Origin: Heliorestis convoluta
Lineage (GTDB): Bacteria; Bacillota; Desulfitobacteriia; Heliobacteriales; Heliobacteriaceae
DNA: 64,000 bases
Direction: 5' to 3'
Assembly: GCF_009649955.1 (NCBI RefSeq)
Contig: NZ_CP045875.1
Location: 372,001-436,000, forward strand
Below the pieces are notes generated by a model. The model did not search any database. It was not told the DNA's origin and saw only the letters and a list, made by a program, of their open reading frames with translations. Below are positions 1-64,000 of this stretch, one piece after another (within the stretch, counting starts at the first letter, position 1; each line of letters opens with the position of its first letter). The position numbers and the translations under genes were made by a program.

Positions 1-267
1 TTGTTGAGCGCCTTCTGTTTTGCGCGCTGCTTTGGCATGAAAAGGGATCTCTGTTGCAGCAGCAGCAGAGGTTCCAATCGTGTCAAATAAAACGCCCGTA
101 AAAATCAATATTAATAAGACAACAATCGACAAAGAGATAGACACCACTTTGCTCAAGACAAAGTCAGAGCCTACTGTAATACCCATGGCAATGAAAAAAG
201 AAAGCAGACCAATTAAGGCCGCATGACGCGCCGATTGTCGTAAATCTCTAAGTAAACCAGGACCCAA
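1..267 (-). CDS. oapA: OapA-like DUF21-type membrane protein (partial, C-terminus outside window)
   Basis: Only the first 89 codons are visible and the frame is open to base 1. I chose the TTG at 267 because an AGGTGA Shine-Dalgarno (276-281) sits 8 bases upstream; an in-frame GTG at 279 overlaps that site. Two hydrophobic segments (residues about 16-36 and 41-61) are followed by DTIGTSAAAATEIPFHA and a basic stretch, which resembles small clostridial membrane proteins related to the DUF21/CNNM Mg transporter domain. OapA, the protein partner of OLE RNA, is a membrane protein of this kind encoded directly downstream of OLE, and here the gene starts within about 40 bases of the OLE-like RNA and on the same strand. 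The family call is recognition by eye plus context. The C-terminal half cannot be examined. Confidence 0.72.
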   Translation of the reverse strand, partial: MGPGLLRDLRQSARHAALIGLLSFFIAMGITVGSDFVLSKVVSISLSIVVLLILIFTGVLFDTIGTSAAAATEIPFHAKAARKTEGAQQ

Positions 268-299
268 ATGTATGTTCACCTCAATATAACTACACAAAA

Positions 300-921
300 A
301 AGATGCCTGAGTAACAGGGTGACAGTCTGCTAAGTAAACTCTATGGCTTAGGTTCGGTAGGCTTTCCCCACCCGGCTCCGACAAGTCACCTTATCGGCGG
401 TTTCCCTTTATGCCAGGCGCAGTCCTGTCACCAGGGCACTGAACCGAATCACCACTTAGTCCATACTTTAATCCCTAACAGACCTCTTGACAGAACAGTC
501 TAGGAATTTTCTTCAACAACTCTACCTGTCTCTAGCCTCTTTTGCAGTATTGGTTTCAAGTCGCGGCTCTTCCTCCCTGGCCGGGGAGAAAGCGCCGTAT
601 CCTCCTATCCGCCAATCCCACTCAAGGCAGGCTACACTGCACCCAGCATGAACCAAATGCAGGTTCTTCCCAAGCCATAGTTTCCTCCGAAAATGGTCCC
701 GGAGTTCCCCACGTATCTTGGGTCTCCACGGAGGTAGGGTCATCGCCCGCATGCCATTGCAGATCGCCCTATCCCCCTTAACTCCCAGTACCAACCCCCG
801 ACTGGGCGTCGGCAGCCAGCACCAGGAACTTCATCGATATGCCCTTGACGGATTTTTAGCCCCGCCTTCAAAACAGGAGATGCTGACTAGAATACTGCGT
901 CACCACATTCAGACATCTTGT
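300..921 (-). ncRNA. ole: OLE RNA (ornate, large, extremophilic RNA)
   Basis: About 620 bases with no plausible coding frame, rich in local and long-range pairing, transcribed towards oapA. Visible elements on the minus strand are a 5' hairpin CAGACA-AGA-TGTCTG just after the predicted start, a CCGAC/GTCGG hairpin, a CTCCG/CGGAG hairpin followed by GGAAAC, and an 8-bp stem capped by GUGA (378-397). A CTGTCACC near the 3' end pairs with an upstream GGTGACAG. Length and setting match OLE: it lies between ispA (with xseB and xseA) and an OapA-like membrane protein gene, the arrangement known from Bacillus halodurans and some Clostridia. OLE forms a membrane-associated ribonucleoprotein with OapA linked to stress and magnesium responses. 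The 5' end is taken from the promoter; the 3' end near 300 is approximate. No covariance search was run. Confidence 0.82.
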
Positions 922-927
922 CTGAGT

Positions 928-956
928 ATTATAGCACAAGATCTTGCCACTATCAA
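928..956 (-). promoter_or_regulatory. Sigma-A promoter for the OLE RNA
   Basis: The minus strand reads TTGATA (951-956), a 17-base spacer and a perfect TATAAT (928-933). Transcription would start near 921, immediately ahead of the 5' hairpin of the OLE RNA. A T-rich tract flanks the -35 box. This is the best consensus promoter in the window and gives the RNA its own transcription start, separate from ispA. Confidence 0.85.
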
Positions 957-1030
957 AAAAAATGCATCTTTTTTGTCTGGTTATATTCTGGGTCATTTCT
1001 CAATACTATCCAATTCGTAGCGGGACACCC

Positions 1031-1478
1031 CCTGCCTGGTCGGGCACAACCAACGATGAAAATCAACTTTTCCTGATTACGTTGGGGTTACTTCTTGCAG
1101 GGGCCAGGTCATCACGCTTTCCTCCGCTCTGGACTGGTCCCACGCTGTTACCGCCAGCAAGCTACTGATGCGCTGAGGTCCCAAGTCCCGCTACGGAAAG
1201 CGTGATGCCCTGGCCCAGAAGGCTTCTACTGATTGTTACTCCCATTGGCATTGCTTTGCGTAACTTTCTGCTATGTTTAAGCAACTACCTATTGTATTTG
1301 CAATGCAATAGGCCAAAACTCAGTCACAACCAGCAAAATCTACCTAGGTCAGGCGTTATGACTTCCTGGAGAGAGGACTTCAGACCTCAGCCTTTCACGC
1401 AGCTTGCTGCCGCTCATGGCGTGGGATGAGTCCGTTCGGAAGGAATTCATAACGCCTGACCCCACCACAAGGTAGCTA
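1031..1478 (-). repeat. Structured interspersed repeat, full copy A
   Basis: Minus-strand copy of the roughly 450-bp repeat also found at 40930 and 61373. It starts with TAGCTACCTTGTGGTGGGG (5' end at 1478) and runs through hairpin module 1, a linker containing TATTGCATTGCAAATACAATA-like sequence, inverted module 2 and a tail ending in GGTTGTGCCCGACC. The tail diverges from the other copies after about 1031. It lies between the end of ispA and the OLE promoter, so it separates two genes that are normally adjacent. Module 1 arms here carry a few mismatches, so this looks like an older copy. No protein is encoded. Confidence 0.85.
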
Positions 1479-1528
1479 TTGCGTGTTAAAGCTCATGTCC
1501 ATAAGAACACTACAGAATCATCGCTGTG

Positions 1529-2464
1529 CTAATTCTCTCGCTCCAGCAAGTAAAGTGCCAACTGACGAAGCAGTTCTGCCTCTGAACCGAAGGGTTCTAG
1601 TGCTTCTACAGCCGACTGTACAGCTTCTTCTGCCGCTTCTCTCGCTTTTTCTACGCCTAGCAAAGAAGGATAGGTTGATTTTTGGTTTTTCTCATCGCTA
1701 CCAACAGGTTTGCCTAGCTTTTCTGTATCTCCTTGGATATCTAAAAGATCGTCCGTAATCTGGAAGGCAAGGCCTAAGTATTCGCCATAGGCAGAGAGTG
1801 CTTCAATCGCTTCATGAGAGCCCCCACCTAAAATGGCACCCGTGCGGAGAGATGTTTTAATCAGAGCGCCTGTTTTGTGTTGATGTATGTACTCCATCGT
1901 AGGAAGATCAATGGCCTTTTCTTCCGCTTCCATGTCCATAACTTGTCCGCCGATCATGCCTTGACTTCCAGAAGCCTGAGCGATTTCTGTAATCACTTGC
2001 AGATAGCGCTGTGCTACTTCCGCCGACTGGCCTTTCGCTTCAGCAAAAGCTGCTTCTGCTAAGAGACCAAAAGCTCTTGTAAGAAGACCATCGCCAGCGA
2101 GAATGGCCATGGCTTCTCCGTACACAATATGATTCGTTGGTTTGCCACGGCGAAGGTCATCATCATCCATGGCCGGCAAATCGTCATGGATTAAAGAGTA
2201 GGTATGAATCATTTCTAAAGCACAAGCTGCGGCCATAACTTTGTTCTGGTCACCTTGGACAGCTTGGCACGCTGCGAGTGCCAGAAGGGGACGCAATCGT
2301 TTGCCCCCAGCAAAAAGGCTATAGCGCATTGATTGATGGATTATCGAAGGAATGGCCTCTTCTTCGGGAAGAGCTTTCACTAAAGCTTGGTCAATCTGTT
2401 GCGCCATTTTTTTTAATTCTTTTTTCAAATCATAGGTCTGCTGAGCTATCGTTTCTACTTGCAA
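1529..2464 (-). CDS. ispA: Farnesyl diphosphate synthase / polyprenyl synthetase
   Basis: Condenses isopentenyl diphosphate with allylic diphosphates to make geranyl and farnesyl diphosphate for isoprenoid, quinone and cell-wall lipid synthesis; a cytosolic enzyme. Both Asp-rich motifs are intact: the first at residues 94-100 (DDLPAMD) and the second at 238-242 (DDLLD). GGKRLRPLL (53-61) is the usual substrate-binding stretch. The length of 311 residues is slightly above the usual 290-300 because of an N-terminal lead of about 20 residues. The start is TTG at 2464, behind AAGGAGG with 10 bases of spacing. It follows xseB closely, as in the Bacillus xseA-xseB-ispA order. Downstream lie a repeat and the OLE RNA gene instead of dxs. 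Confidence 0.95.
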   Translation of the reverse strand: MQVETIAQQTYDLKKELKKMAQQIDQALVKALPEEEAIPSIIHQSMRYSLFAGGKRLRPLLALAACQAVQGDQNKVMAAACALEMIHTYSLIHDDLPAMDDDDLRRGKPTNHIVYGEAMAILAGDGLLTRAFGLLAEAAFAEAKGQSAEVAQRYLQVITEIAQASGSQGMIGGQVMDMEAEEKAIDLPTMEYIHQHKTGALIKTSLRTGAILGGGSHEAIEALSAYGEYLGLAFQITDDLLDIQGDTEKLGKPVGSDEKNQKSTYPSLLGVEKAREAAEEAVQSAVEALEPFGSEAELLRQLALYLLEREN

Positions 2465-2479
2465 GGACAGATGACCTCC

Positions 2480-2713
2480 TTACTCTTCTGTCGAGAAAAG
2501 CTCTAGATTTTCTGGTGCTTCTATCAGCTTCTGTACTTTCGCTTCAAAAGCTTCAAGCTGACCGTGACAACGCCGCACAAGAACAATACCTTCTTGAAAA
2601 AGCTCTAGCGATTGATCTAGGGTGACATCGCCTTTTTCTAAGGCACGGATCACTTCTTCGAGACGGGCCAGCGCATTTTCATAGGAAAGGTTTACTTCTT
2701 CTCTATCTGCCAT
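2480..2713 (-). CDS. xseB: Exodeoxyribonuclease VII small subunit
   Basis: Small helical subunit of 77 residues that binds XseA to form exonuclease VII, which degrades single-stranded DNA. The sequence SYENALARLEEVIRALEKGDVTLDQSL is the conserved XseB helix pair (I quote it in two parts: SYENALARLEEVIRAL, then EKGDVTLDQSL). An upstream in-frame start at 2746 exists, but ATG at 2713 follows GGAAGGAG at 8 bases and gives the usual length. It overlaps the 3' end of xseA by 22 bases, which implies translational coupling, and precedes ispA by 15 bases. Confidence 0.93.
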   Translation of the reverse strand: MADREEVNLSYENALARLEEVIRALEKGDVTLDQSLELFQEGIVLVRRCHGQLEAFEAKVQKLIEAPENLELFSTEE

Positions 2714-4056
2714 CGCCGAGACTCCTTCCTTTTTTCCACTTTGCAAGTCAATTCACCTTTGCCTAAGGTAACATGAATCTGATCTCCCACCGAGACTTGC
2801 GTCGCTTCACGCAGGATTTGTTCTTTCTCATCAACGCAAAGGGCAAATCCTCGCTCCAAAACAGATAAAGGGCTCAAGGCATCGAGCATGGCGCCTTGTC
2901 GAGCTACTTCTTGGCGTCGTCTCTCTATCGCCTGGTTCGCCTGCTGTATCAACCGTTTGCGCAATTCTTCAATACGCTGGGTCATCCACTGAAAACGCTG
3001 CGTTTCTACCGTAGCAAGAAGGCGTTTCTCGAGATCGCTGACTTGTTTTTTCATCTGTTCGACTCGCGCCTTTTCAAAAGGTCGTAAAAGGCGTTCTTCG
3101 AGTTGATCAACTCGCTGTTGTTGAACACGCAGATTTTGCAGAGGATTGGCTAAAGCAGGTCTTTGCTCCAGATTGATAATAGCCTGGCGAGATTTTTCCA
3201 CTTTGCTATGAATAGCCCTTTGAAGCCTCATTTCCATTTCTTCTAGCTGTGCTTTGAGTCCATCATACCGGGGAACAGCCAGTTCAGCCGCGGCAGAAGG
3301 GGTAGCCGCTCGCACATCGGCGACAAAGTCACTTAATGACACGTCGGTCTCATGACCGACTGCTGAGATAATAGGAAGAGGAAAGTTGGCTATAGCGCGA
3401 CAAAGCTTTTCATCATTAAAAGCCCAAAGATCTTCTCGCGAGCCACCACCTCGACCGATGATAACAACATCAACCAAAGGATGGTCTCTTAAGGCTTCTA
3501 AGGCTTTTATCAGGCTTTTTGGTGCTTCCTCGCCTTGCACAATCGCTGGTGACAAGATTATATTCATGTTCGGATAGCGCCGAGTAATGACTGCGTAAAG
3601 ATCCCGAATGGCAGCACCTGTTGGCGCTGTTACAATTCCAACGGCGCGCGGTAGAAAAGGGAGAGGCTTTTTGCGCTCTGGTGCAAAAAGACCCTCTCCT
3701 TCTAAACGTTTGCGGACTTGTTCTAAGGCTAGATAAATACCTCCAAGTCCAGCAGGCTCCATCTCTTCGGCATAGAGTTGGTAGATACCATCGCGGGCAT
3801 AGACCGAGATGCGCCCTCGAAGAATTACTTTCAGACCGTTTTCAGGGCGAAACTTTAGAAAGCGAGCCCGTCCACGAAACATCACTGCTTTGAGGGTGCT
3901 TTCTCCATCTTTCAAGGTAAAGTACATATGTCCGGAGCTGTGGTGCTTAAAGTTCGATAGCTCTCCTTCAACCCAAAGATTGAGCAAGCTCTCTTCCTGG
4001 CTGAACAGTCCTTCGATGTATTCATTAAGCTCCGTGATGGACCATACTTTTCTCAT
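2692..4056 (-). CDS. xseA: Exodeoxyribonuclease VII large subunit
   Basis: Catalytic subunit of exonuclease VII, which cleaves single-stranded DNA from either end in repair and recombination. The 454 residues show an N-terminal OB-fold (about 1-105, beginning WSITELNEYI), the family signature GRGGGSREDLWAFNDE (201-216), SAVGHETD (231-238) and VADVRAATPSAAAEL. A long coiled-coil region (about 265-390) follows, then a C-terminal sheet that contacts XseB. Length is normal. It heads the xseA-xseB-ispA unit. The 104 bases up to nfnB hold no clear terminator, so read-through from nfnAB is possible. Confidence 0.95.
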   Translation of the reverse strand: MRKVWSITELNEYIEGLFSQEESLLNLWVEGELSNFKHHSSGHMYFTLKDGESTLKAVMFRGRARFLKFRPENGLKVILRGRISVYARDGIYQLYAEEMEPAGLGGIYLALEQVRKRLEGEGLFAPERKKPLPFLPRAVGIVTAPTGAAIRDLYAVITRRYPNMNIILSPAIVQGEEAPKSLIKALEALRDHPLVDVVIIGRGGGSREDLWAFNDEKLCRAIANFPLPIISAVGHETDVSLSDFVADVRAATPSAAAELAVPRYDGLKAQLEEMEMRLQRAIHSKVEKSRQAIINLEQRPALANPLQNLRVQQQRVDQLEERLLRPFEKARVEQMKKQVSDLEKRLLATVETQRFQWMTQRIEELRKRLIQQANQAIERRRQEVARQGAMLDALSPLSVLERGFALCVDEKEQILREATQVSVGDQIHVTLGKGELTCKVEKRKESRRWQIEKK

Positions 4057-4160
4057 CGAAAGCCTCCGTTCTTTTCTCTACAGAAAAATAGCTTCACGGA
4101 GAAAAATCTGCTTTCCCTGGCCCCATGTTCGGTAAAAAGGGCCCTTCGGCAGTTCAAGCT

Positions 4161-5576
4161 TTATTTGCTTTGCAAATATTGATCCATAGCGCGGGCTGCT
4201 TTTTTCCCTGCGCCCATCGCCAGAATAACTGTTGCAGCACCGGTAACAATATCACCACCGGCAAAAACGCCCTCTAGAGAAGTGCGTCCCTCTTCGTCTG
4301 CATAAATCGTTCCTTTGCGATTCAGCTCAAGTCCTGGTGTAGACTGCGTTACGAGAGGATTGGGACCTTGTCCAATCGCTACAATCACGGTGTCTACTTC
4401 CATAAAGAATTCTGATCCGTCAATAGCCACAGGTCGGCGGCGGCCTGATTCATCAGGCTCTCCCAGTTCATAGCGTAGACATCTCATTCCTTTGACCCAA
4501 CCTTGTTCATCACCTACGATTTCTACAGGATTGGTAAGGACTTTAAATTGCACACCTTCTTCGTGGGCATGTTCGATTTCTTCCGCTCGAGCTGGCATCT
4601 CTTTTTCCGATCGACGGTAGACAATCGATACTTCTTCGGCTCCAAGTCGAAGGGCCGTACGTGCTGCATCCATCGCCACATTACCAGCACCGAGGACAGC
4701 CACTTTACTGCCAGCACGAACAGGCGTGAGAGCGTTGGGAAAGTCGTAGCCTTTCATCAAGTTGGTTCTCGTTAAAAACTCATTGGCTGCAAAAACACCA
4801 CAAAAGTTTTCACCAGGAATCCCCATGAAATTAGGCAATCCAGCACCTGTGCCGATAAAGATAGCTTCGTATCCTTTTTGCTGCAGTTCTTCGACTGTAA
4901 AAGTCTTGCCACCTACCATATTCACTTGCACATTGACGCCAAGCTGGCAGAGGGTATTAATTTCTTTTTCTACAATTGCTTTGGGCAAGCGGAATTCTGG
5001 AATTCCATACATAAGAACGCCACCAGCAACATGTAGCGCTTCAAAGACTGTAACATCATAACCGAGGCGAGCCATATCGGCTGCGCAGGTTAAGCCAGCG
5101 GGACCCGCTCCAATGATAGCTACTTTTTTGCCTTTTGGACTGACTGTTGATGTCGCAGAGGTACACTTTTCTTTTGCCATCTGCCCTTCTTGGGCCATTT
5201 CCCAATCGGCAACAAATCGTTCTAGACGCCCGATGGCAACGGGCTCTGACTTAATGCCTATAATGCACTTGCTCTCACACTGGCTTTCTTGAGGACAGAC
5301 ACGACCACAGACAGCTGGTAAAGCATTTTTCTCTTTGAGCTGTGCTGCTGCTTCCGCAAAATTGCGTTCTGCAACAGCTTGAATAAATTCAGGGATCAGA
5401 ACTTCTACAGGGCAACCATCGCGGCATTTGGGCTTTTTACATTGCAGACATCGTTGTGCTTCTAAAACAGCTTGTTCTTCTGTATATCCAAGGGCTACTT
5501 CACGAAAATTTCTAATACGTTCTTCCGGCGCCTGGCAAGGCATTTCTTGCCGGTTGGGACGATCTTTTACTGACAC
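4161..5576 (-). CDS. nfnB: NfnB, large subunit of NADH-dependent ferredoxin:NADP oxidoreductase (GltD-like)
   Basis: Flavoprotein subunit of the electron-bifurcating transhydrogenase NfnAB, which couples NADPH oxidation to reduction of ferredoxin and NAD. Two N-terminal cysteine clusters (about residues 40-60 and 88-108) would bind [4Fe-4S] centres. AIIGAGPAGLTCA marks the FAD dinucleotide-binding fold, VAVLGAGNVAMDAAR the NADP fold, and a GGDIVTGAATVILAMGAGK stretch closes the family signature. GTG at 5576 is preferred to TTG at 5582, because the AGGAGG lies only 3 bases from the TTG but about 9 from the GTG. It overlaps nfnA by 10 bases. A stand-alone glutamate synthase small subunit is the alternative, but the NfnA partner argues against it. 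Confidence 0.88.
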   Translation of the reverse strand: MSVKDRPNRQEMPCQAPEERIRNFREVALGYTEEQAVLEAQRCLQCKKPKCRDGCPVEVLIPEFIQAVAERNFAEAAAQLKEKNALPAVCGRVCPQESQCESKCIIGIKSEPVAIGRLERFVADWEMAQEGQMAKEKCTSATSTVSPKGKKVAIIGAGPAGLTCAADMARLGYDVTVFEALHVAGGVLMYGIPEFRLPKAIVEKEINTLCQLGVNVQVNMVGGKTFTVEELQQKGYEAIFIGTGAGLPNFMGIPGENFCGVFAANEFLTRTNLMKGYDFPNALTPVRAGSKVAVLGAGNVAMDAARTALRLGAEEVSIVYRRSEKEMPARAEEIEHAHEEGVQFKVLTNPVEIVGDEQGWVKGMRCLRYELGEPDESGRRRPVAIDGSEFFMEVDTVIVAIGQGPNPLVTQSTPGLELNRKGTIYADEEGRTSLEGVFAGGDIVTGAATVILAMGAGKKAARAMDQYLQSK

Positions 5577-6415
5577 CCGCAATGGCCTCCTTTATGCTCC
5601 AGTGCTGCTAGGGCTCTCTTTTCTTGATCTTTATAAATAGCCAATCTTTTTATGGCCAAGTCAAAATCAACGAGATGACCGTCAAATTCAGGGCCATCAA
5701 CACAGGCAAACTTGGTCTCTTCACCAACTTGAACTCGACAAGCGCCACACATGCCTGTACCGTCCATCATCAAAGGATTCATGCTAACGATGGTTTTGAC
5801 AGCCCAAGGGCGTGTAACATTGGCAATGGCGCGCATCATGGGCATAGGACCAATGGCCCAAACAGCAGCAAGCTTGCCTCGCTCTGCATAGAGATCTTTC
5901 AGCGCATCGGTTACAAAGCCTTGACGTCCATAGGAGCCATCGTCAGTACAAACAATAAGCTTGTCACTGACAGAGGCCATCTTCTCTTCCCAGATCAGCA
6001 GATCTTTGTTGCGTGCGCCAATAATAGAAATGACTTCATTGCCTGCTGCTTTCAGAGCACGAGCAATGGGAAAGATTGGCGCAATGCCAATACCACCACC
6101 GACTAAAACAGTCGGTCCATCGAAAAGTTCAATCTCAGAGGGAACGCCAAGAGGACCTACAAAATCTAGGATTTCGTCGCCTTCTTCCATCTGTCCAACC
6201 AAAGTGGAACTTGCCCCTAATTCTTGAATAATCGTTGTAATGGTACCTTTTTCACGATCATAATCGGCAATGGTTAGAGGAATTCTTTCTCCTCTTTCAT
6301 TGGCACGCATTATAAAAAAATGTCCAGCCTGGGCTTTTTCTGCTACCATCGGTGCTCTCACTTCGAATTCTTTGACAGCAGAAGAAAGAACTACTTTTTT
6401 TACGATAGGGTACAT
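5567..6415 (-). CDS. nfnA: NfnA, small subunit of NADH-dependent ferredoxin:NADP oxidoreductase
   Basis: FAD/NAD-binding subunit that carries the NAD site and a [2Fe-2S] centre of the bifurcating NfnAB complex. The 282 residues show the ferredoxin-reductase FAD domain (about 1-100), VGGGIGIAPIFPIARAL for nucleotide binding (about 109-125), and a C-terminal cysteine set in DGTGMCGACRVQV plus FACVDGPEFDG typical of PyrK/NfnA iron-sulphur binding. The tail GGHCGCQ is Cys/His-rich. A PyrK (dihydroorotate dehydrogenase electron transfer subunit) assignment is less likely, because nfnB overlaps this gene and no pyrD is present. ATG at 6415 follows AGGAGGAG. Confidence 0.88.
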   Translation of the reverse strand: MYPIVKKVVLSSAVKEFEVRAPMVAEKAQAGHFFIMRANERGERIPLTIADYDREKGTITTIIQELGASSTLVGQMEEGDEILDFVGPLGVPSEIELFDGPTVLVGGGIGIAPIFPIARALKAAGNEVISIIGARNKDLLIWEEKMASVSDKLIVCTDDGSYGRQGFVTDALKDLYAERGKLAAVWAIGPMPMMRAIANVTRPWAVKTIVSMNPLMMDGTGMCGACRVQVGEETKFACVDGPEFDGHLVDFDLAIKRLAIYKDQEKRALAALEHKGGHCGCQ

Positions 6416-6434
6416 GCGCTGTTGCTCTCCTCCT

Positions 6435-6463
6435 AAAAAAAGGGCGACCCCTCTTGGGCACCC
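6435..6463 (-). terminator. Probable terminator between the nusB/Kae1-like unit and nfnA
   Basis: On the minus strand an imperfect GC hairpin (outer GGGTG/CGCCC, inner CCC/GGG with a small bulge) is followed by seven T. It sits between the end of the Kae1-like gene (6507) and the nfnA ribosome binding site, so nfnAB probably has its own promoter nearby. Confidence 0.5.
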
Positions 6464-6506
6464 CTATTGTATGTTGTCGCGGTTGCTCAATTTTTTTAGT
6501 TTATCA

Positions 6507-7655
6507 CTAAGATTTGTAAGGGTCAACGACAATGGATGAAGTTTCTAGCCTTTTATGACCAATTAAGGCGACGCCTACAGCATTATCTCCTGATAGCTGT
6601 GGTGTTGCAAAAGCTAGCTGAGCGCCTACCGCTTTATGTTCTAACCGATGGCGCAGTCGCTGACGAAGGAAAGTATTGGCGGCTACGCCACCGACGATAA
6701 GAATCTTTGAAATTTTTTCTTCTTCTACGGCTTTGCGCAAGATTTTTTCTAAGGTAGAAGCAATACAACGTTCCACAGCGCGAGCAATATGACTCGCTTG
6801 GCCGGTCCTAAGTACAGATTTCTCTCGGTTGACAGTATCACAGTCGTTGGCACTATCTAACTTGGAAATCATCCGCAATGCCGCCGTCTCGGCGCCTGAG
6901 AAACTAAGGTTGTACCCTTTGACGGCAGCAGGCAAGAAGATCTGATCCTTTTCTTCTGTCGCTCTTGCAGCCACTTTTTCTAATTCCGGTCCTGCCGGAA
7001 AAGATAAACCAAGGGCAACACCTACACGATCAACAAGTTGTCCAGCATGGAGATCTAAAGTGCCACCTAATTTTTTAATCTGAAACATTGTTGCATTGTA
7101 CGCAGCGGCATCTTCACAGTGGCTTATCTTTGTACTCTCATATTGAACTCGCAACAACTCTGTAGTCCCACCAGAAAGATGAACTGCCAAGAAAGGGCTT
7201 TGTAACCATTCGTCCCTTTGACCCACTTCCTGGGCCGAGTAAAGACCTGCCATAATATGTCCTTCTTGATGGGAAGTCTCAATCAAGGGTACTTCTAAGG
7301 TCGTCGCCAAAGCATGGGCCACAAGATAGCCAGCTCGAAAGACAGGCAGATAGGATTCCGGCTCTGGCCTAGGACGCGTCGAAATCGCTACTGCTTCTAT
7401 CTTTATTTTCTTGCCTCCATCGCGAAGTTCCTGCAGAATTTCTGCTAAAAGTTCTGGCAAATGTTGCCCATGCAAAAAAAAGGCATCTCCTTGCCGGAGA
7501 CCCCTTTCGCCTTTTTTAACAGGTAACATACGTCGCTTCTCCGCTCGGACTTTTCCTCTCTCGTCGACAAAAGCAAGAGAAGTCGTATAACAACTTGTAT
7601 CAAAAGCAAGAATGCCTGAGATAACCGGTTCACTTTTTGTGCTGTCCTGCATCAT
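6507..7655 (-). CDS. Kae1/TsaD-like domain protein (M22 family paralogue)
   Basis: A 382-residue protein of the ASKHA fold related to TsaD/Kae1, the threonylcarbamoyl-transfer enzyme of tRNA t6A synthesis. Visible features are ILAFDTSCYTTSLA (15-28) for the phosphate-1 motif, the metal-binding HQEGH (129-133, as HMEGH in true Kae1), HLSGGTTEL (about 160-168) and a C-terminal LIVGGVAANTFLR. It is more divergent than housekeeping TsaD, and its location behind nusB matches the second Kae1-like protein found in many Clostridia, so I do not call it tsaD. ATG overlaps the nusB stop by 4 bases, indicating coupling. The exact substrate is unknown. Confidence 0.75.
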   Translation of the reverse strand: MMQDSTKSEPVISGILAFDTSCYTTSLAFVDERGKVRAEKRRMLPVKKGERGLRQGDAFFLHGQHLPELLAEILQELRDGGKKIKIEAVAISTRPRPEPESYLPVFRAGYLVAHALATTLEVPLIETSHQEGHIMAGLYSAQEVGQRDEWLQSPFLAVHLSGGTTELLRVQYESTKISHCEDAAAYNATMFQIKKLGGTLDLHAGQLVDRVGVALGLSFPAGPELEKVAARATEEKDQIFLPAAVKGYNLSFSGAETAALRMISKLDSANDCDTVNREKSVLRTGQASHIARAVERCIASTLEKILRKAVEEEKISKILIVGGVAANTFLRQRLRHRLEHKAVGAQLAFATPQLSGDNAVGVALIGHKRLETSSIVVDPYKS

Positions 7656-8068
7656 GATTGCACCTGGTTTTGTAGTTCTCGTGCCAGTTGACCTAAGATA
7701 CCATTGATGAATTTAGCCGCTTCTTCGCCAGAATAGATTTTCGCCAATTCTAAAGCTTCATTGATCGCTACATTATTCGGTACCTCAGGGCTATATAGAA
7801 TCTCATAGACAGCTAGACGTAAAAGGTTACGATCTACGTTCGCCAGTCGACTTAAGTTCCATTCAACAGCGAGGCGACCTATGGTATGGTCAATGGCTTC
7901 GCGGTTCTTTTCTACACCTTCAACGAGATTGCGTGCAAATTGAGCCGCTTGCTCACTAACGCTAAATTCCTCGCAGGTATAGGTTAAAGCAAATTGTAAA
8001 TCAACACGGCCCAGCTCATGTTGAAAAAGAGTTTGCAGGGCTGTTTCCCTTCCGAGGCGTCTACTCAA
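7652..8068 (-). CDS. nusB: Transcription antitermination protein NusB
   Basis: All-helical RNA-binding factor of 138 residues that acts with NusE (S10) in rRNA antitermination. It begins SRRLGRETALQTLFQHELG, the NusB opening, and ends with VPNNVAINEALELAKIYS and KFINGILGQLAREL, the conserved C-terminal helices. Start is TTG at 8068 behind AAAGGAAC. It is coupled by a 4-base overlap to the Kae1-like gene. Position after asp23/amaP fits the accBC-asp23-nusB order of Firmicutes. Confidence 0.93.
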   Translation of the reverse strand: MSRRLGRETALQTLFQHELGRVDLQFALTYTCEEFSVSEQAAQFARNLVEGVEKNREAIDHTIGRLAVEWNLSRLANVDRNLLRLAVYEILYSPEVPNNVAINEALELAKIYSGEEAAKFINGILGQLARELQNQVQS

Positions 8069-8226
8069 TCTCTACCGTTCCTTTCTGTAACAAGCAAAAG
8101 TCTCTACTATCCATCATTATATAAGGATAAAGAGTTTTTTCGGTTGCCATAGGCTTTCGCATTCTCCATTGTTGACACTATATTGTTTCCAATTTTTATG
8201 TAATCCATGTATTGTACCGTTCCGTC

Positions 8227-8802
8227 TTATCGCACTTGCCTTCTTGCCTTTTTCTGTTCTTCCCAAGGCAAGTCTTTATCGATGAGAACGCGCGTTACTG
8301 TAACGCTAACTTCTTCAATTACCAGGCCCGTCACTTCTTCAAGGGCTTCCTGAATTCTCTTTTGTAATCGCGGGCCTAAGATGGGCACCATACCTTCTCG
8401 ATGTGTCATTACTTTCAATTGTACCGTTAGCCGCCCTGCTTCATTCACATGAAATATTTTGATATGGGCACTGCGAACACCAAATTGTCGCGTTGCAATA
8501 TCATAGATAAGCTCTTCCATGGCCCGCCGCGTCATCGTGACTTTGCCTAACTTGTTTTCTCGCAGTATGGTAGCATCTCGCTTTTTTACTGGAAGCAACA
8601 AGTAGATAAAGCGCCCAATCAAAAAGAGATAGATGGAAGAAGAGAAAGCAATAACCAAAGCAGTCGGCATACTAACAGAAAGTACATAAGGGTCTGTAGC
8701 GTCTGAGATAGTGAATCGCAGACCAAAAGAAAGAATGAAAAATGTTACTACAAGAGCGGGCAAAGCGATCAAGAGGCTCAAGAAGCGTCCTGGTATTACC
8801 AT
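8227..8802 (-). CDS. amaP: Alkaline shock response membrane anchor protein AmaP
   Basis: A 191-residue membrane protein that anchors Asp23-family proteins at the cytoplasmic membrane. Two transmembrane helices are visible (about residues 8-30 and 47-70), followed by a cytoplasmic Asp23-like domain with MTRRAMEELIYDIA and a C-terminal VIEEVSVTVTRVLID. ATG follows AAAGGAG by 7 bases. It lies directly downstream of asp23, the usual pairing, although a hairpin in the 61-base gap may reduce its expression relative to asp23. The tail is strongly basic. Confidence 0.8.
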   Translation of the reverse strand: MVIPGRFLSLLIALPALVVTFFILSFGLRFTISDATDPYVLSVSMPTALVIAFSSSIYLFLIGRFIYLLLPVKKRDATILRENKLGKVTMTRRAMEELIYDIATRQFGVRSAHIKIFHVNEAGRLTVQLKVMTHREGMVPILGPRLQKRIQEALEEVTGLVIEEVSVTVTRVLIDKDLPWEEQKKARRQVR

Positions 8803-8833
8803 CCTATTACTCCTTTCCTGATAAAATCGGAAA

Positions 8834-8857
8834 CCCCCTGAGAAGATTCTCAGGGGG
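8834..8857 (-). terminator. Hairpin between asp23 and amaP (attenuator or weak terminator)
   Basis: CCCCCTGAGAA pairs perfectly with TTCTCAGGGGG. On the minus strand the hairpin is followed by TTTCCGATTTT, an interrupted T tract, so partial termination is more likely than a full stop. It would let asp23 be made in excess of its membrane anchor. Confidence 0.5.
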
Positions 8858-8863
8858 ACATGG

Positions 8864-9256
8864 TTACTTCAACCGGTCTTCCTCTTTTGGCTCAGGAGTT
8901 ACAAAGTTAACTCCTTGAATATGGACATTGACTTCAACGACTGCCAAGCCTGTCATACTTTCAATGGATCGCTTGACATTTTCTTGTACTGCTTTGGCTA
9001 CTTCAGGAATCTTGCTGCCAAAATCGACAATAATGTTGAGGTCTACAGCCGTTTCTTTTTCACCGACTTCAACTTTTACACCTTTGGTAAGATTCTTGCG
9101 ACCTAACATTTCAGCGATACCGCCGCCAATGCCACCACTCATGGCTGTGACGCCTTCTACTTCTGTAGCAGCCAATCCTGCAATGGTTGCAACGACTTCG
9201 TTGGCAATCCGAATGTGACCATATTCAGCACTGACTTTTGTATTACCATTTTCCAT
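8864..9256 (-). CDS. Asp23/Gls24 family envelope stress response protein
   Basis: A 130-residue soluble Asp23-fold protein, similar to Bacillus YqhY and YloU. It opens with an EYGHIRIANEVVATIAGLAA segment (20 residues shown), then VEGVTAM and a GGIGGGIAEMLGRKNLTKGV loop, and ends with VVEVNVHIQGVNF. These are diagnostic of the family. In Bacillus the yqhY gene sits after accBC and is linked to acetyl-CoA carboxylase control, and the same place is kept here. ATG at 9256 has a good AGGAGG at 9 bases. A terminator separates it from accC, so it is probably its own unit with amaP. Confidence 0.88.
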   Translation of the reverse strand: MENGNTKVSAEYGHIRIANEVVATIAGLAATEVEGVTAMSGGIGGGIAEMLGRKNLTKGVKVEVGEKETAVDLNIIVDFGSKIPEVAKAVQENVKRSIESMTGLAVVEVNVHIQGVNFVTPEPKEEDRLK

Positions 9257-9411
9257 AACAGGTACCTCCTGGTATATGTTTTGAAAACACTATATAGCTT
9301 CTAATGATATTATTGTACCAGAGAAAGGGAACATATACCAGAGCTGCTATAGGACAATCTGTCCGCTACTGTCAGTTTATGCAACTTGAACAAGCAGGCT
9401 CTTCTGTCGTG

Positions 9412-9445
9412 AAAAAAGGGCCCAAACCGATTTGTCTGGGCCCTT
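9412..9445 (-). terminator. Terminator of the pycB/accB-accC operon
   Basis: On the minus strand AAGGGCCCAGAC and GTTTGGGCCCTT pair with one wobble-type mismatch around a short loop and are followed by six T. It begins 4 bases after the accC stop. Confidence 0.87.
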
Positions 9446-9449
9446 ATAA

Positions 9450-10811
9450 TTAATCTGTTAAGATATGACGTGGAATGAAGCTAGTATAAACTTCACCGGA
9501 CTGGAAGACAGGATGGGCAAGTACTCTTTGTTGGAAGGGAATGGTCGTTTTGATGCCATCAATGACAAATTCATCGAGCGCTCTTTGCATACGCTGAATG
9601 GCTTCCTCACGAGTGCGGCCCCAGACGATCAGTTTACCTACCATAGAGTCATAAAATGGTGGAATTTTATAACCGTTGTAAACAGCACTGTCGATGCGAA
9701 CACCATAACCACCAGGAATACGATATTCTTTGACTGTGCCTGGGGAAGGCATAAAGTTCCGGTCGGGATCTTCAGCATTAATTCGACATTCCATGGCCCA
9801 GCCGTTGATGACAATATCCTCCTGGCTATAGCCGAGAGGTTCACCTGTAGCAACACGAATCTGCTCTTTAATCAAGTCAATACCTGTGATCATCTCTGTA
9901 ACAGGGTGCTCAACTTGGATACGGGTGTTCATCTCAATAAAGTAATATTGACCATGCTTGTCAAGTAAGAACTCTACAGTACCGGCGTTCGCGTAGTCTA
10001 CTGCTTTGGCAGCAAGAATGGCTTGTTGGCCCATCTCATAGCGCAATTCTGGCGTCAAAGCCATGGAAGGTGCTTCTTCAATGAGCTTTTGATTCCGTCG
10101 TTGTACGGAGCAGTCACGCTCGCCAAGGTGAACGATTGTACCATGTTCGTCAGCCAAGATCTGGAACTCAATATGTCGTGGTTCTTCTACAAGCTTTTCA
10201 ATATAAACAGCTTTATTGCCAAAAGCTGCTTCTGCTTCTGCTTGCGCTGTTTGCAAAGCATTGGCTAAGTCTTTCTCCGTTTGAGCAACTCGCATTCCTC
10301 GTCCGCCACCGCCAGCAGAAGCTTTGATCAAGACAGGATAGCCAATGTCAGCTGCAATTTTTTCTGCTTCTTCTTGTGTAGTAACGACGGATTTTGAACC
10401 TGGAACGACGCGAACACCAGCGCCGATCATCGTCTCACGAGCCACTGACTTAGCACCCATTAATTCAATGGCTTTGGCACTAGGACCGATAAACTTAATC
10501 CCTACGGTCTCGCAAATCTCTGCAAAATAGGCGTTTTCTGCAAGAAAGCCATATCCTGGATGAATCGCATCTGCCTTTGCGACAGTCGCTGCACTGATAA
10601 TATTGGTAATATTCAGGTAGCTCTTGTTTGAAGGCGCTGGGCCGACGCAGTAGGCTTCATCGGCAAGTTTGACATGAAGGGCATCACGATCGGCTTCTGA
10701 AAAGACGGCCACTGTCTCAATGCCCATTTCACGGCAAGCTCGAATAATGCGAACGGCAATTTCACCACGGTTAGCTACCAATATTTTCTTAATTGTACGA
10801 CGCTCTACCAT
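9450..10811 (-). CDS. accC: Biotin carboxylase subunit (AccC; may also serve as PycA)
   Basis: ATP-dependent carboxylation of biotin on a carrier protein. The 453-residue ATP-grasp enzyme has [20 protein letters not shown] at the N-terminus, [13 protein letters not shown], the ATP-binding glycine loop [12 protein letters not shown] (about 163-174) and catalytic [14 protein letters not shown] (about 289-302). Length is typical of AccC and of stand-alone PycA. It follows the carboxyltransferase-carrier fusion by 10 bases, so its partner carrier is probably the accB domain encoded just upstream. Because that gene also carries a pyruvate carboxyltransferase domain, one AccC may serve both acetyl-CoA and pyruvate carboxylation. 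ATG at 10811 follows GGGGG. Confidence 0.93.
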
Positions 10812-10821
10812 TGGTAACCCC

Positions 10822-11319
10822 CTACGCTTTTTCTATGAGGAAAAGAGTTTGACCGTATTCTACTGGTTCACCGTTTTCTACTAAAATATCGACAATAGTG
10901 CCGTTCACTTCTGCTTCGATCTGGTTCATAAGCTTCATTGCTTCAATGATACAAACGGTAGCACCTGCTTCTACTTTGCTGCCTTTTTCTACATATGGAC
11001 GGGCATCAGGAGCTGGTGCCGCATAGAAAGTACCCACCATAGGAGAGGTGATAGCCACAACGTTCGGATTATTTGCATAATCTGGCTTCGCTTCTTCAAC
11101 AGGCTTTTCTTCTACTACAGCAGGAGCAGCCAGTGCAGGTGTTGAAGTCACTACAGGGGCTGGAGCTTGAGCCTGCGTGACAACAGGTGCTTGGGCTTCT
11201 ACTGCATAAGAAAGACCTTTGCGAATTAAGACTTTTACACCGTCATTTTCCACTTGAACTTCACTGATATCCGTTCCATTGATCGCTTGAATCAGTTCTT
11301 TGACATCTTGAATGTTCAC
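10822..11319 (-). CDS. accB: Nested AccB (biotin carboxyl carrier protein) from an in-frame internal start
   Basis: Inside the pycB-accB fusion, codon 496 is GTG (11319-11317) and is preceded by AGAAGGAGG (11328-11336) with 8 bases of spacing, an ideal ribosome binding site in the middle of a coding region. Initiation there would give a free carrier of 165 residues starting [13 protein letters not shown], which is where stand-alone AccB proteins begin, with biotinyl Lys at 129. Length fits AccB (about 150-165). This suggests two products from one frame: a long PycB-BCCP and a short BCCP for acetyl-CoA carboxylase. The Shine-Dalgarno is seen directly; dual use is inferred. Confidence 0.65.
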
Positions 11320-12804
11320 TTCGATTTCCTCCTTCTGCGCTTTGCCTGCTGAGGCAAGGGCTTTGCGATTCTCTGGGGCAGTAGCTGCCTTGCTGACTTT
11401 ACTATCTGTGGTTGCTGTCTTTGCCTTGGTAACGGGCGCCGTACTGGTTGGCCCTGTTATATGATGGGGATCTTTGCGATAATCAAAGAATTTAAGAGCG
11501 ACTTGTGGAAAGAGTCCGTAAGAGAGAACATCTTCTTCGCTATGTGCTAAAGGACCTAGCTCTTTACGCAACTTCTCCATGGCTGGAGGAAGCAAGTCAG
11601 CAGGACGTCCTTCAATGGGGCTTTCATCTTTGAGTATCTTTTTCTGTATTTCTTCATTAATAGGCACAGGTGGCTTGCCGTAAAGACCTTTGACATACCC
11701 TTTTACTTCGCCCGGCACGAGCTTGTATCGTTCACCTAAGAGTACATTTAGAACCGCCTGCGTACCAATGATCTGGCTTGTCGGTGTTACCAGCGGTGGA
11801 TAACCCATGTCAGCGCGCACCTTTGGAATCTCTTCCAGTACATCGTTTAAGCGATGGGATGCTTTTTGCTCTTCCAATTGAGAAACTAAGTTGCTGATCA
11901 TACCACCAGGTACTTGATGATCAAACACTTGCATATCGTTAATTCGAGTCACGCCGCGACTATAGCCTAGGCGCTTGCGAAGATCTTCGAAATATCTGGT
12001 AATTTCGAAAAGTTCGTGAATATCTAAGCCCGTATCAAATTCTGTGCCCGATAAAGCTCTTACTAGCGTTTCAATGGGTGGTTGGGAAGCACCGAAAGCA
12101 AGGGGCAAAGCTGCTACATCAATAACATCAGCACCGGCATCCACACCTTTTAAGAGGGCACCTACAGCCATACCACCAATGTAGTGGGTATGCATCTGCA
12201 AAGGCAAGTCTACTTGCTCTTTGATTTTGCTAACCAATTCCCGTGCTTGAAAGGGCATGAGCAGTCCGGCCATATCCTTAATACAGAGTGAGTCTGCACC
12301 CATATCAGCCAATTTTAAAGCCGTCTCTACATAATGGTCCATCGTATGAACAGGGCTGATGGTATAGACGATAGCGGCTTGTACGTGCGCACCTGCTTCT
12401 TTGGCGTACTTAATCGGTGCTTCTACGTTACGCATATCGTTCAAAGCGTCAAAAATCCGAATAATATCGATACCATTTTCAACAGATTTGTGTACAAAAG
12501 CTTCTACAACGTCATCGGCATAATGGGTATATCCTACTAGAGATTGACCTCGTAACAACATTTGCAACTTCGTGTTGCGAAAATGGCGTCGTAATGTTCG
12601 CAAGCGCTCCCAAGGATCTTCATTCAGATAGCGCATGCAGACGTCAAAGGTGGCGCCTCCCCAGACTTCTACGGAGTGGTAGCCGATCTTGTCCATTTTG
12701 TCTACAATGGGCAGCATATCTTCTAAGCGCATGCGAGTGGCCCATAAACTTTGATGTCCGTCACGCAAAGTTGTATCGGTGACTTTTACCTGTTTGTTTG
12801 CCAT
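10822..12804 (-). CDS. Pyruvate/oxaloacetate carboxyltransferase (PycB/OadA type) fused to AccB-type biotin carrier
   Basis: A 660-residue fusion. Residues about 5-300 form the DRE-TIM-like carboxyltransferase barrel with [10 protein letters not shown] (8-17), CIKDMAG containing the carboxylated Lys, and the metal ligands in HTHYIGG. Residues 300-455 are the PYC/OAD helical domain. An Ala/Thr/Lys linker follows, then from residue 496 a complete AccB: the [17 protein letters not shown]-terminal segment, a Pro/Ala/Val-rich linker, and a biotinyl domain with EAMKLM (Lys624). Fusion to a biotinyl domain is common in OadA/PycB, but here the carrier is AccB-like over its full length and occupies the accB position before accC. 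No Na-pump OadB/OadG genes are present, which favours pyruvate carboxylase over a decarboxylase. An internal start is annotated separately. Confidence 0.88.
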
Positions 12805-12922
12805 TTACTTACCTCCATCACCGTCGCGGCCTGGGTCACTCTGTCACAAACCGTGTTGCCGCAATCTTTTTCATCATCCATTCTCCGTTTTTGTAGAAAG
12901 ATAGACTCCGCTGTAATATTTT

Positions 12923-12944
12923 GTCTAGTTCAATCGCACTAGAC
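12923..12944. promoter_or_regulatory. Inverted repeat in the pycB-accB leader
   Basis: GTCTAG and CTAGAC are separated by 10 bases and lie only a few bases downstream of the predicted transcription start (about 12949). It could be an operator for a repressor or a 5' hairpin of the leader. No regulator is identified. Confidence 0.4.
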
Positions 12945-12955
12945 TCCTACGTTAC

Positions 12956-12984
12956 ATTATATGAAGTTTATTAGGGTAATGCAA
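12956..12984 (-). promoter_or_regulatory. Candidate sigma-A promoter of the pycB-accB-accC operon
   Basis: Minus strand TTGCAT (12979-12984), 17-base spacer, perfect TATAAT (12956-12961). The leader to the pycB ATG is about 145 bases. The -35 box matches only the TTG. The 333-base interval between spoIIIAH and pycB otherwise holds the inverted repeat and the spoIIIA terminator, and no further gene. Confidence 0.6.
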
Positions 12985-13010
12985 GAGTTGAGAAAATGTA
13001 TACACAATAC

Positions 13011-13052
13011 AAAAAAGAGCCACCCTCTTTCCTTTTAAAGTAAGAGGGTGGC
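13011..13052 (-). terminator. Terminator downstream of the pycB promoter region / end of spoIIIA operon
   Basis: CCACCCTCTT pairs with AAGAGGGTGG (10 bp, loop 12), and on the minus strand it is followed by GCTC and six T. It closes the spoIIIA operon about 85 bases after spoIIIAH and isolates it from pycB. Confidence 0.85.
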
Positions 13053-13137
13053 TTATTATTAAGTTTGTCCTGCTTATAACGTATCTATGCCCTGGTCCCA
13101 ACGAACAGTTGCCCTATCCATCCTGCACAAAGTACTT

Positions 13138-13818
13138 TCACTGAACCATAAGCGAGATCGAGGTCGTTGAGGCACCGGTAATGCTGGACACTGTTTCAAT
13201 GACGCCTTTTTTACTATCTTTTGTTAGGTTGTCTCCTGATATAACGACTGAAACACTTCCAGGTTGAATGACGACAACAGCGTCATCGTAGCCCTGGGCA
13301 ATGAGAATTTTTTCTGTCTCTAGCTCTTTGCGCATCAATTCTGTTAAGTAAAGTAATTTTTGTTGTGCTTCTTGACGCGTCGTTTCTCCTGAGCGACTGT
13401 TATTTGTGATTTCACGGAGTAGCTCAATTTGTTGGCTTCGGGTGCGTTCTCGCTCCATGCGATATTCAGAGAAAAAGTTATTATTTTCTATGTTTTTTTG
13501 TAATTCCATCCATGGATTGGCAACGTCTTCATGCGCAAAAGGAAGATCTTCGACTACGGTAGCGGCGACAGAACTCTCTGGACTTGCTTCTATTTTTTCT
13601 TCTAGCTCTATTCCTTCTATGGTGTCCATTTTTTGAAGTACGTAAGTAAAAGCTTTATCCCCGAGTAGATGAGAGCTTTTGAAGCTTAATCCGACCAGAA
13701 GCAGGGCTGTTAGCCCTATCACCAGCAAGAAAAACCGTGGTGGGATAGGAGATCGCTTGGTAGCAGAACTTTTTTTGAAGTTACTTCCGCTCTTGCTTGA
13801 AAAACTTTGTTTCTCCAT
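13138..13818 (-). CDS. spoIIIAH: Stage III sporulation protein AH
   Basis: Mother-cell membrane protein whose extracellular domain pairs with forespore SpoIIQ to form the feeding-tube channel. 226 residues: a basic cytoplasmic N-terminus, one transmembrane helix (about residues 28-46), a linker, and a C-terminal ring-building domain containing LLREITNNSRSGETTRQEAQ, then VVIQPGSVSVVISG and a VSSITGASTTSISLMVQ tail. This domain is related to YscJ/FliF modules. Length matches the family. It lies 3 bases after spoIIIAG. Expression should depend on SigE from the operon promoter. Confidence 0.92.
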   Translation of the reverse strand: MEKQSFSSKSGSNFKKSSATKRSPIPPRFFLLVIGLTALLLVGLSFKSSHLLGDKAFTYVLQKMDTIEGIELEEKIEASPESSVAATVVEDLPFAHEDVANPWMELQKNIENNNFFSEYRMERERTRSQQIELLREITNNSRSGETTRQEAQQKLLYLTELMRKELETEKILIAQGYDDAVVVIQPGSVSVVISGDNLTKDSKKGVIETVSSITGASTTSISLMVQ

Positions 13819-13821
13819 CTT

Positions 13822-14478
13822 CTACATCCCTCCTTCTCGGGGAAAAATACTTACTTTGTGTGCCGGTACATCGAGCAAGGTACAGACGGCGCGGCTGATT
13901 TTTTCTTTGATGGCACTGTCTTTGGCGCCATCGGCAATTATCAAGACACCGGCGATTTCATAACGCATTTCTCGAACGACAACAGGCTGTTCTCTAGAGT
14001 TCGTTCCTTCTCGCATCACTACGAGTTGTCGTGCATCACTCGTGTCAGTGGTAATTCGCTCGCCGCCTTGCTTGTCCTTTTCTTCAATCGTGCGATTGTT
14101 AGCATTGACATTAATCGCATACTCCGCTTGTGTGCCCTGGGCCAAACTAACACGCACTTCTGTGGCACCTACACCCGCAATGGCAGAGAGAGCACTGGCA
14201 ACACGCTCTTCCAGCAATCGTTCCTGCGCAGCTAGTTCACTGCCTCGTTGAATCCCTGCCAATGGGTTCTGTGCCTCAATTGTTGCGGCTGCTGTGGCGG
14301 CAACAGTCCCTTCCTTGCTTTGTCGATTCATTTCATCGCTTTGAATAAGAAAAAAAGTAAGCCCGAGAAAAAAAAGAATCGCTACGAGACTGAACATTTT
14401 ATGCTTAGAGAGATTCCAAAAGTTTGTTCTAATGCTTGAGTTCTCTTTTACAATGACCCTCTCTTTTGATTTCTCCAT
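13822..14478 (-). CDS. spoIIIAG: Stage III sporulation protein AG
   Basis: Mother-cell ring component of the SpoIIIA-SpoIIQ channel. About 218 residues with a transmembrane helix near 30-47 (MFSLVAILFFLGLTFFLI) and a C-terminal ring domain with VRVSLAQGTQAEYAINVNAN, ending in VCTLLDVPAHKVSIFPREG. The second of two tandem ATG codons (14478) sits 7 bases from AGGTGG and is preferred to the first (14481). It is followed closely by spoIIIAH. Confidence 0.9.
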   Translation of the reverse strand: MEKSKERVIVKENSSIRTNFWNLSKHKMFSLVAILFFLGLTFFLIQSDEMNRQSKEGTVAATAAATIEAQNPLAGIQRGSELAAQERLLEERVASALSAIAGVGATEVRVSLAQGTQAEYAINVNANNRTIEEKDKQGGERITTDTSDARQLVVMREGTNSREQPVVVREMRYEIAGVLIIADGAKDSAIKEKISRAVCTLLDVPAHKVSIFPREGGM

Positions 14479-14539
14479 CATCTATCCACCTCGGTTTTTA
14501 ATCACTTTTTGTTGCATTTGTTTTCGTCAATGACCTTTT

Positions 14540-15181
14540 TTACTCCCACGTTACAATGATTTTCTCAACAGGTACACCATAGAGACTTGATAAAGTCTGA
14601 GCTAGCTGGGATGATAACTCCATTTTTTCATAGATTCGATTTTGTTCTGCCTCTTGTTCCACCATGGATGATACAGGGCTATCCGATGATTCGCTATCAA
14701 TTGGCTCTATCTGTACAGGTTCAACAGATGGAGACGCGAAAAGAGATCCCTGCTCATCTCGCAGATGGAGCCGAATCTGGCGAATCCCTTTTTCTTCGTT
14801 TTCATCCAATTCGATTTGTGCTTGTGCTTCTTGAATACCATTTTTGAGTGTTGCAACAGCTTCGATTTGACGCTCCAAGCGAAAACGAGCTTCTTCTCTG
14901 GCTCTATCCCAAGTCTGTTGCCGCAGGTCTTCTCCTTGCCGTTTGATTTCTTCGTAACTGCCGACCAGTTCTTCAGGCAGAGCCTGTTGACTCAATGTCT
15001 GGGACCAGTCCTGATGATGGAGCATGCTCATTAGGGGATTGAGGATGGCTACCATTATAAAAAGTCCTACAACAAGTCGTACAAGATTTTGGAGGCGGCT
15101 GTTGGGCATGAGCATGTCCAGAATGGTACCAACCAGAATGATCAGTAAAACTTGCTGGATAATGTCACTGAGGATGTTCAG
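14540..15181 (-). CDS. spoIIIAF: Stage III sporulation protein AF, probable CTG start
   Basis: Membrane component of the SpoIIIA complex. The first in-frame ATG (15115) would begin MLMPNSRLQNLVRLVVGLF and remove the first transmembrane helix that SpoIIIAF proteins carry. Extending upstream in frame gives LNILSDIIQQVLLIILVGTI, a proper first helix, starting at CTG 15181. This codon has AAGGAGG exactly 8 bases upstream, and no ATG, GTG or TTG is available in that frame before it. The product is 213 residues, close to the usual 200-210. Two helices are then present (about 5-22 and 34-52), followed by a soluble domain ending VPVEKIIVTWE. The CTG start is inferred from the ribosome site and the family. 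Confidence 0.85.
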   Translation of the reverse strand: MNILSDIIQQVLLIILVGTILDMLMPNSRLQNLVRLVVGLFIMVAILNPLMSMLHHQDWSQTLSQQALPEELVGSYEEIKRQGEDLRQQTWDRAREEARFRLERQIEAVATLKNGIQEAQAQIELDENEEKGIRQIRLHLRDEQGSLFASPSVEPVQIEPIDSESSDSPVSSMVEQEAEQNRIYEKMELSSQLAQTLSSLYGVPVEKIIVTWE

Positions 15182-15210
15182 TACACCAGCCTCCTTTCAT
15201 AGACTTTTTC

Positions 15211-16431
15211 CTATCGCATCATAACAGTAACGTTTCCTGCGCCTACAACAATCGTGAGCGCCAAGAAGAACATCATACCGACAGTGGCAACGGCACCAAA
15301 TATGAGAGCGAGACTGTTGCCTATGATATCAAGACTGTCGGCAAGAGGACTGTCACCCATCGGTTGGAGAATGGCACCAACGAGTCGATACACGATAACC
15401 ATGGCTAGTATTTTGAGAGCCGGTAAGACCGTAAGGACAATGATGATCAAAGCACCTAGAATACCGATACCATTTTTCAACAGAAGCGATGAGTTGATCA
15501 GAAGTTCAAAAGTATCGGTAACAAGACCGCCAACAACAGGAATGAAAGCATCGGTGGCATACTTGGCTGTACGCAAAGTAAGACCATCGGCTACAGCACC
15601 AACAGCACCATAAATGCTGATCACACCGAGAAAGAGCGTAATAAGCAAGCCCATCAAAAGCTTGTAACCATCTTTAACGAGATTGTAAAGGTTTTTGGTC
15701 TTAAAACTCGGAGAGATATGGTTAATAATTCCTAAGACAGTGGCAAAGAAGATAAGCGGAAAAATCCAGTTTTTTATCAATGTGCTAATGACTGTGATGG
15801 TGCCGAGAATGATAGGATGAAAAAGCGCCCCCGAGGCAAAACCACCCATGGCTGTTAGCAAGGTAAGCATGATCGGAAGTATGGCTTGCATGAATTGAAC
15901 CATGTCATCAATGGCATTGCGTCCTGTTTGAACAGCACTATGAAAACTATGTAAGGCGATGGTAATAAGAACCATGTAACCAGCGGCAAAAGCAACTTTA
16001 GACGTGGTGCTCCCATCAAAAGTAGCCTGCATGTGGTTGAGAATGGCTACAACGACAGCAAGTATGATCAATTGCCCCATTAATGCTGTGTTCGCTAAAA
16101 CTTCATGGAAAAGATAGGTTAAGACGGCTTGTAAAAGTGCCGAGAGAGAGAAGCTCACTTTACCGTCTCGGAGGTCCTGAAACAAAGTGCTAAAGTTAAT
16201 AGAAGGAAGGAATCGACCTTTATCTCGCTCAAGTTCATCAAGAAATTGTTGTAAGGCACTAAGATCGATAGCTTCGATTGTTTCTTCCACGGCTTGGGTC
16301 GTATCTGGTGATGATAAGGAATCTTGTAAAGAGAAGGGGCTTTCTTGCGCCTCTCCGAGAGAGAGGCTCCAAGGACAAGCTAGCAGGAAAAAAAAGAGAA
16401 GCACGATGACTTTTTGACTCCGAGCTTTCAT
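15211..16431 (-). CDS. spoIIIAE: Stage III sporulation protein AE
   Basis: Polytopic mother-cell membrane protein of the SpoIIIA-SpoIIQ channel, 406 residues. A signal peptide (VIVLLFFFLLACPWSLSLG, about 9-27) is followed by an acidic extracytoplasmic stretch and about seven to eight hydrophobic helices, including LMGQLIILAVVVAILNHMQA and ALIIIVLTVLPALKILAMVI. The family's AVADGLTLRTAKYATDAFIP stretch is present. It overlaps spoIIIAD by 4 bases, so the two are translationally coupled. Confidence 0.93.
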   Translation of the reverse strand: MKARSQKVIVLLFFFLLACPWSLSLGEAQESPFSLQDSLSSPDTTQAVEETIEAIDLSALQQFLDELERDKGRFLPSINFSTLFQDLRDGKVSFSLSALLQAVLTYLFHEVLANTALMGQLIILAVVVAILNHMQATFDGSTTSKVAFAAGYMVLITIALHSFHSAVQTGRNAIDDMVQFMQAILPIMLTLLTAMGGFASGALFHPIILGTITVISTLIKNWIFPLIFFATVLGIINHISPSFKTKNLYNLVKDGYKLLMGLLITLFLGVISIYGAVGAVADGLTLRTAKYATDAFIPVVGGLVTDTFELLINSSLLLKNGIGILGALIIIVLTVLPALKILAMVIVYRLVGAILQPMGDSPLADSLDIIGNSLALIFGAVATVGMMFFLALTIVVGAGNVTVMMR

Positions 16432-16829
16432 GGTCCACCTCCTTGTGGTAGGAGGTTAATCAGTGTCTCGATCAAAGCAAGAATAATAGGCAAGGCCATA
16501 ACCATGACAAGGATTTTGGCAGCCAATTCAACTTTAGAGGCAATGGCTGATTCTCCAGCGTCGCGGCAGATCTGAGCGCCAAATTCTGCAATGTACGCAA
16601 CACCAACAATTTTTAGCAGTGTCGTAAGATAGTAGCGATTGATTTGAGCTTGATGGGCTAGATCATCTAGCACCTGAAGGATGGCCGATATTTTGGTCAG
16701 TATGAAAAGAAACAGTATAACACCTGCGGCGATGCTCAATTGCACAGCCATTTCTGGTCTTTGTCTGCGAATTACAACGAGTAGGACCGTGGCGATAATA
16801 CCAACGCCTACGACTTGGAGAATCTCCAC
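16428..16829 (-). CDS. spoIIIAD: Stage III sporulation protein AD
   Basis: Small integral membrane protein (133 residues) of the SpoIIIA complex with four hydrophobic segments. GAQICRDAGESAIASKVELA (20 residues) is the strongly conserved family stretch, preceded by VGVAYIAEF. ATG at 16829 lies 27 bases after the spoIIIAC stop, behind AAGGAGG. It overlaps spoIIIAE by 4 bases. Confidence 0.93.
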   Translation of the reverse strand: MEILQVVGVGIIATVLLVVIRRQRPEMAVQLSIAAGVILFLFILTKISAILQVLDDLAHQAQINRYYLTTLLKIVGVAYIAEFGAQICRDAGESAIASKVELAAKILVMVMALPIILALIETLINLLPQGGGP

Positions 16830-16856
16830 CCTTTTTCCCTCCTTGCCAATCCCCCC

Positions 16857-17054
16857 TTAGTAGAGAAAAAAGACCGATTTGACTTCTGTAAATAGCTCAC
16901 TGATAAGCCGGATGACCATAAGGGTAACTAGAACGACGCCCCCAATCGCTAAAAGCTGAGCCAGTTCTTCTCTTCTTGCTTCTTTTAAGATGGAGTAGAA
17001 AACGGCAACAAAAATACCGATACCAGCGATTTGAAAGATTTGAAGCATGTCCAT
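16857..17054 (-). CDS. spoIIIAC: Stage III sporulation protein AC
   Basis: A 65-residue two-helix membrane protein. IFQIAGIGIFVAVFYSILKE forms helix 1 and QLLAIGGVVLVTLMVIRLI helix 2, with a short charged loop. Length and sequence are typical of SpoIIIAC (about 68 residues). ATG at 17054 follows GGGGAGG. Confidence 0.93.
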   Translation of the reverse strand: MDMLQIFQIAGIGIFVAVFYSILKEARREELAQLLAIGGVVLVTLMVIRLISELFTEVKSVFFLY

Positions 17055-17147
17055 AATTGTGTCCTCCCCTTTGAATTACGCAATTATCATTGTTTTTATC
17101 TGTAAATGAAGCTTATTGAGCCGATCTTTCTATTGTGCTTTTCATTA

Positions 17148-17666
17148 CTACCATAGTACGAGGACGATGGCTGCACCTGCTAAGACACCCCCATAAGACC
17201 AGACCTTCGCCAGGCGTTGGCAATCTTCTCGCGCTTCTTTTTCTAGCCATTCCAAACGCTTTTTTACTTCTTCAATACGCAAAAGCTGATCTTCTTTGGG
17301 TGCTGAACCTAGACCAAGGGCTAGGCGTTCTATTTCTTCACCTTCTTTTTTTTGCAAGGCTGTGTTGACTATCCAGGCTTGTAGCGATTCACTCCAAAGC
17401 TCGTCAGCACCACGACCCTGGCTTCCTCGTAAGCGCTGGGCCATATCTAGAAAGAGTTGGCTTGTCGGTTCACCACTGATACGTCCGGCCTGTTCCATGG
17501 CTTGCGGTAAAGGGACGGCACCGTAAGAAATTTCTGTAGACAAGGCGGAGAGAGACGACTGTAGTTGAGCCAAAATTTTAGGACGACGATGGAGTTCTGC
17601 AGCTTTCCATAAGCCAGCACTGCTACAGGCGCCAAGGATAAGCAAGGCGCCTATGATTTTCCACAT
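17148..17666 (-). CDS. spoIIIAB: Stage III sporulation protein AB
   Basis: A 172-residue protein related to GspF/PilC helical domains, anchored by an N-terminal helix (KIIGALLILGACSSAGLW) and a C-terminal one (GGVLAGAAIVLVLW). The LSTEISYGAVPLPQAM segment is conserved. The frame extends upstream to 17702, but ATG at 17666 has GGGAGGAGG at 6 bases and gives the standard length (171 in B. subtilis). The following 93 bases to spoIIIAC hold no obvious signal. Confidence 0.92.
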   Translation of the reverse strand: MWKIIGALLILGACSSAGLWKAAELHRRPKILAQLQSSLSALSTEISYGAVPLPQAMEQAGRISGEPTSQLFLDMAQRLRGSQGRGADELWSESLQAWIVNTALQKKEGEEIERLALGLGSAPKEDQLLRIEEVKKRLEWLEKEAREDCQRLAKVWSYGGVLAGAAIVLVLW

Positions 17667-17711
17667 TTTTTGCCTCCTCCCTAGCAAGAGAATTGATAGC
17701 AACAGAAGTAC

Positions 17712-18779
17712 TTATTTGAGTTTTTTTCCTTCTTCGTTATATATGGCTTTGATTGTGCCTGGTTGAGGACGGGGACTTAAGATGATAATGCGTTGAAAAA
17801 TAGTAAGCTTTTTCATCGCTTGGAGACCCGGTCTTTTATCCATATCACTGTATTGATAGCCGTGAGCCGTAGCAAGCAGCGATACGCCGCAATGCATGGC
17901 TTCTTCCACAGCTAAGACATCCTCAGTGCGTCCGATTTCATCTGTGGCAAGAACTTTCGGTGAAAGAGAGCGAAGCATACGTAAGAGACCTTCTGACTTG
18001 GGACATCCATCGAGGACGTCTGTCCGAGGGCCTATGTCATTTTGCGGTACACCTCGATAGGAAGCTGCGATTTCTGACCGCTCATCAACAAGGCCAACTG
18101 TCATACCAGGGAGATTGAGGGATGGGCAACCGGTGCTGATCTGTCGGACAATATCACGCAAAAGCGTCGTTTTACCACCACCGGGCGGAGATAGAATCAG
18201 CGTAGAAAGAAAAGGCCTCTCTTCAGGTCCTCGCAGGTAGGGGATTATTGAATCGGCAATGCCGGTAATCTGACGTGCTATACGTATATTGAGCGATGAA
18301 ACAGGATGGATCGTTTTCACTTTGCCACCTTCTAAGACAACTCGACCGGCAAGGCCTACGCGGTAACCACCAGGTAGCGTAAGAAAGCCTTGACGAAATT
18401 CTTCTTCAAAGGCATAAATGGAGCATTCAGACATGAGATGCAAGGTCTGTAGTAGTTCTTCTGCCGTAGTCGAGCGAAGAAGAATATCACCATGGGTGCA
18501 GACAATATTGAGGGGACGACCGCTGCGCAGGCGGATTTCAGAGACATTGGCAAGTGATATTGTAGGATCTTGTAGAATTTCTGTAATAAGTGGCCGCAAG
18601 GTAGGCGCTAGGTAAGGCAGAAGTCTATCGACCCAACCACTTTCTAGGCCTAGTGAAGATTCCTGATCAAGAAGGCTTGTCTCACTGGTTGACGATGAGG
18701 TCACTTGAAGTGTTTGGACTTTAGGTTTTGTTTTTAGCGTTGTGCTTTTTTTGGCTTCTCTGTCCCAAGTTACTCGCAC
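17712..18779 (-). CDS. spoIIIAA: Stage III sporulation protein AA, ATPase
   Basis: Secretion-type ATPase of the SpoIIIA complex, required for SigG activity in the forespore. 355 residues, longer than the usual 305-330 because of about 40 extra N-terminal residues. Walker A is SPPGGGKTTLLRDIVRQ; the Walker B region is LATDEIGRTEDVLAVEEAM; LRSGRPLNIV and FLTLPGGYRVGLAGR are family motifs. The start is GTG at 18779 behind a G-rich site. It heads the eight-gene spoIIIA operon. A SigE-like promoter is proposed just upstream. Confidence 0.92.
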   Translation of the reverse strand: MRVTWDREAKKSTTLKTKPKVQTLQVTSSSTSETSLLDQESSLGLESGWVDRLLPYLAPTLRPLITEILQDPTISLANVSEIRLRSGRPLNIVCTHGDILLRSTTAEELLQTLHLMSECSIYAFEEEFRQGFLTLPGGYRVGLAGRVVLEGGKVKTIHPVSSLNIRIARQITGIADSIIPYLRGPEERPFLSTLILSPPGGGKTTLLRDIVRQISTGCPSLNLPGMTVGLVDERSEIAASYRGVPQNDIGPRTDVLDGCPKSEGLLRMLRSLSPKVLATDEIGRTEDVLAVEEAMHCGVSLLATAHGYQYSDMDKRPGLQAMKKLTIFQRIIILSPRPQPGTIKAIYNEEGKKLK

Positions 18780-18803
18780 TGCTTATCCCCCCTATCTATC
18801 ACA

Positions 18804-18832
18804 AAGATATGGCGGCTTTGGCAAGTTTATGC
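18804..18832 (-). promoter_or_regulatory. Candidate SigE promoter of the spoIIIA operon
   Basis: Minus strand GCATAAA (18826-18832), 14-base spacer, CATATCTT (18804-18811). This resembles the SigE pattern ATA-N14-CATACA-T, and spoIIIA is transcribed by SigE in Bacillus. The -10 has two departures from consensus. Confidence 0.45.
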
Positions 18833-18848
18833 AATCTCTCTGGCAATG

Positions 18849-18894
18849 AAAAAAAAGAGCCCTGCGCCAAAGTCGTAACTTTGCGCAGAGGCTC
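18849..18894 (-). terminator. Terminator after the CD1247-type gene
   Basis: A long hairpin (GAGCC, TGCGC and AAAGT each paired on the other side with one or two bulged bases) is followed on the minus strand by eight T. It separates the acidic protein gene from the spoIIIA operon. Confidence 0.85.
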
Positions 18895-18971
18895 TTCTAT
18901 TATGCTCTATGAACTCTACTAGAGTCGTTTCAATGATATGGAGGCAAACTTGCAATCTTGCCTATCTGCCC

Positions 18972-19553
18972 TTAGTTATGATGGTGGTAGTGGTAAGGGC
19001 GTGCACGATAGGTTTCTCTAGGCGGTCTGCTTTGGGGAATTCGAGTCGCTTCTTCGTTGTTTCTAAAGCAAGGGCTGTCTTCGTCGTCATCGTCGCATGC
19101 CGTCATGTCTAGATCTTCGCCATCTTGTACGTAAACTGTATGATCGCAAGTCGGGCAAACAACTTCTAGAACTTCGTCATCATCGAGATCTTCTTCTTCA
19201 AAGCAAACTGTCTCGTTGCAAGTTGGGCATTCAAATTCAATTACGTCATCATCGTCGTCATCGCAGTCGCAGAGGATCCCATCGTCATCGTCATCGTCAA
19301 AATCCTCGTCATCGAAGTCGTCCTCTTCTAAGTCATAGAAATCATTTTCAAGATCGACTAGGTCTTCGTCAATGCTTTCTACCATTTCTTCTAACGATGC
19401 TTGATTTCTTCTGACTTCTTCGATTTCCTCGGCCATCGTGTCCAAAATAGTAATCATTTCACTGAGCAGTCGGCCTTCGCGGGGGTCGGCCTCGATCTTC
19501 ATTCCTTCTGCCATTCCCTTTATATAGGAAATTCGTTCCTTTAGTGAAGGCAT
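18972..19553 (-). CDS. CD1247-type acidic protein with zinc-ribbon cysteines
   Basis: 193 residues. The N-terminal helical domain (about 1-75, opening MPSLKERISYIKGMAEGMKI) matches the family named after Clostridioides difficile CD1247, whose function is not known to me. The rest is very unusual: runs of Asp and Glu, three CxxC or CxC-type sites (CDC, CPTC, CPTC) that could form a zinc ribbon, and a His-rich end (YHYHHHN). It sits between efp and spoIIIA, a common place for the family. ATG at 19553 follows AGGAGGG. Metal binding or a scaffold role is a guess from composition. Confidence 0.72.
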   Translation of the reverse strand: MPSLKERISYIKGMAEGMKIEADPREGRLLSEMITILDTMAEEIEEVRRNQASLEEMVESIDEDLVDLENDFYDLEEDDFDDEDFDDDDDDGILCDCDDDDDDVIEFECPTCNETVCFEEEDLDDDEVLEVVCPTCDHTVYVQDGEDLDMTACDDDDEDSPCFRNNEEATRIPQSRPPRETYRARPYHYHHHN

Positions 19554-19691
19554 AAAAAGTCCCTCCTCGGCAACTTATCTACCTTAGCGTTTTGCCAAAG
19601 GCTCTGTCTAAGTATTCCCGGGAGGCTTTTATTTAACAAGATTAGGCAAATTAATTTTTCTTCCTTGTCCGATCTTTAGGGGCTACTGACG

Positions 19692-20249
19692 TTACGCTCT
19701 AGAAACGTAAGCGCCATTGCGCGTGTCAATGATTAAAACATCGTTCTCATTGATAAATAGAGGAACTTGTACGATCGCACCTGTCTCAAGGGTTGCCGGC
19801 TTGGTAGCACCCTGGGCTGTATCACCTCGCACGCCTGGTGCTGTCTCAACGACCCGAAGCTCAACCGTATTGGGAAGCTCTACACCCATAAGGTTGCCTT
19901 TCCAGGTAAGAATGTGAACTTGCATATTTTCTTTAAGAAAACGAATCTCGTATTCGATCTGTTCCTTTTGTAATGTTGTCTGTTCGTAGTTCTCCATATC
20001 CATGAAGGTGTAGCTATCGTCATCGTTGTACAAATACTCCATGGTGCGGCGCTCCATATGAGCTTTAGGAACTTTTTCACCAGCCCGGAAAGTGCGCTCT
20101 ACAACGCCACCTGTTCTGATGTTTTTTAGCTTGGTACGAACAAAAGCCGCACCTTTGCCTGGCTTAACATGCTGAAACTCAATAACCTGAAAAGCATCGC
20201 CATCAAGCTCAATGGTTGTACCAGTACGAAAATCGTTAGAAGAAATCAT
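19692..20249 (-). CDS. efp: Elongation factor P
   Basis: Translation factor that relieves ribosome stalling at polyproline; 185 residues in three beta domains. It opens [16 protein letters not shown] and shows the loop [17 protein letters not shown], whose tip Lys is the site modified in many species, and [20 protein letters not shown] with [12 protein letters not shown] near the end. Gene order pepQ-efp is standard in Firmicutes. The spacing from the AAGGGAG to ATG is long (about 12 bases). Confidence 0.96.
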
Positions 20250-20447
20250 TCCGTCAGTAAACTCCCTTCAATCACTCTGTGTGAGTGATATGGTTCATAA
20301 AAATTTCATCTGTAAGAGTAATTCTTTTCTATGACCTTGTAAGGTTTTCCTGCTTTCAGCAGCCAGAAAATCTTCCTTGCTTCGTAGATTTCTAAGGTTG
20401 CCCTAGGGCGCCCCTTGAAAGCACCTAGCATAGATTCTTTCGCAATC

Positions 20448-21548
20448 CTACTCTATTATTGTGAGTTCTGACGTTTTGGGGGCACTTGTCAAGTTGCGAC
20501 AACCTTCTTCCGTGATTATGACCATATCTTCTATGCGGACGCCACCCCAGTGAGGGATATATATGCCCGGTTCAATCGTGACAACTTGACCGACTTCAAG
20601 AATGTCTTTACTGCTTGGTGAAAGTTGCGGTTTTTCGTGAACGACAAGGCCAACGCCGTGTCCAAGGCCATGACCAAAGTAATCGCCGTAACCTGCTTTT
20701 GTAATACTATCTCGAGCTACAGCATCCACTTCACTGCCTTTTCGTCCCGGTCCGATGAAGTCGAGAGCCCTTTGTTGCGCTTCTAAAACAGTCCTATAGA
20801 CTTTTTGCTGTTCTTCTGTAGCTTTTGCCATGACAAAAGTGCGCGTTGTGTCAGAGCAATACCCATCGAGGCGACAGCCAAAATCAATGGTGACCAGTTC
20901 ACCGGCCTCAATCACTTTGTCTGTAGCGACACCATGGGGCAAAGCCGAGCGAAGACCTGAAGCAACAATAAAGTCGAAAGCGATGCCTTCAGCACCTTCT
21001 TTTCTCAGGTAAAACTCTAACTCTAAAGCAACTTCTTTTTCTGTTAAAGGAATAGAACTTCTAAAACGCTCTTTCATATATGCAAGAATATGTTCGTAGC
21101 CTTGATCAGCCAAAGCGACAGCTCGAGCCACTTTTTCTTGCTCCGCAATGTCTTTGACAGAGCGTATTCTTTCAAGTAAGCCCTCCTGATTCGTCCAAGT
21201 TACATCTGGAAGAGCTTTCGTTAGAATTTCTTTCTGGGCTAGATTGATATGGTTATACTCAAGAGCAATGTTTTTCCAACCTGATGGAGTGACAATTTCT
21301 TGAAGAGCTTTGACCCAAGGCCCTTGCTGGCGGTACAGCTTCCATTGGGGACTTTGCTGTTGCGCTTGCTCCCAATAGCGAAAATCCGTCACAACGATCT
21401 CTTCCTGGCGCGTAATTAGTAAAAAGCCTGCAGTACCCGTAAAACCTGCAAGGTAGCGTCGATTGTGGGGCTCCATCACCAGCAAGGCATCGGTCTGATC
21501 AGGCCAGTGGGCGCGGAGCTTTTCCAATGCTGTTGTGGCACTCTTCAA
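20448..21548 (-). CDS. pepQ: Xaa-Pro aminopeptidase / dipeptidase (M24 family)
   Basis: Cytosolic metallopeptidase acting on X-Pro bonds; 366 residues, creatinase N-terminal domain (about 1-130) and pita-bread catalytic domain. The five metal ligands are visible: the two Asp in TIDFGCRLDGYCSDTTRTF, His in HGLGHGVGL, Glu in TIEPGIY and Glu in GVRIEDMV. Start is TTG at 21548 with AAGGAGG at 9 bases. It lies between aroQ and efp. The gene name follows the Bacillus YqhT/PepQ class; exact specificity is not resolved. Confidence 0.9.
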   Translation of the reverse strand: MKSATTALEKLRAHWPDQTDALLVMEPHNRRYLAGFTGTAGFLLITRQEEIVVTDFRYWEQAQQQSPQWKLYRQQGPWVKALQEIVTPSGWKNIALEYNHINLAQKEILTKALPDVTWTNQEGLLERIRSVKDIAEQEKVARAVALADQGYEHILAYMKERFRSSIPLTEKEVALELEFYLRKEGAEGIAFDFIVASGLRSALPHGVATDKVIEAGELVTIDFGCRLDGYCSDTTRTFVMAKATEEQQKVYRTVLEAQQRALDFIGPGRKGSEVDAVARDSITKAGYGDYFGHGLGHGVGLVVHEKPQLSPSSKDILEVGQVVTIEPGIYIPHWGGVRIEDMVIITEEGCRNLTSAPKTSELTIIE

Positions 21549-21563
21549 GTGTTAAATCCTCCT

Positions 21564-22079
21564 TTAAGGTGTTGCTTCTAAGTAGTTACGAGCAGCGATG
21601 AGGGCTAGCGTGTAACTGTAAGCGCCAAAGCCACTAATCTGGCCGATGGCAAGAGGCGCTAGCATAGAACGATGACGAAATTCTTCACGACCATGAATGT
21701 TGGACAGGTGTACTTCAATAAAGGGTATGGCTGTGCCAGCAAAAGCATCGCGCAAGGCAATGGATGTGTGGGTATAAGCACCTGGATTGATAATGATGAG
21801 ATCCTTTTGGTCCATGGCGCTATGGATCTGGTCAATCAGATCGCCTTCGTGATTCGATTGGAAGCTTTCCAAATCCCAACCCCAGCTTTCAGCGAGGTTT
21901 TTCAGTTTATGTTCGATTTCTGTCAGGTTTGTATGACCATAATGAGACGGTTCACGTCGCCCCAGCAAGTTCAAGTTAGGGCCATTGAGGAGGAGAATGC
22001 GCTTTTTATGGTGGCTCTGGGGATAAACTTTCGCTTTGAAGGGACTTTGAGGCTGTAATATATTGTTTGTTGTAGTCAT
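21564..22079 (-). CDS. aroQ: 3-dehydroquinate dehydratase, type II
   Basis: Third step of the shikimate pathway. [20 protein letters not shown] carries the catalytic Tyr47; [20 protein letters not shown] and [17 protein letters not shown] complete the active site. It is 171 residues, about 24 more than usual, because of an unconserved N-terminal lead rich in Pro, Gln and Lys. It is separated from aroBKC by about 31 kb, although these genes usually cluster. The stop lies 15 bases from the pepQ start. Confidence 0.94.
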
Positions 22080-22108
22080 GGGGTAAGGGTCCCCCCTTTA
22101 CTATAGTA

Positions 22109-22136
22109 TTTGTGGGGGTAGAAAAACCCCCACAAA
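22109..22136 (-). terminator. Hairpin between tldE and aroQ
   Basis: A perfect 11-bp stem (TTTGTGGGGGT with ACCCCCACAAA) around a six-base loop, without a clean T run after it on the minus strand. It is probably a terminator or processing hairpin after tldE. Confidence 0.55.
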
Positions 22137-22165
22137 GATAGGGCTGAATCATCACTCGATAGAGC

Positions 22166-23518
22166 TTAATCACCACTGACAGGAAGACTTTTAATTCTTA
22201 CAGTAGGAGCGCCTTTGCCAACGAAAAAAGTAAGATCATTGCCAATGCCATCAATGTTCTGGAGTAACTCCATCAGATTGCCAGCAATGGCCACACCGCG
22301 AATCGGCGTGGTCAGGCGACCTTTTTCGATTAACAGTCCAGCAGCACCGATAGAAAAGTCTCCTGAAATGGGGTTGGCTGTGTGCATACCCATAACTTCT
22401 GTCACATAGAAGCCATAGTCTATGTCTTGCATCAGTTCATCGGTACTTTTGTTGCCTGCCTGGAGATAAAAGTTGGTTGTGCCTACTTCAGGCGTTCCAC
22501 GAAAAGAACCTCTCGTACCATTGCCTGTCGAAATAACGCCTTCTTTGCGAGCTGTATAACTATTGTGCAAGTAATTTTTCAGAATGCCTTCTTCGATCAA
22601 AACAGTTCGCGAGGAAGGAACGCCTTCGCCGTCAAAAGGTGCCGAAGCAATGCGACCTTCTAAGCGTCCATCGTCAACAAGGGTTACTGTTGGGGAAGCA
22701 ATAAGCGTATTGCCTTTACCTGCTAGAGGAGATTTGCCTTTCTGAACAGCTTCTGCTGTAAGCGATGGTGTCAAGATGCCCATAAACTGTGTTACTACGT
22801 AAGGATCGAGCAGCACTGGCATGCGCTTAGAGGCAATTCGTTTGGCACCGAGCATACGCACGGCTTTGTGAGCTGCTTCTTGCCCTACTTTGACAGGGTT
22901 AATATCAGAAAAGCGAAGACCATAGGAAAGAGCAAAGCCTGTCTGGTTTTCGCCTTTTTCTTCAGCCACCAAATAGGCGTAAGCACCACAGTAAGCACCG
23001 CGGTAGGAAGCGTCGACGCCACGAGAGTTGACAATGGAAACGGTATATTCCGCATCTTGATAGGAGGAACGCTCGGTGATAGCAATTCGCTGATCAGAAG
23101 CTCGAGCGGCTGCTTCAATTTCTTTGGCCAAATTGATTTTGGCTTCTACGGATGTATTGCCAATCTCTGGATCGAAGGTATCAACTTGCGGGTACCTATC
23201 TACTTTGGAGGGCAGGACGTGATAGGGGTCTTCTCCCGTCCAAACGGCATTGGCTAAAGCCCGCTCTACTGTCCCTTCGAGAACTTTTTCGTCTAGATCG
23301 GAGGTATAGGCGTATCCCATCCGTCCGTTTTTGAAGATACGCAGTCCAATACCACGATCTTCAGCAAGCTTCATCGTTTCGACGACGCCTCTAGATACGT
23401 CGATGGAAAGTTCTCTGGCATCGAGCCCGTAGGCTTCGGACATTTCTGCCCCTTTACGTTGGGCAAGTTCCACCATTTTGCGGGTTATTGTGCCCATATC
23501 GATTCGACTCACCTTCAC
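22166..23518 (-). CDS. tldE: TldE/PmbA metallopeptidase-related subunit
   Basis: Non-catalytic partner of TldD in the heterodimeric TldDE protease that processes modified peptides such as microcins and antitoxins. 450 residues. Recognisable stretches are DRGIGLRIFKNGRMGYAYTS, VALLDPYVV-like MPVLLDPYVVTQFMGIL, and NGTRGSFRGTPEVGTTNFYL (20 residues). It lacks the HExxxH motif present in TldD, as expected for TldE. It is encoded about 100 bases downstream of tldD. Substrates in this organism are unknown. Confidence 0.9.
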   Translation of the reverse strand: MKVSRIDMGTITRKMVELAQRKGAEMSEAYGLDARELSIDVSRGVVETMKLAEDRGIGLRIFKNGRMGYAYTSDLDEKVLEGTVERALANAVWTGEDPYHVLPSKVDRYPQVDTFDPEIGNTSVEAKINLAKEIEAAARASDQRIAITERSSYQDAEYTVSIVNSRGVDASYRGAYCGAYAYLVAEEKGENQTGFALSYGLRFSDINPVKVGQEAAHKAVRMLGAKRIASKRMPVLLDPYVVTQFMGILTPSLTAEAVQKGKSPLAGKGNTLIASPTVTLVDDGRLEGRIASAPFDGEGVPSSRTVLIEEGILKNYLHNSYTARKEGVISTGNGTRGSFRGTPEVGTTNFYLQAGNKSTDELMQDIDYGFYVTEVMGMHTANPISGDFSIGAAGLLIEKGRLTTPIRGVAIAGNLMELLQNIDGIGNDLTFFVGKGAPTVRIKSLPVSGD

Positions 23519-23619
23519 ACCTGCCTTCTAAAATGTGCTATTCCATATTGTAACCTTTTTGAGAAGTATTGAACCCCATGCGCCAAGGTCACCAAGAGAA
23601 ATTTAACAATCTTGCCTTT

Positions 23620-25134
23620 TTATAATCGGCGAATTTGGGGCCTCTTGTTGTGGAGTAGTTCCTGCAGATGGGAGGTGCTTTTGCTTTTTTTGTTGGCTTC
23701 CGGTTCGCTTTGCTCCTCCGTTGCATCTCCACCGCCCGTACCACCTACGATGAGAGAAGTAATGCGCATCGTAGGCTGGGCGTCAGAAACGGGGACGCCT
23801 TGACCGTCTTTGCCGCAAGTACCGATGGCGTATCCCAGATCACTGCCAACTCGATCAACCTTGCGAAGCACTTCAGGGCCATTGCCCGTTAAGGTAGCAC
23901 CGCGTACCGCGTAAGCGACTTCTCCATCTTCTATGATATAACCTTCTGCAACGTCAAAGACAAAGTCGCCGTTCGTTGTGTTGACTTGACCGCCACCCAT
24001 TTTCATAACCAAAAGGCCTTGTTTAGTATCTTTGATGATTTTTTCAGGGTCTTCATCACCAGCGGCGATTAAGGTGTTGGTCATGCGTGGAACAGGCTTA
24101 TGCTGATAAGACTCACGACGGCCATTGCCTGTCGATTCTCTATTGTCTTTGCTGGCTGTAAAGCGATCGTACATAAAGTCTCGCAATTCACCTTTTTCGA
24201 TTAAGACGTTTCTCTGGCCGCGGGTACCCTCGTCGTCAAAACGAAGAGCACCGTATTTTCCTTTTATCGTACCATCGTCGATCACTGTAACCAGCGGGGA
24301 AGCAACTTGCTGACCTTTTTTGCCACCGTAGACAGACAATCCCTTCTGGACCAGATCGGCTTCTAGGCCGTGGCCACAAGCTTCGTGAACCATGGTGCCT
24401 CCAGCTTCAGCGGCCATGACCACTGCCATAGTGCCAGAAGGAGCTGGCTTGGCTTGCAGCATTAGAAGAGCACGATCAACGGCTTTCTGCGCAATCTCTT
24501 CAGGTGCTTGCTCTTCAAAAATTTCAAAGCCAACGGTACCACCTAAGGCTTCGTAGCCTGTCTGAATCAGGGTACCATCAGCAGCGACAGCGTGAACGAT
24601 AAAGCGAGAGCGAATTCGCTCATCTTCCACATAGACACCTTCACTGTTCGCAATGGTTACTTGCTGAATCACATCACCATAGCCTACAGTCACTTGCTTG
24701 ACTCGATCATCGATCTTGCGAGCATGCTTGTTGGCTTCAAGAACTTTTTCAACTTTCTTTTCGATGGCCACTTCATCGGGTCGAAGCTGCACCGATAGAT
24801 CCACAGGTGCTAGGGCTTTCGTTAAATCAATACTTTGACGAACTTTTTCACTACGAGCTCCGTGACTCGCAACCTTCGCAGCATGGGCTAAACCCTCGAA
24901 GCTGACATCGTTGGTATACGCATAGGCTGTAGAATCGCCAGCGATCACACGAATACCTGCGCCTACATCCGTGCCTGAGTTGAGGCGTTCAATTTTGTTG
25001 TCTTCGCAGCCAATGCCATTGAGGGCCTTTTTCTCAATATAAATGTCAGCAAAGTCGCCGCCATGGCTCATGGCTACATCTAAAATTTCCTGAAGATCTT
25101 TTTTCTCTAGTGACTGGAACAAATTATTCACCAT
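23620..25134 (-). CDS. tldD: TldD metalloprotease
   Basis: Catalytic subunit of TldDE. The zinc motif HEACGHGLEADLV is intact with HExxxH, and GGGQVNTTNGDFVFDV plus the VRGATLTGNGPEVLRKVDRV region identify the family. 504 residues, with a C-terminal extension of about 35 residues (Glu, Lys and Ser rich) beyond the usual 470-480. The start matches the conserved LEKKDLQEILDVAMSHGGDFAD opening (quoted in two parts: LEKKDLQEILD, VAMSHGGDFAD). It pairs with tldE downstream. Confidence 0.92.
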   Translation of the reverse strand: MVNNLFQSLEKKDLQEILDVAMSHGGDFADIYIEKKALNGIGCEDNKIERLNSGTDVGAGIRVIAGDSTAYAYTNDVSFEGLAHAAKVASHGARSEKVRQSIDLTKALAPVDLSVQLRPDEVAIEKKVEKVLEANKHARKIDDRVKQVTVGYGDVIQQVTIANSEGVYVEDERIRSRFIVHAVAADGTLIQTGYEALGGTVGFEIFEEQAPEEIAQKAVDRALLMLQAKPAPSGTMAVVMAAEAGGTMVHEACGHGLEADLVQKGLSVYGGKKGQQVASPLVTVIDDGTIKGKYGALRFDDEGTRGQRNVLIEKGELRDFMYDRFTASKDNRESTGNGRRESYQHKPVPRMTNTLIAAGDEDPEKIIKDTKQGLLVMKMGGGQVNTTNGDFVFDVAEGYIIEDGEVAYAVRGATLTGNGPEVLRKVDRVGSDLGYAIGTCGKDGQGVPVSDAQPTMRITSLIVGGTGGGDATEEQSEPEANKKSKSTSHLQELLHNKRPQIRRL

Positions 25135-25241
25135 CCTTGGGGATCACTCTCGATTGAGGAAGCTGCTTAACTTCTCGCTCACCTTGGTCTATACTTCCCC
25201 TTTTATTATCACGACATAAGGGGACAGGGAAAGTCAAAGAA

Positions 25242-28103
25242 TCACATCATGGCTCCTTGGCTCTCCTCTTGCTGCTCTTCCTGTACCAAGTACGTAGCGA
25301 TAACTCTAACAATATCGTGCTTGCTAAAAGGTTTGGTAATATAGTCGTTCATACCAGCAGCAAGGCATTTTTCTCGATCACCTTTCATTGCATCGGCTGT
25401 TAAAGCAACAATCGTTACGGGTTGCTGTTGCTTGCTTATCTCTCGTTGCCGAATCTGCTTTGCTGCTTCCAATCCATCCATCTCAGGCATATGAACATCC
25501 ATAAAGATTAACTCAACGGAAGTTGTTTCTAAGATTTCTAATGCTTCGCGACCGTTGTTCGCTTGGATTGTCTCTATTCCCATTTTCTTGAGCAACTGCG
25601 TTACTAACAGCATGTTCACATGATTATCTTCTGCGACTAGAACTTTGGTCGCTCGATTTCCCGCTAAACCACTTATTCGTAATGCAGAAGAGTCATTGGG
25701 TATAATTGCCGAGGAAAGAACGGTCGATTTCTTAAAGGACTCTGCTGATGAGAGGGGTAAAGGGGGATCTAATATCGATACCTCCTTGTCCTTTAGGCTT
25801 TGCCCTGCAAACATCGTTACGATCGATTCTGTATTTTTTTGTTCTTTTGAAGCGCTTTTCAAGGGAAGGCGAAAGGCAAAGCGACTGCCTTTACCTTGAT
25901 GGCTTTCGACATAAATAATGCCACCCATCAAGTGTACCAGTCTTTTCGAGATCGCTAAGCCCAGTCCGGTCCCACCAAAGCGACGTGTCATCGAGCCATC
26001 GGCTTGTGTAAAGCTTTCAAAAACCGTATGAATCTTCTCTGCAGGAATGCCGATGCCTGTATCTGCCACAGCAAATTCTATTAACAAGGGAGCATCAGAA
26101 GAACAAGCTGCACCTTTTCCTTGCTCTTCCACTTTCTGAATCGTTACTTCAATCTCACCCTGTTCTGTAAACTTGATAGCATTGCCTAACAAGTTAAGCA
26201 AGACTTGACGAATACGCAACATGTCACCGCAAAGATGGGCTGGTACATCTTTGTCAAACTTCGTATAAAGCTTTAGATTCTTCTCCTGACATCGAGTGGA
26301 GATAAGCAAGGTAGATTGCTCTATTAATTCAGAGAGAGCAAATTCTACTTCATCAATTTCCATCTTACCAGACTCAATCTTAGAGAAGTCTAGAATATCG
26401 TTAATAATTCCTAGCAATGCGTAGGCTGATTGCAAAGTGTTTTCCAGATAATTTCGTTGAATTGGATCCAGTTCAGAAGCAAGTAGCAACTCAGTCATTC
26501 CAATAATACCGTTCATAGGTGTTCGAATCTCGTGACTCATATTGGCTAGAAAGTCTGACTTGGCTTGATTGGCACTATCGGCTCTTTCTTTGGCCTCAAC
26601 GAGTTGTTGCTCTGAGAGCTTCCGTTCTGTTATATCCATGACAATGCCGTCGAGACGTGCTGGCATGCCTTGATCGTCTTTGATTAACCAGCTACGATCG
26701 TAAAGCCACTTGATACGACCATCTGGCAACAAGATCCGGTACTCTGCATCGGCATCACCTTGCTGCCTTAGTTTTTCATTTTTTGCAAGAGCATTTTTTT
26801 TGTCATCCTCATAAATCACCTCTAGCCAGTAGTTTTCGTTCTGTTGAATGGTGCTGAGGGGTACTTCATAAATGGTTTCTAGAGCCTGATTTAACAGTAC
26901 ATAGCAGTTCTCTTCCAAAGAAAAAGACCAGATACCATCTTGAATTGTATTAACAATGCTATCAAGCTTGTGTTGAACTTTTAGAATTTCTTTTTGGATG
27001 TTTTTGTATTCAGTAATATCTTCTGCTACACCAGCAATGCGAATGACTTTTCCTTCTGCATCTTTAATAGGGAAATCTTTGGCTCGAATCCACTTGATGG
27101 AGCCGTCGGGACATAGGATGCGATATTCCTGTTGAAAGGGCTTTCCCTTGTTGTACTCTTCCCTGTTCGCCAAAAGCAGAACCGCTTCTCTATCATCGGG
27201 ATGAATAGCTTCTATGTAGGAGTTCGGATCGTCATAAAGACTTTCACAGGACCGTCCATAAATCTTCTCATAGGCAGGGCTTATATAAAGCATTTCGTCG
27301 AAAGTACTTAACCAAAAGACTTGATCGATATGTTCTGCCAATTGACGAATCCGTTCCTCGCTTTGATGCAATTTGTCTTGATTCTCTTTCCTTTCTGTAA
27401 TATCATAACCAATTGACTGGAATTCAAGAAGCTTTCCCTCGTCGTCGAAAATAGGATAGTCTGTCCATTCTTGCCAACGGATACTTTTATCTGACAAAAT
27501 TACCTGATGTTCATAGGTTATAGCCTTTTTCTTCTTGGCCATGTTACGCAAATGTGCATATATGACATGGTGCTCTTCCTCTGGAACAAGGTCAAGAAAC
27601 TTTTTGCCAAGTAAATCTTCTTCCCGGCCAAAATGATTGCAATATCCCTGGTTGACAAAAATCAAAGTCGTATCTGGTAAGAATCGACAAACCATTTCTT
27701 TTTGTGTGTTAATAACTTCTTTATAAATTTGCTCCGGCTTTTTGATATGAGAAATATCTTGTATGAGTGCAGCCAGGTACCCTTCTTCAGGCGTAAAACA
27801 TTGCAAAGAATACCACTTGTCCCTGCTTTTTGAGTAAAACTCAATCGCATCTTCCATGGGAGAGGATGTATGGTTCCAACGAAAGTTTAGTTCTGCTCCA
27901 AGCTCACCATGAAAGACTGTAGAAGCTCTTTTTCCTAGAATGTTCTCAACTTGTAGTTGTGTTATTTTCGCGAAAGCTTGGTTTACTTCTACAATCTCAT
28001 AGTCCCTATGATTCTTTTCTTTACTAGACTTATATCGGAATAAGGCATAGCCCACGGGCAACGTCTGGAGAACTGGGTTCATAAAGCCAATGGATCGTCC
28101 CAC
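25242..28103 (-). CDS. Hybrid sensor histidine kinase with four PAS domains and a receiver
   Basis: 953 residues with no membrane segment, so cytoplasmic. Order: PAS domains at about 10-121, 122-240, 241-368 and 369-496 (several end with the PAC signature such as GVAEDITEYKN), HisKA with SHEIRTPMNG (phospho-His about 524), HATPase with N, G1 and G2 boxes (LLGNAIKFTEQG, ADTGIGIP, GGTGLGLAISKRL), and a C-terminal receiver with VLVAEDNHVN and phospho-acceptor Asp in FMDVHMPEMDG. Start is GTG at 28103, with AGGGGG at 8 bases. No output regulator is adjacent, but the divergent HD-GYP gene suggests cyclic-di-GMP linkage. The signal is unknown. Confidence 0.9.
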   Translation of the reverse strand: MGRSIGFMNPVLQTLPVGYALFRYKSSKEKNHRDYEIVEVNQAFAKITQLQVENILGKRASTVFHGELGAELNFRWNHTSSPMEDAIEFYSKSRDKWYSLQCFTPEEGYLAALIQDISHIKKPEQIYKEVINTQKEMVCRFLPDTTLIFVNQGYCNHFGREEDLLGKKFLDLVPEEEHHVIYAHLRNMAKKKKAITYEHQVILSDKSIRWQEWTDYPIFDDEGKLLEFQSIGYDITERKENQDKLHQSEERIRQLAEHIDQVFWLSTFDEMLYISPAYEKIYGRSCESLYDDPNSYIEAIHPDDREAVLLLANREEYNKGKPFQQEYRILCPDGSIKWIRAKDFPIKDAEGKVIRIAGVAEDITEYKNIQKEILKVQHKLDSIVNTIQDGIWSFSLEENCYVLLNQALETIYEVPLSTIQQNENYWLEVIYEDDKKNALAKNEKLRQQGDADAEYRILLPDGRIKWLYDRSWLIKDDQGMPARLDGIVMDITERKLSEQQLVEAKERADSANQAKSDFLANMSHEIRTPMNGIIGMTELLLASELDPIQRNYLENTLQSAYALLGIINDILDFSKIESGKMEIDEVEFALSELIEQSTLLISTRCQEKNLKLYTKFDKDVPAHLCGDMLRIRQVLLNLLGNAIKFTEQGEIEVTIQKVEEQGKGAACSSDAPLLIEFAVADTGIGIPAEKIHTVFESFTQADGSMTRRFGGTGLGLAISKRLVHLMGGIIYVESHQGKGSRFAFRLPLKSASKEQKNTESIVTMFAGQSLKDKEVSILDPPLPLSSAESFKKSTVLSSAIIPNDSSALRISGLAGNRATKVLVAEDNHVNMLLVTQLLKKMGIETIQANNGREALEILETTSVELIFMDVHMPEMDGLEAAKQIRQREISKQQQPVTIVALTADAMKGDREKCLAAGMNDYITKPFSKHDIVRVIATYLVQEEQQEESQGAMM

Positions 28104-28394
28104 CCTTTTATCCCCCTATATATTAATGGTGAGTTGTTACAAAGCACATAAAGAATTTCCATCTTATTTACATTATACACATTAATTTCTTAACAACATA
28201 ATTTTTTTGATGCTTTTTCCTAGCTCTTTCTTTGCCCACATTGTTACACTTTTCTTGATAGTTCTGTAGGGAAATTATAGATTGTGTTGAATATATTTGT
28301 AAGTAAGGCATATTGTAAGGTTTACTAACAAAGATATCAAGGCAATCGGCTACAGTTCGCTCAGGATGGATTGGTTAGAAAAGAGGTGTTCATA

Positions 28395-29633
28395 TTGTAT
28401 ACCGTTAATGTGGATTCCATCGATAAAAAAATGGTACTATGCGAGAATTTATACAGCAAAACAGGTGCTTTAATAATGCGACAAGGTCGACTTTTAGATG
28501 AACGCATTATTCCCTACCTTAAAAGGTTGGGCGTCACGTCTGTCATAGTGAAAGATGCCAGTGGGAAAGTTAATAATGATCCTTTCTGTGAGTATGACAT
28601 AAAAGGGCTCTTTGCAGATAGTCCTTTTTCTCGTTCTGAGCCCCAGCGGGGAGAAAACAACAATCGCTATGAGCGGCTAAGGAAAGATCCCAGAATCTTG
28701 TTGCCGGACCACACAGAGACGAATAGTTTGCTTACGTTAAAAGAAATCGATCGCAACAATCCTTTTGACCTACTACGAGAAGAAGTTCTATTTATGATTC
28801 AAAACGCTGTCATTACTTTTTCATTAGAAGGACGTAAAAATGTTGAGCTTATTCAAAAAGTTGTAGCCCTCTTCGAAGAACTGCTTGAAGGTCATAATGA
28901 AATCATTAATCTCCTTGATATTAAAGCAACAGACTCTTTCACCTATCAACATTCAATCAATGTTGCCGTCATATCTACGATACTCGCCTCTCACCTTGAT
29001 TACCAGCCTGGTGAGATCAAGACAGTTGCTTTAGGCGCTTTGCTGCATGATATTGGCAAAAGAAAGACACCGCCTCATATACGCCTATCCGACAAACAGC
29101 TGAGCTTAGAAGATAGAAAAACCATGGAGCTTCATCCTGTGTTAGGCTATGACTATATCATTCGAAACCCTATTATTCCAGAGGAAGCGGCCTTTATTGT
29201 CTATCAACACCATGAGCGACTTGATGGTTCAGGCTACCCTGCTCAATTAAAAGGTGATGAGATTCATCCTTTTGCTCAATTGGTTGGCATGGTTGATGTT
29301 TTCGAAGCCATGCATGCCAACCGTCACTATCGTTCTGAGCGCAATGAACCTGTTGAAATCGTAGAGTACTTTATGAGCCTTTCGAATACCCATTTTCCTG
29401 AGAAGCTGGTTCGTGTTATGCTTAGCTCTATCTCACTCTACCCGATTGGTTCGGTCGTACAGCTTAATAACAATGAATGTGGCATTGTTATTAAGTCCAA
29501 TTCGAATATTCCCTGTCGACCTGTTATTCGCATTATCTTCGATCGCCTAGGCTTTCCTGTCCGTGGCGAGCGAATTATCGATCTTTCCCACTCTGATAAG
29601 CTAACTTATACGATTACTCGCTCTTTTGGCTAA
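28395..29633 (+). CDS. HD-GYP domain protein, probable cyclic-di-GMP phosphodiesterase
   Basis: About 412 residues. An N-terminal domain (1-110) of the kind often found before HD-GYP is followed by the HD-GYP domain with HDIGK (about 218-222) and HHERLDGSGYP (272-282); all signature residues are present, so phosphodiesterase activity against cyclic-di-GMP is expected. A short C-terminal beta domain (about 335-412) follows. The frame is open from a TTG at 28371, but TTG at 28395 has AGAGGTG 6 bases upstream and is preferred. Divergent from the four-PAS kinase; the 291-base space between them is AT-rich and no promoter there was convincing. Confidence 0.88.
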   Translation: MYTVNVDSIDKKMVLCENLYSKTGALIMRQGRLLDERIIPYLKRLGVTSVIVKDASGKVNNDPFCEYDIKGLFADSPFSRSEPQRGENNNRYERLRKDPRILLPDHTETNSLLTLKEIDRNNPFDLLREEVLFMIQNAVITFSLEGRKNVELIQKVVALFEELLEGHNEIINLLDIKATDSFTYQHSINVAVISTILASHLDYQPGEIKTVALGALLHDIGKRKTPPHIRLSDKQLSLEDRKTMELHPVLGYDYIIRNPIIPEEAAFIVYQHHERLDGSGYPAQLKGDEIHPFAQLVGMVDVFEAMHANRHYRSERNEPVEIVEYFMSLSNTHFPEKLVRVMLSSISLYPIGSVVQLNNNECGIVIKSNSNIPCRPVIRIIFDRLGFPVRGERIIDLSHSDKLTYTITRSFG

Positions 29634-29681
29634 CAGTTGTAGGGAGGGTAATTCATCATAGGAAAGACGATTGCAGAAGAG

Positions 29682-29719
29682 AAGCCCCTTACTGAGCCTT
29701 ATGACCCAGTAAGGGGCTT
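29682..29719. terminator. Bidirectional terminator between the HD-GYP and GGDEF-EAL genes
   Basis: A perfect 13-bp stem (AAGCCCCTTACTG with CAGTAAGGGGCTT) and 12-base loop between convergent genes. The right arm is also coding: it contains the last seven codons of the GGDEF-EAL gene. T tracts on both sides are short and interrupted. Confidence 0.7.
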
Positions 29720-31864
29720 GTTGTTGTGTTGGCGAAGCATCTCTTCCATTGCATCAGCAGGTAAAGGACGACTGAAGAAATAGCCTTGAAACTGATGACA
29801 GCCGAATGATTCGAGCAGCTTCAGTTGCTCTTCTTTTTCCACACCTTCGGCGATGACCGTTAAGTCCATAATATTGGCGATACCGATGATCGCATCTACG
29901 AGCTTAGCATCTTTGGCGCCTAAGACGATTTTGTCAACAAAAGATTTATCGATTTTTAGCGCATCAATGGGAAAGCGGTTTATGTACGCAAGAGAAGAGT
30001 ATCCTGTGCCAAAGTCATCAATGGCAATACGAATGCCTAGAGATTTAAGTTGTTCCAAGGTTTTTAGAGTGGCAAAGCTATCTTCTAGCAAGCTCCCTTC
30101 TGTGATTTCAAGTTCTAACCACTGTGGCTCCAGTCCTGTCTCTGCTAGAACTTCTTGTACATGCTCTACAATCTTTTCTTGACGAATTTCATAGGGTGAT
30201 AAGTTAACAGCCATAGGGATTGGCGGAAGGCCTTTTTCTTGCCAAGATCGATTCTGGACACAGACAGAGTGAAGCAACCATTTCCCAAGAGGATGAATAA
30301 GACCTGTTTCTTCTGCGATAGGAATGAAAGTACCCGGAGAGATCCAACCCAATTCAGGATGGTTCCATCGAACAAGTGCCTCTAGCCCCAGAATTTGCTG
30401 ACCTTTCATATCGGCTTTCGGTTGATAAACAAGAGAAAGTTGGTTTTCTTCAATGGCTTGACGAAGTTCTTTTTCAATCAGTCTCCGCTCCCGTATTTTT
30501 TCATGCATTGTTGCAGAATAAAAACGAAAGGTATTGCGACCCAATCGCTTGGCTTGATACATGGCTGTATCAGCGGCTTGTAATAAGGATTCGATATCTT
30601 CTCCATCATCAGGATAGATGCTTATGCCAATGCTTGACGAGACATTAAAAACATTACCCTGTACTTGGAAAGGCAATTCTAATTCTTCCTGAATAGCGAG
30701 AGCGATGATGCCAGCATCACAGTCTTGTTCTATATTTGATATCAGTACAGTAAATTCATCGCCGCCAATGCGTGCAAACAAATCAACAGACTCCAGCCTT
30801 ACTGCTAGGCGCTGAGCAACCGATTGCAACAAAATGTCACCGGCACTATGACCGAGTGTATCGTTGATCTCTTTGAATTGATCGAGGTCAATGAATAAGA
30901 CAGCCATACGCTGTTTTTCTCGCTGACAATGTTCTATAAGCTTTTCTAGCCGCTCCTGAAAATGACGGCGATTGGGCAATTCCGTTAATGCATCATGATA
31001 AGCCTGAAAAAGCATCGCTTGGCTATAGTCATTGATTCGACGTAAATTCGTCTGAAGCGCTACGATCATTTCGTTAAAACCTTTAGAAAGTTTGCCGATT
31101 TCATCGCGTGAGCGAACTGGCAATGGTTCTACTTCAGAAAGCTGACCTCGCTCTACCATTTCAACAGCATCAAGAATTTTTTGTAAGGGCCTGGTGAAAA
31201 TTTTGTTCAGTACAATGCCTAAGAGAAACGCTAAAATCAAAGATATAACAACAATAATGGCTGTAATGCTTAGAGAAAAGTTGGACAGTTTTTTGCCTTC
31301 TTGATAGTGATTGGACGCCTGTTCCTGGCTGTTATCAATAATGGCTTGAAAGTACTTACTCGATTCGGTGGTATGGGTTAATATGGAGCGCAAGTCATAC
31401 TTATAGGAATTCTGTTCCTGGGTCGTACTATTTTCTAACTGCTTCTGCTTAATTTGCTCTTTTACATTATGTAAGAGAAGTCGTATCTGATTGTTTTCTC
31501 CATGCAAGTGGCTAAGCCACTTCTGTTCTTGTTCATCTACTTTAAATTTTCCGTATTGTACGAGAAGGACGTCTTTATGATTGATATACTCTTCCATTTG
31601 GTCTATGTAGTTGAGAAGCATCTCTTGATTGGGATTGTTCACGAGGCTGCGAATGGCGAGAGATTCTACTTCTTTATTATAGCTTTGGCCTTTGTAAGCC
31701 AGTTGAATTGGAAGTAGCCTCTGTTCGTACATGGCTTTCATAGAAGCAGTAATTTCTAAGTTCGTCTGAAAACCGATAAAACCAACACCAGCAAGAAAAA
31801 AGGCAAAGATCAGCAAAAGCCCTTGTAGCTTATGTGCCATTTTCAAATTCTTAATCCATTTCAT
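29699..31864 (-). CDS. Membrane GGDEF-EAL cyclic-di-GMP enzyme
   Basis: 721 residues: transmembrane helix 1 (about 13-31), an extracytoplasmic helical domain, helix 2 (about 199-220), HAMP (221-275), GGDEF (285-450, motif 367-371 intact) and EAL (465-710). The EAL catalytic set looks complete: EALVRW, NLSPYEI, EITEG, DDFGTGYSSL, KIDKSFV and EGVE. The product-inhibition RxxD site is not kept (Glu at the Arg position, 358). It may therefore be a bifunctional enzyme or mainly a phosphodiesterase. ATG at 31864 has only a weak ribosome site. The stop falls within the shared terminator. Confidence 0.9.
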   Translation of the reverse strand: MKWIKNLKMAHKLQGLLLIFAFFLAGVGFIGFQTNLEITASMKAMYEQRLLPIQLAYKGQSYNKEVESLAIRSLVNNPNQEMLLNYIDQMEEYINHKDVLLVQYGKFKVDEQEQKWLSHLHGENNQIRLLLHNVKEQIKQKQLENSTTQEQNSYKYDLRSILTHTTESSKYFQAIIDNSQEQASNHYQEGKKLSNFSLSITAIIVVISLILAFLLGIVLNKIFTRPLQKILDAVEMVERGQLSEVEPLPVRSRDEIGKLSKGFNEMIVALQTNLRRINDYSQAMLFQAYHDALTELPNRRHFQERLEKLIEHCQREKQRMAVLFIDLDQFKEINDTLGHSAGDILLQSVAQRLAVRLESVDLFARIGGDEFTVLISNIEQDCDAGIIALAIQEELELPFQVQGNVFNVSSSIGISIYPDDGEDIESLLQAADTAMYQAKRLGRNTFRFYSATMHEKIRERRLIEKELRQAIEENQLSLVYQPKADMKGQQILGLEALVRWNHPELGWISPGTFIPIAEETGLIHPLGKWLLHSVCVQNRSWQEKGLPPIPMAVNLSPYEIRQEKIVEHVQEVLAETGLEPQWLELEITEGSLLEDSFATLKTLEQLKSLGIRIAIDDFGTGYSSLAYINRFPIDALKIDKSFVDKIVLGAKDAKLVDAIIGIANIMDLTVIAEGVEKEEQLKLLESFGCHQFQGYFFSRPLPADAMEEMLRQHNNKPLTGS

Positions 31865-32042
31865 TGCACACCAATTAAGGCTTTCACCACCTATTCTACT
31901 GAAGTTCTAAATTGCATTAACAATATTTATATAATTATGCTACAAATCGCAAGAGAATTCACTCTTTTTCTAAAAAAAAGCTAGAAAAATGGGTAGGAGA
32001 AGCTCTCCCTTTACGATAATTACATAGGTGTCTAATGAAAAG

Positions 32043-32083
32043 AAAAGCCCTTTGCTGGTATTTTAATCCAGCAAAGGGCTTTT
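32043..32083 (-). terminator. Terminator of the pseudopilin-vanZ operon
   Basis: A 16-bp perfect stem (32043-32058 with 32068-32083) and 9-base loop, with T4 and further T in the descending arm on the minus strand. It lies 7 bases after vanZ. Confidence 0.85.
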
Positions 32084-32090
32084 GTATAGG

Positions 32091-32606
32091 CTAGTTGGCC
32101 ACTTCTTTCTTTTTTGTCTGTTTTTTTATTTTTGTCAGTAAACCATAGGCACCGATGCCAAGCAAAGCGCCAGTGCTATCGTATAGTACATCCATAATTT
32201 CGCCACTTCTGCCCGGTACGTAGAGCTGGTGGATTTCATCGGATACGGCAAAAGCAACAGAAAGTGAAAAGGCTAACCAGTAAGAGCTCGCAGTCTGTAT
32301 GCCACTACGACGAAAGGCATTGATGGTTAAGAAACCAAGGACAAAGTAGACGCCCACATGGGCCTGCTTCCGAACGATAGCGTTCGCTTTGCCCAGAGCA
32401 TCATCAAGATTATCAATGTACTCGCCGGGAACAAAAGGGGTTATCACTTCGACAAGCACTTTTGTAAACTTTCTACTCAGTTGATCGGACTGTTGGGCCG
32501 GTTGGGCAGAGAGGCTCACGATTAAGGACATCCAGAAAAAAACTAGAGTCCAGGCAATGATTTGTCTTATTTTAGAGGTTGGGTGGTTCTTGGTTTTGGG
32601 GTTCAT
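32091..32606 (-). CDS. VanZ-like family membrane protein
   Basis: About 171 residues with four predicted helices. VSLSAQPAQQSDQLSR, VRKQAHVGVYFVLGFLTINA and VSDEIHQLYVPGRSGEIMDVL carry the VanZ signature (Lys-His-x3-Tyr; Asp-Glu-x-His-Gln-x5-Arg). VanZ itself confers low-level teicoplanin resistance; most family members have no known role. The frame is open from TTG 32639, but ATG 32606 has a GAGGA upstream. It is 2 to 36 bases from the pilW-like gene and shares its transcript. Confidence 0.8.
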   Translation of the reverse strand: MNPKTKNHPTSKIRQIIAWTLVFFWMSLIVSLSAQPAQQSDQLSRKFTKVLVEVITPFVPGEYIDNLDDALGKANAIVRKQAHVGVYFVLGFLTINAFRRSGIQTASSYWLAFSLSVAFAVSDEIHQLYVPGRSGEIMDVLYDSTGALLGIGAYGLLTKIKKQTKKKEVAN

Positions 32607-32641
32607 AGATGCTTCGTCCTCATTTTCTAGGTCTTTCAATT

Positions 32642-34516
32642 CTAATTACAGCTATTGAAATTTGAATCGAAGGTATGGCTATGCGATCTTAAAGTTCCAA
32701 CAAGTGCATTATAAGGAATCGATTTAGGTTTTACGTTATTAGCTGGAACCTCCAAATATAAGTTGTTAACAAAAATACTGCCTATACTAGTACCTGTTGG
32801 TGGAGATAGACACAAAATCAGATTGCTTTGTGTTGAGTTTGTAAGGATTTTTAAGTCAGCATTTTGTGCGAAAATATTTTGACCAGCCCTTATTTCTATG
32901 TATCTTCTAGCTGTTAAGCTTGCATTTCTTATATCTACATTTTTTCCAGCTTTTATTATTATCTCTTCATTCACGTTATTATTGGGATATTGAGAGAGTA
33001 ATATAACACCTTCTTCTAAGACAATATCGCCATTAACAGCCGTTAAACGAATAATGGGATGGTTATGGGTTGTTACTAATTCTACACCCGATTCAATGAT
33101 GATTCCTTCTGGTGCTGTAAAACTGAACTCATTCGGATGACTTTGCCTTCCTACTTGAGAGCTTATGATGAGCTTTACCCAATCTTCATCTTCTTCAACA
33201 GTGTTTATTACATTTCTAAAGGGCATTGGTAGTAATGTACCTGCTTGATCAACATAAAAGACGATCCCATCGCCTCCCTTAGAAGGGTTTCCTTCTTCTA
33301 TAAGAATGATTTGCCATTTCCTTCCATTCGATCCATCTTGTGCTTTCACAACATAGGTAACTGATGTAACCTCGTTATTATTATCTGCACTGCTAAAATG
33401 CGATACTTGGATTCCACTTTTTTGTTGTTGCAATGTCCCATTAACGTCTACGTATGCTGTTGCACCAGGAGATAACTCAAATGTTACAAGCGCCAGTCCT
33501 AAATGAAGTGATTCTGGAACTTTAACAATAACGTAGCTATGTTGCTCACTGATATAAGCATCACCAATTTGTCCTGCAATCGAAAAATCAAGAATACTAT
33601 TTCCGCTAGCAAGATGCTTAGGAGGGACATTCACGGATACCTCTTCGGGACTCCTAACGTTGTTGTTATCGATATCTTTAATAGCTATTTCCAAATTGCC
33701 TTGATCATAGATAAGGTTATGACGTCCTCCCTGGGTAACTGCATAGTTTTGAAACAGTAGCTTTAAAGAATGAGAGCCTTCTCTTTCAATAATATACGGA
33801 TTTACAGTGTTACTATCAAATTCCAAACTGAATAGGTTCGTTGCTTCATTACTAGCAACACTTGTCAGTTCTCTTGTATAAGTGACGATTACCTCTAAAT
33901 TATCGCCACTCCACTGGGCCGTTGTTGACATAATCCTGCTTATCTCTATCGGTGGGTTCGTGATTTGCCTTCGTTCACTTTTATAAGCAACAGCGATTCC
34001 CGCGTTCCCAACCGCTTCCTCTAGATGATTAAGAAACCTTACAGTCGTTGCAATGCTATAACTATCTTCTATACTGTTATTTTTTATTTCGAAAGAAATC
34101 AGATGGCTCTCTAATGAAAAACTAAGATTCTCATCCAATGTTACTCTGTCAGCAATATTGCCAAAGGGAGCCAATTCTTCACCAAAAGCTTCTCTATGCG
34201 TGAGTTGACCTTCTTTCACATAGATGTAATGGTAATCATCTTCTAAAAAATCTTCATCAGGAATAAAACTTAAAACTTGTACATGAGTCGCATACGTAAG
34301 CTCTTGCGTAATAAAGTCTGCCGCAAAACGAATATTCTGCCTTACATCGGATCGCACTTCTCCGGTGGCAAAAGAATTATAACCGAAAAAGTAAAAGGAA
34401 TAGCCAAGGGTCATCACCAAGCTCAACAAAGCAATTCCTACTAGCAACTCAACCAAGGTAACCCCTTTGTTATTCCTTATGTAATTTTTCTTAGTCGATC
34501 TGAAAGCCGCTTTCAT
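32642..34516 (-). CDS. Large PilW-like pseudopilin with C-terminal adhesin-like region
   Basis: About 624 residues. A type III (prepilin) signal NNKGVTLVELLVGIALLSL begins near residue 17, with cleavage after Gly and Glu at +5. The first 170 residues resemble minor pilins of the PilW/PulJ group. The rest is far beyond normal minor pilin length (150-350): a segment with LVTFELSPGATAYVDVNGTL and YVVKAQDGSNGRKWQIILI resembles the beta-sandwich domain of secreted surface proteins, and the end (about 480-610) is a repetitive beta-rich stretch with alternating I/V and N. ATG 34516 has GGAGG at 8 bases. It could be a pilus-tip adhesin; that is inference. Confidence 0.75.
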   Translation of the reverse strand: MKAAFRSTKKNYIRNNKGVTLVELLVGIALLSLVMTLGYSFYFFGYNSFATGEVRSDVRQNIRFAADFITQELTYATHVQVLSFIPDEDFLEDDYHYIYVKEGQLTHREAFGEELAPFGNIADRVTLDENLSFSLESHLISFEIKNNSIEDSYSIATTVRFLNHLEEAVGNAGIAVAYKSERRQITNPPIEISRIMSTTAQWSGDNLEVIVTYTRELTSVASNEATNLFSLEFDSNTVNPYIIEREGSHSLKLLFQNYAVTQGGRHNLIYDQGNLEIAIKDIDNNNVRSPEEVSVNVPPKHLASGNSILDFSIAGQIGDAYISEQHSYVIVKVPESLHLGLALVTFELSPGATAYVDVNGTLQQQKSGIQVSHFSSADNNNEVTSVTYVVKAQDGSNGRKWQIILIEEGNPSKGGDGIVFYVDQAGTLLPMPFRNVINTVEEDEDWVKLIISSQVGRQSHPNEFSFTAPEGIIIESGVELVTTHNHPIIRLTAVNGDIVLEEGVILLSQYPNNNVNEEIIIKAGKNVDIRNASLTARRYIEIRAGQNIFAQNADLKILTNSTQSNLILCLSPPTGTSIGSIFVNNLYLEVPANNVKPKSIPYNALVGTLRSHSHTFDSNFNSCN

Positions 34517-34546
34517 GGCTTTTCCCTCCAAGTATGAGAGCTTGCT

Positions 34547-34897
34547 TTATTCGCTATGAGATGTGTTGCTAACAGGTGCGTAATAGATAAGTGTGTCTTG
34601 TATAAGTTTCTGGGCATTGATCTCGATTGTGACATTGTCACTGCCATCAGAGAAGGTAATCTCAAAAAGCGATGAACCATTGGTTTCATTGTTTAATTCT
34701 GATATTTCATTTTCTAATTCGCGCTGAGCTTGATACAAGTCTGTACTTCGATTACCGCTTGCCATGATCCCCGTAAAACTCGTTGCCATCAAAGGAGCGA
34801 CTGCAACAATTAAGATGGTTAGAATCACGAGAGATATGAGAACTTCAACAACAGAGAAACCTTTCTTGCAAGAGGACAGATTTTTAATAGTTTTCAT
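34547..34897 (-). CDS. PilV-like minor pseudopilin
   Basis: 116 residues. The prepilin signal CKKGFSVVEVLISLVILTIL begins near residue 10, with Gly/Phe cleavage and Glu at +5; a single helix and a short beta domain follow. It overlaps the preceding PilX-like gene by 14 bases and is followed by the large PilW-like gene. The set of PilX-, PilV- and PilW-like proteins is typical of a priming complex at the pilus tip. Confidence 0.8.
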   Translation of the reverse strand: MKTIKNLSSCKKGFSVVEVLISLVILTILIVAVAPLMATSFTGIMASGNRSTDLYQAQRELENEISELNNETNGSSLFEITFSDGSDNVTIEINAQKLIQDTLIYYAPVSNTSHSE

Positions 34898-35291
34898 AGG
34901 ATCGACTCCAATATCTACGATTTGGATCTATCACAACATACAAGGTTTCTGTGACATCATCGACAAAGCCTGTTGACTTCAGAGCCCTTCCGTCATCAAT
35001 AATTTCAACGGTAAAGGAGACTGATTGATTGTTATAGACTTGCTGCGTCGATGTCTTCCCTTTTAATTCTTCTAGACGATCTTGTTGCTCATCGGGATCT
35101 TCGTCAAGATATGCCAGTACAAGATCAGCGCCTGAACGAGCTAAGTAATGCGCCTGCATTCTCTTCTCATCAATCGTGACATGCTTTAGATCGACCATTG
35201 CATACTGCCATAAAGCTGTGCTTACCATCATCATTACAAGTACTATGATTAGTACCAAAGGCAGTGACCATCCCTTTTCATTAGAAAGCAA
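34884..35291 (-). CDS. PilX-like minor pilin component
   Basis: About 135 residues. A prepilin-like start NEKGWSLPLVLIIVLVMMMV lacks Glu at +5, as is common for the PilX/GspK class. QAHYLARSGADLVLAYLD is the conserved PilX stretch. The frame is open from ATG 35306, but that codon has no ribosome site; TTG 35291 has GGGAGG at 7 bases. First gene of the PilX-PilV-PilW-VanZ operon. Confidence 0.75.
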   Translation of the reverse strand: MLSNEKGWSLPLVLIIVLVMMMVSTALWQYAMVDLKHVTIDEKRMQAHYLARSGADLVLAYLDEDPDEQQDRLEELKGKTSTQQVYNNQSVSFTVEIIDDGRALKSTGFVDDVTETLYVVIDPNRRYWSRSYENY

Positions 35292-35510
35292 AGATTTCCC
35301 TCCCATCTAGTGGTGCTATCTATCATCTATACTTTCTTACTTTCATTATACACTTTCTTCACCCATTTAGAGCTTCTCTTTTCACCATGTAAGAACAAGT
35401 TCTTTTAGTTTTTCTTGAAAAGTTTCACTTTTGCTAATTCAAACCAATAAGCCAACTCTCTCTAGAATTATAAAGCGAATATAAGATAATAGTAAGAAAC
35501 TTATATCCCT

Positions 35511-35524
35511 GCCTCTATAGAGGC
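35511..35524. promoter_or_regulatory. Perfect 14-bp palindrome upstream of the glycosidase gene
   Basis: GCCTCTATAGAGGC, located a few bases before the -35 position of the putative promoter. A possible operator; no regulator known. Confidence 0.35.
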
Positions 35525-35525
35525 T

Positions 35526-35553
35526 TCCGTTAGCGTCCTTTTATCGATATAAT
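35526..35553 (+). promoter_or_regulatory. Possible promoter of the phosphodiester glycosidase gene
   Basis: A TATAAT at 35548-35553 is followed about 30 bases later by AAAGGAGATTTTC and the ATG. The -35 region (TTCCGT at 17 bases) is poor, so an activator or the adjacent palindrome may matter. Confidence 0.4.
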
Positions 35554-35585
35554 GAAAATAGCCAAAATAGGGAAAGGAGATTTTC

Positions 35586-37478
35586 ATGACAGCAAGCTTA
35601 TTCAGCAAAAGCGCAAAAAAAGAAATGCCTTGGATCCACTCTATGATTGTACTTTTTTCTTCTTTCTTTCTACTCTTCCTTTCTTCCTCTCCTGCTTACG
35701 GACTGGAACAGAGTAGCGCGACCGTTTCAACATCTGGCGGTTCCAGAACGATTCAGTACATACAATTCCACCCTACTGAAGATCTAGAACTTCGCCCTGT
35801 GTTGGCACAGAATAAAGTGGGTCAGACCGAGTCACTCGCTTCTATGGCCCAACGGACAGGCGCAGTCGCTGCTATTAATGGTACCTTTTTCAACGCCTAT
35901 GATGCACGAGATCTGCAACCTATGGGTGCCCTTATGATTGATGGGGTGCTTCAACATTTTCGAGGTGGTCCAACGGCGGTAGGTATGCCGACGGATCAGC
36001 GCCTTCTTTTTGGCCCCACTGATTCGATTAAGATTCTAGGCGGTATCAATGGTTCTCGCAATTGGCCCAACAACTGGTACGCATGGTTTATGAATCATGA
36101 ACCGACTTCTCATGGAGAGATTGTTCTTTTTACACCGTCCTTTCGCAGTAAAACGCTCTCTTTCACAGGCTTTACCTTTGTCGTCGTCGATGGAGGTACA
36201 GTTACGTCCATTCGCAAAGATAGCGCTACCATTCCCGATCAGGGCTTTGTAATTGCTTATGGACCGGCGCCACAGAACCAAGAACAGATCAACAAGTTCA
36301 AAGTAGGCGACCAAGTAGAAAGCTACATCGAATTTCCTTCTTCCTTAGAATCTCTACGGCACCTTATGAGTGCTGGCCCGAAGCTGGTAAGTCGTGGTGC
36401 TGTCGATGTGAATTTTGAGCGCGAAGGGATTCGCGATCCCAAGTTGACAACCTATGGTGGCTTGCGTAGCTTTATTGGTACGCGCAGCGATGGAACCATT
36501 GTGATAGGCACCATGCCCAACGTGACCATTCGACAACTGGCAGAAGGGCTCGTCAACTTGGGCTTGCAAGAAGCAATGAATTTAGATGGTGGTGCTTCCT
36601 CCGGTCTCTATTACCAGGGGCGCTATGTGACAACACCAGGTCGCAATCTGAGCAACAGTCTCGTTGTAGTACCGCGCAAGAGAGTCCCTATCGTAGAAGT
36701 GAACGGACGTGAAATTGTCGTGCCTGGGGGTGCACCTTTCATTGAAGACGGAACTACGATGGTTCCTGTACGAGGCATCTTTGAAGCCCTTGGCGCTACT
36801 TTACACTGGGATGGCCCAACGAACAGTGTCATTGCCAAACGCTACGATCGAGAAATTCGCTTGCCTGTCGGCCAAAGGACGGCTTTCATGAATGGTGTAG
36901 CACAAGATGTACCGAAAGCTCCCGTTAACCGCAATGGCCGCGTCTATATTCCTTTGCGCTTTGTCTCGGAAGCGTTAGATGCTCATGTTCATTGGGATCC
37001 ACAACGGTATGGAGCTATCATTACCAGCACTGTAAAGTCGGGGCAAATTCATTATGAAAAAGCAATGCAATTGCTGCAACAAGGACAAGAAGATCTTGCC
37101 CTCATAGAGTTAGAGCAAGCTACGATGATTGATCCCACTCTTTCTGACGCTTGGATGGCTCTTGGCGACCTTTATAATAAAAAGAGAGACTATCGCAAAG
37201 CCATGGAAGCTTTCGGGCAAGTCAGCGATAACCGTGCTTTCATCCCGCTCGGTTGGGCTGCTTATTCTTCAGGTGCCTTTGATGAAGCGATTGCAGCTTT
37301 CACTAAAGCTGTAGCTGTGCCTGAGCATAGGGTTGCAGGTCATTATGGTCTCGGCGTGACCTATCGCCACTTCCAAGTTCAAGCCTATGATCAGTCTGCT
37401 GTACACTTGCGCCAAGTGATTGAGCTAGCACCACAAAGTACACAAGCTCAAGAAGCAAGGCGTATGTTGGCACAGTAA
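35586..37478 (+). CDS. Secreted phosphodiester glycosidase (NAGPA) with stalk and TPR domains
   Basis: 630 residues: signal peptide (about 18-41, VLFSSFFLLFLSSSPAYG), NAGPA/DUF2233 domain (about 60-365, with AAINGTFFNAYD, SAGPKLVSRG and MNLDGGASSGLYYQGR), a copper-amine-oxidase N-terminal-like domain (about 370-500, with FIEDGTTMVPVRGIFEALGA and RVYIPLRFVSEALDAHVHWD), then three or so TPR units (510-625). NAGPA enzymes hydrolyse sugar phosphodiesters; the amine-oxidase-like domain is a common wall or surface module in clostridia. The three-part fusion suggests a cell-envelope enzyme. Monocistronic, AAAGGAG at 8 bases. Confidence 0.85.
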   Translation: MTASLFSKSAKKEMPWIHSMIVLFSSFFLLFLSSSPAYGLEQSSATVSTSGGSRTIQYIQFHPTEDLELRPVLAQNKVGQTESLASMAQRTGAVAAINGTFFNAYDARDLQPMGALMIDGVLQHFRGGPTAVGMPTDQRLLFGPTDSIKILGGINGSRNWPNNWYAWFMNHEPTSHGEIVLFTPSFRSKTLSFTGFTFVVVDGGTVTSIRKDSATIPDQGFVIAYGPAPQNQEQINKFKVGDQVESYIEFPSSLESLRHLMSAGPKLVSRGAVDVNFEREGIRDPKLTTYGGLRSFIGTRSDGTIVIGTMPNVTIRQLAEGLVNLGLQEAMNLDGGASSGLYYQGRYVTTPGRNLSNSLVVVPRKRVPIVEVNGREIVVPGGAPFIEDGTTMVPVRGIFEALGATLHWDGPTNSVIAKRYDREIRLPVGQRTAFMNGVAQDVPKAPVNRNGRVYIPLRFVSEALDAHVHWDPQRYGAIITSTVKSGQIHYEKAMQLLQQGQEDLALIELEQATMIDPTLSDAWMALGDLYNKKRDYRKAMEAFGQVSDNRAFIPLGWAAYSSGAFDEAIAAFTKAVAVPEHRVAGHYGLGVTYRHFQVQAYDQSAVHLRQVIELAPQSTQAQEARRMLAQ

Positions 37479-37527
37479 TTGCTTTGTAGCCAACCTTTGG
37501 AGCCTCACTCAAGATAGTTCAGATAGA

Positions 37528-37566
37528 AAGAGCCCTTTACCGTACAAAGACTGGTAAAGGGCTCTT
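37528..37566. terminator. Bidirectional terminator between glycosidase and second hybrid kinase
   Basis: A 14-bp perfect stem (37528-37541 with 37553-37566) around an 11-base loop, between convergent genes. Confidence 0.82.
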
Positions 37567-37603
37567 ATATTGAAAAGCTTCATTCTGTTTAGAAACGGAG
37601 ATT

Positions 37604-39256
37604 CTACGTGGGAAACCAATTGTTCAAAATTCTCACAAAATCTGAAAAACTCGCTGGCTTGAGTATATAGTCATCCATACCGGCTTGAAGGCATTTTTCT
37701 TTACTCCTTCTGTCGCTAGCCGTCAAAGCGATAATGGGAATATTGCTGCTTTTGTCCATCTGTTTAATATACTGTGTAGCGTCCCAACCGTTCATGACTG
37801 GCATATAGCAATCCATAAAGATTACATCAAAGTGGTTATTCTTAACTGCTACGATAGCTTCCTTCCCATTTTGAGCAACCTTCACAAAGAGCCCTAATTT
37901 GGTCAACTGTGCTTTTGCAATCTTGGCATTAATTTTATTATCTTCAACTAATAAAATGGAAAGACCTTTGTGAACATTTTTTTCGAAAATGCTTTTAATA
38001 CCACTCTTTTTGTTTCCTGTGAAGAGATCAGAAGGTATGTCTTGATCTTCTTCTTCACTATTTGAACGATTCATGGGTAGCTCAAACCAAAAGGTAGAGC
38101 CTTGACCTTCTACACTCCGAACTCCAATTTTCCCACCCATGAGCTGAACCAACATTTTACTAATCGATAGACCTAAGCCTGTTCCTCCATAGAGGTTTGA
38201 TACTTCTTGAGAGGCTTGCTTATAAGGTTGAAAAAGAGTATCGATTTCTTTCTCAGAAATCCCTATACCTGTATCTTGTATCGTAAAATGTAACAATTGT
38301 CTATGCCGATCTGATTCAATTAAGGATAAGCGCAGGGAAATTTTCCCTTCTCCTGTGAACTTTACAGCGTTTCCTATAAGGTTGAAAAGGATTTGCTTAA
38401 GCCGTAATGGATCGCCTTGCAGTATAGGGTCGATCCTCTCATCAATGATCTGTTCAAAAAATAGACCCTTGTTGTGCTTTTGCGCTTGAAAGGTCTTAGT
38501 CGTTTCAGTAAGTAAGCGACGAACATCGATATCGTAAAAGTCAAGCTTTGTTTTTCCAGATTCCATTTTGGCAAAGTCTAGAATATCATTAATGATAGTA
38601 AGCGTATGGTTGGATGCAGAAAGAATAGATTCAGCAAACTCTTGTTGTTTCTTATGTAATACCGTATCCAACAACAGCTCTGTCATACCCAGAATACCGA
38701 TAATTGGGGTGCGAATCTCATGACTCATGACAGCAAGAACTTCTTCTTTTGCCGTCATGGCCTCTTTGGCTTTTCGTAACGTCTTTTTCAGCATGCGGCT
38801 TTGAAGCACCATCTGCTCTTCTACTTTTTTTCGTTCTGTTATATCGCGATTCGAAAAAAGCGCTCCCACGATTTTCCCGTTCTGGTCATGCAAAATTTTT
38901 CCTACTGCTTCGTTCCAGATATAATGACCTTTTCCATGGCGATAACGAAAAACAGCTGAGCCCTTTCCTTCACCACGTAATGCTTCTTCTACCTTTTCTT
39001 TAACATAAGGGAGATCCTCTGGGCATACACGGTCAAATATGGAGGTTCCTACCATTTCTTTTGGACACCACCCTAGACCGTTTTCGAAAGAAGGCGTTGC
39101 AAATTGAATGATAAAGCGACAATCCGTTATAACCATCATATCGAGCATGTTATCGGTGATAGTCTGTAACAAGTCTTCGCTACTTTTGAATCGATTGTTT
39201 CTCTCTAGGCCTGTCTTTCTCTCATCGACTCCGAGACTTCTGCTCAATTGATTCAT
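37604..39256 (-). CDS. Hybrid sensor histidine kinase (PAS-HisKA-HATPase-receiver)
   Basis: About 550 residues, cytoplasmic. One PAS/PAC (about 28-150), HisKA with SHEIRTPIIGILG, HATPase with LIGNAVKFTGEG, DTGIGISE and GGTGLGLSISKML, and a C-terminal receiver with LLVEDNKIN and Asp in FMDCYMPVMNG. The frame is open to 39319, but that ATG lies about 20 bases after the -10 element and has no ribosome site; ATG 39256 follows GAAGGTTGGG. It pairs with the chemoreceptor upstream in the same direction. Signal and target unknown. Confidence 0.87.
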   Translation of the reverse strand: MNQLSRSLGVDERKTGLERNNRFKSSEDLLQTITDNMLDMMVITDCRFIIQFATPSFENGLGWCPKEMVGTSIFDRVCPEDLPYVKEKVEEALRGEGKGSAVFRYRHGKGHYIWNEAVGKILHDQNGKIVGALFSNRDITERKKVEEQMVLQSRMLKKTLRKAKEAMTAKEEVLAVMSHEIRTPIIGILGMTELLLDTVLHKKQQEFAESILSASNHTLTIINDILDFAKMESGKTKLDFYDIDVRRLLTETTKTFQAQKHNKGLFFEQIIDERIDPILQGDPLRLKQILFNLIGNAVKFTGEGKISLRLSLIESDRHRQLLHFTIQDTGIGISEKEIDTLFQPYKQASQEVSNLYGGTGLGLSISKMLVQLMGGKIGVRSVEGQGSTFWFELPMNRSNSEEEDQDIPSDLFTGNKKSGIKSIFEKNVHKGLSILLVEDNKINAKIAKAQLTKLGLFVKVAQNGKEAIVAVKNNHFDVIFMDCYMPVMNGWDATQYIKQMDKSSNIPIIALTASDRRSKEKCLQAGMDDYILKPASFSDFVRILNNWFPT

Positions 39257-39337
39257 CTCTATCCCAACCTTCTTTTCGCCACATTCAGTTGTCTTCTCTC
39301 TCTGTCTTGCATTATGCATAAAGAATTTATTAAAAGC

Positions 39338-39346
39338 ATTATAGCA
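39338..39346 (-). promoter_or_regulatory. Extended -10 promoter of the second hybrid kinase
   Basis: Minus strand TGCTATAAT within ACAATGCTATAATG; no good -35. The same ACAATGCTATAAT string precedes the chemoreceptor gene at 40861. Confidence 0.5.
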
Positions 39347-39493
39347 TTGTAGGTGTGCGAAGTTTGTCGGATCGAATCGAAATTTCTTGGGGTCGTGAAA
39401 GAATTTGTTAATAGCGCAAGGGGGATGGTTTCGCTATGTCTTGAATAAGGTGTAGACTTGTTTTGACTTTCCTCTGATCTTTGCCTTAATAGA

Positions 39494-40798
39494 TCATATT
39501 TTGAAGATACTTACACTTTCTCTAAAGCGCTGAACCACATCTTTAAGATTCTGGGCGGTTGAGGATATCTCATCGGATGAAACTGATAACTGTTCTGTGG
39601 ATGCTGCTACTTGTTCTGTTGATGTTACATTTTCTGTCGTTATAGCATTGGCCCGTTCCACACTTTCTACCACTATGTTTTTTGCCTTTTGAATTTCATC
39701 CATTCTTTCGTAGGTGCTTTTCATTCGTGGTGCGGTTTTCTCTACCGACAGCAGTATTTCTTCAAAAGATGTAACTGTATTTCTAAGGGATAGAACTTGC
39801 GCTTCTAAGGATGCTTCTACCCGTTTTGATGTCTTAATCACTTCATCTGTATCCGTATTTACAGTGCCAACTAATGCTGTAATTTTATCTGTTGATTTTT
39901 TGGATTCTTCTGCTAGCATTCTTACCTCTTCGGCTACGATTGCAAAGCCTTTGCCAAGCTCACCAGCCCGAGCCGCTTCAATGGCAGCATTCAAGGCAAG
40001 TAGGTTCGTTTGTTGTGAAATGGAAGAAATGATTTCTGTGATACCGCTGATTTCTTGCACCGAGGCCGTAAGTCTTTCTATTTGAGCGGCAACGACTCGA
40101 AAGGCTTTTTTAACTTCTTCTATTGATTGTACTAGGTTATCCATTTCTGTTTTTCCATTGCTGGCTTTATGTTTTGTGCTTTCTGTTTCACTGTTGAAGT
40201 CTTGAAGTTCTATATGTATCTTTTCAATGTTCTTCGTTAGCTCTGATAATGAGAGCAATATGTTGGTCAAGTCTGTTGCTTGTTTGGATGCACCGTTTGC
40301 AATGTACTCCATTGTATTCGCCAATTCTTGGGATGATGCTGTCATTTCTTCCGATGTAGCTGCTAAGGAATCTGAGATTTGGCTTACGTCTTTTGACTTG
40401 GTAGTGATATTGGTGATCATTTGTTTGATTGAGGCTTGCATGTTTTTTAAGGCATCGGCGATGGCGCCAAATTCATCTTTTTTGTTGAGCAAATCCTGGG
40501 ACAAGTCTGATTGAAAATCTCCATTGGCTTTTTGGATTATGTAATCTTTCATCGCTTCTAAAGGTTTTATGACCAAGGTGCGCACGGTGTAAAATGAGAC
40601 TACGATTCCCAGAAGTATGGCGATAATCATGGAGCTTATGTTGACGATGTTGGCGCTGATTGTTTGACTTTGAATTGCATAGCTTACGACTATGGTTCTT
40701 CCGATTATGATAAAGGCGAATATTGCTACGAAAGCTAGGGTTAGTTTCATTTGTAGGCCAAATGTGACTTGTCTGATTAGTACCTTCTTTTCTTTCAC
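39494..40798 (-). CDS. Methyl-accepting chemotaxis protein without a large sensor domain
   Basis: About 434 residues. Two helices (about 18-40 and 51-72) with only some 10 residues between them, then HAMP (about 73-130) and the signalling domain with the hairpin tip [32 protein letters not shown] (tip core [19 protein letters not shown]). With no periplasmic domain it probably senses membrane or cytoplasmic state. GTG at 40798 has GGAGG close upstream; an ATG at 40822 in frame overlaps that site. No che genes in the window. Confidence 0.88.
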
Positions 40799-40860
40799 AT
40801 CTTTCCTCCTCTTCCTATTCATTCATTCTTTTTATAGATGTATTTGTACGTTTATTCATT

Positions 40861-40869
40861 ATTATAGCA
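40861..40869 (-). promoter_or_regulatory. Extended -10 promoter of the chemoreceptor gene
   Basis: Minus strand TGCTATAAT, embedded in ACAATGCTATAAT, the same string as in front of the second hybrid kinase. No -35 match. Confidence 0.5.
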
Positions 40870-40929
40870 TTGTTTTTTTGGTGGTTGGTAAGTGTTTCTG
40901 AAAGTTAGGGTGTACTTTAGCATGTAAAA

Positions 40930-41381
40930 TAGATACCTTGTGGTGGGGGCAGGCGTTATGACTTCCTTCCGAACGGACTCATCCCACGCCATGAGCGGCA
41001 GCGAAGCTGCCGATGGCTGAGGTCTGAAGTCCTCTCTCCAGGAAGTCATAACGCCTGCCCCAGGTACATTTTGCTGGTTGTGACTGGCTTTGGGCCTATT
41101 GCATTGCAAATACAATAGGTAGTTGCGGATAGAAGAAAGTTTCGCCAAGCTATTCCAACGGAAGTAACAATCAGCAAAAACATTCTGGGCCAGGTCATCA
41201 CGCTTTCCGCAGCGGGACTTGGGACCTCAGCTGTCGCCAGCTTGCTGGCGGTAACAGCGTGGGACCAGTCCAGAGCGGAGGAAAGCGTGATGACTTGGTC
41301 CCTCTATGAAGTAACCCCAACGTAATCAGGAAAATTTATTTTCATCAGTGGTTGTGCCCAACCGGGCATGACTGGTTAGCA
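40930..41381 (+). repeat. Structured interspersed repeat, full copy B
   Basis: 452 bp, from TAGATACCTTGTGGTGGGG to GGTTAGCA. Module 1 is closed by a perfect 21-bp inverted repeat (40946-40966 with 41042-41062). The linker follows, then module 2 in inverted orientation, closed by a stem around GGAAAGCGTGATGAC, then a tail hairpin and GGTTGTGCCCAACCGGGCA. Relative to copy C the first stem has a T:A pair changed to G:C, so pairing is kept. It occupies most of the 745-base gap between the chemoreceptor and the thioredoxin-like gene. No coding capacity. Confidence 0.9.
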
Positions 41382-41389
41382 AAAAAGTA

Positions 41390-41493
41390 AGGGCAGGCGT
41401 TATTCATTCCTTCCAAAGGTCCTACCCACGCCATGAGCAGCAGCAAAGCTGAAGGCTGAAGTCCTCTTTTCAGGAATGCATAACATCTGCCCT
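41390..41493 (+). repeat. Solo module of the structured repeat
   Basis: About 104 bp similar to module 1 only: GGGCAGGCGTTATTCATTCC pairs with GGAATGCATAACATCTGCCC (one wobble, one mismatch). It lies 9 bases after copy B. It shows that a single module can exist alone, and it is diverged from its neighbour. Confidence 0.85.
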
Positions 41494-41568
41494 AGATTAC
41501 TTTTTTTGAGCCGATGTATTAAGGATTTGTGCATTTGGCAGAGTTAGCGGTGGATTTCTCATCCTTAA

Positions 41569-42018
41569 TTATTGCACCATCCTATTGAATACTTCTTTTT
41601 TTTGCAAGCCTATTTTTTTTGAAAGAGCTTCACCCTGCTCATTAATAAAAACAAAGGCAGGCACGCTGTCAATGCCATATTTGCGACTAAGCTCATGGTT
41701 ATCTCGATTGGAAAGATCAATTTTCTCTAATGAAACTTTATGTAAGGCTTCTTTATTTTCTGCAAGCCATTCATTCAGTAGCGGTTCTTGATCCCCACAA
41801 AACCTACAATTGGGTGCAAAAAAATACAGCAAAGTACCTGGCTGAACTTCTTCTGCTGTTAATAGTACATACTCTCCCTGTTTATAATCGTCAATTAAAA
41901 CTCTTGTGGAACTTCCAGTACAGCCACTGAGAAATAAAAAAGCCCATAGAAGAAGGATTGCTGTGGCCGCTTTTAAAGAAGTATCCTTTATTGGTTTTCT
42001 TATAATTCTAGCGAGCAT
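41569..42018 (-). CDS. Thioredoxin-fold lipoprotein
   Basis: About 149 residues. A lipoprotein signal ILLLWAFLFLSGC with lipobox Cys near residue 33, then a thioredoxin-like domain with FFAPNCRFCGDQEP (CxxC = CRFC) and the cis-Pro loop YGIDSVPAFVFI. ATG 42018 has AAGGAG at 10 bases and overlaps the upstream VKOR-like gene; the frame itself opens at 42069. Anchored outside the membrane, it could oxidise or reduce cysteines in exported proteins, re-oxidised by the VKOR-like partner. Confidence 0.82.
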   Translation of the reverse strand: MLARIIRKPIKDTSLKAATAILLLWAFLFLSGCTGSSTRVLIDDYKQGEYVLLTAEEVQPGTLLYFFAPNCRFCGDQEPLLNEWLAENKEALHKVSLEKIDLSNRDNHELSRKYGIDSVPAFVFINEQGEALSKKIGLQKKEVFNRMVQ

Positions 42019-42442
42019 AATGAAGATTCTCCTTCTTATCTTGTCGCTTCTTCCAAAGCCATAGTGCAAGAAGCATAGCTGTTAATGAGAATAAAGCATC
42101 TGATAAAAGGCATTGTGTGCAAAAGGAGCCCAAAGACCAAAAACGACCTAGTTGTATTAAAGTACCAAAAACTAGGGAAAAAAGTGTCAGATAAAAAGCT
42201 AGATAACCCAAAAAAACATTGCGTCCTGCTAAAGAAGCAAGACCAGCGATGAAAAAGGCCATTCCTGCCCCTAGTAGCCCAATGAATTCATCACCAACAG
42301 TCAACCAAGGAATAAAAGAACAAGCGCTACAGGCCTTCGTTATATACTTCTCCCAGGATACAAAAAGTAAGAAGAAAGCGTTTGCAATCGATACTAATGC
42401 CGCTCCATGATGAAATCGATTGTGCAATGGTATTGATAACAC
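42008..42442 (-). CDS. VKOR/DsbB-like membrane thiol oxidoreductase
   Basis: 144 residues with four hydrophobic helices. Two cysteine pairs, CSAC (about 37-40) and CTQC (about 109-112), match the loop and CxxC pairs of VKOR- or DsbB-type enzymes that oxidise a thioredoxin-fold partner using quinone. Overall similarity by eye is weak, so the fold is inferred from topology, cysteines and the coupled thioredoxin-like gene (11-base overlap). GTG at 42442 has GGGAGG at 8 bases. The 284 bases between pilA and this gene hold a terminator and AT-rich sequence with no clear promoter. Confidence 0.65.
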   Translation of the reverse strand: MLSIPLHNRFHHGAALVSIANAFFLLFVSWEKYITKACSACSFIPWLTVGDEFIGLLGAGMAFFIAGLASLAGRNVFLGYLAFYLTLFSLVFGTLIQLGRFWSLGSFCTQCLLSDALFSLTAMLLALWLWKKRQDKKENLHYAR

Positions 42443-42601
42443 TGCTTACGCCTCCCGTATTCATATAGTGAGCTAGATTATCGTTTACATTCGATCTTTT
42501 CTTAATTTTACATTCTATACTGTAACATACTAGTTTTAGTTTATAATTAATATAAGAAATCCACCTATTTAAAAAGCTATATAACATATTTAATATTTTT
42601 G

Positions 42602-42632
42602 AAAAATCCCCTACCTTAGGCAGGGGATTTTT
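42602..42632. terminator. Terminator of the pilin operon
   Basis: AAAAATCCCCT and AGGGGATTTTT with an inner CC/GG pair and one mismatch. A/T tracts on both flanks make it work either way; it lies about 95 bases after pilA. Confidence 0.75.
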
Positions 42633-42726
42633 CAAAAAAGATTCAAAATATTTAAAGTAACACTTGCATAGCCTCTGAATGAATAGAGCACAATTGGATA
42701 ACTTCCACAGCGGTAGTTATCCGAGG

Positions 42727-43134
42727 TTACTCTTGTAATTTATTTCCTTTTGAGTCTATCCTAACAGCTTCGCCGATAGAATTCTCATACTCTACTACAA
42801 CATAACAGTAATCCTCTTCTTCGTCTTCTCCAATTTCAATTTCATCATACTTATCATTCATAGCAACGACATCAAAAAATCTTGTATAATCAGCCTCGTC
42901 CCATGACAAATCAATACTCGGATCATTCATATTTTCTGATTTAATCAGCAAGCAGGCCGATTGAATACTTCTTGCGTCTGCTTTTGCAGCACCTTCTCGA
43001 GCAGAGTCAGTTGAACCACCAAACGACATAACTGCAATCGACACCAACACCCCTATAATCGCTACAACAACCATCAACTCAACCAGTGTAAAACCCTTCT
43101 GATTCTTCATGGCTTTTTGAACTCTTTGAAACAT
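42727..43134 (-). CDS. pilA: Type IV pilin (major pilin candidate)
   Basis: 135 residues. The class III signal NQKGFTLVELMVVVAIIGVL has cleavage between Gly and Phe and Glu at +5. A short globular domain follows, strongly acidic (IEIGEDEEEDYCYVVVEYEN) and with two Cys (CLLIKSEN, DYCYVV) that could form a disulphide. It is the last gene of the pil operon, the most likely shaft subunit here. The acidic face is unusual. ATG follows AGGAGGG. Confidence 0.88.
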   Translation of the reverse strand: MFQRVQKAMKNQKGFTLVELMVVVAIIGVLVSIAVMSFGGSTDSAREGAAKADARSIQSACLLIKSENMNDPSIDLSWDEADYTRFFDVVAMNDKYDEIEIGEDEEEDYCYVVVEYENSIGEAVRIDSKGNKLQE

Positions 43135-43199
43135 CTATTTCCCTCCTTCTTTTATGCTGCGACCGAAAAAGTAGATCGCTTATAATTGTCTTCATAGGA

Positions 43200-43208
43200 G
43201 TTATACCA
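43200..43208 (-). promoter_or_regulatory. Possible extended -10 promoter for pilA
   Basis: Minus strand TGGTATAAC about 65 bases upstream of the pilA start; the -35 is weak. A separate promoter would fit the need for more pilin than machinery. Confidence 0.3.
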
Positions 43209-43256
43209 GCGAGTCAACTTTTCAGACACTTTTTTTAACTTTTTCTTAATAATTTT

Positions 43257-44510
43257 TTAATTTGGATTGTTCACTTGTCTGTTCAAGTCTTTGATGAGTT
43301 GTATCTTATCGGGTGTTTCTTCTACCCAGAGGATATAGCGTGGATTGCCTACTGGGCCGATGTCACGAGAGATTCTAAAGCTTGACACAGGTACACCGGA
43401 TAGTTCACTGAGTAAGCTTCGTCGTGCATTCAGTACATTGGCGTCGTTTCCGTCTTCAACGGGCAAGCGTATTTTTGTGCCTACTCTATCTAATCTTTCA
43501 ATGGCTCCTCGTACGGTACTTTCTTTGTGTGGTGGGGAGATAACTAGGATTTCTTTGCTAAAGCGATCTGCGTTATTGGGAACAACACGAACATCAGGAC
43601 CGAAGTTAAATTCATTGAGCCACGCTGCAGCATCACCGGCTACGATATTTTTTAATGGATAGACAAAAACCGTTTGTTCTCGGGCTCTGATGGTATCCAG
43701 CTCTGCAATTGTTTTCTCAATCTCTTCCCAGTGTTCGAATAGTTCTTGATCGAAGACAAGGAGGCGCTGGTCCATGGTTAGATATCTTTCTAGATGGATA
43801 CCCATTTCGGTAAGCAATTGTAGCACTCGCTCCGGTGGGATTTGTGTTGTTGTAATGATGCGATATTCTAGGGAGAAAGGTTCTACGACTTCTGTTTCAT
43901 CAGACTCTTCTTCTTCTATTGCTTCATTTTCAATCCGATCGATTACATAGATCAGCTCCCGCACTTTGTGCAGTTCTTGTACTGTCCCTTGTACCCATAT
44001 GGCATTTTCATTGCTTTGCAGCAACAAGCTTTTGACTGGAATATTTAGCTCATTGATTAAGCTTCGTATGACCGGTGCTTTGACAAAGACAAGATCAAAC
44101 CGCTGGAGGAACATTTGATCATAAAAATGGGTATGTAAGTTTCCTGTCTGCCCAATTAGAATCATGGTACCTTGTTCTAAGTAAGCGAGACCGTTTTTGT
44201 TAATGAGCAAGTCAAAGGCATCACGAAGAGGTATATTTTTTACTTGTAAGTCTACTTTTTGCTGAATGTCGTCTACTAAGACAATGGTTGTACCCATTTT
44301 CAAGGCCAAGGCGGAGAAAAGATCTCGTAGTTCTACGTCTCGAGCATCTATGGTGATTCTTGCACTGGCTACACTTCTACTTCTATCCATGGCATGATCG
44401 CTGCTATAGATCATAGCATCGCCATAGAGGGTAGTTGGAAATAGGACGAGTTGAAACAGGAAGATGAAGAGGATCGTCAGTCCCATACTTTTTCGAAAAA
44501 TATCAATCAC
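43257..44510 (-). CDS. Secretin N-domain-only (PilQ-related) protein
   Basis: 417 residues: signal peptide or anchor (about 8-30), then a secretin/TonB short N-terminal domain (STN) (about 50-110: ITIDARDVELRDLFSALALK, VDLQVKNIPLRDAFDLLI) and further N1-like modules (FVYPLKNIVAGDAAAWL; VPNNADRFSKEILVISPP). The C-terminal beta-barrel secretin domain found in PilQ/GspD is absent, as suits a cell without an outer membrane. It sits at the pilQ position, after the PilP-like gene. The start is uncertain (GTG 44510 has a poorly spaced site; ATG 44486 is an option). Confidence 0.8.
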   Translation of the reverse strand: MIDIFRKSMGLTILFIFLFQLVLFPTTLYGDAMIYSSDHAMDRSRSVASARITIDARDVELRDLFSALALKMGTTIVLVDDIQQKVDLQVKNIPLRDAFDLLINKNGLAYLEQGTMILIGQTGNLHTHFYDQMFLQRFDLVFVKAPVIRSLINELNIPVKSLLLQSNENAIWVQGTVQELHKVRELIYVIDRIENEAIEEEESDETEVVEPFSLEYRIITTTQIPPERVLQLLTEMGIHLERYLTMDQRLLVFDQELFEHWEEIEKTIAELDTIRAREQTVFVYPLKNIVAGDAAAWLNEFNFGPDVRVVPNNADRFSKEILVISPPHKESTVRGAIERLDRVGTKIRLPVEDGNDANVLNARRSLLSELSGVPVSSFRISRDIGPVGNPRYILWVEETPDKIQLIKDLNRQVNNPN

Positions 44511-44520
44511 CTCTTCGCAT

Positions 44521-45060
44521 CTACTGTTGTTCTATGGGCCAATCTTTTACTCCATCAAAAGTCAATAAAAGGGCTCTATCTTCGAACAAAAGCACGACAC
44601 CATCACCGTGAATTTGCTCGACTTTCCAACCCCCGGCAATTTCTTGACCGACTTGGGTGATATAGGCTTTAGAGCCCGCTTCAACAATGGCAATGCTTGC
44701 ACCTCCATCGGATAAGAGGCCCTTGAGGGTAAAGGTTCCTGCAAAAGGATCTCGTACTTGATAAAGCCGTGGATCTTCATTTTCGTCGAAAGCGCGTACT
44801 TCTTCTGGCAAAAAGATAAGTGGCGACGGTTTCTCTACTCTTTCTTCAGTTATAATCCCTTCATTCCCTGAAAAGGTAGACACGTGATCTTTGAGATATA
44901 AAGCTGAAGCGACAATGACTCCCAGTAAGAGAGGGAGGCTTAACCAGAGCAGGCGAGGCGATAGCGCCTTTTTCTTATCATCACTTTTTTTTGTTTTTCC
45001 TTGCTTTGTCTCTATAGATTTGTTGCTGTCTACGTTGTTAGCTCCATTGTCTAAGACCAA
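44521..45060 (-). CDS. pilP: PilP/GspC-like type IV pilus assembly protein
   Basis: 179 residues: a charged cytoplasmic tail, one helix (about 38-55, LWLSLPLLLGVIVASALYL), then an extracytoplasmic homology-region domain (YQVRDPFAGTFTLKGLLS, AIVEAGSKAYITQVGQEIAGGW). The DPF and KGL motifs are typical of PilP. Located between pilO and the secretin-N gene, as pilP usually is. Start TTG at 45060 behind GGTGA. Confidence 0.72.
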   Translation of the reverse strand: MVLDNGANNVDSNKSIETKQGKTKKSDDKKKALSPRLLWLSLPLLLGVIVASALYLKDHVSTFSGNEGIITEERVEKPSPLIFLPEEVRAFDENEDPRLYQVRDPFAGTFTLKGLLSDGGASIAIVEAGSKAYITQVGQEIAGGWKVEQIHGDGVVLLFEDRALLLTFDGVKDWPIEQQ

Positions 45061-45120
45061 CGCTATGTCACCATCCCCTACTTGAAGCTTTTTCTTACTA
45101 CGACAGTCTAAGGCTTTCTA

Positions 45121-45666
45121 TTACCCTTTCTCGGAGGTCCGATAAAAAGAAATCGCTTGTATCTCCATGCGCAAACTCCCTGAAGCCTGCCGACCTCTGC
45201 TCAGGTTGACTTCTTCCACTCGCAGCGCTCGCTCTCCCGCTTGTAACCAATGTAACAGTCGAAGAAGCTCTTGATAAGAGCCTTCGACAACCAGTCGTAA
45301 GGGAATCTCCATGTAACCACTTCTTGATTGAGGGCTTTCAAAGCGAATTTCTACAAGATGTGCATTGGCTCTGTTGCTTTGTCCTTCTATAAAGCGAATC
45401 AGTTCCCCTTCTTCCGGTGTCGCTGGCATGAGGCGACTCAATTGAGCTTCATGTTCTTTCAATCGATCTAGGTTCTCTCTGAGTAGGAACATTTCTTCTA
45501 ATCGAGCCTGAGCAGCTTCTACATTCTTTTCCTCTTTCGCAAGAACTTGGCGTGTCCCTTGCAAAGACTGCCATTGCTGATAGATTATAAAGCTTGGTAT
45601 GAAAAGCAGCAGCAGCAGAATCGTACTCAGCAAGATTCGATGGCGGAACAAATCTTGTATGTTCAT
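45121..45666 (-). CDS. pilO: Type IV pilus assembly protein PilO
   Basis: 181 residues: short cytoplasmic N-terminus, one helix (about 12-29), a coiled coil (about 36-80), and a ferredoxin-like domain including MPATPEEGELIRFIEGQSNR and YQELLRLLHWLQAGERALRV. PilO pairs with PilN in the inner-membrane alignment complex. It lies 56 bases after pilN. Confidence 0.88.
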   Translation of the reverse strand: MNIQDLFRHRILLSTILLLLLFIPSFIIYQQWQSLQGTRQVLAKEEKNVEAAQARLEEMFLLRENLDRLKEHEAQLSRLMPATPEEGELIRFIEGQSNRANAHLVEIRFESPQSRSGYMEIPLRLVVEGSYQELLRLLHWLQAGERALRVEEVNLSRGRQASGSLRMEIQAISFYRTSEKG

Positions 45667-45722
45667 GTTTTTTAGGTTGTTGATGTTCCACTTGTCTGCT
45701 TTCAGGCCTCATCACCTGTCTT

Positions 45723-46283
45723 TTACTGAATGTCCTTCTTGTTGTCGATGGCTTCTCGATCGATTTGAGCTCTAAATTCAAATTGGGTCATAGCACCCGT
45801 ACTTTGATTCGAGAATTGGACTTGTGCCTTTTCGATTCCGGGAATCTCCTGTAAGATTTCTAACCACTGAGCCACTCCCTGATGATCGAGAGCCACCCCT
45901 CGCAAAGTAAGTTCATTGCCTCGTATAGAAATATTTTCTAGGGAGATATCTAAAGGCGATTGCAACCCTATTTGTAAGAGCAGTTCCGACCACTTTGTTG
46001 GCGTGCCTACTGCTTTTGTAACAACTTCATCAAAGCTTTTAACTTGTTCTAACCTTTCTTCGTACTGCCTAAATTGCGCCAATTGCTCTTCTAGCGTCAA
46101 ATGCTTCTGCCGTAAGAATTCAACTTCTGAATTGGCAGCTGCCGTTGCGCCAAGCAAGGCCGTATAGAAAAAAAACATCAACACCAAAGTCATGACGACG
46201 CCAATAAATATTTGGCGTTGTTTTCTTTTCTCGGCCCGCTTTGTTTTTAGCTCCTGCGGTAGAAGATTAATTCGAATGTCCAT
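45723..46283 (-). CDS. pilN: Type IV pilus assembly protein PilN
   Basis: 186 residues. The N-terminal IRINLLPQE is the cytoplasmic PilM-binding motif; a helix (about 27-50) and coiled coil follow, then a domain with DISLENISIRGNELTLRGVA. It starts 3 bases after the pilM stop, so the PilM-PilN pair is coupled. Confidence 0.9.
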   Translation of the reverse strand: MDIRINLLPQELKTKRAEKRKQRQIFIGVVMTLVLMFFFYTALLGATAAANSEVEFLRQKHLTLEEQLAQFRQYEERLEQVKSFDEVVTKAVGTPTKWSELLLQIGLQSPLDISLENISIRGNELTLRGVALDHQGVAQWLEILQEIPGIEKAQVQFSNQSTGAMTQFEFRAQIDREAIDNKKDIQ

Positions 46284-46286
46284 GTC

Positions 46287-47423
46287 TTAGTCCTCCAAAC
46301 CCCGCAGAGCCAGCCCAATGGCAGTGGAGAATTCAGCGCCTTCTCGCTCTAGGTCTAGGCCTTGCACTTGCACATTGCCCGTTAGCTTCTGCAAGGGATC
46401 TACTAGGGACAAGGGGGCGTCAAGTTCCCTTTTTAATGCTTCTACCAAACCAGGAAAGGTTGCGCCTAGACCACCAAGGACAATCTGATTGACATTGGTT
46501 AGTTCATTTTGTGTCATGTAGTAGCCCAGGGTAGAGCGCATCTGATTGGCCAAAGTGGTAGCCCATTCTTGCAAAGGATCGGTTACCTGGAAGGCTTCTT
46601 CACCAGGCCACTGGATTGTGGTAGTAGCAATCTGTTGCTCTCCTACGCTTTGCCTTGCTGAACTGGAAGATGGCGACAATAAGCCTTGCCATTGACTTTC
46701 TATTGGTTGAGGCTTTGGCTGTCCAAGGACTTGTGCAAGTCTGCCATCTATGTTGAGATCCAATAGATTTTGCGATAGGGGTCTGGCAAAGCGAGGAATG
46801 CCATCTACGAGTAAAAGAAAGGTTGTCAGCCCTGGTGCTAAATCGATAAGCAAAGTCGTACCCTTGCGCTGCGATTCCGTCAGAACACGCATGAGAGCAA
46901 AAGGCGAAGAATCGATAATGATTGGTTCTAAGTTCGCCTGCTGTAGAGCAGCCAAAGGTTTTTCTAGACCTTCTTTGCGAGCGCCGATTAACAAAAGCTC
47001 CCATTCATCACCTTTATCGCCTCTTCGCTCCCCGATCACAACATGTTCAAGAATCATTTGAGACGGCGGAATAGGAAAAAATTCATCGGCTTGAAAGCGC
47101 ACAGCCTGGGCTAACTTTTTTTCCGGGACTGCTTTAGGCAGTGTGCCAAGGCGCAGTAGAATCGACTTGTTGAAAAGGCCTATTACAACTTCTCTTCGTC
47201 GAAAGCCCGCTTTGTCCCAGAGCTTCTGTAGGGCGTCGGCAACAGCTTCAGGATCTTCGATACTACCATCTCGCACCGCCTCTGCTGGAATGCTTTGTCG
47301 GCCGGCTGCTACTATCGTCGGTGCTGTGGCTCGGCCTCTCAGCTCTACCGCTCGAATGACGGAACTGTTTATTTCCAAGCCCACTGCACTGGCTGACTGG
47401 AACCATTGGAAGAAGGAGGCCAC
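46287..47423 (-). CDS. pilM: Type IV pilus assembly ATPase-fold protein PilM
   Basis: 378 residues, actin-like fold. VGLEINSSVIRAVEL marks the first phosphate motif, LLIDLAPGLTTFLLL the second, and IVLGGLGATFPGLVEALKRE the adenosine motif. QAVRFQADEFFPIPPSQMIL is a PilM family stretch. It binds the PilN tail and links the cytoplasmic motor to the membrane complex. It starts 15 bases after the sigma factor gene. Confidence 0.9.
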   Translation of the reverse strand: MASFFQWFQSASAVGLEINSSVIRAVELRGRATAPTIVAAGRQSIPAEAVRDGSIEDPEAVADALQKLWDKAGFRRREVVIGLFNKSILLRLGTLPKAVPEKKLAQAVRFQADEFFPIPPSQMILEHVVIGERRGDKGDEWELLLIGARKEGLEKPLAALQQANLEPIIIDSSPFALMRVLTESQRKGTTLLIDLAPGLTTFLLLVDGIPRFARPLSQNLLDLNIDGRLAQVLGQPKPQPIESQWQGLLSPSSSSARQSVGEQQIATTTIQWPGEEAFQVTDPLQEWATTLANQMRSTLGYYMTQNELTNVNQIVLGGLGATFPGLVEALKRELDAPLSLVDPLQKLTGNVQVQGLDLEREGAEFSTAIGLALRGLED

Positions 47424-47438
47424 GGTGTAACACTCCCT

Positions 47439-48170
47439 TTACGATATATAGCGCATAAGATTGTGAAGGGTTCGCTTCAGCAACCGTGAAACTTGTCGTT
47501 GGGTAATGCCTAGAATTTCAGCTGCTTTCACTTGTGTCATATCTTGATAAAAAAGAAGATGGATAAGCTTTTGCTGCTCCTTGTTAAGCCGAGCAATGGC
47601 TTGGCGAAGGAGAATCTTATCTTCAATCGGTAGACGAAAGGATTCGTAGCGCTGATTGCGAAACCGTGATAAGTCAAGTTCCTCAAGAGAAACCCAACCA
47701 GCCCGCATGGCTTCGGCAACGCCCCTTTCTTGTACATTCAGTTCTTCTGCGATTTCTTGAAGAGAAGGTACATCCTCTCCCTTTTTCAACCGTTCTTCGA
47801 TCGTCTGGTTTACTTGTTTTTGCAATTGAACAATCCAGACAGGCCGACAAAAAGCTGCTTCTTTGCGAACAAAGTGACGAATCTCACCCATGATGCAGTG
47901 GCTTGCATAGGTGGTAAAGCGAGTACCATAAGCGGGATCATACTGGGAAATCGCTTTGAGCAATCCTTCATAACCACACTGCACGGCATCTTCCTGAGAC
48001 TGATCCGGTGCATAGAGCCGAGCAAAGTAACGAATGAGCGCTTTGCCTGCTTTCATCACTTCTTCTAAGTCTTGCTCTGAGCCACTTTGACGGTATCGTT
48101 CCACAGTCCGATCTAAGGCATCCGGCTGCAGCGTCTCTTCTCTCTGCTCTTTCGCTATATGGGCTTCCAT
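47439..48170 (-). CDS. Sigma-70 factor of the SigB/SigF/SigG type embedded in the pil operon
   Basis: 243 residues. Region 2 is complete: DQSQEDAVQCGYEGLLKAIS, YDPAYGTRFTTYASHCIMGE and IRHFVRKEA. Region 3 includes EERLKKGEDVPSLQEIAEEL, and region 4 has an HTH in MTQVKAAEILGITQRQVSRL. The architecture is that of SigB, SigF and SigG, but no anti-sigma or anti-anti-sigma gene is next to it. It begins 4 bases after the pilC stop and is followed by pilM at 15 bases, so it must be co-transcribed with the pilus genes. A role in pilus or envelope gene control is inferred. Confidence 0.85.
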   Translation of the reverse strand: MEAHIAKEQREETLQPDALDRTVERYRQSGSEQDLEEVMKAGKALIRYFARLYAPDQSQEDAVQCGYEGLLKAISQYDPAYGTRFTTYASHCIMGEIRHFVRKEAAFCRPVWIVQLQKQVNQTIEERLKKGEDVPSLQEIAEELNVQERGVAEAMRAGWVSLEELDLSRFRNQRYESFRLPIEDKILLRQAIARLNKEQQKLIHLLFYQDMTQVKAAEILGITQRQVSRLLKRTLHNLMRYIS

Positions 48171-48174
48171 GGGC

Positions 48175-49383
48175 TTACCCCCCTAGACCAGAGGTGACGA
48201 CAGAGAAAATGGGCATATAAACAGCCGTAATGATAACTGCAATAATAGAACCTACAAAAATCAGTAGGACTGGTTCAAGCAAGGATGTTAATCCTTTGGT
48301 CATCGTGGCCACTTCATCTTCATAAAAGTCAGCAGCGCGGTCTAATAGCTCGCTAATTTGACCTGATTCCTCCCCTACAGCAACCATGTCGATCATCATA
48401 GGCGGAAAAAAGTCATGTTTTGATAAGAGAGGCGCTATGCCGAGGCCTCGTTGAATGCCAACGGTTGCTTCTTTAACAATATTTGCAACCTGCGCGCTAC
48501 CACTTGCAGGGCCTGCTGCTTCTAATGCCTGAATCACAGGAATGCCACCTGTTAACAACGTAGACAAGGTTCGACAGAAGCGAGCGACCGTCGCTTTCTT
48601 GAGCAAATCACCGATAACAGGTATCTTAAATTTTATGCTTTCCCAAAGCACTTTGCCTGCTCGGCTGCGAACAAAAAGGCGAAAGAGAAGAAAAAGTACA
48701 AGCGGTGTGAGCAAGCCAAGGTACCAGTAACTATGTAATAATTTGCTCATGGTAATAATCAATTCTGTCAATACCGGCAGTTCCATGCCCGGTGGAAAAA
48801 AATCCATAAAGACTGGAACGATAAACCAGAGAACAGCCACGATGATAAGAATGGAAAAAGAGATTAGCGTAGCAGGAAAAAATGTAGCCGTCTTGATATT
48901 ATCGAGAATGCTTTTTTCTCGCTCCAGTTGCTGGGCTAGGCGCTTTAAGATTTCGTCCATAGCACCACCTAATTCGGCCGCTTTGATCATGTCCACATAC
49001 ATAGGGGAGAACATTTTGGGATAGGCCTGCAAAGATTCTGAAAAACTGGTGCCAGCTTCGACGTTACGAGCAATTTGCTCTACATTTTTTTTGATCTGCT
49101 TGTTGTTAGCCTGGGCAGAAAGGGTGAACAAGGCTCGCGTCAAAGGAATACCTGCTGATAGCACGGCGCCAAGCTGGCGCGTGAAGATGAGGACGTCGCC
49201 GATTTTTACATTTTCTTCAAGTTGTAGTGCTGTTAAAGGCGATGACCGTGCTTCTTTGATGTCAATGATCAGAAGTCCCATGGTACGCAGTCGGGCAATG
49301 ACGGTTTGCTGGTTATCGGCATCCATCTTGCCTTGGACGAACTCGCCTTCTTGGTCCAGCACCTGGTAGTTATATTGCGGCAT
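48175..49383 (-). CDS. pilC: Type IV pilus platform protein PilC
   Basis: 402 residues with two GspF domains (about 65-190 and 270-390) and three transmembrane segments (about 166-188, 218-238 and 370-392). FTRQLGAVLSAGIPLTRAL and FCRTLSTLLTGGIPVIQALE are the repeated GspF signatures. It is the inner-membrane platform driven by PilB and PilT. The stop is 4 bases before the sigma factor start. Confidence 0.94.
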   Translation of the reverse strand: MPQYNYQVLDQEGEFVQGKMDADNQQTVIARLRTMGLLIIDIKEARSSPLTALQLEENVKIGDVLIFTRQLGAVLSAGIPLTRALFTLSAQANNKQIKKNVEQIARNVEAGTSFSESLQAYPKMFSPMYVDMIKAAELGGAMDEILKRLAQQLEREKSILDNIKTATFFPATLISFSILIIVAVLWFIVPVFMDFFPPGMELPVLTELIITMSKLLHSYWYLGLLTPLVLFLLFRLFVRSRAGKVLWESIKFKIPVIGDLLKKATVARFCRTLSTLLTGGIPVIQALEAAGPASGSAQVANIVKEATVGIQRGLGIAPLLSKHDFFPPMMIDMVAVGEESGQISELLDRAADFYEDEVATMTKGLTSLLEPVLLIFVGSIIAVIITAVYMPIFSVVTSGLGG

Positions 49384-49395
49384 GGGCTCTCCTCC

Positions 49396-50487
49396 CTAAA
49401 AGAGCGTGTAGCTTTTGCGGATGGCCCGTTCTAATTCTGTTTTGTCAACGCAATACTCAAGGGCTGTCTCGCGCGTAATCAAGCCAGCGCTGACATGTTC
49501 GGCTAACGATTGATCCATCGTCTGCATGCCCATGTTGCGAGATGTTTGCATTGTTGTGTAGAGCTGGTGCTGTTTGCCTTCACGAATAAGATTGCGCACT
49601 GCAGGTGTACTAATAAGAATTTCAACAGCGGCAACACGGCCTTTGCCATCGGCGCGAGGTAGCAGTTGTTGCGCTACAACAGCTTGAAGGGAGTCTGCAA
49701 GTTGTTGGGCAATCTGGTTGCGCATATCACTGGGGTAAATATCAATAATCCGTTGCACAGCCAAAGCAGCCGTCTGGGTATGTAAAGTGGAAAAAACTAG
49801 ATGTCCTGTCTCAGCAGCTGATATGGCGATAGAAGTGCTTTCAAGATCCCGCATCTCTCCCACTAAGATAACGTCCGGATCATGGCGCAGAACGTGACGC
49901 AAAGCGTTGGCAAAAGAGTGGGTGTCGCTGCCGACTTCTCGTTGCTTGATCATGGACTTTTTGTGACTGTGTAGATATTCAATCGGGTTTTCCACAGTGA
50001 CAACATTGAGACTTGTCTGTTCGTTAATTAAGTCTATGACAGAAGCGAGTGTCGTTGATTTGCCACTTCCTGTAGGACCTGTTACGAGTACGAGTCCTCG
50101 GGGCAAGTCGGCAAAGGTTTTAATCACCGATGGCAGGTTCAAGTCTTCTAGCTTGGGAATCTTAATGGCAACAGCTCGAAAATTCACCGATAAGGTGCCC
50201 CGCTGCCACATGATATTGCCTCGAAAACGACTGACGCTCGGTACGGAATAGGAAAGGTCTAGTTCCCATTCTTTTTCGAGCTTTTCTTGTTGCTCTTTGT
50301 CCAAAATCGGGTAGATCAGCTTTTCAATATCTTGCGGCATGAGCCGAGGATATTGTTCTAAAAAGATCAACTGCCCGTGGATACGAACAACCGGTGGCAA
50401 TCCAACGGTAAGGTGTACGTCTGAACCATCTCGTCGAACCATGTCCGTTAAAATGCTATGCAAGTCAATCTTTTTGGATTCTGTCAT
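49396..50487 (-). CDS. pilT: Pilus retraction ATPase PilT
   Basis: 363 residues. Walker A VTGPTGSGKSTTLASVID, Asp box and Walker B (ILVGEMRDLESTSIAISAAE), His box (HLVFSTLHTQTAALAVQRII), and the PilT-specific AIRNLI-like VRNLIREGKQHQLYTTMQTS near the C-terminus. It powers pilus disassembly and so twitching or DNA uptake. Located 12 bases upstream of pilC. Confidence 0.95.
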   Translation of the reverse strand: MTESKKIDLHSILTDMVRRDGSDVHLTVGLPPVVRIHGQLIFLEQYPRLMPQDIEKLIYPILDKEQQEKLEKEWELDLSYSVPSVSRFRGNIMWQRGTLSVNFRAVAIKIPKLEDLNLPSVIKTFADLPRGLVLVTGPTGSGKSTTLASVIDLINEQTSLNVVTVENPIEYLHSHKKSMIKQREVGSDTHSFANALRHVLRHDPDVILVGEMRDLESTSIAISAAETGHLVFSTLHTQTAALAVQRIIDIYPSDMRNQIAQQLADSLQAVVAQQLLPRADGKGRVAAVEILISTPAVRNLIREGKQHQLYTTMQTSRNMGMQTMDQSLAEHVSAGLITRETALEYCVDKTELERAIRKSYTLF

Positions 50488-50573
50488 AATCTATGCACTT
50501 CCTTATGGGTCATCGCCTATTCAGGGAATAACAAGCTTCTTATCGTACCTATACCGTACTCTTACTGGAACCC

Positions 50574-52250
50574 TTACAATACGATACGAAGAATTTCTTC
50601 TAATGAAGTAAGTCCTTGCCGAACCTTATGCAATCCATCTTGTCGCAAGGTTATCATACCTTCTCGGACAGCTTGCGCTCGAATTTCCTGGGCTGAGGTT
50701 TTTTCTAGGATGAGAGGGCGCAGGGATTCGCTAATACGAAGGAGTTCATAGATACCAATTCGGCCACGGTAGCCTGTATTGGCACAGTAAGAGCACTTGC
50801 CCGGTTTGTAGAGGCGAAGGCTTTTCTCTCCTGGTAGCAACGGGAATCCTTCAATTTGTTCTAATTCTTCTGCTTTTGCTTCATAGGGGATGCGACACTG
50901 CAAGCACAGTCGGCGAGCTAGCCGTTGAGCCAATGCACAAGCAAGAGAGGAAGCAATCAGAAAAGGTTCTACTTCCATTTCAATCAAACGACTGATCGAT
51001 CCGGATGCATCGTTGGTATGTAAGGTAGAAAAAACAAGGTGACCGGTGATGGACGATTCAATGGCAATTCGTGCGGTTTCTTTGTCTCGAATCTCACCCA
51101 CCATAATCACATCAGGATCGTTACGTAAGATAGAGCGCAATCCTGAGGCAAAGTTGAGGCCAGCGCGGCTGTTGAGTTGGATCTGGCTCATGCCATCCAA
51201 TCGATACTCAATGGGATCTTCGATGGTGATGATGTTTTTCTCTACTTTGTCTAGTTCTGAAAGACTGGCATAGAGTGTCGTTGATTTACCACTGCCTGTG
51301 GGACCAGTAACAAGGATAAAGCCATAGGGTAGTGTAATGACCTGGCGAAATTGTTCGAGCACCATAGGTGCTACTCCGAGATCTTGAAGGGTAAGCATTG
51401 TCCCTGTGCGGTCTAGAAGGCGCATGGTGACACGTTCGCCAAAGCTAACAGGAAGAGAAGCGATACGTATATCAATCGGCCGCTCGTCGATCTTTAAGGT
51501 AATGCGGCCATCTTGGGGAATATGCTTGTTGGCAATATCCATACCCGCCATAACTTTAATTCTTGAGACAAGGCCGGCGTGGAGCCGACGAGGTGGTTCC
51601 ATAATATCATGCAAAACACCGTCGATACGAAAGCGAATGCGCAAGCTATTCTCATAGGGCTCAATGTGAATATCACTGGCTTTGGCACTAACAGCCTGAG
51701 AGAGGATCAAGTTGGCCAGTTGAACGGCTGCACGATTGCTTGTATCTTCTCCAGGTCCCATGATGGCTTCGTTAGACGGGTTGCTATCATCAGCAAAGTC
51801 GATGCCTGTACGGCCGTATTTTTCAATGGCTGCTTGGAGCTCACTATCTAAGCAAGCCACTGGTTTGATATCGTAGCCAGTGAGGACACGAAGATCGTCA
51901 ATGATCATCAAGTCCGTTGGATTTTTCATGGCTACGACAAGCTTGTTATGCTCAATTGCAATGGGCAAAGCTTGATAGCGCTTGGCTGCATCGGCTGAAA
52001 TCGTTGCCATCGCTGTCATATCGTAGCTGATCTTATTAAGAGGAACGTATTCTACATTGGATCGTGCAGCCATGGCGCGAGCAATATCTTCTTCGGAACA
52101 AAAGCCCATTTCTACAAGGGCTTCTCCCAAAAGTCCTCGGCCGCTTTTGTTCTGTTGCTCTAAAGCAATATCCAGCTGTTCTTGTGTAATAATGCCATTG
52201 TTGATCAGCCATATCCCAATGGGAAAGTTTTTCGCTTTGTCTATTCTCAT
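50574..52250 (-). CDS. pilB: Pilus extension ATPase PilB (GspE family)
   Basis: 558 residues: MshEN-type N-terminal domain (about 1-140, with LLGEALVEMGFCSEEDIARA), Walker A VTGPTGSGKSTTLYASLSEL, Walker B region MVGEIRDKETARIAIESSIT, and a tetracysteine zinc site (LCLQC, CSYC). The frame opens at 52316, but ATG 52250 has GGAG at about 9-11 bases and matches PilB starts. The MshEN domain may bind cyclic-di-GMP, which would connect it to the signalling genes at 28-32 kb; this is inference. Confidence 0.93.
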   Translation of the reverse strand: MRIDKAKNFPIGIWLINNGIITQEQLDIALEQQNKSGRGLLGEALVEMGFCSEEDIARAMAARSNVEYVPLNKISYDMTAMATISADAAKRYQALPIAIEHNKLVVAMKNPTDLMIIDDLRVLTGYDIKPVACLDSELQAAIEKYGRTGIDFADDSNPSNEAIMGPGEDTSNRAAVQLANLILSQAVSAKASDIHIEPYENSLRIRFRIDGVLHDIMEPPRRLHAGLVSRIKVMAGMDIANKHIPQDGRITLKIDERPIDIRIASLPVSFGERVTMRLLDRTGTMLTLQDLGVAPMVLEQFRQVITLPYGFILVTGPTGSGKSTTLYASLSELDKVEKNIITIEDPIEYRLDGMSQIQLNSRAGLNFASGLRSILRNDPDVIMVGEIRDKETARIAIESSITGHLVFSTLHTNDASGSISRLIEMEVEPFLIASSLACALAQRLARRLCLQCRIPYEAKAEELEQIEGFPLLPGEKSLRLYKPGKCSYCANTGYRGRIGIYELLRISESLRPLILEKTSAQEIRAQAVREGMITLRQDGLHKVRQGLTSLEEILRIVL

Positions 52251-52460
52251 AATCCTACGCACTCCGTACGTTCTTTTTGTCTTTAGGATCGATAAAAAAA
52301 GGGACTTTCCACCCACCTATTGGATCCCTTCTTTTACTATACTTTATCTGTAGTTCTACTCTTATTGTAACGCTCCTGACAGTAGGACTCTATGGGACTA
52401 AGGTACTAGATCGATAGGTCTATTGACAAACAATTTGGCTTTTAAGCAGGCCTATCCGTA

Positions 52461-52507
52461 GCTTAGCTGGCGGTAACAGCGTGGGGCCGTCCAGGAGCGG
52501 AGGAAGC
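52461..52507 (+). repeat. Fragment of the structured repeat (module 2)
   Basis: GCTTAGCTGGCGGTAACAGC and GTGGGGCCGTCCAGGAGCGG, then AGGAAGC, match the right half of module 2 with small changes. It is next to the prepilin peptidase gene end. Confidence 0.7.
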
Positions 52508-52525
52508 TACATCCATTGCTGATAC
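52489..52525. repeat. 37-bp direct repeat, unit 1
   Basis: Identical over 37 bases to 52564-52600. It joins repeat-derived sequence (GTCCAGGAGCGGAGGAAGC) to a copy of the last codons of the prepilin peptidase gene. Confidence 0.9.
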
Positions 52526-52563
52526 AAGAGAAACTGTTGATGCCGCCCTTTCTTCTAGGTTCT

Positions 52564-52600
52564 GTCCAGGAGCGGAGGAAGCTACATCCATTGCTGATAC
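52564..52600. repeat. 37-bp direct repeat, unit 2, overlapping the prepilin peptidase stop
   Basis: Second unit of the 37-bp duplication, 75 bases from the first in register. It contains the stop codon (52582-52584) and the final codons of the prepilin peptidase. Confidence 0.9.
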
Positions 52601-53346
52601 CACGTCAAAATTGAGTTGCCCCAGAACAGTACGATAAGTGCTGCTATGGCCAGATAGGGGCCAAAAGGAATGGCTTCTTTCATCGTTTTGCCTTGATAGA
52701 GGATTATAGCTAGACCTGCTATCGCACCGAGGAAGAATGAGAAAAAAAGAACAAGGAGGATTTGGGGCCAGCCAAGAAAAAGACCTAGAATGCCTGCCAG
52801 TTTGATATCGCCTCCACCCATGCCGCCTTTTGATACAATTGCTATAAGCAATAGAAGGCCTCCACCGACGAGCAATCCAATGAAGCCCGATAGTAGTTTT
52901 TCTAGAGATTGAAAAGCTGTTAGGGGGATTCCTATAATCAGGGCTGTCAGCATGAGCTGATCAGGAATGATCATGTGATCGATGTCGATAAAGACAACAG
53001 CCAGTAAAAGGGAAAATAAAAATGCTGCTGCAAATCCTTCCAAGGTAAGGCCAAAAGTTCCATAGATGACGAGATAGGCCAAGCCATTTGTTCCTTCTAC
53101 AAAGGGATAGCGAAGAGAGAAGGGTTCTTGACAATAGCGACAGCGCCCTCGGAGGCTTATGTAGCTGATCAGGGGAATTAGATCTTTCCACTTTAAAAAG
53201 GTCTCACAGGCACCGCAAGCCGAAGGTGGCATAATAACAGATTTCTCTTGAGGCATGCGATAGATGACTACATTAAGAAAGCTGCCAATGGCGGTGCCTA
53301 GGACAAAAACAAGGAGATAGAAAAGCCCAGTGAACTCATTCATCAT
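52582..53346 (-). CDS. pilD: Prepilin peptidase (leader peptidase / N-methyltransferase)
   Basis: 254 residues with seven or eight helices. Methyltransferase zinc cysteines CGAC (about 43-46) and CRYC (about 68-71) are present, as are the catalytic Asp pair in FIDIDHMIIPD and GGGDIKLAG. It cleaves and N-methylates the pilins encoded here. The last few codons lie in a 37-bp direct repeat next to a mobile-repeat fragment, so the 3' end has been rearranged without loss of core motifs. It follows aroB by 27 bases. Confidence 0.94.
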   Translation of the reverse strand: MMNEFTGLFYLLVFVLGTAIGSFLNVVIYRMPQEKSVIMPPSACGACETFLKWKDLIPLISYISLRGRCRYCQEPFSLRYPFVEGTNGLAYLVIYGTFGLTLEGFAAAFLFSLLLAVVFIDIDHMIIPDQLMLTALIIGIPLTAFQSLEKLLSGFIGLLVGGGLLLLIAIVSKGGMGGGDIKLAGILGLFLGWPQILLVLFFSFFLGAIAGLAIILYQGKTMKEAIPFGPYLAIAALIVLFWGNSILTWYQQWM

Positions 53347-53373
53347 AACTTTCGATCCTTTTAGATGTCTTTG

Positions 53374-54531
53374 CTAGGGGTTTACAGATAGTTCTTCGAT
53401 TACTTCAAGAGCTATTGTAAGGTCCCTATCTTTATGAATCTGGCAGGCGCCAATGCTTTGAGGAATAATAAATATGACTTTGCCTGATTTTACTTTTTTG
53501 TCTAGCGAAAAAGCTTTTTCCCAATTTTCGCGAGAGAAGTTGGGGAATTGGGTGGGCAAATTGGCTGCGTACAGTAGTTTGATGAGGCGCTCTCTTACTT
53601 GCGAGGAGAGGTTGTTCTTCTTTTCGGCGAGGCGGCAGGCTGCAACAAGGCCGATGGCAACCGCTTCGCCATGGCGGTAGACCTGATAGTGGGTGAGCGT
53701 TTCAATGGCATGGCCGAAGGTGTGGCCTAAATTCAATAGGGCACGTTGCCCTTTTTCTTCTTCATCTGCTGAAACGACCGCTGCTTTGATGCGACAGCAA
53801 GCTGCAATGGTGTGGCGTAGGGCGTCTGGTTCTAATTGAAGAATGGCCTGGCTGTTTTTTTCTAGATAACCAAAAAGTTCGCTATCTCCTAGCAGGGCTG
53901 TCTTAATGATTTCGGCATAACCGGCACTAATTTCTCGTGACGGCAAGGTTTGTAAAGTCTCGCTATCAATCAAAACTGCTTGCGGCTGATAGAAAGCGCC
54001 AATAAGGTTTTTGCCTTTCCGATGATTGACGGCGACTTTGCCACCTACGCTAGAGTCAACCTGGGCAAGAAGGGTTGTGGGAATCTGGATAAAAGGAATG
54101 CCCCGCATATAGGTGGCAGCGAGCAGTCCAGCAATGTCACCGACGATACCACCACCAAGGGCGACAATGAGAGAGGAACGTTCTAGGTTTTTCTCTACAG
54201 CCGCATCGTAAAGGGTACTTAATGTATCAATTGTTTTATGTTCTTCACCATCCGGAATGGTGACGACGTCGACCGTTGCAGCAACTTTTTCTAAACTTTG
54301 TTGTAGTTTTTGCCCTTGTAGATCGTAGACCTGCTCGTTGGTTACGATGAGGATTCTTTTGCCTTCGATGCGTGGTCCTAGTATTTCGTGGGCATGAGAA
54401 AGGATCTGGTGGCCGATGTAGATGGGATAGCTACGATCCCCTAGCTGAACTTGCACTTCTGCTGTGACAGATTGTTGTTCTTCTTTTGGTGATGCTGCTT
54501 TTGTTGCGGGGATTTGCTCTTTGTCAACCAT
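53374..54531 (-). CDS. aroB: 3-dehydroquinate synthase
   Basis: Second step of the shikimate pathway, NAD- and metal-dependent. 385 residues with a low-complexity N-terminal lead of about 25. PDGEEHKTIDTLSTLYDAAV, ALGGGIVGDIAGLLAATYMR, IPTTLLAQVDSSVGGKVAVN, HRKGKNLIGAFYQPQAVLID, and the zinc ligands in LGHTFGHAIE and RHGEAVAIG are all present. Between aroK and pilD in one transcriptional direction. Confidence 0.95.
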   Translation of the reverse strand: MVDKEQIPATKAASPKEEQQSVTAEVQVQLGDRSYPIYIGHQILSHAHEILGPRIEGKRILIVTNEQVYDLQGQKLQQSLEKVAATVDVVTIPDGEEHKTIDTLSTLYDAAVEKNLERSSLIVALGGGIVGDIAGLLAATYMRGIPFIQIPTTLLAQVDSSVGGKVAVNHRKGKNLIGAFYQPQAVLIDSETLQTLPSREISAGYAEIIKTALLGDSELFGYLEKNSQAILQLEPDALRHTIAACCRIKAAVVSADEEEKGQRALLNLGHTFGHAIETLTHYQVYRHGEAVAIGLVAACRLAEKKNNLSSQVRERLIKLLYAANLPTQFPNFSRENWEKAFSLDKKVKSGKVIFIIPQSIGACQIHKDRDLTIALEVIEELSVNP

Positions 54532-54543
54532 TATAATCCTCCC

Positions 54544-55125
54544 CTACGCTTCTCTTGATAGTTCGATTGCTTTTCTGCCTACTAAGGGCCTGAACCATGT
54601 TTCGCCTTGTTCTTTTTCTCTTGCTTGCAAAATTTTTTCTATTTCTTCAACCACTTGGAGAAGTGTTTTTTCGCTCGTGTCAATCCTGTAATCAGCACAT
54701 TGGTAGTAAGGTTCCCGCCCCGCCATTAGTTCGGCAATAACTTCTGCGTTCATTTCTTTTTTGATTAAAGGACGATGGCTCCGTCGACTTACTCGTTCCC
54801 AGATTACTTCCGGCGTCGCTGTGAGTTCGATGAGTAGTCCTGTTGACTGGAGAGTCTCTACGTTCTCAGGGCGTAGTACAATACCGCCACCGGTAGAGAT
54901 GATCTTTTGCTGGAGTGTTGATACTTTATGAGCCACAATCGATTCTTCCGATCGAAAGCGTTGTTCTCCGTGGTTGTCGAAAATTTGACTGATCGTTAGG
55001 CCTGTTACTTTTTCGACTTCTCGGTCTGTGTCGATATATTCAAAAGAAATTTTGTGTGCTAGGATTTTGCCAACTGTTGATTTTCCTGTACCCATGAAGC
55101 CAATGAGGACGATGTTGCGCTTCAA
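54544..55125 (-). CDS. aroK: Shikimate kinase
   Basis: Phosphorylates shikimate. About 193 residues: Walker A IGFMGTGKSTVGKILA, shikimate-binding DTDREVEK and STGGGIVLRPEN, and RRSHRPLI. It is about 20 residues longer than usual at the C-terminus. The frame is open from TTG 55143, overlapping aroC; TTG 55125 has GGGGAGAG at 7 bases and starts at the usual point, so I prefer it. Confidence 0.93.
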   Translation of the reverse strand: MKRNIVLIGFMGTGKSTVGKILAHKISFEYIDTDREVEKVTGLTISQIFDNHGEQRFRSEESIVAHKVSTLQQKIISTGGGIVLRPENVETLQSTGLLIELTATPEVIWERVSRRSHRPLIKKEMNAEVIAELMAGREPYYQCADYRIDTSEKTLLQVVEEIEKILQAREKEQGETWFRPLVGRKAIELSREA

Positions 55126-55139
55126 TGCCTCTCTCCCCT

Positions 55140-56336
55140 TCAAAAGTTCTTGGCCTGGCAGTGCATTTGCTGAACTCGTTCTAGAATCTGTTCAAGTCGA
55201 TCACCGCCTGTACTTTTAAGGAGGGCCTGGGCTAGCACGATAGCGAGTTGGGCTTCGGCCACGATGGCGGCAGCTGGTACAGCACAAGTGTCAGAGCGTT
55301 CTACAGAAGCTTTAACGGGTTGCCCATTGGTGATATCGACAGTATCAAGCGGTTGGTACAGGGTAGGAATTGGCTTCATGGCAATGCGTACAATAAGTGG
55401 TTCACCATTGCTGATACCACCTTCGATGCCGCCTGCGCGGTTACTGCGGCGGTAATAACCTTTTTCTTCGTGGTAATAAATGGGGTCATGAATTGCAGAG
55501 CCAGGTAAGCGAGCGCTTTCAAAGCCTGCACCGATTTCCACAGCTTTGATGGCTTGGATGGACATCATGGCACCAGCAATCTCACTGTCAAGGCGACGGT
55601 TGTCGTGAACGTGACTACCGAGGCCAACGGGAAGACCTACGGCAGCGATTTCTATAATACCTCCAAGGCTATCACCTTGTGCTTTGGCTTGATCGATGAT
55701 GGCGATCATACTTTTTTCGGCTTCTTTGTCACTACAATGAACAGGCGAAGCATCAGCCTGGACCTGTAGGTCTTCCCACTGTATTTTTCCAGCCGTCGCT
55801 TGATTGTAAAGATCTTGTTCCGTCGTGGAAGCAACGCCTCCGATAGAGAGGACGTGCGAATAGATGTGGATACCTGCTTCTGCTAGAAGTCTACGTGCAA
55901 CGGCACCTGCAGCGACCCGTGCTGCTGTTTCGCGGGCACTTGAGCGCTCAAGAATGTTGCGCATGTCGCGATGGCCGTACTTAATAGCTCCAGGGAGGTC
56001 GGCGTGACCTGGTCTAGGACAAGTTACTTGCCTTTCTTCCACTTTAGCATCTTCTTGTGGTGACATGATTTCCTGCCAATTCGTCCAGTCACGATTCTGA
56101 ATTTGCAAGCTTATGGGGCTACCAAGGCTTTTGCCACCGCGGATGCCGGCAAGGATGGTGGCCTGATCTTTTTCGATGGCCATGCGTCCACCGCGACCAT
56201 AGCCTTTCTGGCGGCGAGCGAGCTGTTCGTTAATTTGTTGGGCTGTAATCGGCAGTCCTGCGACGATGCCTTCTATAATAACAGTCAAGGCAGGTCCATG
56301 AGATTCACCAGCTGTGAGATAGCGGAGAGTTGTCAT
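55140..56336 (-). CDS. aroC: Chorismate synthase
   Basis: Last shikimate step, FMN-dependent. 398 residues. YLTAGESHGPALTVIIEGIV, ARRQKGYGRGGRMAIEKD, RPGHADLPGAIKYGHRDMRN and SSARETAARVAAGAVAR are conserved, and the C-terminal RSDTCAVPAAAIVAEAQLA is present. ATG 56336 (spaced 7 from GAGTG) is chosen over GTG 56345. Upstream of aroK. Confidence 0.95.
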   Translation of the reverse strand: MTTLRYLTAGESHGPALTVIIEGIVAGLPITAQQINEQLARRQKGYGRGGRMAIEKDQATILAGIRGGKSLGSPISLQIQNRDWTNWQEIMSPQEDAKVEERQVTCPRPGHADLPGAIKYGHRDMRNILERSSARETAARVAAGAVARRLLAEAGIHIYSHVLSIGGVASTTEQDLYNQATAGKIQWEDLQVQADASPVHCSDKEAEKSMIAIIDQAKAQGDSLGGIIEIAAVGLPVGLGSHVHDNRRLDSEIAGAMMSIQAIKAVEIGAGFESARLPGSAIHDPIYYHEEKGYYRRSNRAGGIEGGISNGEPLIVRIAMKPIPTLYQPLDTVDITNGQPVKASVERSDTCAVPAAAIVAEAQLAIVLAQALLKSTGGDRLEQILERVQQMHCQAKNF

Positions 56337-56516
56337 GTTATTCACTCTTTCTTATCAGTTGCTTTATCCTTTAAACTTTGCTTTTCTTGCTTCTTCAATC
56401 TCTTCTATAACTTCTATAACTTCTTTCATCATATCCAATTACATATTAAGGTAAAAGTTCAACATAAAGCGACTGTTTCCTGCTTTTATCGCTGTTCTTT
56501 CTCGCAGCTTTTGTGC

Positions 56517-56561
56517 TTTTCATCAAGTGGTTGTGCCCGGCCGAGCATGAGGAGTTAGCAT
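56517..56561 (+). repeat. 3'-end fragment of the structured repeat, overlapping the aroE stop
   Basis: TTTTCATCAAGTGGTTGTGC, CCGGCCGAGCATGAGGAG and TTAGCAT align with the tail of copies B and C. On the minus strand this stretch encodes the last dozen residues and stop of aroE. Confidence 0.8.
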
Positions 56562-57443
56562 TTTTGCTCTATATGCTTCTAGCGCCTGGGCCATGATTGT
56601 TACGGGAGCTGGAACATCCGTCCACTGTTCAAAAGCAACAGCACCCTGGTAAAGAAGCATGGGGAGGCCGTTTTGCCTTTTTTGTCCTCTTTTTTTCGCT
56701 TCTTGTAAGAGCTCCGTTTCTATAGGATTGTAGACGAGGTCGGCTACATAAAGACCTCTTTTCTCAGGGAGCCAGAGTCGCGGCGGGAAAGGGTATGCCG
56801 TAGCCTTCCCTTCTTTCACCATGCCCAGTGATGTGCCGTTGATAAGCAAATCTGTTTCATTGAGGTCTTTCTGTAAAACTTCCGGTTCAAAAGGACGATA
56901 AGAGAGTGCTGGCTTGTTGTTCATAGTCGCGCTATAGGTTTCTAGGTTCTTAAGCAATTCTTCTGCTTTTTGAAAAGAGCGGTTGACAATGGTAAGAGTT
57001 TTGATTCCTTCTTGTATAAGAGCTAGAGCTACGGCTCGAGCTGCTCCCCCAGCGCCGAGGATTAGAGCCTTTTTTCCTTGGGGGTCGAAGTTGTCTTCTC
57101 GCAAGCCTCGGATAAAGCCAATAGCGTCGGTGTTGTAACCTTTGGTCCTTCCTTCACGAATGGTAATACTGTTGACGGCCCCAATGGCAGCAGCGAGAGG
57201 ATCTACTTCATCCAGCATGGGCAGGATTTTTTCTTTGTGAGGCACCGTAATATTAAGCCCTCGATAGTGTAAAGCAATAAGACCCTGTAAGGCTTCGTGA
57301 AGGTTTTGGGGTTTGACAGCATGGGCAGCATAGCGCCAGTTCATCTGAAGATGATCGAAGGCTGCATTGTGCATGGCCGGAGAAAAGGTATGGGCGACAG
57401 GATCACCTAATAGGGCGATCCAATTGGTTTGACCGTTAATCAT
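56523..57443 (-). CDS. aroE: Shikimate dehydrogenase with a repeat-derived C-terminus
   Basis: NADP-dependent reduction of 3-dehydroshikimate. 306 residues against 270-290 usual. Shikimate site LLGDPVAHTFSPAMHNAAF, catalytic Lys in NITVPHKE, AVNSI and NTDAIGF, NADP loop LILGAGGAARAV and LPMLLYQGAVAFE are intact. The end MLTPHARPGTTT is encoded by a fragment of the interspersed repeat (56517-56561), so the original stop was replaced. First gene of the aroE-aroC-aroK-aroB-pilD set; 186 bases separate it from aroC. Confidence 0.92.
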   Translation of the reverse strand: MINGQTNWIALLGDPVAHTFSPAMHNAAFDHLQMNWRYAAHAVKPQNLHEALQGLIALHYRGLNITVPHKEKILPMLDEVDPLAAAIGAVNSITIREGRTKGYNTDAIGFIRGLREDNFDPQGKKALILGAGGAARAVALALIQEGIKTLTIVNRSFQKAEELLKNLETYSATMNNKPALSYRPFEPEVLQKDLNETDLLINGTSLGMVKEGKATAYPFPPRLWLPEKRGLYVADLVYNPIETELLQEAKKRGQKRQNGLPMLLYQGAVAFEQWTDVPAPVTIMAQALEAYRAKMLTPHARPGTTT

Positions 57444-57593
57444 ATTAAGTGGCTCCTTTGTTTTGCAGTTTCAGTCCAAGAAGGATGATTCTCTACAGGG
57501 GTATAGCTACTTTTTTACCCGGGTAGAATAGGTTTGAGTTTTTTGGGGTCCCCTGCTGTACATGCAGGGTAATTAGAAGGAGGCTGTTGCCAG

Positions 57594-57728
57594 ATGGGAA
57601 AGGACTTGCCTTACGCAAACCTTACGTCCGAACAAATGGGCTTTCTTGCTCAAGCGGAGCAAGAGTTGAACGCGAAGCTAGGCGGTAAGGAAGAAATTAT
57701 TATTTTGGCTTATAAGAACGAAAAGTAA
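57594..57728 (+). CDS. Small 44-residue protein, unknown function
   Basis: MGKDLPYANLTSEQMGFLAQ then AEQELNAKLGGKEEIIILAY and KNEK. A strong AGAAGGAGG (575-583 of the 57 kb block) lies 10 bases before ATG, and a strong terminator follows 26 bases after the stop. A helix (EQMGFLAQAEQELNAKLG) and a beta strand (EIIILAY) are predicted by eye. Similar short proteins exist in Clostridia, but I cannot name a family with certainty. Divergent from aroE; its 5' leader has a CCCTGC/GCAGGG hairpin right before the ribosome site. Confidence 0.72.
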   Translation: MGKDLPYANLTSEQMGFLAQAEQELNAKLGGKEEIIILAYKNEK

Positions 57729-57753
57729 GTATTTGCTTCATTCTTTTTTTCGA

Positions 57754-57794
57754 AAAAGATGGAGGGTCACCTTGCGGCGGACCCTCCATCTTTT
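57754..57794. terminator. Bidirectional terminator for the 44-residue gene and yqeG
   Basis: A 15-bp perfect stem (57754-57768 with 57780-57794) and 11-base loop, A and T tracts on both arms. The loop and right arm also encode the last residues of YqeG. Confidence 0.87.
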
Positions 57795-58312
57795 CTGCTT
57801 TTTGTTGTTCTTTTTTGCCATTTTAAGGGTCTTCGCTGACGTAATACCAGTTTTTCTATGGTTCGCACAAGGCGTGTTCCTACAAATTCGCGGCGGCTAA
57901 TCGGGTTAACCAATATGGTGTGTAAGCCCATTCTGTTGCCGCCGAGTACGTCCGTAAAGATCTGATCTCCTATGACGGCTGTTTCTTGGGCTGATGTACC
58001 TAACAACTTCATAGCTTGTTGGAAGCCACGACGTCGGGGCTTTCGTGCTCTAGAAATATAGGGAATCTGACAGCTTTCAGCGAATTGCTGCACTCTTCGC
58101 TCACCATTGTTCGATAATATGCAGACTTTGATGCCTTCTTTTTCTAGCTTATGAAGCCATTGCCCAATTGTTGGGCAGAGGTCATACTTATTCCATTCTG
58201 TTAGGGTGTTGTCAAGGTCAATGATGACACCTTTTACGCCTTTGTCTGCTAATGCCGCGATGTCTACATCTGGTACGGTATCGACTTGTTGGGTCGGTCG
58301 CAGAAGCTTCAC
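57767..58312 (-). CDS. yqeG: YqeG family HAD-IIIA phosphatase
   Basis: 181 residues. HAD motif I GVIIDLDNTLTEWNK (Asp-Leu-Asp), motif II VCILSNNGE, KPRRRGFQQAMKLLG and motif III AVIGDQIFTDVLGGNRMGLH. Similar proteins are linked to phosphatidylglycerol phosphate or ribosome functions, but the substrate here is not known. GTG 58312 has AGGAGG at 6 bases and the usual KLLRPTQQVD start; the frame opens at TTG 58333. Basic C-terminal tail ends inside a terminator. Confidence 0.85.
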   Translation of the reverse strand: MKLLRPTQQVDTVPDVDIAALADKGVKGVIIDLDNTLTEWNKYDLCPTIGQWLHKLEKEGIKVCILSNNGERRVQQFAESCQIPYISRARKPRRRGFQQAMKLLGTSAQETAVIGDQIFTDVLGGNRMGLHTILVNPISRREFVGTRLVRTIEKLVLRQRRPLKWQKRTTKSRKDGGSAAR

Positions 58313-58426
58313 AGCACCCCTCCTGTTCGACAACTTCTTTCTTATTATCTGAAATCCTTACGCTTGTGATACCTGAGATTTTTATGATACCGACTCTGTT
58401 CCCTAGCCTGACTTCTTATTGACTTT

Positions 58427-59008
58427 TTAGGATCGACTGCCTGGCTTAATAGCAGGCGTTCCTTCCTGGCATAAGGGGCACTCTGCAGGATCCCAAGAGA
58501 TAACTTCCATGGCAAGGGCGGAGCAGAAAGGTACACCAAAATCAGCTTGGCCATTGGAGCGTTCGATCAGAGAGGCCACAGCAATGACTTCGCCGCCGGC
58601 TTCTTTGACAACGTCCATAACTTCACGGACCGATCCACCGGTCGTAACGACGTCCTCACAGACGAGGACTTTTTGACCTTTGGCGATCTGAAAGCTACGG
58701 CGCAACTTCATAGTTCCATTTTCTCTTTCAGCGAAAATGGCTCGAAGACCGAGCGCTTGTCCAACAGCATAGGCGACAATAATGCCACCCATAGCAGGGC
58801 CAATGACAAGATCGACTGTGCCTTTACCAACCGTTGCTTCCACTTTATCAGCCAGATAGCTGGCCAGCTTCTCTGTCTGATCGGGATATTGAAGAACTTG
58901 GGCACATTGAACATAGCGGTTGCTGTGCCTTCCTGAGGTGAGTCGGAAGTGTCCTTCTAGAAGGGCTTCACTGTCGCGGAAGATTTGGAGAATCTGTTCC
59001 TGATTCAT
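58427..59008 (-). CDS. pyrE: Orotate phosphoribosyltransferase
   Basis: Pyrimidine pathway, makes OMP from orotate and PRPP. 193 residues. LLEGHFRLTSGRHSNRYVQC, VIGPAMGGIIVAYAV, FAERENG and the PRPP motif VLVCEDVVTTGGSVREV. Tail CPLCQEG has a CxxC. Directly downstream of pyrF (18 bases), without the rest of the pyr operon. Confidence 0.95.
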   Translation of the reverse strand: MNQEQILQIFRDSEALLEGHFRLTSGRHSNRYVQCAQVLQYPDQTEKLASYLADKVEATVGKGTVDLVIGPAMGGIIVAYAVGQALGLRAIFAERENGTMKLRRSFQIAKGQKVLVCEDVVTTGGSVREVMDVVKEAGGEVIAVASLIERSNGQADFGVPFCSALAMEVISWDPAECPLCQEGTPAIKPGSRS

Positions 59009-59026
59009 ATATCTTTGTCTCCTTGT

Positions 59027-59773
59027 CTATTGATGCGTTTTTCGTTGCGCCATTCCTTTTTCCATTTCTTCAATGATTCTGAGAGCTGCCTGGGCTGGAT
59101 CAGCTGCTTTGGTAATGGGACGTCCGACGACAAGATAGTCGGCACCAGCAGCCATGGCTTCTTGTGGCGTCATGGTGCGGGCTTGATCGTTGGCATCGGC
59201 CCATTGGGGTCGTACGCCAGGTGTTACAATTATGAAGTCTTTGCCGCAGTGCTCTCGAAGAAGATGAATCTCTTGGGGAGAGGCAACAATACCACCGACA
59301 CCTGCTTCTTCTGCCAAGCGAGCGAGACGCAAAACGTTCTGTTCGACCGAGCCTGCCATGCCGACTTCTTCGTTCAGTGTTTGTTGATTCATGGATGTTA
59401 AGATGGTGACAGCCAGAACAAGCGGTTTTTGCCTTGCTGTGAGGTCTGCTTTTTTCGCTGCTTCTTCGGCCGCTTGCGCCATCATGGCTTTTCCACCACT
59501 GGCGTGTAGGGTGAACATGGAGACGCCTTTGCTAGTAACAACCGATGAGGCTTTGGCCACAGTGTTGGGAATGTCATGAAATTTGAGATCTAAAAAGACA
59601 GGGTAGCCAAGAGCAATGATTTCTTCTGTAATGGCAAAACCAACGCTATTGTGTAATTGCATGCCTACTTTGAAGGTTCCGCAATTGTTCCCTAGAGCTT
59701 TGACGATGGTCAGCGCTTCTTCGCGGCTATCTACGTCAAGAGCGACGATAAGTCTATCTTTTGCGAGTAGCAC
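59027..59773 (-). CDS. pyrF: Orotidine 5'-phosphate decarboxylase
   Basis: Converts OMP to UMP. 248 residues. LIVALDVDSREEALTIV, the catalytic FLDLKFHDIPNTVAKA (Asp-x-Lys-x2-Asp), VTPGVRPQWADANDQAR and DYLVVGRPITKAADP. ATG at 59773 follows AGGAGG. Heads the pyrF-pyrE-yqeG group. Confidence 0.95.
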   Translation of the reverse strand: MLLAKDRLIVALDVDSREEALTIVKALGNNCGTFKVGMQLHNSVGFAITEEIIALGYPVFLDLKFHDIPNTVAKASSVVTSKGVSMFTLHASGGKAMMAQAAEEAAKKADLTARQKPLVLAVTILTSMNQQTLNEEVGMAGSVEQNVLRLARLAEEAGVGGIVASPQEIHLLREHCGKDFIIVTPGVRPQWADANDQARTMTPQEAMAAGADYLVVGRPITKAADPAQAALRIIEEMEKGMAQRKTHQ

Positions 59774-59900
59774 AATTGTTGTCCTCCTTGGTTACGTTGC
59801 CTCTTTGTTCTATTCTAACCAATATTCTTTCGCTTTGGGTACTTTATTTTCCTTTTTTCCAAGATGGTTATTTAGTTATATTGGGTGATAGTTCCGGTAG

Positions 59901-59946
59901 AAAAAAATAAAGCCTGGCGGTTCATGCTTGTGCATGATCGCAGGCC
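59901..59946 (-). terminator. Terminator of the cwlJ-gerQ operon
   Basis: GCCTG and CATGC pair with GCATG and CAGGC with internal mismatches around ACAA; on the minus strand TTTATTTTTTT follows. It lies about 90 bases after gerQ. Confidence 0.75.
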
Positions 59947-60033
59947 ATGGTTTCTTCGAGGGTTAGATTTACTTGAGGACTTTAGGGGCTTTTTCAAGCC
60001 TAGGGATTTCACAAAGGGAAGGGGCTTGGTTTT

Positions 60034-60765
60034 TTAGCGGGGAAAAGTGCGGACGCCGTTAAAGGGGTATTCATAGGCAATTTCTTCATCAAAAGTAATG
60101 TAGTCCACATTAAGCATGAGAAGCAGATAGCGTTTGCCTGTTTTGGGGTCACTGATAATGATATGGTCTCGGCCCGCCGCTTCAATGCAGCCGCGGAAGA
60201 TTTTGGCGTTCCAGCGCATGTTGTTTTCATAGGTGGCATAAATGGTGGCAAGCTTGCCTCGGTTGAGGCGCAAAATGTTTTCAATGTATGATTCTTCGAT
60301 CGGAAGCGTTCCTGGTGCACCGGGGACAGCGGGTATGCCTGGTGGTGTCGCTATCGGTAGCTCTGGTGTTCCTGGAATGATAGCACCACTCGGTGGTGTT
60401 AGGGGGCGGGGATAGAATCGCCAGCCACCTGCCGGTCTTCTCCAACCAGGTGGAACGGGAGCAACATCGTCCATGTTATCCCAGTTATTGTCCCAGTCAT
60501 TATTGTTCCAGTTGTTATCGGGATTCATATAGTTGGGATCATGATGTGGTCTTCTGTAAGGATCATAGATTGGGTCGTGGCATGGATCGCTGCAGTAGGG
60601 ATCTCTTGCGGGAGGTATAGGGCTAATATCTCGGCAAGGGTCGGGCTCGCATGCTGGTGGGGTTGGTCTTACTTCTGGCTTACGAGGTTTGCAGGGATCG
60701 CGATAATCACAGCGACTATCGCATCCTGCAGACTTCACTTCTTCATCAAAAATGTCTTGACTCAT
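60034..60765 (-). CDS. gerQ: Spore coat protein GerQ with long Pro/Asp/Asn-rich N-terminus
   Basis: 243 residues. The C-terminal 90 (ESYIENILRLNRGKLATIYA, NNMRWNAKIFRGCIEAAGRD, HIIISDPKTGKRYLLLMLNV) match GerQ, a coat protein needed for CwlJ localisation and a substrate of coat cross-linking. The first 150 residues are low complexity, Cys/Pro/Asp/Tyr then Asn/Trp/Asp rich (NWNNNDWDNNWDNM), much longer than in B. subtilis. It follows cwlJ by 15 bases, which supports the call. Confidence 0.86.
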   Translation of the reverse strand: MSQDIFDEEVKSAGCDSRCDYRDPCKPRKPEVRPTPPACEPDPCRDISPIPPARDPYCSDPCHDPIYDPYRRPHHDPNYMNPDNNWNNNDWDNNWDNMDDVAPVPPGWRRPAGGWRFYPRPLTPPSGAIIPGTPELPIATPPGIPAVPGAPGTLPIEESYIENILRLNRGKLATIYATYENNMRWNAKIFRGCIEAAGRDHIIISDPKTGKRYLLLMLNVDYITFDEEIAYEYPFNGVRTFPR

Positions 60766-60780
60766 AAGGACACTCCTTCT

Positions 60781-61212
60781 CTATCCACCTCGGAATACTT
60801 CTGGACAGTTTGCGGGAAGGGGTTGGAAAAAACAATGTGCTTTGTAGCGCCCTGTGTTCGGCTGGTTATACCAGGTTGCGGGGCAAGGACCGTAAGGTCT
60901 GAAAAACCAGAGGGCGTTACTAGCAGGGTGAAATCGCTCCCCCCGAATAAGTCGTTCAGCCAGTCTTTTGTCTTTTTCTCGAGCTCGCTGGTAAAAGTAT
61001 GGTTTTTGTACAGCTTCAAAGCCACCTGGGGACTGGAAAACCATTTCTCGTACAGAACGTATGTGAGGAAAGTCTAGGCAGTCTACGATGACGCGGTTTA
61101 CGCAAACGTTGCCTGCCATGAGCATTCCTAGTTCGCCTTCGCCTTCAGCCTCCGCTCGAATGAGTCTAGCCAGTAATTCGATGTCGCTGCTGTCTGCTCT
61201 GATGACGGCCAT
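60781..61212 (-). CDS. cwlJ: Spore cortex-lytic enzyme CwlJ
   Basis: Hydrolase_2 family germination enzyme that degrades cortex. 143 residues. LLARLIRAEAEGEGELGMLM with catalytic Glu, AGNVCVNRVI, FEAVQKPYFYQRA and NALWFFRPYGPCPATWYNQP. No signal peptide, as expected for CwlJ and unlike SleB. ATG 61212 follows AGAAGGGGTGAT; the frame opens at 61239. Operon with gerQ. Confidence 0.92.
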   Translation of the reverse strand: MAVIRADSSDIELLARLIRAEAEGEGELGMLMAGNVCVNRVIVDCLDFPHIRSVREMVFQSPGGFEAVQKPYFYQRAREKDKRLAERLIRGERFHPASNALWFFRPYGPCPATWYNQPNTGRYKAHCFFQPLPANCPEVFRGG

Positions 61213-61322
61213 GAATATATCACCCCTTCTCTTCCCCATGATTCGTTCACATTATATTCCACGGTCTTTGATCGGTGATGCAGAAGCCGGTGGTAATGTT
61301 TGGCTTTTTTGGGTGAAAAGCA

Positions 61323-61362
61323 AAAAACCCTTGAGAAGACCTATTCCTTCTCAAGGGTTTTT
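61323..61362. terminator. Strong hairpin beside repeat copy C
   Basis: A 16-bp perfect stem (61323-61338 with 61347-61362) and 8-base loop with A and T tracts. No gene ends here: it lies between the cwlJ promoter side and copy C, so it may stop transcripts from the repeat or from the right. Confidence 0.7.
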
Positions 61363-61372
61363 AAAACGAAAA

Positions 61373-61826
61373 TAGCTACCCTGTGGTGGGGTCAGGCGTT
61401 ATGATTTCCTTCCGAAGGTCCTACCCACGCCATGAGCGGCAGCAAGCTGCGTGAAAGGCTGAGGTCTGAAGTCCTCTCTCCAGGAAGTCATAACGCCTGA
61501 CCCAGGTACATTTTGCTGGTTGTGACTGAGTTTTGGCCTATTGCATTGCAAATACAATAGGTAGTTGCGGATAGAAGAAAGTTTCGCCAAGCTATTCCAA
61601 CGGAAGTAACAATCAGCAAAAACCTTCTGGGTCAGGGCATCACGCTTTCCGCAGCGGGACTTGGGACCTCAGCTGTCGCCAGCTTGCTGGCGGTAACAGC
61701 GTGGGACCAGTCCAGAGCGGAGGAAAGCGTGATGACCTGGCCCCTCTATGAAGTAACCCCAACGTAATCAGGAAAAGCTGATTTTCATCGTTGGTTGTGC
61801 TCAGCCGGGCATAAAGGAGTTAGCAT
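61373..61826 (+). repeat. Structured interspersed repeat, full copy C
   Basis: 454 bp, from TAGCTACCCTGTGGTGGGG to GGAGTTAGCAT. Module 1 is closed by a 16-bp perfect inverted repeat (61389-61404 with 61488-61503). The linker has TTTTGCTGGTTG pairing with CAATCAGCAAAA and a TATTG/CAATA palindrome. Module 2 is closed by a 13-bp stem (61638-61650 with 61722-61734). The tail hairpin CCAACG/CGTTGG follows. It fills most of the 767-base gap between cwlJ and the acyl-CoA synthetase; the remaining 150 bases upstream of that gene show no clear promoter. Confidence 0.92.
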
Positions 61827-61979
61827 GTAAGGTTTCTAAAATGGAAAGGAACTGTGTTTTATGAATGTTTTTTTCCAAAACTTTTTCTTCTAGGAAGGAT
61901 TTTATGGTTTGATGTGGAAATAGCTTGATTGAAATCTTCTGAATATTTGAAATTGAGAGACTAAGGAGGCGTAGCGACT

Positions 61980-63674
61980 ATGTCATTGCAAAAAAATGGT
62001 TTCGTGCAAGAAGAGCGTCTGCCACAAGGGATGGATTCTGTAAAAGAAATGGATTCACAATCCTTTAATTTTTCCCGTGATATCTTAGACCAATGGGCGC
62101 AAGATCGTAACAAGCTGGCCATGCTCTGGGTTGATGACGAAGGTCGCGAAGTGCCTAAAACATTTTGGGAGATTGCAGAAGAGTCAAAGAAGCTTTGTAA
62201 TGTTTTGCAAAACCAAGGTGTGGGTAGAAACGATGTGGTCATTGTGATACTGCCACGCTTTATAGAGTGGTGGATCGTTCACAGTGCCTGCTTGCGCATG
62301 GGGGCAATTATTAGTCCGGGAACAGGTCAGTTAACGCCAAAAGATATTTTGTTTCGTTTACAAGCATCGGAAGCTACTTGTGTTATTACCGATGCTTCGG
62401 TGGCACCGAAAGTCGATGCTGCCCTAGAAGAGTACAAAGCTCTACAGTGCAAAATTCTTGTCAGTGAGCCAGGTCAACAATTTTCTGATTATTCCGCCAT
62501 TAATTCCACTTGGATTGATTATCATTCTGCCGTCGCGGCGGCTTCTGCCGACTTTGAAGCGGTAGATACACAAAAAGATGATAATGCATTGCTATACTTT
62601 ACATCGGGAACAACGGGATACCCGAAAATGACGGTCCATACCCATGCCAGCTATCCTCTCGGTCATGAAGTAACAGGCAAGCACTGGCTCGATCTTACGG
62701 AGAAAGATTTGCATTGGAATCTAAGTGATTCTGGTTGGGCGAAAGCAGCTTGGAGTAGCTTTTTCGGCCCTTGGATTTGTGGCGCAACCGTTTTTGTCCA
62801 TCATAGCAATCGTTTTCATCCGCAAAAAACGCTTTCTTTGCTAGAAAAGTATCCGATTACAACGTTCTGTGGCGCGCCGACGATTTATCGCATGTTGGTG
62901 CTAGAGGACTTATCAAAGTATCGCTTTCAAGCTTTGCGCCACTGCGTAAGTGCTGGCGAACCCCTTAATCCGGAAGTTATTGATTATTGGAAAAAGCATA
63001 CAGACCTTACGATTCGCGATGGCTATGGCCAGACGGAAACGGTTCTTTTGGTGGGCAATTTTCCTTCTTTTGAGCCTCGCCTTGGTTCAATGGGCAAGCC
63101 TTCGCCTTCTTTTGATGTACAAGTTATCGATGATGAAGGCAATATTTTGCCGCCCCACCGGGAAGGCGATATTGCTGTGCGGGTAGTACCAGAAAGGCCT
63201 GTTGGTTTGTTCAAGGAGTATTGGAAGGATCCCGAGAAGACCGCTGCTTCTTTTCGCGGGGATTGGTATCTGACAGGAGACCGCGCTTATTACGATGAAG
63301 ATGGTTATTTCTGGTTCGTAGGACGAGCTGACGATGTGATCTTGTCGGCTGGCTACCGCATTGGACCTTTTGAGGTAGAAAGCGCTTTACTAGAACATGA
63401 TGCCGTTGTAGAATCGGCTGTCGTCTCAAGCCCCGATCCTTTGCGCGGCGAAGTGGTGAAAGCTTTTGTTGTTCTTAAGTCTGGCTATGATCCAAGTGAT
63501 GAGCTGGTCAAAGAATTACAAGAGTATGTGAAGGTAACAACGGCGCCTTATAAATATCCTCGGCGCATTGAATTTGTTTCTTCTTTGCCGAAAACGGTTA
63601 GCGGAAAGATTCGACGCATTGAGTTGCGCGAGCAAGAGTGGCACAAAAGCAATGAGACTGCCGAAGGCGCCTAA
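61980..63674 (+). CDS. Medium-chain acyl-CoA synthetase-type AMP-forming enzyme
   Basis: Forms acyl-CoA from carboxylate, ATP and CoA through an acyl-adenylate. 564 residues of the ANL superfamily: P-loop YFTSGTTGYPKMTVHTHASY, GWAKAAWSSFFGPWICGA (MACS-like), DGYGQTETVLLVGNF, DWYLTGDRAYYDEDGYFWFV, and the hinge and catalytic Lys in GRADDVILSAGYRIGPFEVE and KTVSGKIRRIELREQEW. Acetate, propionate, butyrate or a branched acid are possible substrates; residues alone do not decide. ATG has AAGGAGG at 10 bases. It is flanked by repeats in direct orientation. Confidence 0.9.
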   Translation: MSLQKNGFVQEERLPQGMDSVKEMDSQSFNFSRDILDQWAQDRNKLAMLWVDDEGREVPKTFWEIAEESKKLCNVLQNQGVGRNDVVIVILPRFIEWWIVHSACLRMGAIISPGTGQLTPKDILFRLQASEATCVITDASVAPKVDAALEEYKALQCKILVSEPGQQFSDYSAINSTWIDYHSAVAAASADFEAVDTQKDDNALLYFTSGTTGYPKMTVHTHASYPLGHEVTGKHWLDLTEKDLHWNLSDSGWAKAAWSSFFGPWICGATVFVHHSNRFHPQKTLSLLEKYPITTFCGAPTIYRMLVLEDLSKYRFQALRHCVSAGEPLNPEVIDYWKKHTDLTIRDGYGQTETVLLVGNFPSFEPRLGSMGKPSPSFDVQVIDDEGNILPPHREGDIAVRVVPERPVGLFKEYWKDPEKTAASFRGDWYLTGDRAYYDEDGYFWFVGRADDVILSAGYRIGPFEVESALLEHDAVVESAVVSSPDPLRGEVVKAFVVLKSGYDPSDELVKELQEYVKVTTAPYKYPRRIEFVSSLPKTVSGKIRRIELREQEWHKSNETAEGA

Positions 63675-63683
63675 AAAATGAAA

Positions 63684-63742
63684 AAAAGCTCAATGTATGA
63701 TTGATAGTATGCTTCTATGGTATCAATCATCGTTGAGCTTTT
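63684..63742 (+). terminator. Terminator of the acyl-CoA synthetase gene
   Basis: Long hairpin (AAAAGCTCAA, then ATGATTGATA, paired with TATCAATCAT and GTTGAGCTTTT, one mismatch zone) followed by CTTTTTC. Starts 10 bases after the stop. Confidence 0.85.
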
Positions 63743-63860
63743 CTTTTTCTGTTTGCCGATTGCTACTTTCCACAAACTATGTGTTGAGCACTCTTTTTTC
63801 CTGTTACTTTAGAGGTAAACCACGCATTTATCTGCAAAGTATGATATATTTAATACGAAT

Positions 63861-64000
63861 ATGCTACCTTGTGGTGGGGTCAGGCCTTATTCATTCCTTC
63901 CGAACGGACTCATCCCAGGCCATGAGCGGCAGCAAGCTGCCGATGGCTGAGGTCTGAAGTCCTCTCTCCAGGAAGTCATAACGCCTGCCCCAGGTACATC
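63861..64000 (+). repeat. Structured interspersed repeat, copy D (cut by window end)
   Basis: Begins ATGCTACCTTGTGGTGGGG and covers all of module 1 (right arm GGAAGTCATAACGCCTGCCC), ending in the first bases of the linker. The left arm reads GGCCTTATTCATTCC, so the stem is imperfect. Same orientation as copy C. Confidence 0.88.

Follow-up and report, generated by a model that had tools for sequence, protein, structure and literature searches.

The DNA analyzed here, a stretch of 64,000 nucleotides (the window) from the genome of Heliorestis convoluta, a photosynthetic bacterium (3,218,981 bp, one contig), contains several copies of a double hairpin of about 450 bp, which raises the question of what kind of element this is, how it has spread, and how its stems stay paired. 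A preliminary description of the window had listed three full copies, one cut copy and a solo module, all of which are present. It had also listed two fragments: the one at 52461 is indeed a piece of the element, the 3' half of module 2, whereas the one at 56517 proved to be a copy of the tail hairpin and not a module piece. The features are as follows, in window coordinates unless marked otherwise.

1033–1478, minus: full element between genes for a polyprenyl synthase and OLE RNA
40930–41381, plus: reference full element, 450 bp, head-to-head (BLAST against its own genome)
40946–41061, minus: module 1 of the reference copy (fold and RNA model match, genome 412962–413045, minus)
41062–41186, plus: central spacer of the reference copy (sequence and fold)
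41187–41301, plus: module 2 of the reference copy (RNA model match 413203–413285, plus; fold z = −7.9)
41302–41381, plus: right end, containing the small tail hairpin GTGCCCAACCGGGCAT (alignment of 44 copies)
41391–41493, minus: degenerate solo module 1 (75% match to module 1)
52460–52505, plus: 3' half of module 2, from the hairpin apex onward
56513–56556, plus: solo copy of the tail hairpin, with no module piece
61373–61825, plus: full element (module 2 core at 61645–61727)
63865–64000, plus: full element cut at the window end (whole element: genome 435865–436300)

Structure and copy number of the element

The 450-bp unit consists of two inverted hairpin modules of about 110–115 nt, spaced 155–176 bp apart. 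Module 1 of the reference copy has a 22-bp outer stem and a 70-nt core, whose sense strand is the minus strand. The two ends of the central spacer, TTTTGCTGGTTGTGACT and AGTAACAATCAGCAAAA, repeat the module 5' flank in inverted form, with a small hairpin between them, and the tail hairpin GTGCCCAACCGGGCAT is also found on its own, outside the 450-bp unit. For the whole unit, the fold z-score is −9.8 for the plus strand and −10.7 for the minus. No coding region was found in it, and an Rfam search of the unit returned no family at gathering score, only chance-level microRNA and snoRNA models with E up to 10. OLE RNA (Rfam RF01071), at window positions 303–919 (minus) and L102 positions 1822–2436, lies directly downstream of the first repeat copy.

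A BLAST search of the reference copy against its own genome returned 41 near-full or full copies (E < 1e-150), and a covariance model of the module matched 147 modules. Taken with the fold scores, these counts place the family far beyond chance, and they show that it is spread over the genome and not confined to the region of the window. Among the 132 modules listed, close neighbours number 49, of which 47 are paired head to head at a distance of 155–176 bp and two are arranged differently. Most apparent singles keep part of the spacer and are therefore truncated doublets; a few appear to be true singles with arms of their own (e.g., 1000315, 1009514 and 2217430). By simple ORF calls, each of the 82 clusters falls between ORFs, whether the neighbours are convergent, divergent or tandem, and single modules show no orientation bias relative to genes. 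The inverted palindrome doublets, intergenic positions and high copy number support the REP/BIME-like layout that the preliminary description had recognized.

Recombination between copies

Flanks were analyzed over 377 kb around the copies. In six copy pairs, one flank is common over 65–335 bp at 100% identity, and the adjoining part of the element is shared as well; the two copies diverge (about 8% of the element) only in or beyond the near module. The identity of one flank and the near half in these pairs indicates that copies recombine. The right flank of the element at 61373 has a duplicate at genome 1244740–1244943, where it adjoins another copy. At 883405, the element is followed by a 5' piece, and no more, of a gene that adjoins the copy at 2727796. 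An exact 769-bp tandem, made up of 319 bp of flank and the 450-bp element, occupies 3134784–3136321, and its flank is found again, identical, at 3122524. Such flank-sharing patterns are the expected trace of ectopic recombination, gene conversion or break-induced copying between copies. Because no part of the element is better conserved than the modules, the exchange points are no proof that hairpins provoke breaks; their location in modules could simply follow from homology.

An identical stretch of about 335 bp beside repeat copies, at 923358–923692 and 1774480–1774814, seems to form the 3' end of two genes; a protein C-terminus may therefore have been altered by recombination at the repeats.

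Stem pairing is maintained while stem sequence drifts

Each module has a conserved core of about 70 nt, with the pattern GGRCTTnnnGACCTCAGC-hairpin-GCGTGGGAnnnGYCC, in which the stems are broken by conserved internal loops; the core sits on a long outer stem. The outer arms vary by locus, yet each pairs with its own partner. The change reported earlier in the module 1 stem, T:A in the copy at 61373 as against G:C in the copy at 40930, was seen, and conserved pairing by compensatory change is strongly supported across the family. Both sides have changed in 16 of 28 pairs, and 96% of cells are paired. In an alignment fitted to the model, the covariation score was 0.404, compared with 0.154 ± 0.009 for shuffled alignments and at most 0.085 with slid partners; an alignment of 12 sequences made with MAFFT agreed. 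In Heliorestis acidaminivorans, arms are 57–60% identical (shuffled arms 42–43%) and cores 86%. Own-arm pairing there averages −28 kcal/mol, over eleven entries, two of them off-target matches to the pattern (−7 and −10), versus −14 with arms from other loci and −12 with shuffled arms. These results show that pairing is maintained during drift of the stem sequence.

In the core, fixed U.G pairs alternate with C-G and U-A pairs. Departures in the arms comprise 28 G.U and 23 A.C distinct events, in a strand test whose power is low because the tRNA acceptor-stem control gave only 9 versus 4. The covariation data and the G.U/A.C counts do not tell RNA from DNA as the selected form.

Mutation itself might keep the stems paired, by template switching in the hairpin (quasipalindrome correction) combined with gene conversion between copies. 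Such a process is consistent with near-perfect arms in rapidly drifting stems, with the lack of a G.U excess and with the homogeneity of module types within a genome. It fits less well with the unpaired internal loops, which are conserved across genera and which arm correction alone would erase, or with the coordinated changes in the short inner stems. We consider this process quite unlikely. It concerns the upkeep of stem pairing and can operate in a REPIN-like repeat family of the kind favoured below.

Occurrence in other heliobacteria

The module model matched four of nine Heliobacteriaceae genomes and none of 74 genomes from other families of the class. A scan of an 84,980-species collection (the window's own record left out) with the core pattern returned three relatives and, at the pattern used, no further species: Heliorestis acidaminivorans DSM 24790, Heliobacterium chlorum DSM 3682 and Heliobacterium mobile DSM 6151. 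Viral contigs gave no match to the repeat. On these searches, the repeat family is specific to Heliobacteriaceae.

H. acidaminivorans carries at least 13 modules, all single; these 13 are intergenic, in all gene arrangements, with no orientation bias. Most copies of H. chlorum and H. mobile are in the sense orientation about 30 nt beyond the 3' end of a 23S rRNA gene, followed in some cases by tRNA genes, and given this position the Heliobacterium module is presumably transcribed in pre-rRNA. Other 23S trailers of the same two genomes are without a module. Two further copies (L090 and L098) have similar trailer-like flanks. An rRNA origin of the core was considered and rejected, as the rRNA regions read, part of them masked as N, gave no real match.

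Several side observations concern the rRNA loci of these bacteria. In other heliobacteria, the same 23S 3' trailer contains unrelated hairpin repeats, as many as three in succession (loci L122, L113 (relative G004), L114 and L137 (H. acidaminivorans)). The H. convoluta genome has been reported with nine rRNA genes in all (PMC7143216), against 11 matches to the 23S 3' end; 23S 3'-end fragments (Rfam positions up to 2912) lie away from full rRNA genes, at about 1450900, 1459400, 2322700 and 2323300, and most precede tRNA genes. At 781576–782074 (L196, positions 3777–4275), two 5S genes with tRNA genes between them stand upstream of 23S and not after it. In the relatives, 5S matches are far fewer than 23S 3' ends.

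Sites common to the two Heliorestis species

Comparison of 13 H. acidaminivorans sites with 82 H. convoluta sites identified three orthologous sites, with gene names read from translations and not from a family search.

897439: interval between an aldolase-type gene and a glpX-type gene
Polyprenyl synthase–OLE RNA interval: window copy 1033–1478, a single module in H. acidaminivorans
991793: third orthologous site

The order polyprenyl synthase, module, OLE RNA is the same in both species. At a fourth H. acidaminivorans site, the two neighbour genes adjoin two different H. convoluta elements, including the window copy at 61373, which points to a rearrangement with elements at both breakpoints. 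The expected number of coincidences is about 0.4 (13 and 82 sites, assuming 2,500 intergenic regions), and four shared sites are unlikely to have arisen by chance (about 1e-3, Poisson, by hand) unless insertion-site preference is strong. At the shared sites, each species has its own typical core, suggestive of concerted evolution. Other sites, such as rpmE–prfA, are not common to both species. An apparent shared site at L091 was dropped; the H. convoluta element there lies on the opposite side of the gene.

The placement of modules bears on the main alternative explanation, in which the module is a structured RNA motif, such as a processing hairpin for RNase III or a binding protein, that originated in pre-rRNA, was copied into many transcription units, and is selected as RNA on the sense strand. 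The sense copies behind Heliobacterium 23S rRNA, presumably part of pre-rRNA, would be its original setting, and occupation of the same intergenic place in two species, where the remaining spacer is unalignable, would be a sign of function; covariation combined with conserved loop nucleotides and the fixed core U.G pairs point the same way. However, modules show no gene-orientation bias, and head-to-head doublets make one of the two modules antisense. The near equality of G.U and A.C in the arms, weak as that test is, likewise gives the RNA strand no preference. Several Heliobacterium operons lack the module, and a single event probably gave rise to the rRNA copies. On this balance we regard a structured RNA as an unlikely account of the family.

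Search for a mobilising enzyme

Movement by a REP-associated tyrosine transposase (RAYT), as suggested in the preliminary description, was not borne out. The sole Y1 transposase gene of H. convoluta is an IS605 TnpA, accompanied by TnpB; no module was found at the ends of H. convoluta IS605, and no RAYT was found in the genome. H. acidaminivorans has three longer Y1 proteins; no module adjoins any of them, and two are next to ordinary REP-type repeats instead. With no module beside any Y1 gene seen in either Heliorestis species, the link to a RAYT was rejected. The two Heliobacterium carriers yielded no Y1 protein, the H. convoluta genome gave no RVT_1 match to a reverse transcriptase, and no mobilising enzyme for the repeat was identified.

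A separate REP-like repeat, GGGGACGTTTCGTTTGGCA, lies beside several elements, e.g., upstream of 219357, 972116 and 1244566. It is present although H. convoluta is without a RAYT, and similar repeats flank a RAYT-like gene of H. acidaminivorans.

No target-site duplication was detected: the longest common flank word was 6.7 for a copy's own flanks and 6.1 between copies, and 3.8 versus 4.2 for the outside parts. An insertion sequence with target duplication was rejected on this result. A clean empty site was not found either; at rpmE–prfA, the single empty site examined, H. acidaminivorans has no element, but the spacers cannot be aligned. With neither a mobilising enzyme nor a target-site duplication or clean empty site, it is from copy number that we infer mobility. 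Three half modules start at the hairpin apex, and CTTGCTGG microhomology with the spacer accounts for two of them; cleavage at the apex was rejected on this ground.

High copy number, intergenic positions and near-identical recent copies would also be expected of a MITE derived from an ordinary insertion sequence, extant or lost. The repeat nevertheless has no terminal inverted repeats with target-site duplication, the loci read contain no longer, transposase-bearing copy, IS605 ends lack the module, and in other genera modules persist singly with altered arms. A MITE origin is accordingly very unlikely.

Proposed origin of the family

We conclude that the elements are probably dispersed non-coding, non-autonomous palindromic repeats, specific to Heliobacteriaceae and REPIN-like without a RAYT. 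Of the earlier interpretation, the REP/BIME-like layout and the compensatory changes are retained, and the RAYT link is not. The ancestral unit would have been a single hairpin, a state kept in the intergenic regions of H. acidaminivorans and in Heliobacterium 23S rRNA trailers. In H. convoluta, two units may have fused head to head to give the 450-bp doublet, which would then have reached about 50 copies, with outer-stem sequence drifting and pairing retained. The hairpin, as folded single-stranded DNA or as a transcript, may be the target of a host or mobile protein. A trans-acting enzyme would have spread it at first, and present spread and homogenisation may proceed mostly by ectopic gene conversion or break-induced copying between copies.

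This REPIN-like reading builds on what was directly observed: the structure and number of the copies, their covariation and recombination, the taxonomic limit of the family and some orthologous sites in two species. The shared sites and the conservation of the core across genera would also fit a selected function. The module could be a functional heliobacterial signal, read as RNA or folded DNA and bound by a protein, that acts in pre-rRNA maturation, spreads semi-selfishly and has its locus-specific stem pairing under selection; we judge this version unlikely.

The family is apparently undescribed; the H. convoluta genome paper (PMC7143216) was found to contain no passage about repeats of this kind. 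It forms a natural series, from single modules in rRNA trailers through single intergenic modules to amplified doublets, and this series makes the spread and persistence of RAYT-less palindromic repeats testable.

Comparison with known systems

REPINs have been reported as inverted doublets and as tandem arrays that include flanks (PMC3116915). The heliobacterial family resembles REPINs and BIMEs in its inverted palindrome doublets with a spacer, its intergenic location, its high copy number and its flank-including tandem arrays (PMC3116915). It differs in module size, about 115 nt as against 20–40 nt for REP palindromes (PMC3733652), as the preliminary description had observed, and in that H. 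convoluta has no RAYT and no module lies beside any Y1 gene seen. The structured module is unusually large, and its stems covary between loci.

The ERIC/IRU (RU-1), RU-2 and RU-3 repeats of enterobacteria are likewise small and intergenic, mobile and MITE-like, at 103–168 bp (PMC2759123, PMC2229807). They differ from the heliobacterial family in sequence and host group, and the latter has doublets, locus-specific arms and 23S-trailer copies. With the structured RNAs of Rfam, the module has covarying stems and conserved loops in common; the difference is that no family matches it at gathering score. Intervening sequences in bacterial 23S rRNA are hairpin inserts in rRNA transcripts. The heliobacterial module, by comparison, lies in the 3' trailer and not inside the 23S gene, and is also dispersed.

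Follow-up and report, generated by a model that had tools for sequence, protein, structure and literature searches.

The closest functional counterpart of the sigma factor described here, which we call SIG, is cyanobacterial SigF, judging by the portions of the two reports on which we draw. These portions describe SigF of Synechocystis as a group 3 sigma factor that directly transcribes the major pilin gene pilA1, and whose loss removes the pilA transcript and the pili and leaves other pilus parts unaffected (PMC2758279, PMC7690835). The likeness lies in a group 3 sigma factor serving the major pilin gene, a role that for SIG is predicted from promoter conservation. SIG differs, however, in being encoded inside the pilus operon, and with PRK07408, which we take to be the cyanobacterial SigF model (cut-off 261 bits; our tree contained no cyanobacterial sequence), it scores 99.8 bits, no better than with the models of sporulation SigF (110 bits) or SigB (101 bits). 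FliA (sigma-28) offers a second parallel: SIG would be made with a machine and turn on a late filament gene, reminiscent of the early-to-late order of flagellar expression. Yet SIG falls below the cut-off of the FliA/WhiG subfamily (81 against 190 bits), its genome encodes a separate WhiG/FliA-type sigma factor, and an exported inhibitor of the FlgM type was not recognised. Type IV pili of Clostridioides difficile are controlled by a c-di-GMP-I riboswitch. Several relatives likewise carry c-di-GMP-I riboswitches within their pilus operons and in the leaders of pilA, but in these the switch is arranged in series with a dedicated sigma promoter or precedes the gene for the sigma factor. A sigma factor tied to the type IV pilus operons of Gram-positive bacteria (anaerobes) was not found in the open-licence literature, and the available parts of PMC3244431 (in which the word 'sigma' does not occur), PMC6958937, PMC3306737 and PMC7988955 do not describe SIG.

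The window that we analysed, a stretch of 64,000 nucleotides from Heliorestis convoluta (positions 372,001 to 436,000 of contig NZ_CP045875.1), holds a type IV pilus operon in the one-strand order pilD-pilB-pilT-pilC-SIG-pilM-pilN-pilO, followed by a gene in the pilP position, a secretin-N-domain gene and pilA (Table 1). An earlier note on this DNA had described a complete sigma factor wedged between pilC and pilM, and the coordinates and reading frame agree with it: SIG begins with ATG, has no internal stop, and is separated by 4 nt from pilC upstream and by 15 nt from pilM downstream. Nor did we find the anti-sigma partner that the note had reported missing. Among the neighbours scanned there was no gene of the RsbW/SpoIIAB kind, and the nearest anti-sigma gene found is the spoIIAB homologue beside SigF, about 71 kb from SIG. 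The secretin-N-domain protein without a pore domain keeps the same place in relatives.

Table 1. Features of the SIG locus, and of related loci in other genomes, with the basis of each assignment.
Feature	Position	Strand	Basis
SIG, pilus-locus family sigma factor, 243 aa	47439..48170	-	ORF list, Pfam, NCBIfam, tree
pilC, platform protein, directly upstream of SIG	48175..49383	-	T2SSF
pilM, directly downstream of SIG	46287..47423	-	TIGR01175 above cut-off, Pfam
pilT (presumed, rather than pilB), T2SSE ATPase	49396..50487	-	Pfam; no MshEN domain, unlike PilB
pilB	50574..52316	-	T2SSE and MshEN
pilD-like prepilin peptidase	52582..53346	-	named by eye; homologues at same place in relatives
pilN	45723..46283	-	Pfam PilN
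pilO	45121..45666	-	Pfam PilO
gene in pilP position	44521..45060	-	position; without Pfam or NCBIfam match
secretin N-domain protein	43257..44510	-	STN and Secretin_N; pore domain not found
predicted SIG promoter of pilA	43200..43228	-	motif search, matrix
pilA, major-pilin-type prepilin, predicted SIG target	42727..43134	-	N_methyl
small predicted membrane protein, VKOR-like by eye, downstream of pilA	42008..42442	-	no Pfam match
thioredoxin-like gene, downstream of pilA	41569..42069	-	
weak candidate SIG site, 39 nt upstream of minor-pilin-like operon	35345..35373	-	matrix score
minor-pilin-like operon	32642..35306	-	N_methyl in 32642-34531; rest by eye
members of that operon	34547-34897, 34884-35306	-	judged by eye
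sigma-PilO fusion, SIG-like regions and PilO domain	L151:1773-2834, plus nine relatives	-	
riboswitch-bearing loci	L151, L238, L256, L257, L258, L259, L263 and others		

Judged from its sequence, SIG is an alternative sigma-70-type factor of group 3, on the SigB/F/G branch, and a member of a family tied to pilus loci of type IV. The protein has the region 2 and region 4 domains by which the sigma-70 family is recognised (Sigma70_r2 and Sigma70_r4, 46.1 bits each, both above the gathering cut-offs) and a weak Pfam match to region 3 (21.9 bits, cut-off 25.3). Among solved chains, the closest are one labelled 'sigma factor' in 1l0o, at 78 bits, and one from 8x6g, at 67 bits. The label 'SigB/SigF-type' that SIG had been given holds for the broad branch, TIGR02980 (SigB/SigF/SigG) being its best NCBIfam model, and does not extend to the named subfamily, as the 127 bits obtained fall below the cut-off of 234. 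The more specific equivalogs are missed as well: sporulation SigF (110 against 321 bits), SigG (81 against 457) and general stress SigB (101 against 315). Neither is the setting spoIIAA-spoIIAB-sigF or rsbV-rsbW-sigB; the genes on both sides are pilus genes.

With SigF, SigG and SigB of Bacillota, SIG shares the broad branch, regions 2, 3 and 4, and promoter boxes like those of SigB. That its best general matches are the SigB/F/G models would also suit a SigF, SigG or SigB that had been relocated and has no special pilus role. We find this scarcely credible, because SIG forms a clade of its own, misses the subfamily cut-offs widely and has a pilus locus in 30 of 31 genes, and because the genome has SigF and SigG elsewhere. 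SIG also differs from the three factors in its own motif, a family-specific linker carrying LPIED and the lack of an adjacent anti-sigma gene. A Sigma70_r2 search of this genome (3.22 Mb, one contig) gave ten places, which we named from NCBIfam or by eye (SigA by eye): SigA, SigE, SigG, SigF, SigH, SigI, a WhiG/FliA type, an ECF type, the N-terminal part of SigK, and SIG. SigF adjoins SpoIIAB (above cut-off) and SpoIIAA (108 bits against 115), and SigG, above its own cut-off, adjoins SigE. Since SigF, SigG, SigE, SigH, SigI, the WhiG/FliA type and SigA are all present, SIG is an extra sigma factor. In a tree of 44 proteins, with the genome's own SigA, SigE, SigF, SigG and WhiG, nine SigF-like and two SigB-like proteins as outgroups, a branch with 100/99 support separates all 28 SIG rows from the rest; several of the outgroup branches are long and were flagged by the tree program. 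The phylogeny that the earlier note had proposed therefore sets SIG apart from SigF, SigG and SigB. A displaced SigF or SigG, the outcome that would have told against the note's reading, is contradicted by this separate clade and by the presence of both factors at their usual loci.

The same genome carries a sigK gene that is cut after its N-terminal part (L054:7003-8909; G000:C1 about 2751000-2752900) and followed by a convergent gene for a large serine recombinase (Resolvase, Recombinase, zinc ribbon). The interruption looks like a skin-type element; the C-terminal part of sigK was not found within the 15 kb examined.

The position of SIG is conserved well beyond its closest relatives. Four of nine genomes of its own family have it, at 258 bits or more (next match 79), always between pilC and pilM. 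Across the class (82 genomes), nine genes in eight genomes score 267-452 bits and all other matches 118 or less. In a sample of the phylum (398 genomes), 27 matches pass 1e-38. Two were excluded as lying outside pilus loci, those of G346 (140 bits, after a gene of the RsbW-like HATPase_c_2 type) and G269 (135 bits), leaving 25 genes in 24 genomes, a count that includes G260, which shows only the sigma-PilO fusion described below. Class and phylum together give 31 genes, 30 of them in pilus loci (the exception is one of two copies in G052), 22 directly after pilC and 16 also directly before pilM. Other genera have intact homologues in the corresponding position, many of them 44-53% identical, which puts this arrangement beyond chance. 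In genus g19, PilC and PilM have fallen to 28% and 19% identity, yet SIG is about 46% identical. PilM itself occurs in 301 of the 398 genomes (E 1e-10), so its co-occurrence with SIG says little on its own. A single-sequence scan of the contigs of close relatives returned only distant sigma factors, which we read as a FliA type and a group-2 sigma and set aside. In G059, SIG is shortened by an in-frame TGA (L110:9143-9820, minus strand), although it is intact in the neighbouring G061 and G062; two further genomes of that genus, G060 and G063, yielded no match at the level of SIG.

The proposal of pilin or minor-pilin genes as targets of this sigma factor has gained most for pilin, through a conserved promoter unlike that of SigA which precedes prepilin genes in 27 SIG genomes and none of 25 prepilin genes at loci without SIG. 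In the window it consists of a -35 box TGTCTGA (43228-43222), a 14-nt spacer and a -10 box GGTATAAC (43207-43200), one mismatch (TGTCTGA) from the family motif TGTCTAA-N14/15-GGTATAAC. The SIG of the window thus has the three marks of the proposed family, namely the clade, the pilus locus and the motif before pilA. Upstream of 18 prepilin genes at SIG loci, 15 sequences show TGTCTA or TGTCTG with a -10-like box at matching spacing, two of them one nucleotide longer. An unsupervised search of 13 genus-dereplicated pilA upstreams, covering gaps of 8 to 22, returned TGTCT-N16-GGTATAA as the best gapped word, present in 9 of the 13, against maxima of 3 in 100 dinucleotide shuffles and 2 in 100 random-window sets. 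Over 19 sites, some of them found by the motif itself, column information averages close to 1.9 bits in one box and 1.8 in the other, drops to 0.5 across the spacer, and an AT-rich tract lies upstream.

The 27 SIG-family genomes in which the motif precedes a prepilin gene, nearly always pilA, divide into 21 with a 14-nt spacer and six with 15; families f31 and f45 use the longer one, which a search fixed at 14 nt misses. In held-out genomes the motif again precedes pilA: in G127 and G165, on a contig other than that of SIG, in G471 and G497, and, with the 15-nt spacer, in G249, G387, G407 and G428. A degenerate site is all that G085 has, and the contig of G495 ends before pilA; no pilA with the motif was found in G104, G273 and G343, and no pilA was retrieved from G260. 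In the genome of the window the only copy of the 12-base core is the one at pilA. Both boxes look like those of the SigB promoter, GTTTAA-N12-14-GGGTAT, as expected of a factor in the SigB/F/G branch.

The same letters could be parsed differently, with pilA transcribed from a SigA promoter, the TGTCTAA box serving another regulator, and SIG acting on other genes. The -10 box includes TATAAC, 17 nt from TGTCTA, a distance that fits SigA, and the GG before it resembles an extended -10 element; moreover, G136 carries the motif although no SIG was detected there. We nonetheless judge this reading quite improbable. GG is nearly always present in the -10 box, the -35 box bears little resemblance to TTGACA, we recognised no further regulator gene common to the SIG loci (neighbours were labelled by blastp to pilus genes), and the motif tracks SIG across genomes. 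It precedes none of the 25 prepilin genes at ten SIG-free loci, of which eight come from SIG-negative genomes and two are second clusters of SIG-positive ones, and 19 of the 62 at the loci listed as positive, G136 and G377 included. G136 has no SIG match above 87 bits, and PilM is also undetected in that draft; its SIG is possibly on a missing contig.

The motif was first taken from pilA upstreams beside SIG, and counts in those genomes are therefore partly circular. Among 69 genomes, 29 called SIG-positive (including G260) and 40 SIG-negative, a one-mismatch match occurs in 19 of the former and five of the latter. The SIG-positive genomes hold 27 such sites, no great excess over the 14 of the reversed-pattern control, of which 27 sites 18 lie before a prepilin or PilX/DUF7305-type gene, with that of G418 as the nineteenth; the SIG-negative genomes hold five (control 14), one of them before such a gene (G136). 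In a blind test, the exact 15-base pattern has eight sites in seven of 398 genomes (reversed pattern, five in five), seven of the eight before pilA. Six of these genomes are SIG-positive, and the seventh, G377, had an unrecognised SIG-like gene. This gene (L212:9206-9751, minus strand; 126 and 75 bits) encodes 181 aa without region 3 and lies beside the exact motif before pilA. In the window's own genome the 12-base core with at most one mismatch gives 16 matches against 21 in the control; one-mismatch scans are too noisy for a regulon to be defined from them.

The gene, the family it belongs to, its location, the conservation of the promoter and the co-occurrence of these features are observed; from them we infer that SIG itself reads the pilA promoter and that control runs in this direction; direct reading of the boxes is suggested by the co-occurrence, the spacing and the resemblance to SigB-type promoters. 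SIG is very probably a pilin-dedicated sigma factor. It would be made together with the pilus platform (pilC-SIG-pilM) and would direct RNA polymerase to the motif before the major pilin gene, such that building the machine may license high-level transcription of the filament subunit. In some relatives it may also act on promoters before minor-pilin operons. A dedicated sigma factor with an explicit motif offers a testable rule for the identity of the major pilin, the timing of its expression and the coordination of machine and filament, and the motif also locates pilA genes that lie far from the pilus operon.

It is conceivable that SIG has a broad regulon, a surface or motility programme in which pilA is only the strongest target. 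Strong sites precede operons starting with DUF7305-type proteins, taken as minor-pilin operons, in G007 and G162, and in G437 an exact motif (L213:9356, plus strand) is followed, after about 317 nt, by the gene for an apparently secreted protein of 362 aa that matches nothing in Pfam. Many exported proteins are altered by deletion of cyanobacterial SigF, according to the part of the report used here (PMC7690835). We consider so broad a role unlikely, as in the window's own genome the exact core is found only at pilA and one-mismatch matches do not rise above the reversed control. The minor-pilin half of the earlier proposal is well supported in G007 and G162 and only weakly in the window. The 35.3-kb upstream region, named in advance, does contain a candidate site on the right strand, ranked third in the window by matrix score (10.3; the pilA site scores 25.5). 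This site has four mismatches to the consensus and is not among the best 25 by mismatch count.

Some relatives encode a degenerate copy of SIG. In G418 and G260 a SIG-like protein that has lost part of the core-binding motif and lacks region 4 continues into a PilO domain (Pfam PilO 21.4 bits against 22 in G418). Such fusions, not seen in the window, occur in 10 of the 40 genomes sampled from family f13, the other nine being 52-63% identical to the G418 copy. Nine copies align throughout and have no membrane-like stretch (top 19-residue hydropathy 1.18, against 3.36 in true PilO). Profile comparison matches the C-terminal part to PilO (99.7% probability, E 6.6e-27), and the fusion keeps the region 3/linker signature of the SIG family. 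Five of the ten fusion genomes have an intact SIG as a second gene (G418, G484, G489, G495 and G497) and G473 has an intact-type SIG cut by a contig end; none was found in the draft genomes G260, G469, G493 and G496.

Riboswitches of the c-di-GMP-I class, called above the Rfam threshold, recur at these loci. In G418, G471, G495 and G497 they are placed downstream of the motif, ahead of pilA or of the contig end. Others precede SIG (G418, G471, G473, G484 and G489), the fusion gene (G260, G469, G493, G495 and G497) or the SIG-holding operon (G122, G127, G196, G450 and G495). In G104 one follows pilB at a contig end. None was detected in seven other type IV pilus loci without SIG, in the window at the gathering threshold, or in 41000-58500 at E <=1. 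With riboswitches ahead of SIG, of its operon or of the pilA leader, c-di-GMP is the likely input in those relatives. The fusion and the riboswitches together suggest that c-di-GMP and the state of the pilus act on transcription through a direct circuit. As a tentative extension, the SIG family might physically talk to the pilus machine, the fusion acting as a sigma mimic, either reporting on a partner of the pilus or sigma factor or competing for it. Pilin transcription would then be tuned by assembly state and by c-di-GMP through the riboswitches, in a feed-forward arrangement gating both sigma and pilin message.

Two further observations concern the window. The PilA encoded there has two cysteines, and a pair like the thioredoxin-like and small membrane protein genes downstream of it recurs in G007 between two motif sites, beside the minor-pilin operon (L214:8431-9289); a disulfide role for the pair is a guess. 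At 303-919 on the minus strand lies an OLE RNA (Ornate Large Extremophilic RNA) that covers the full model at 512 bits.
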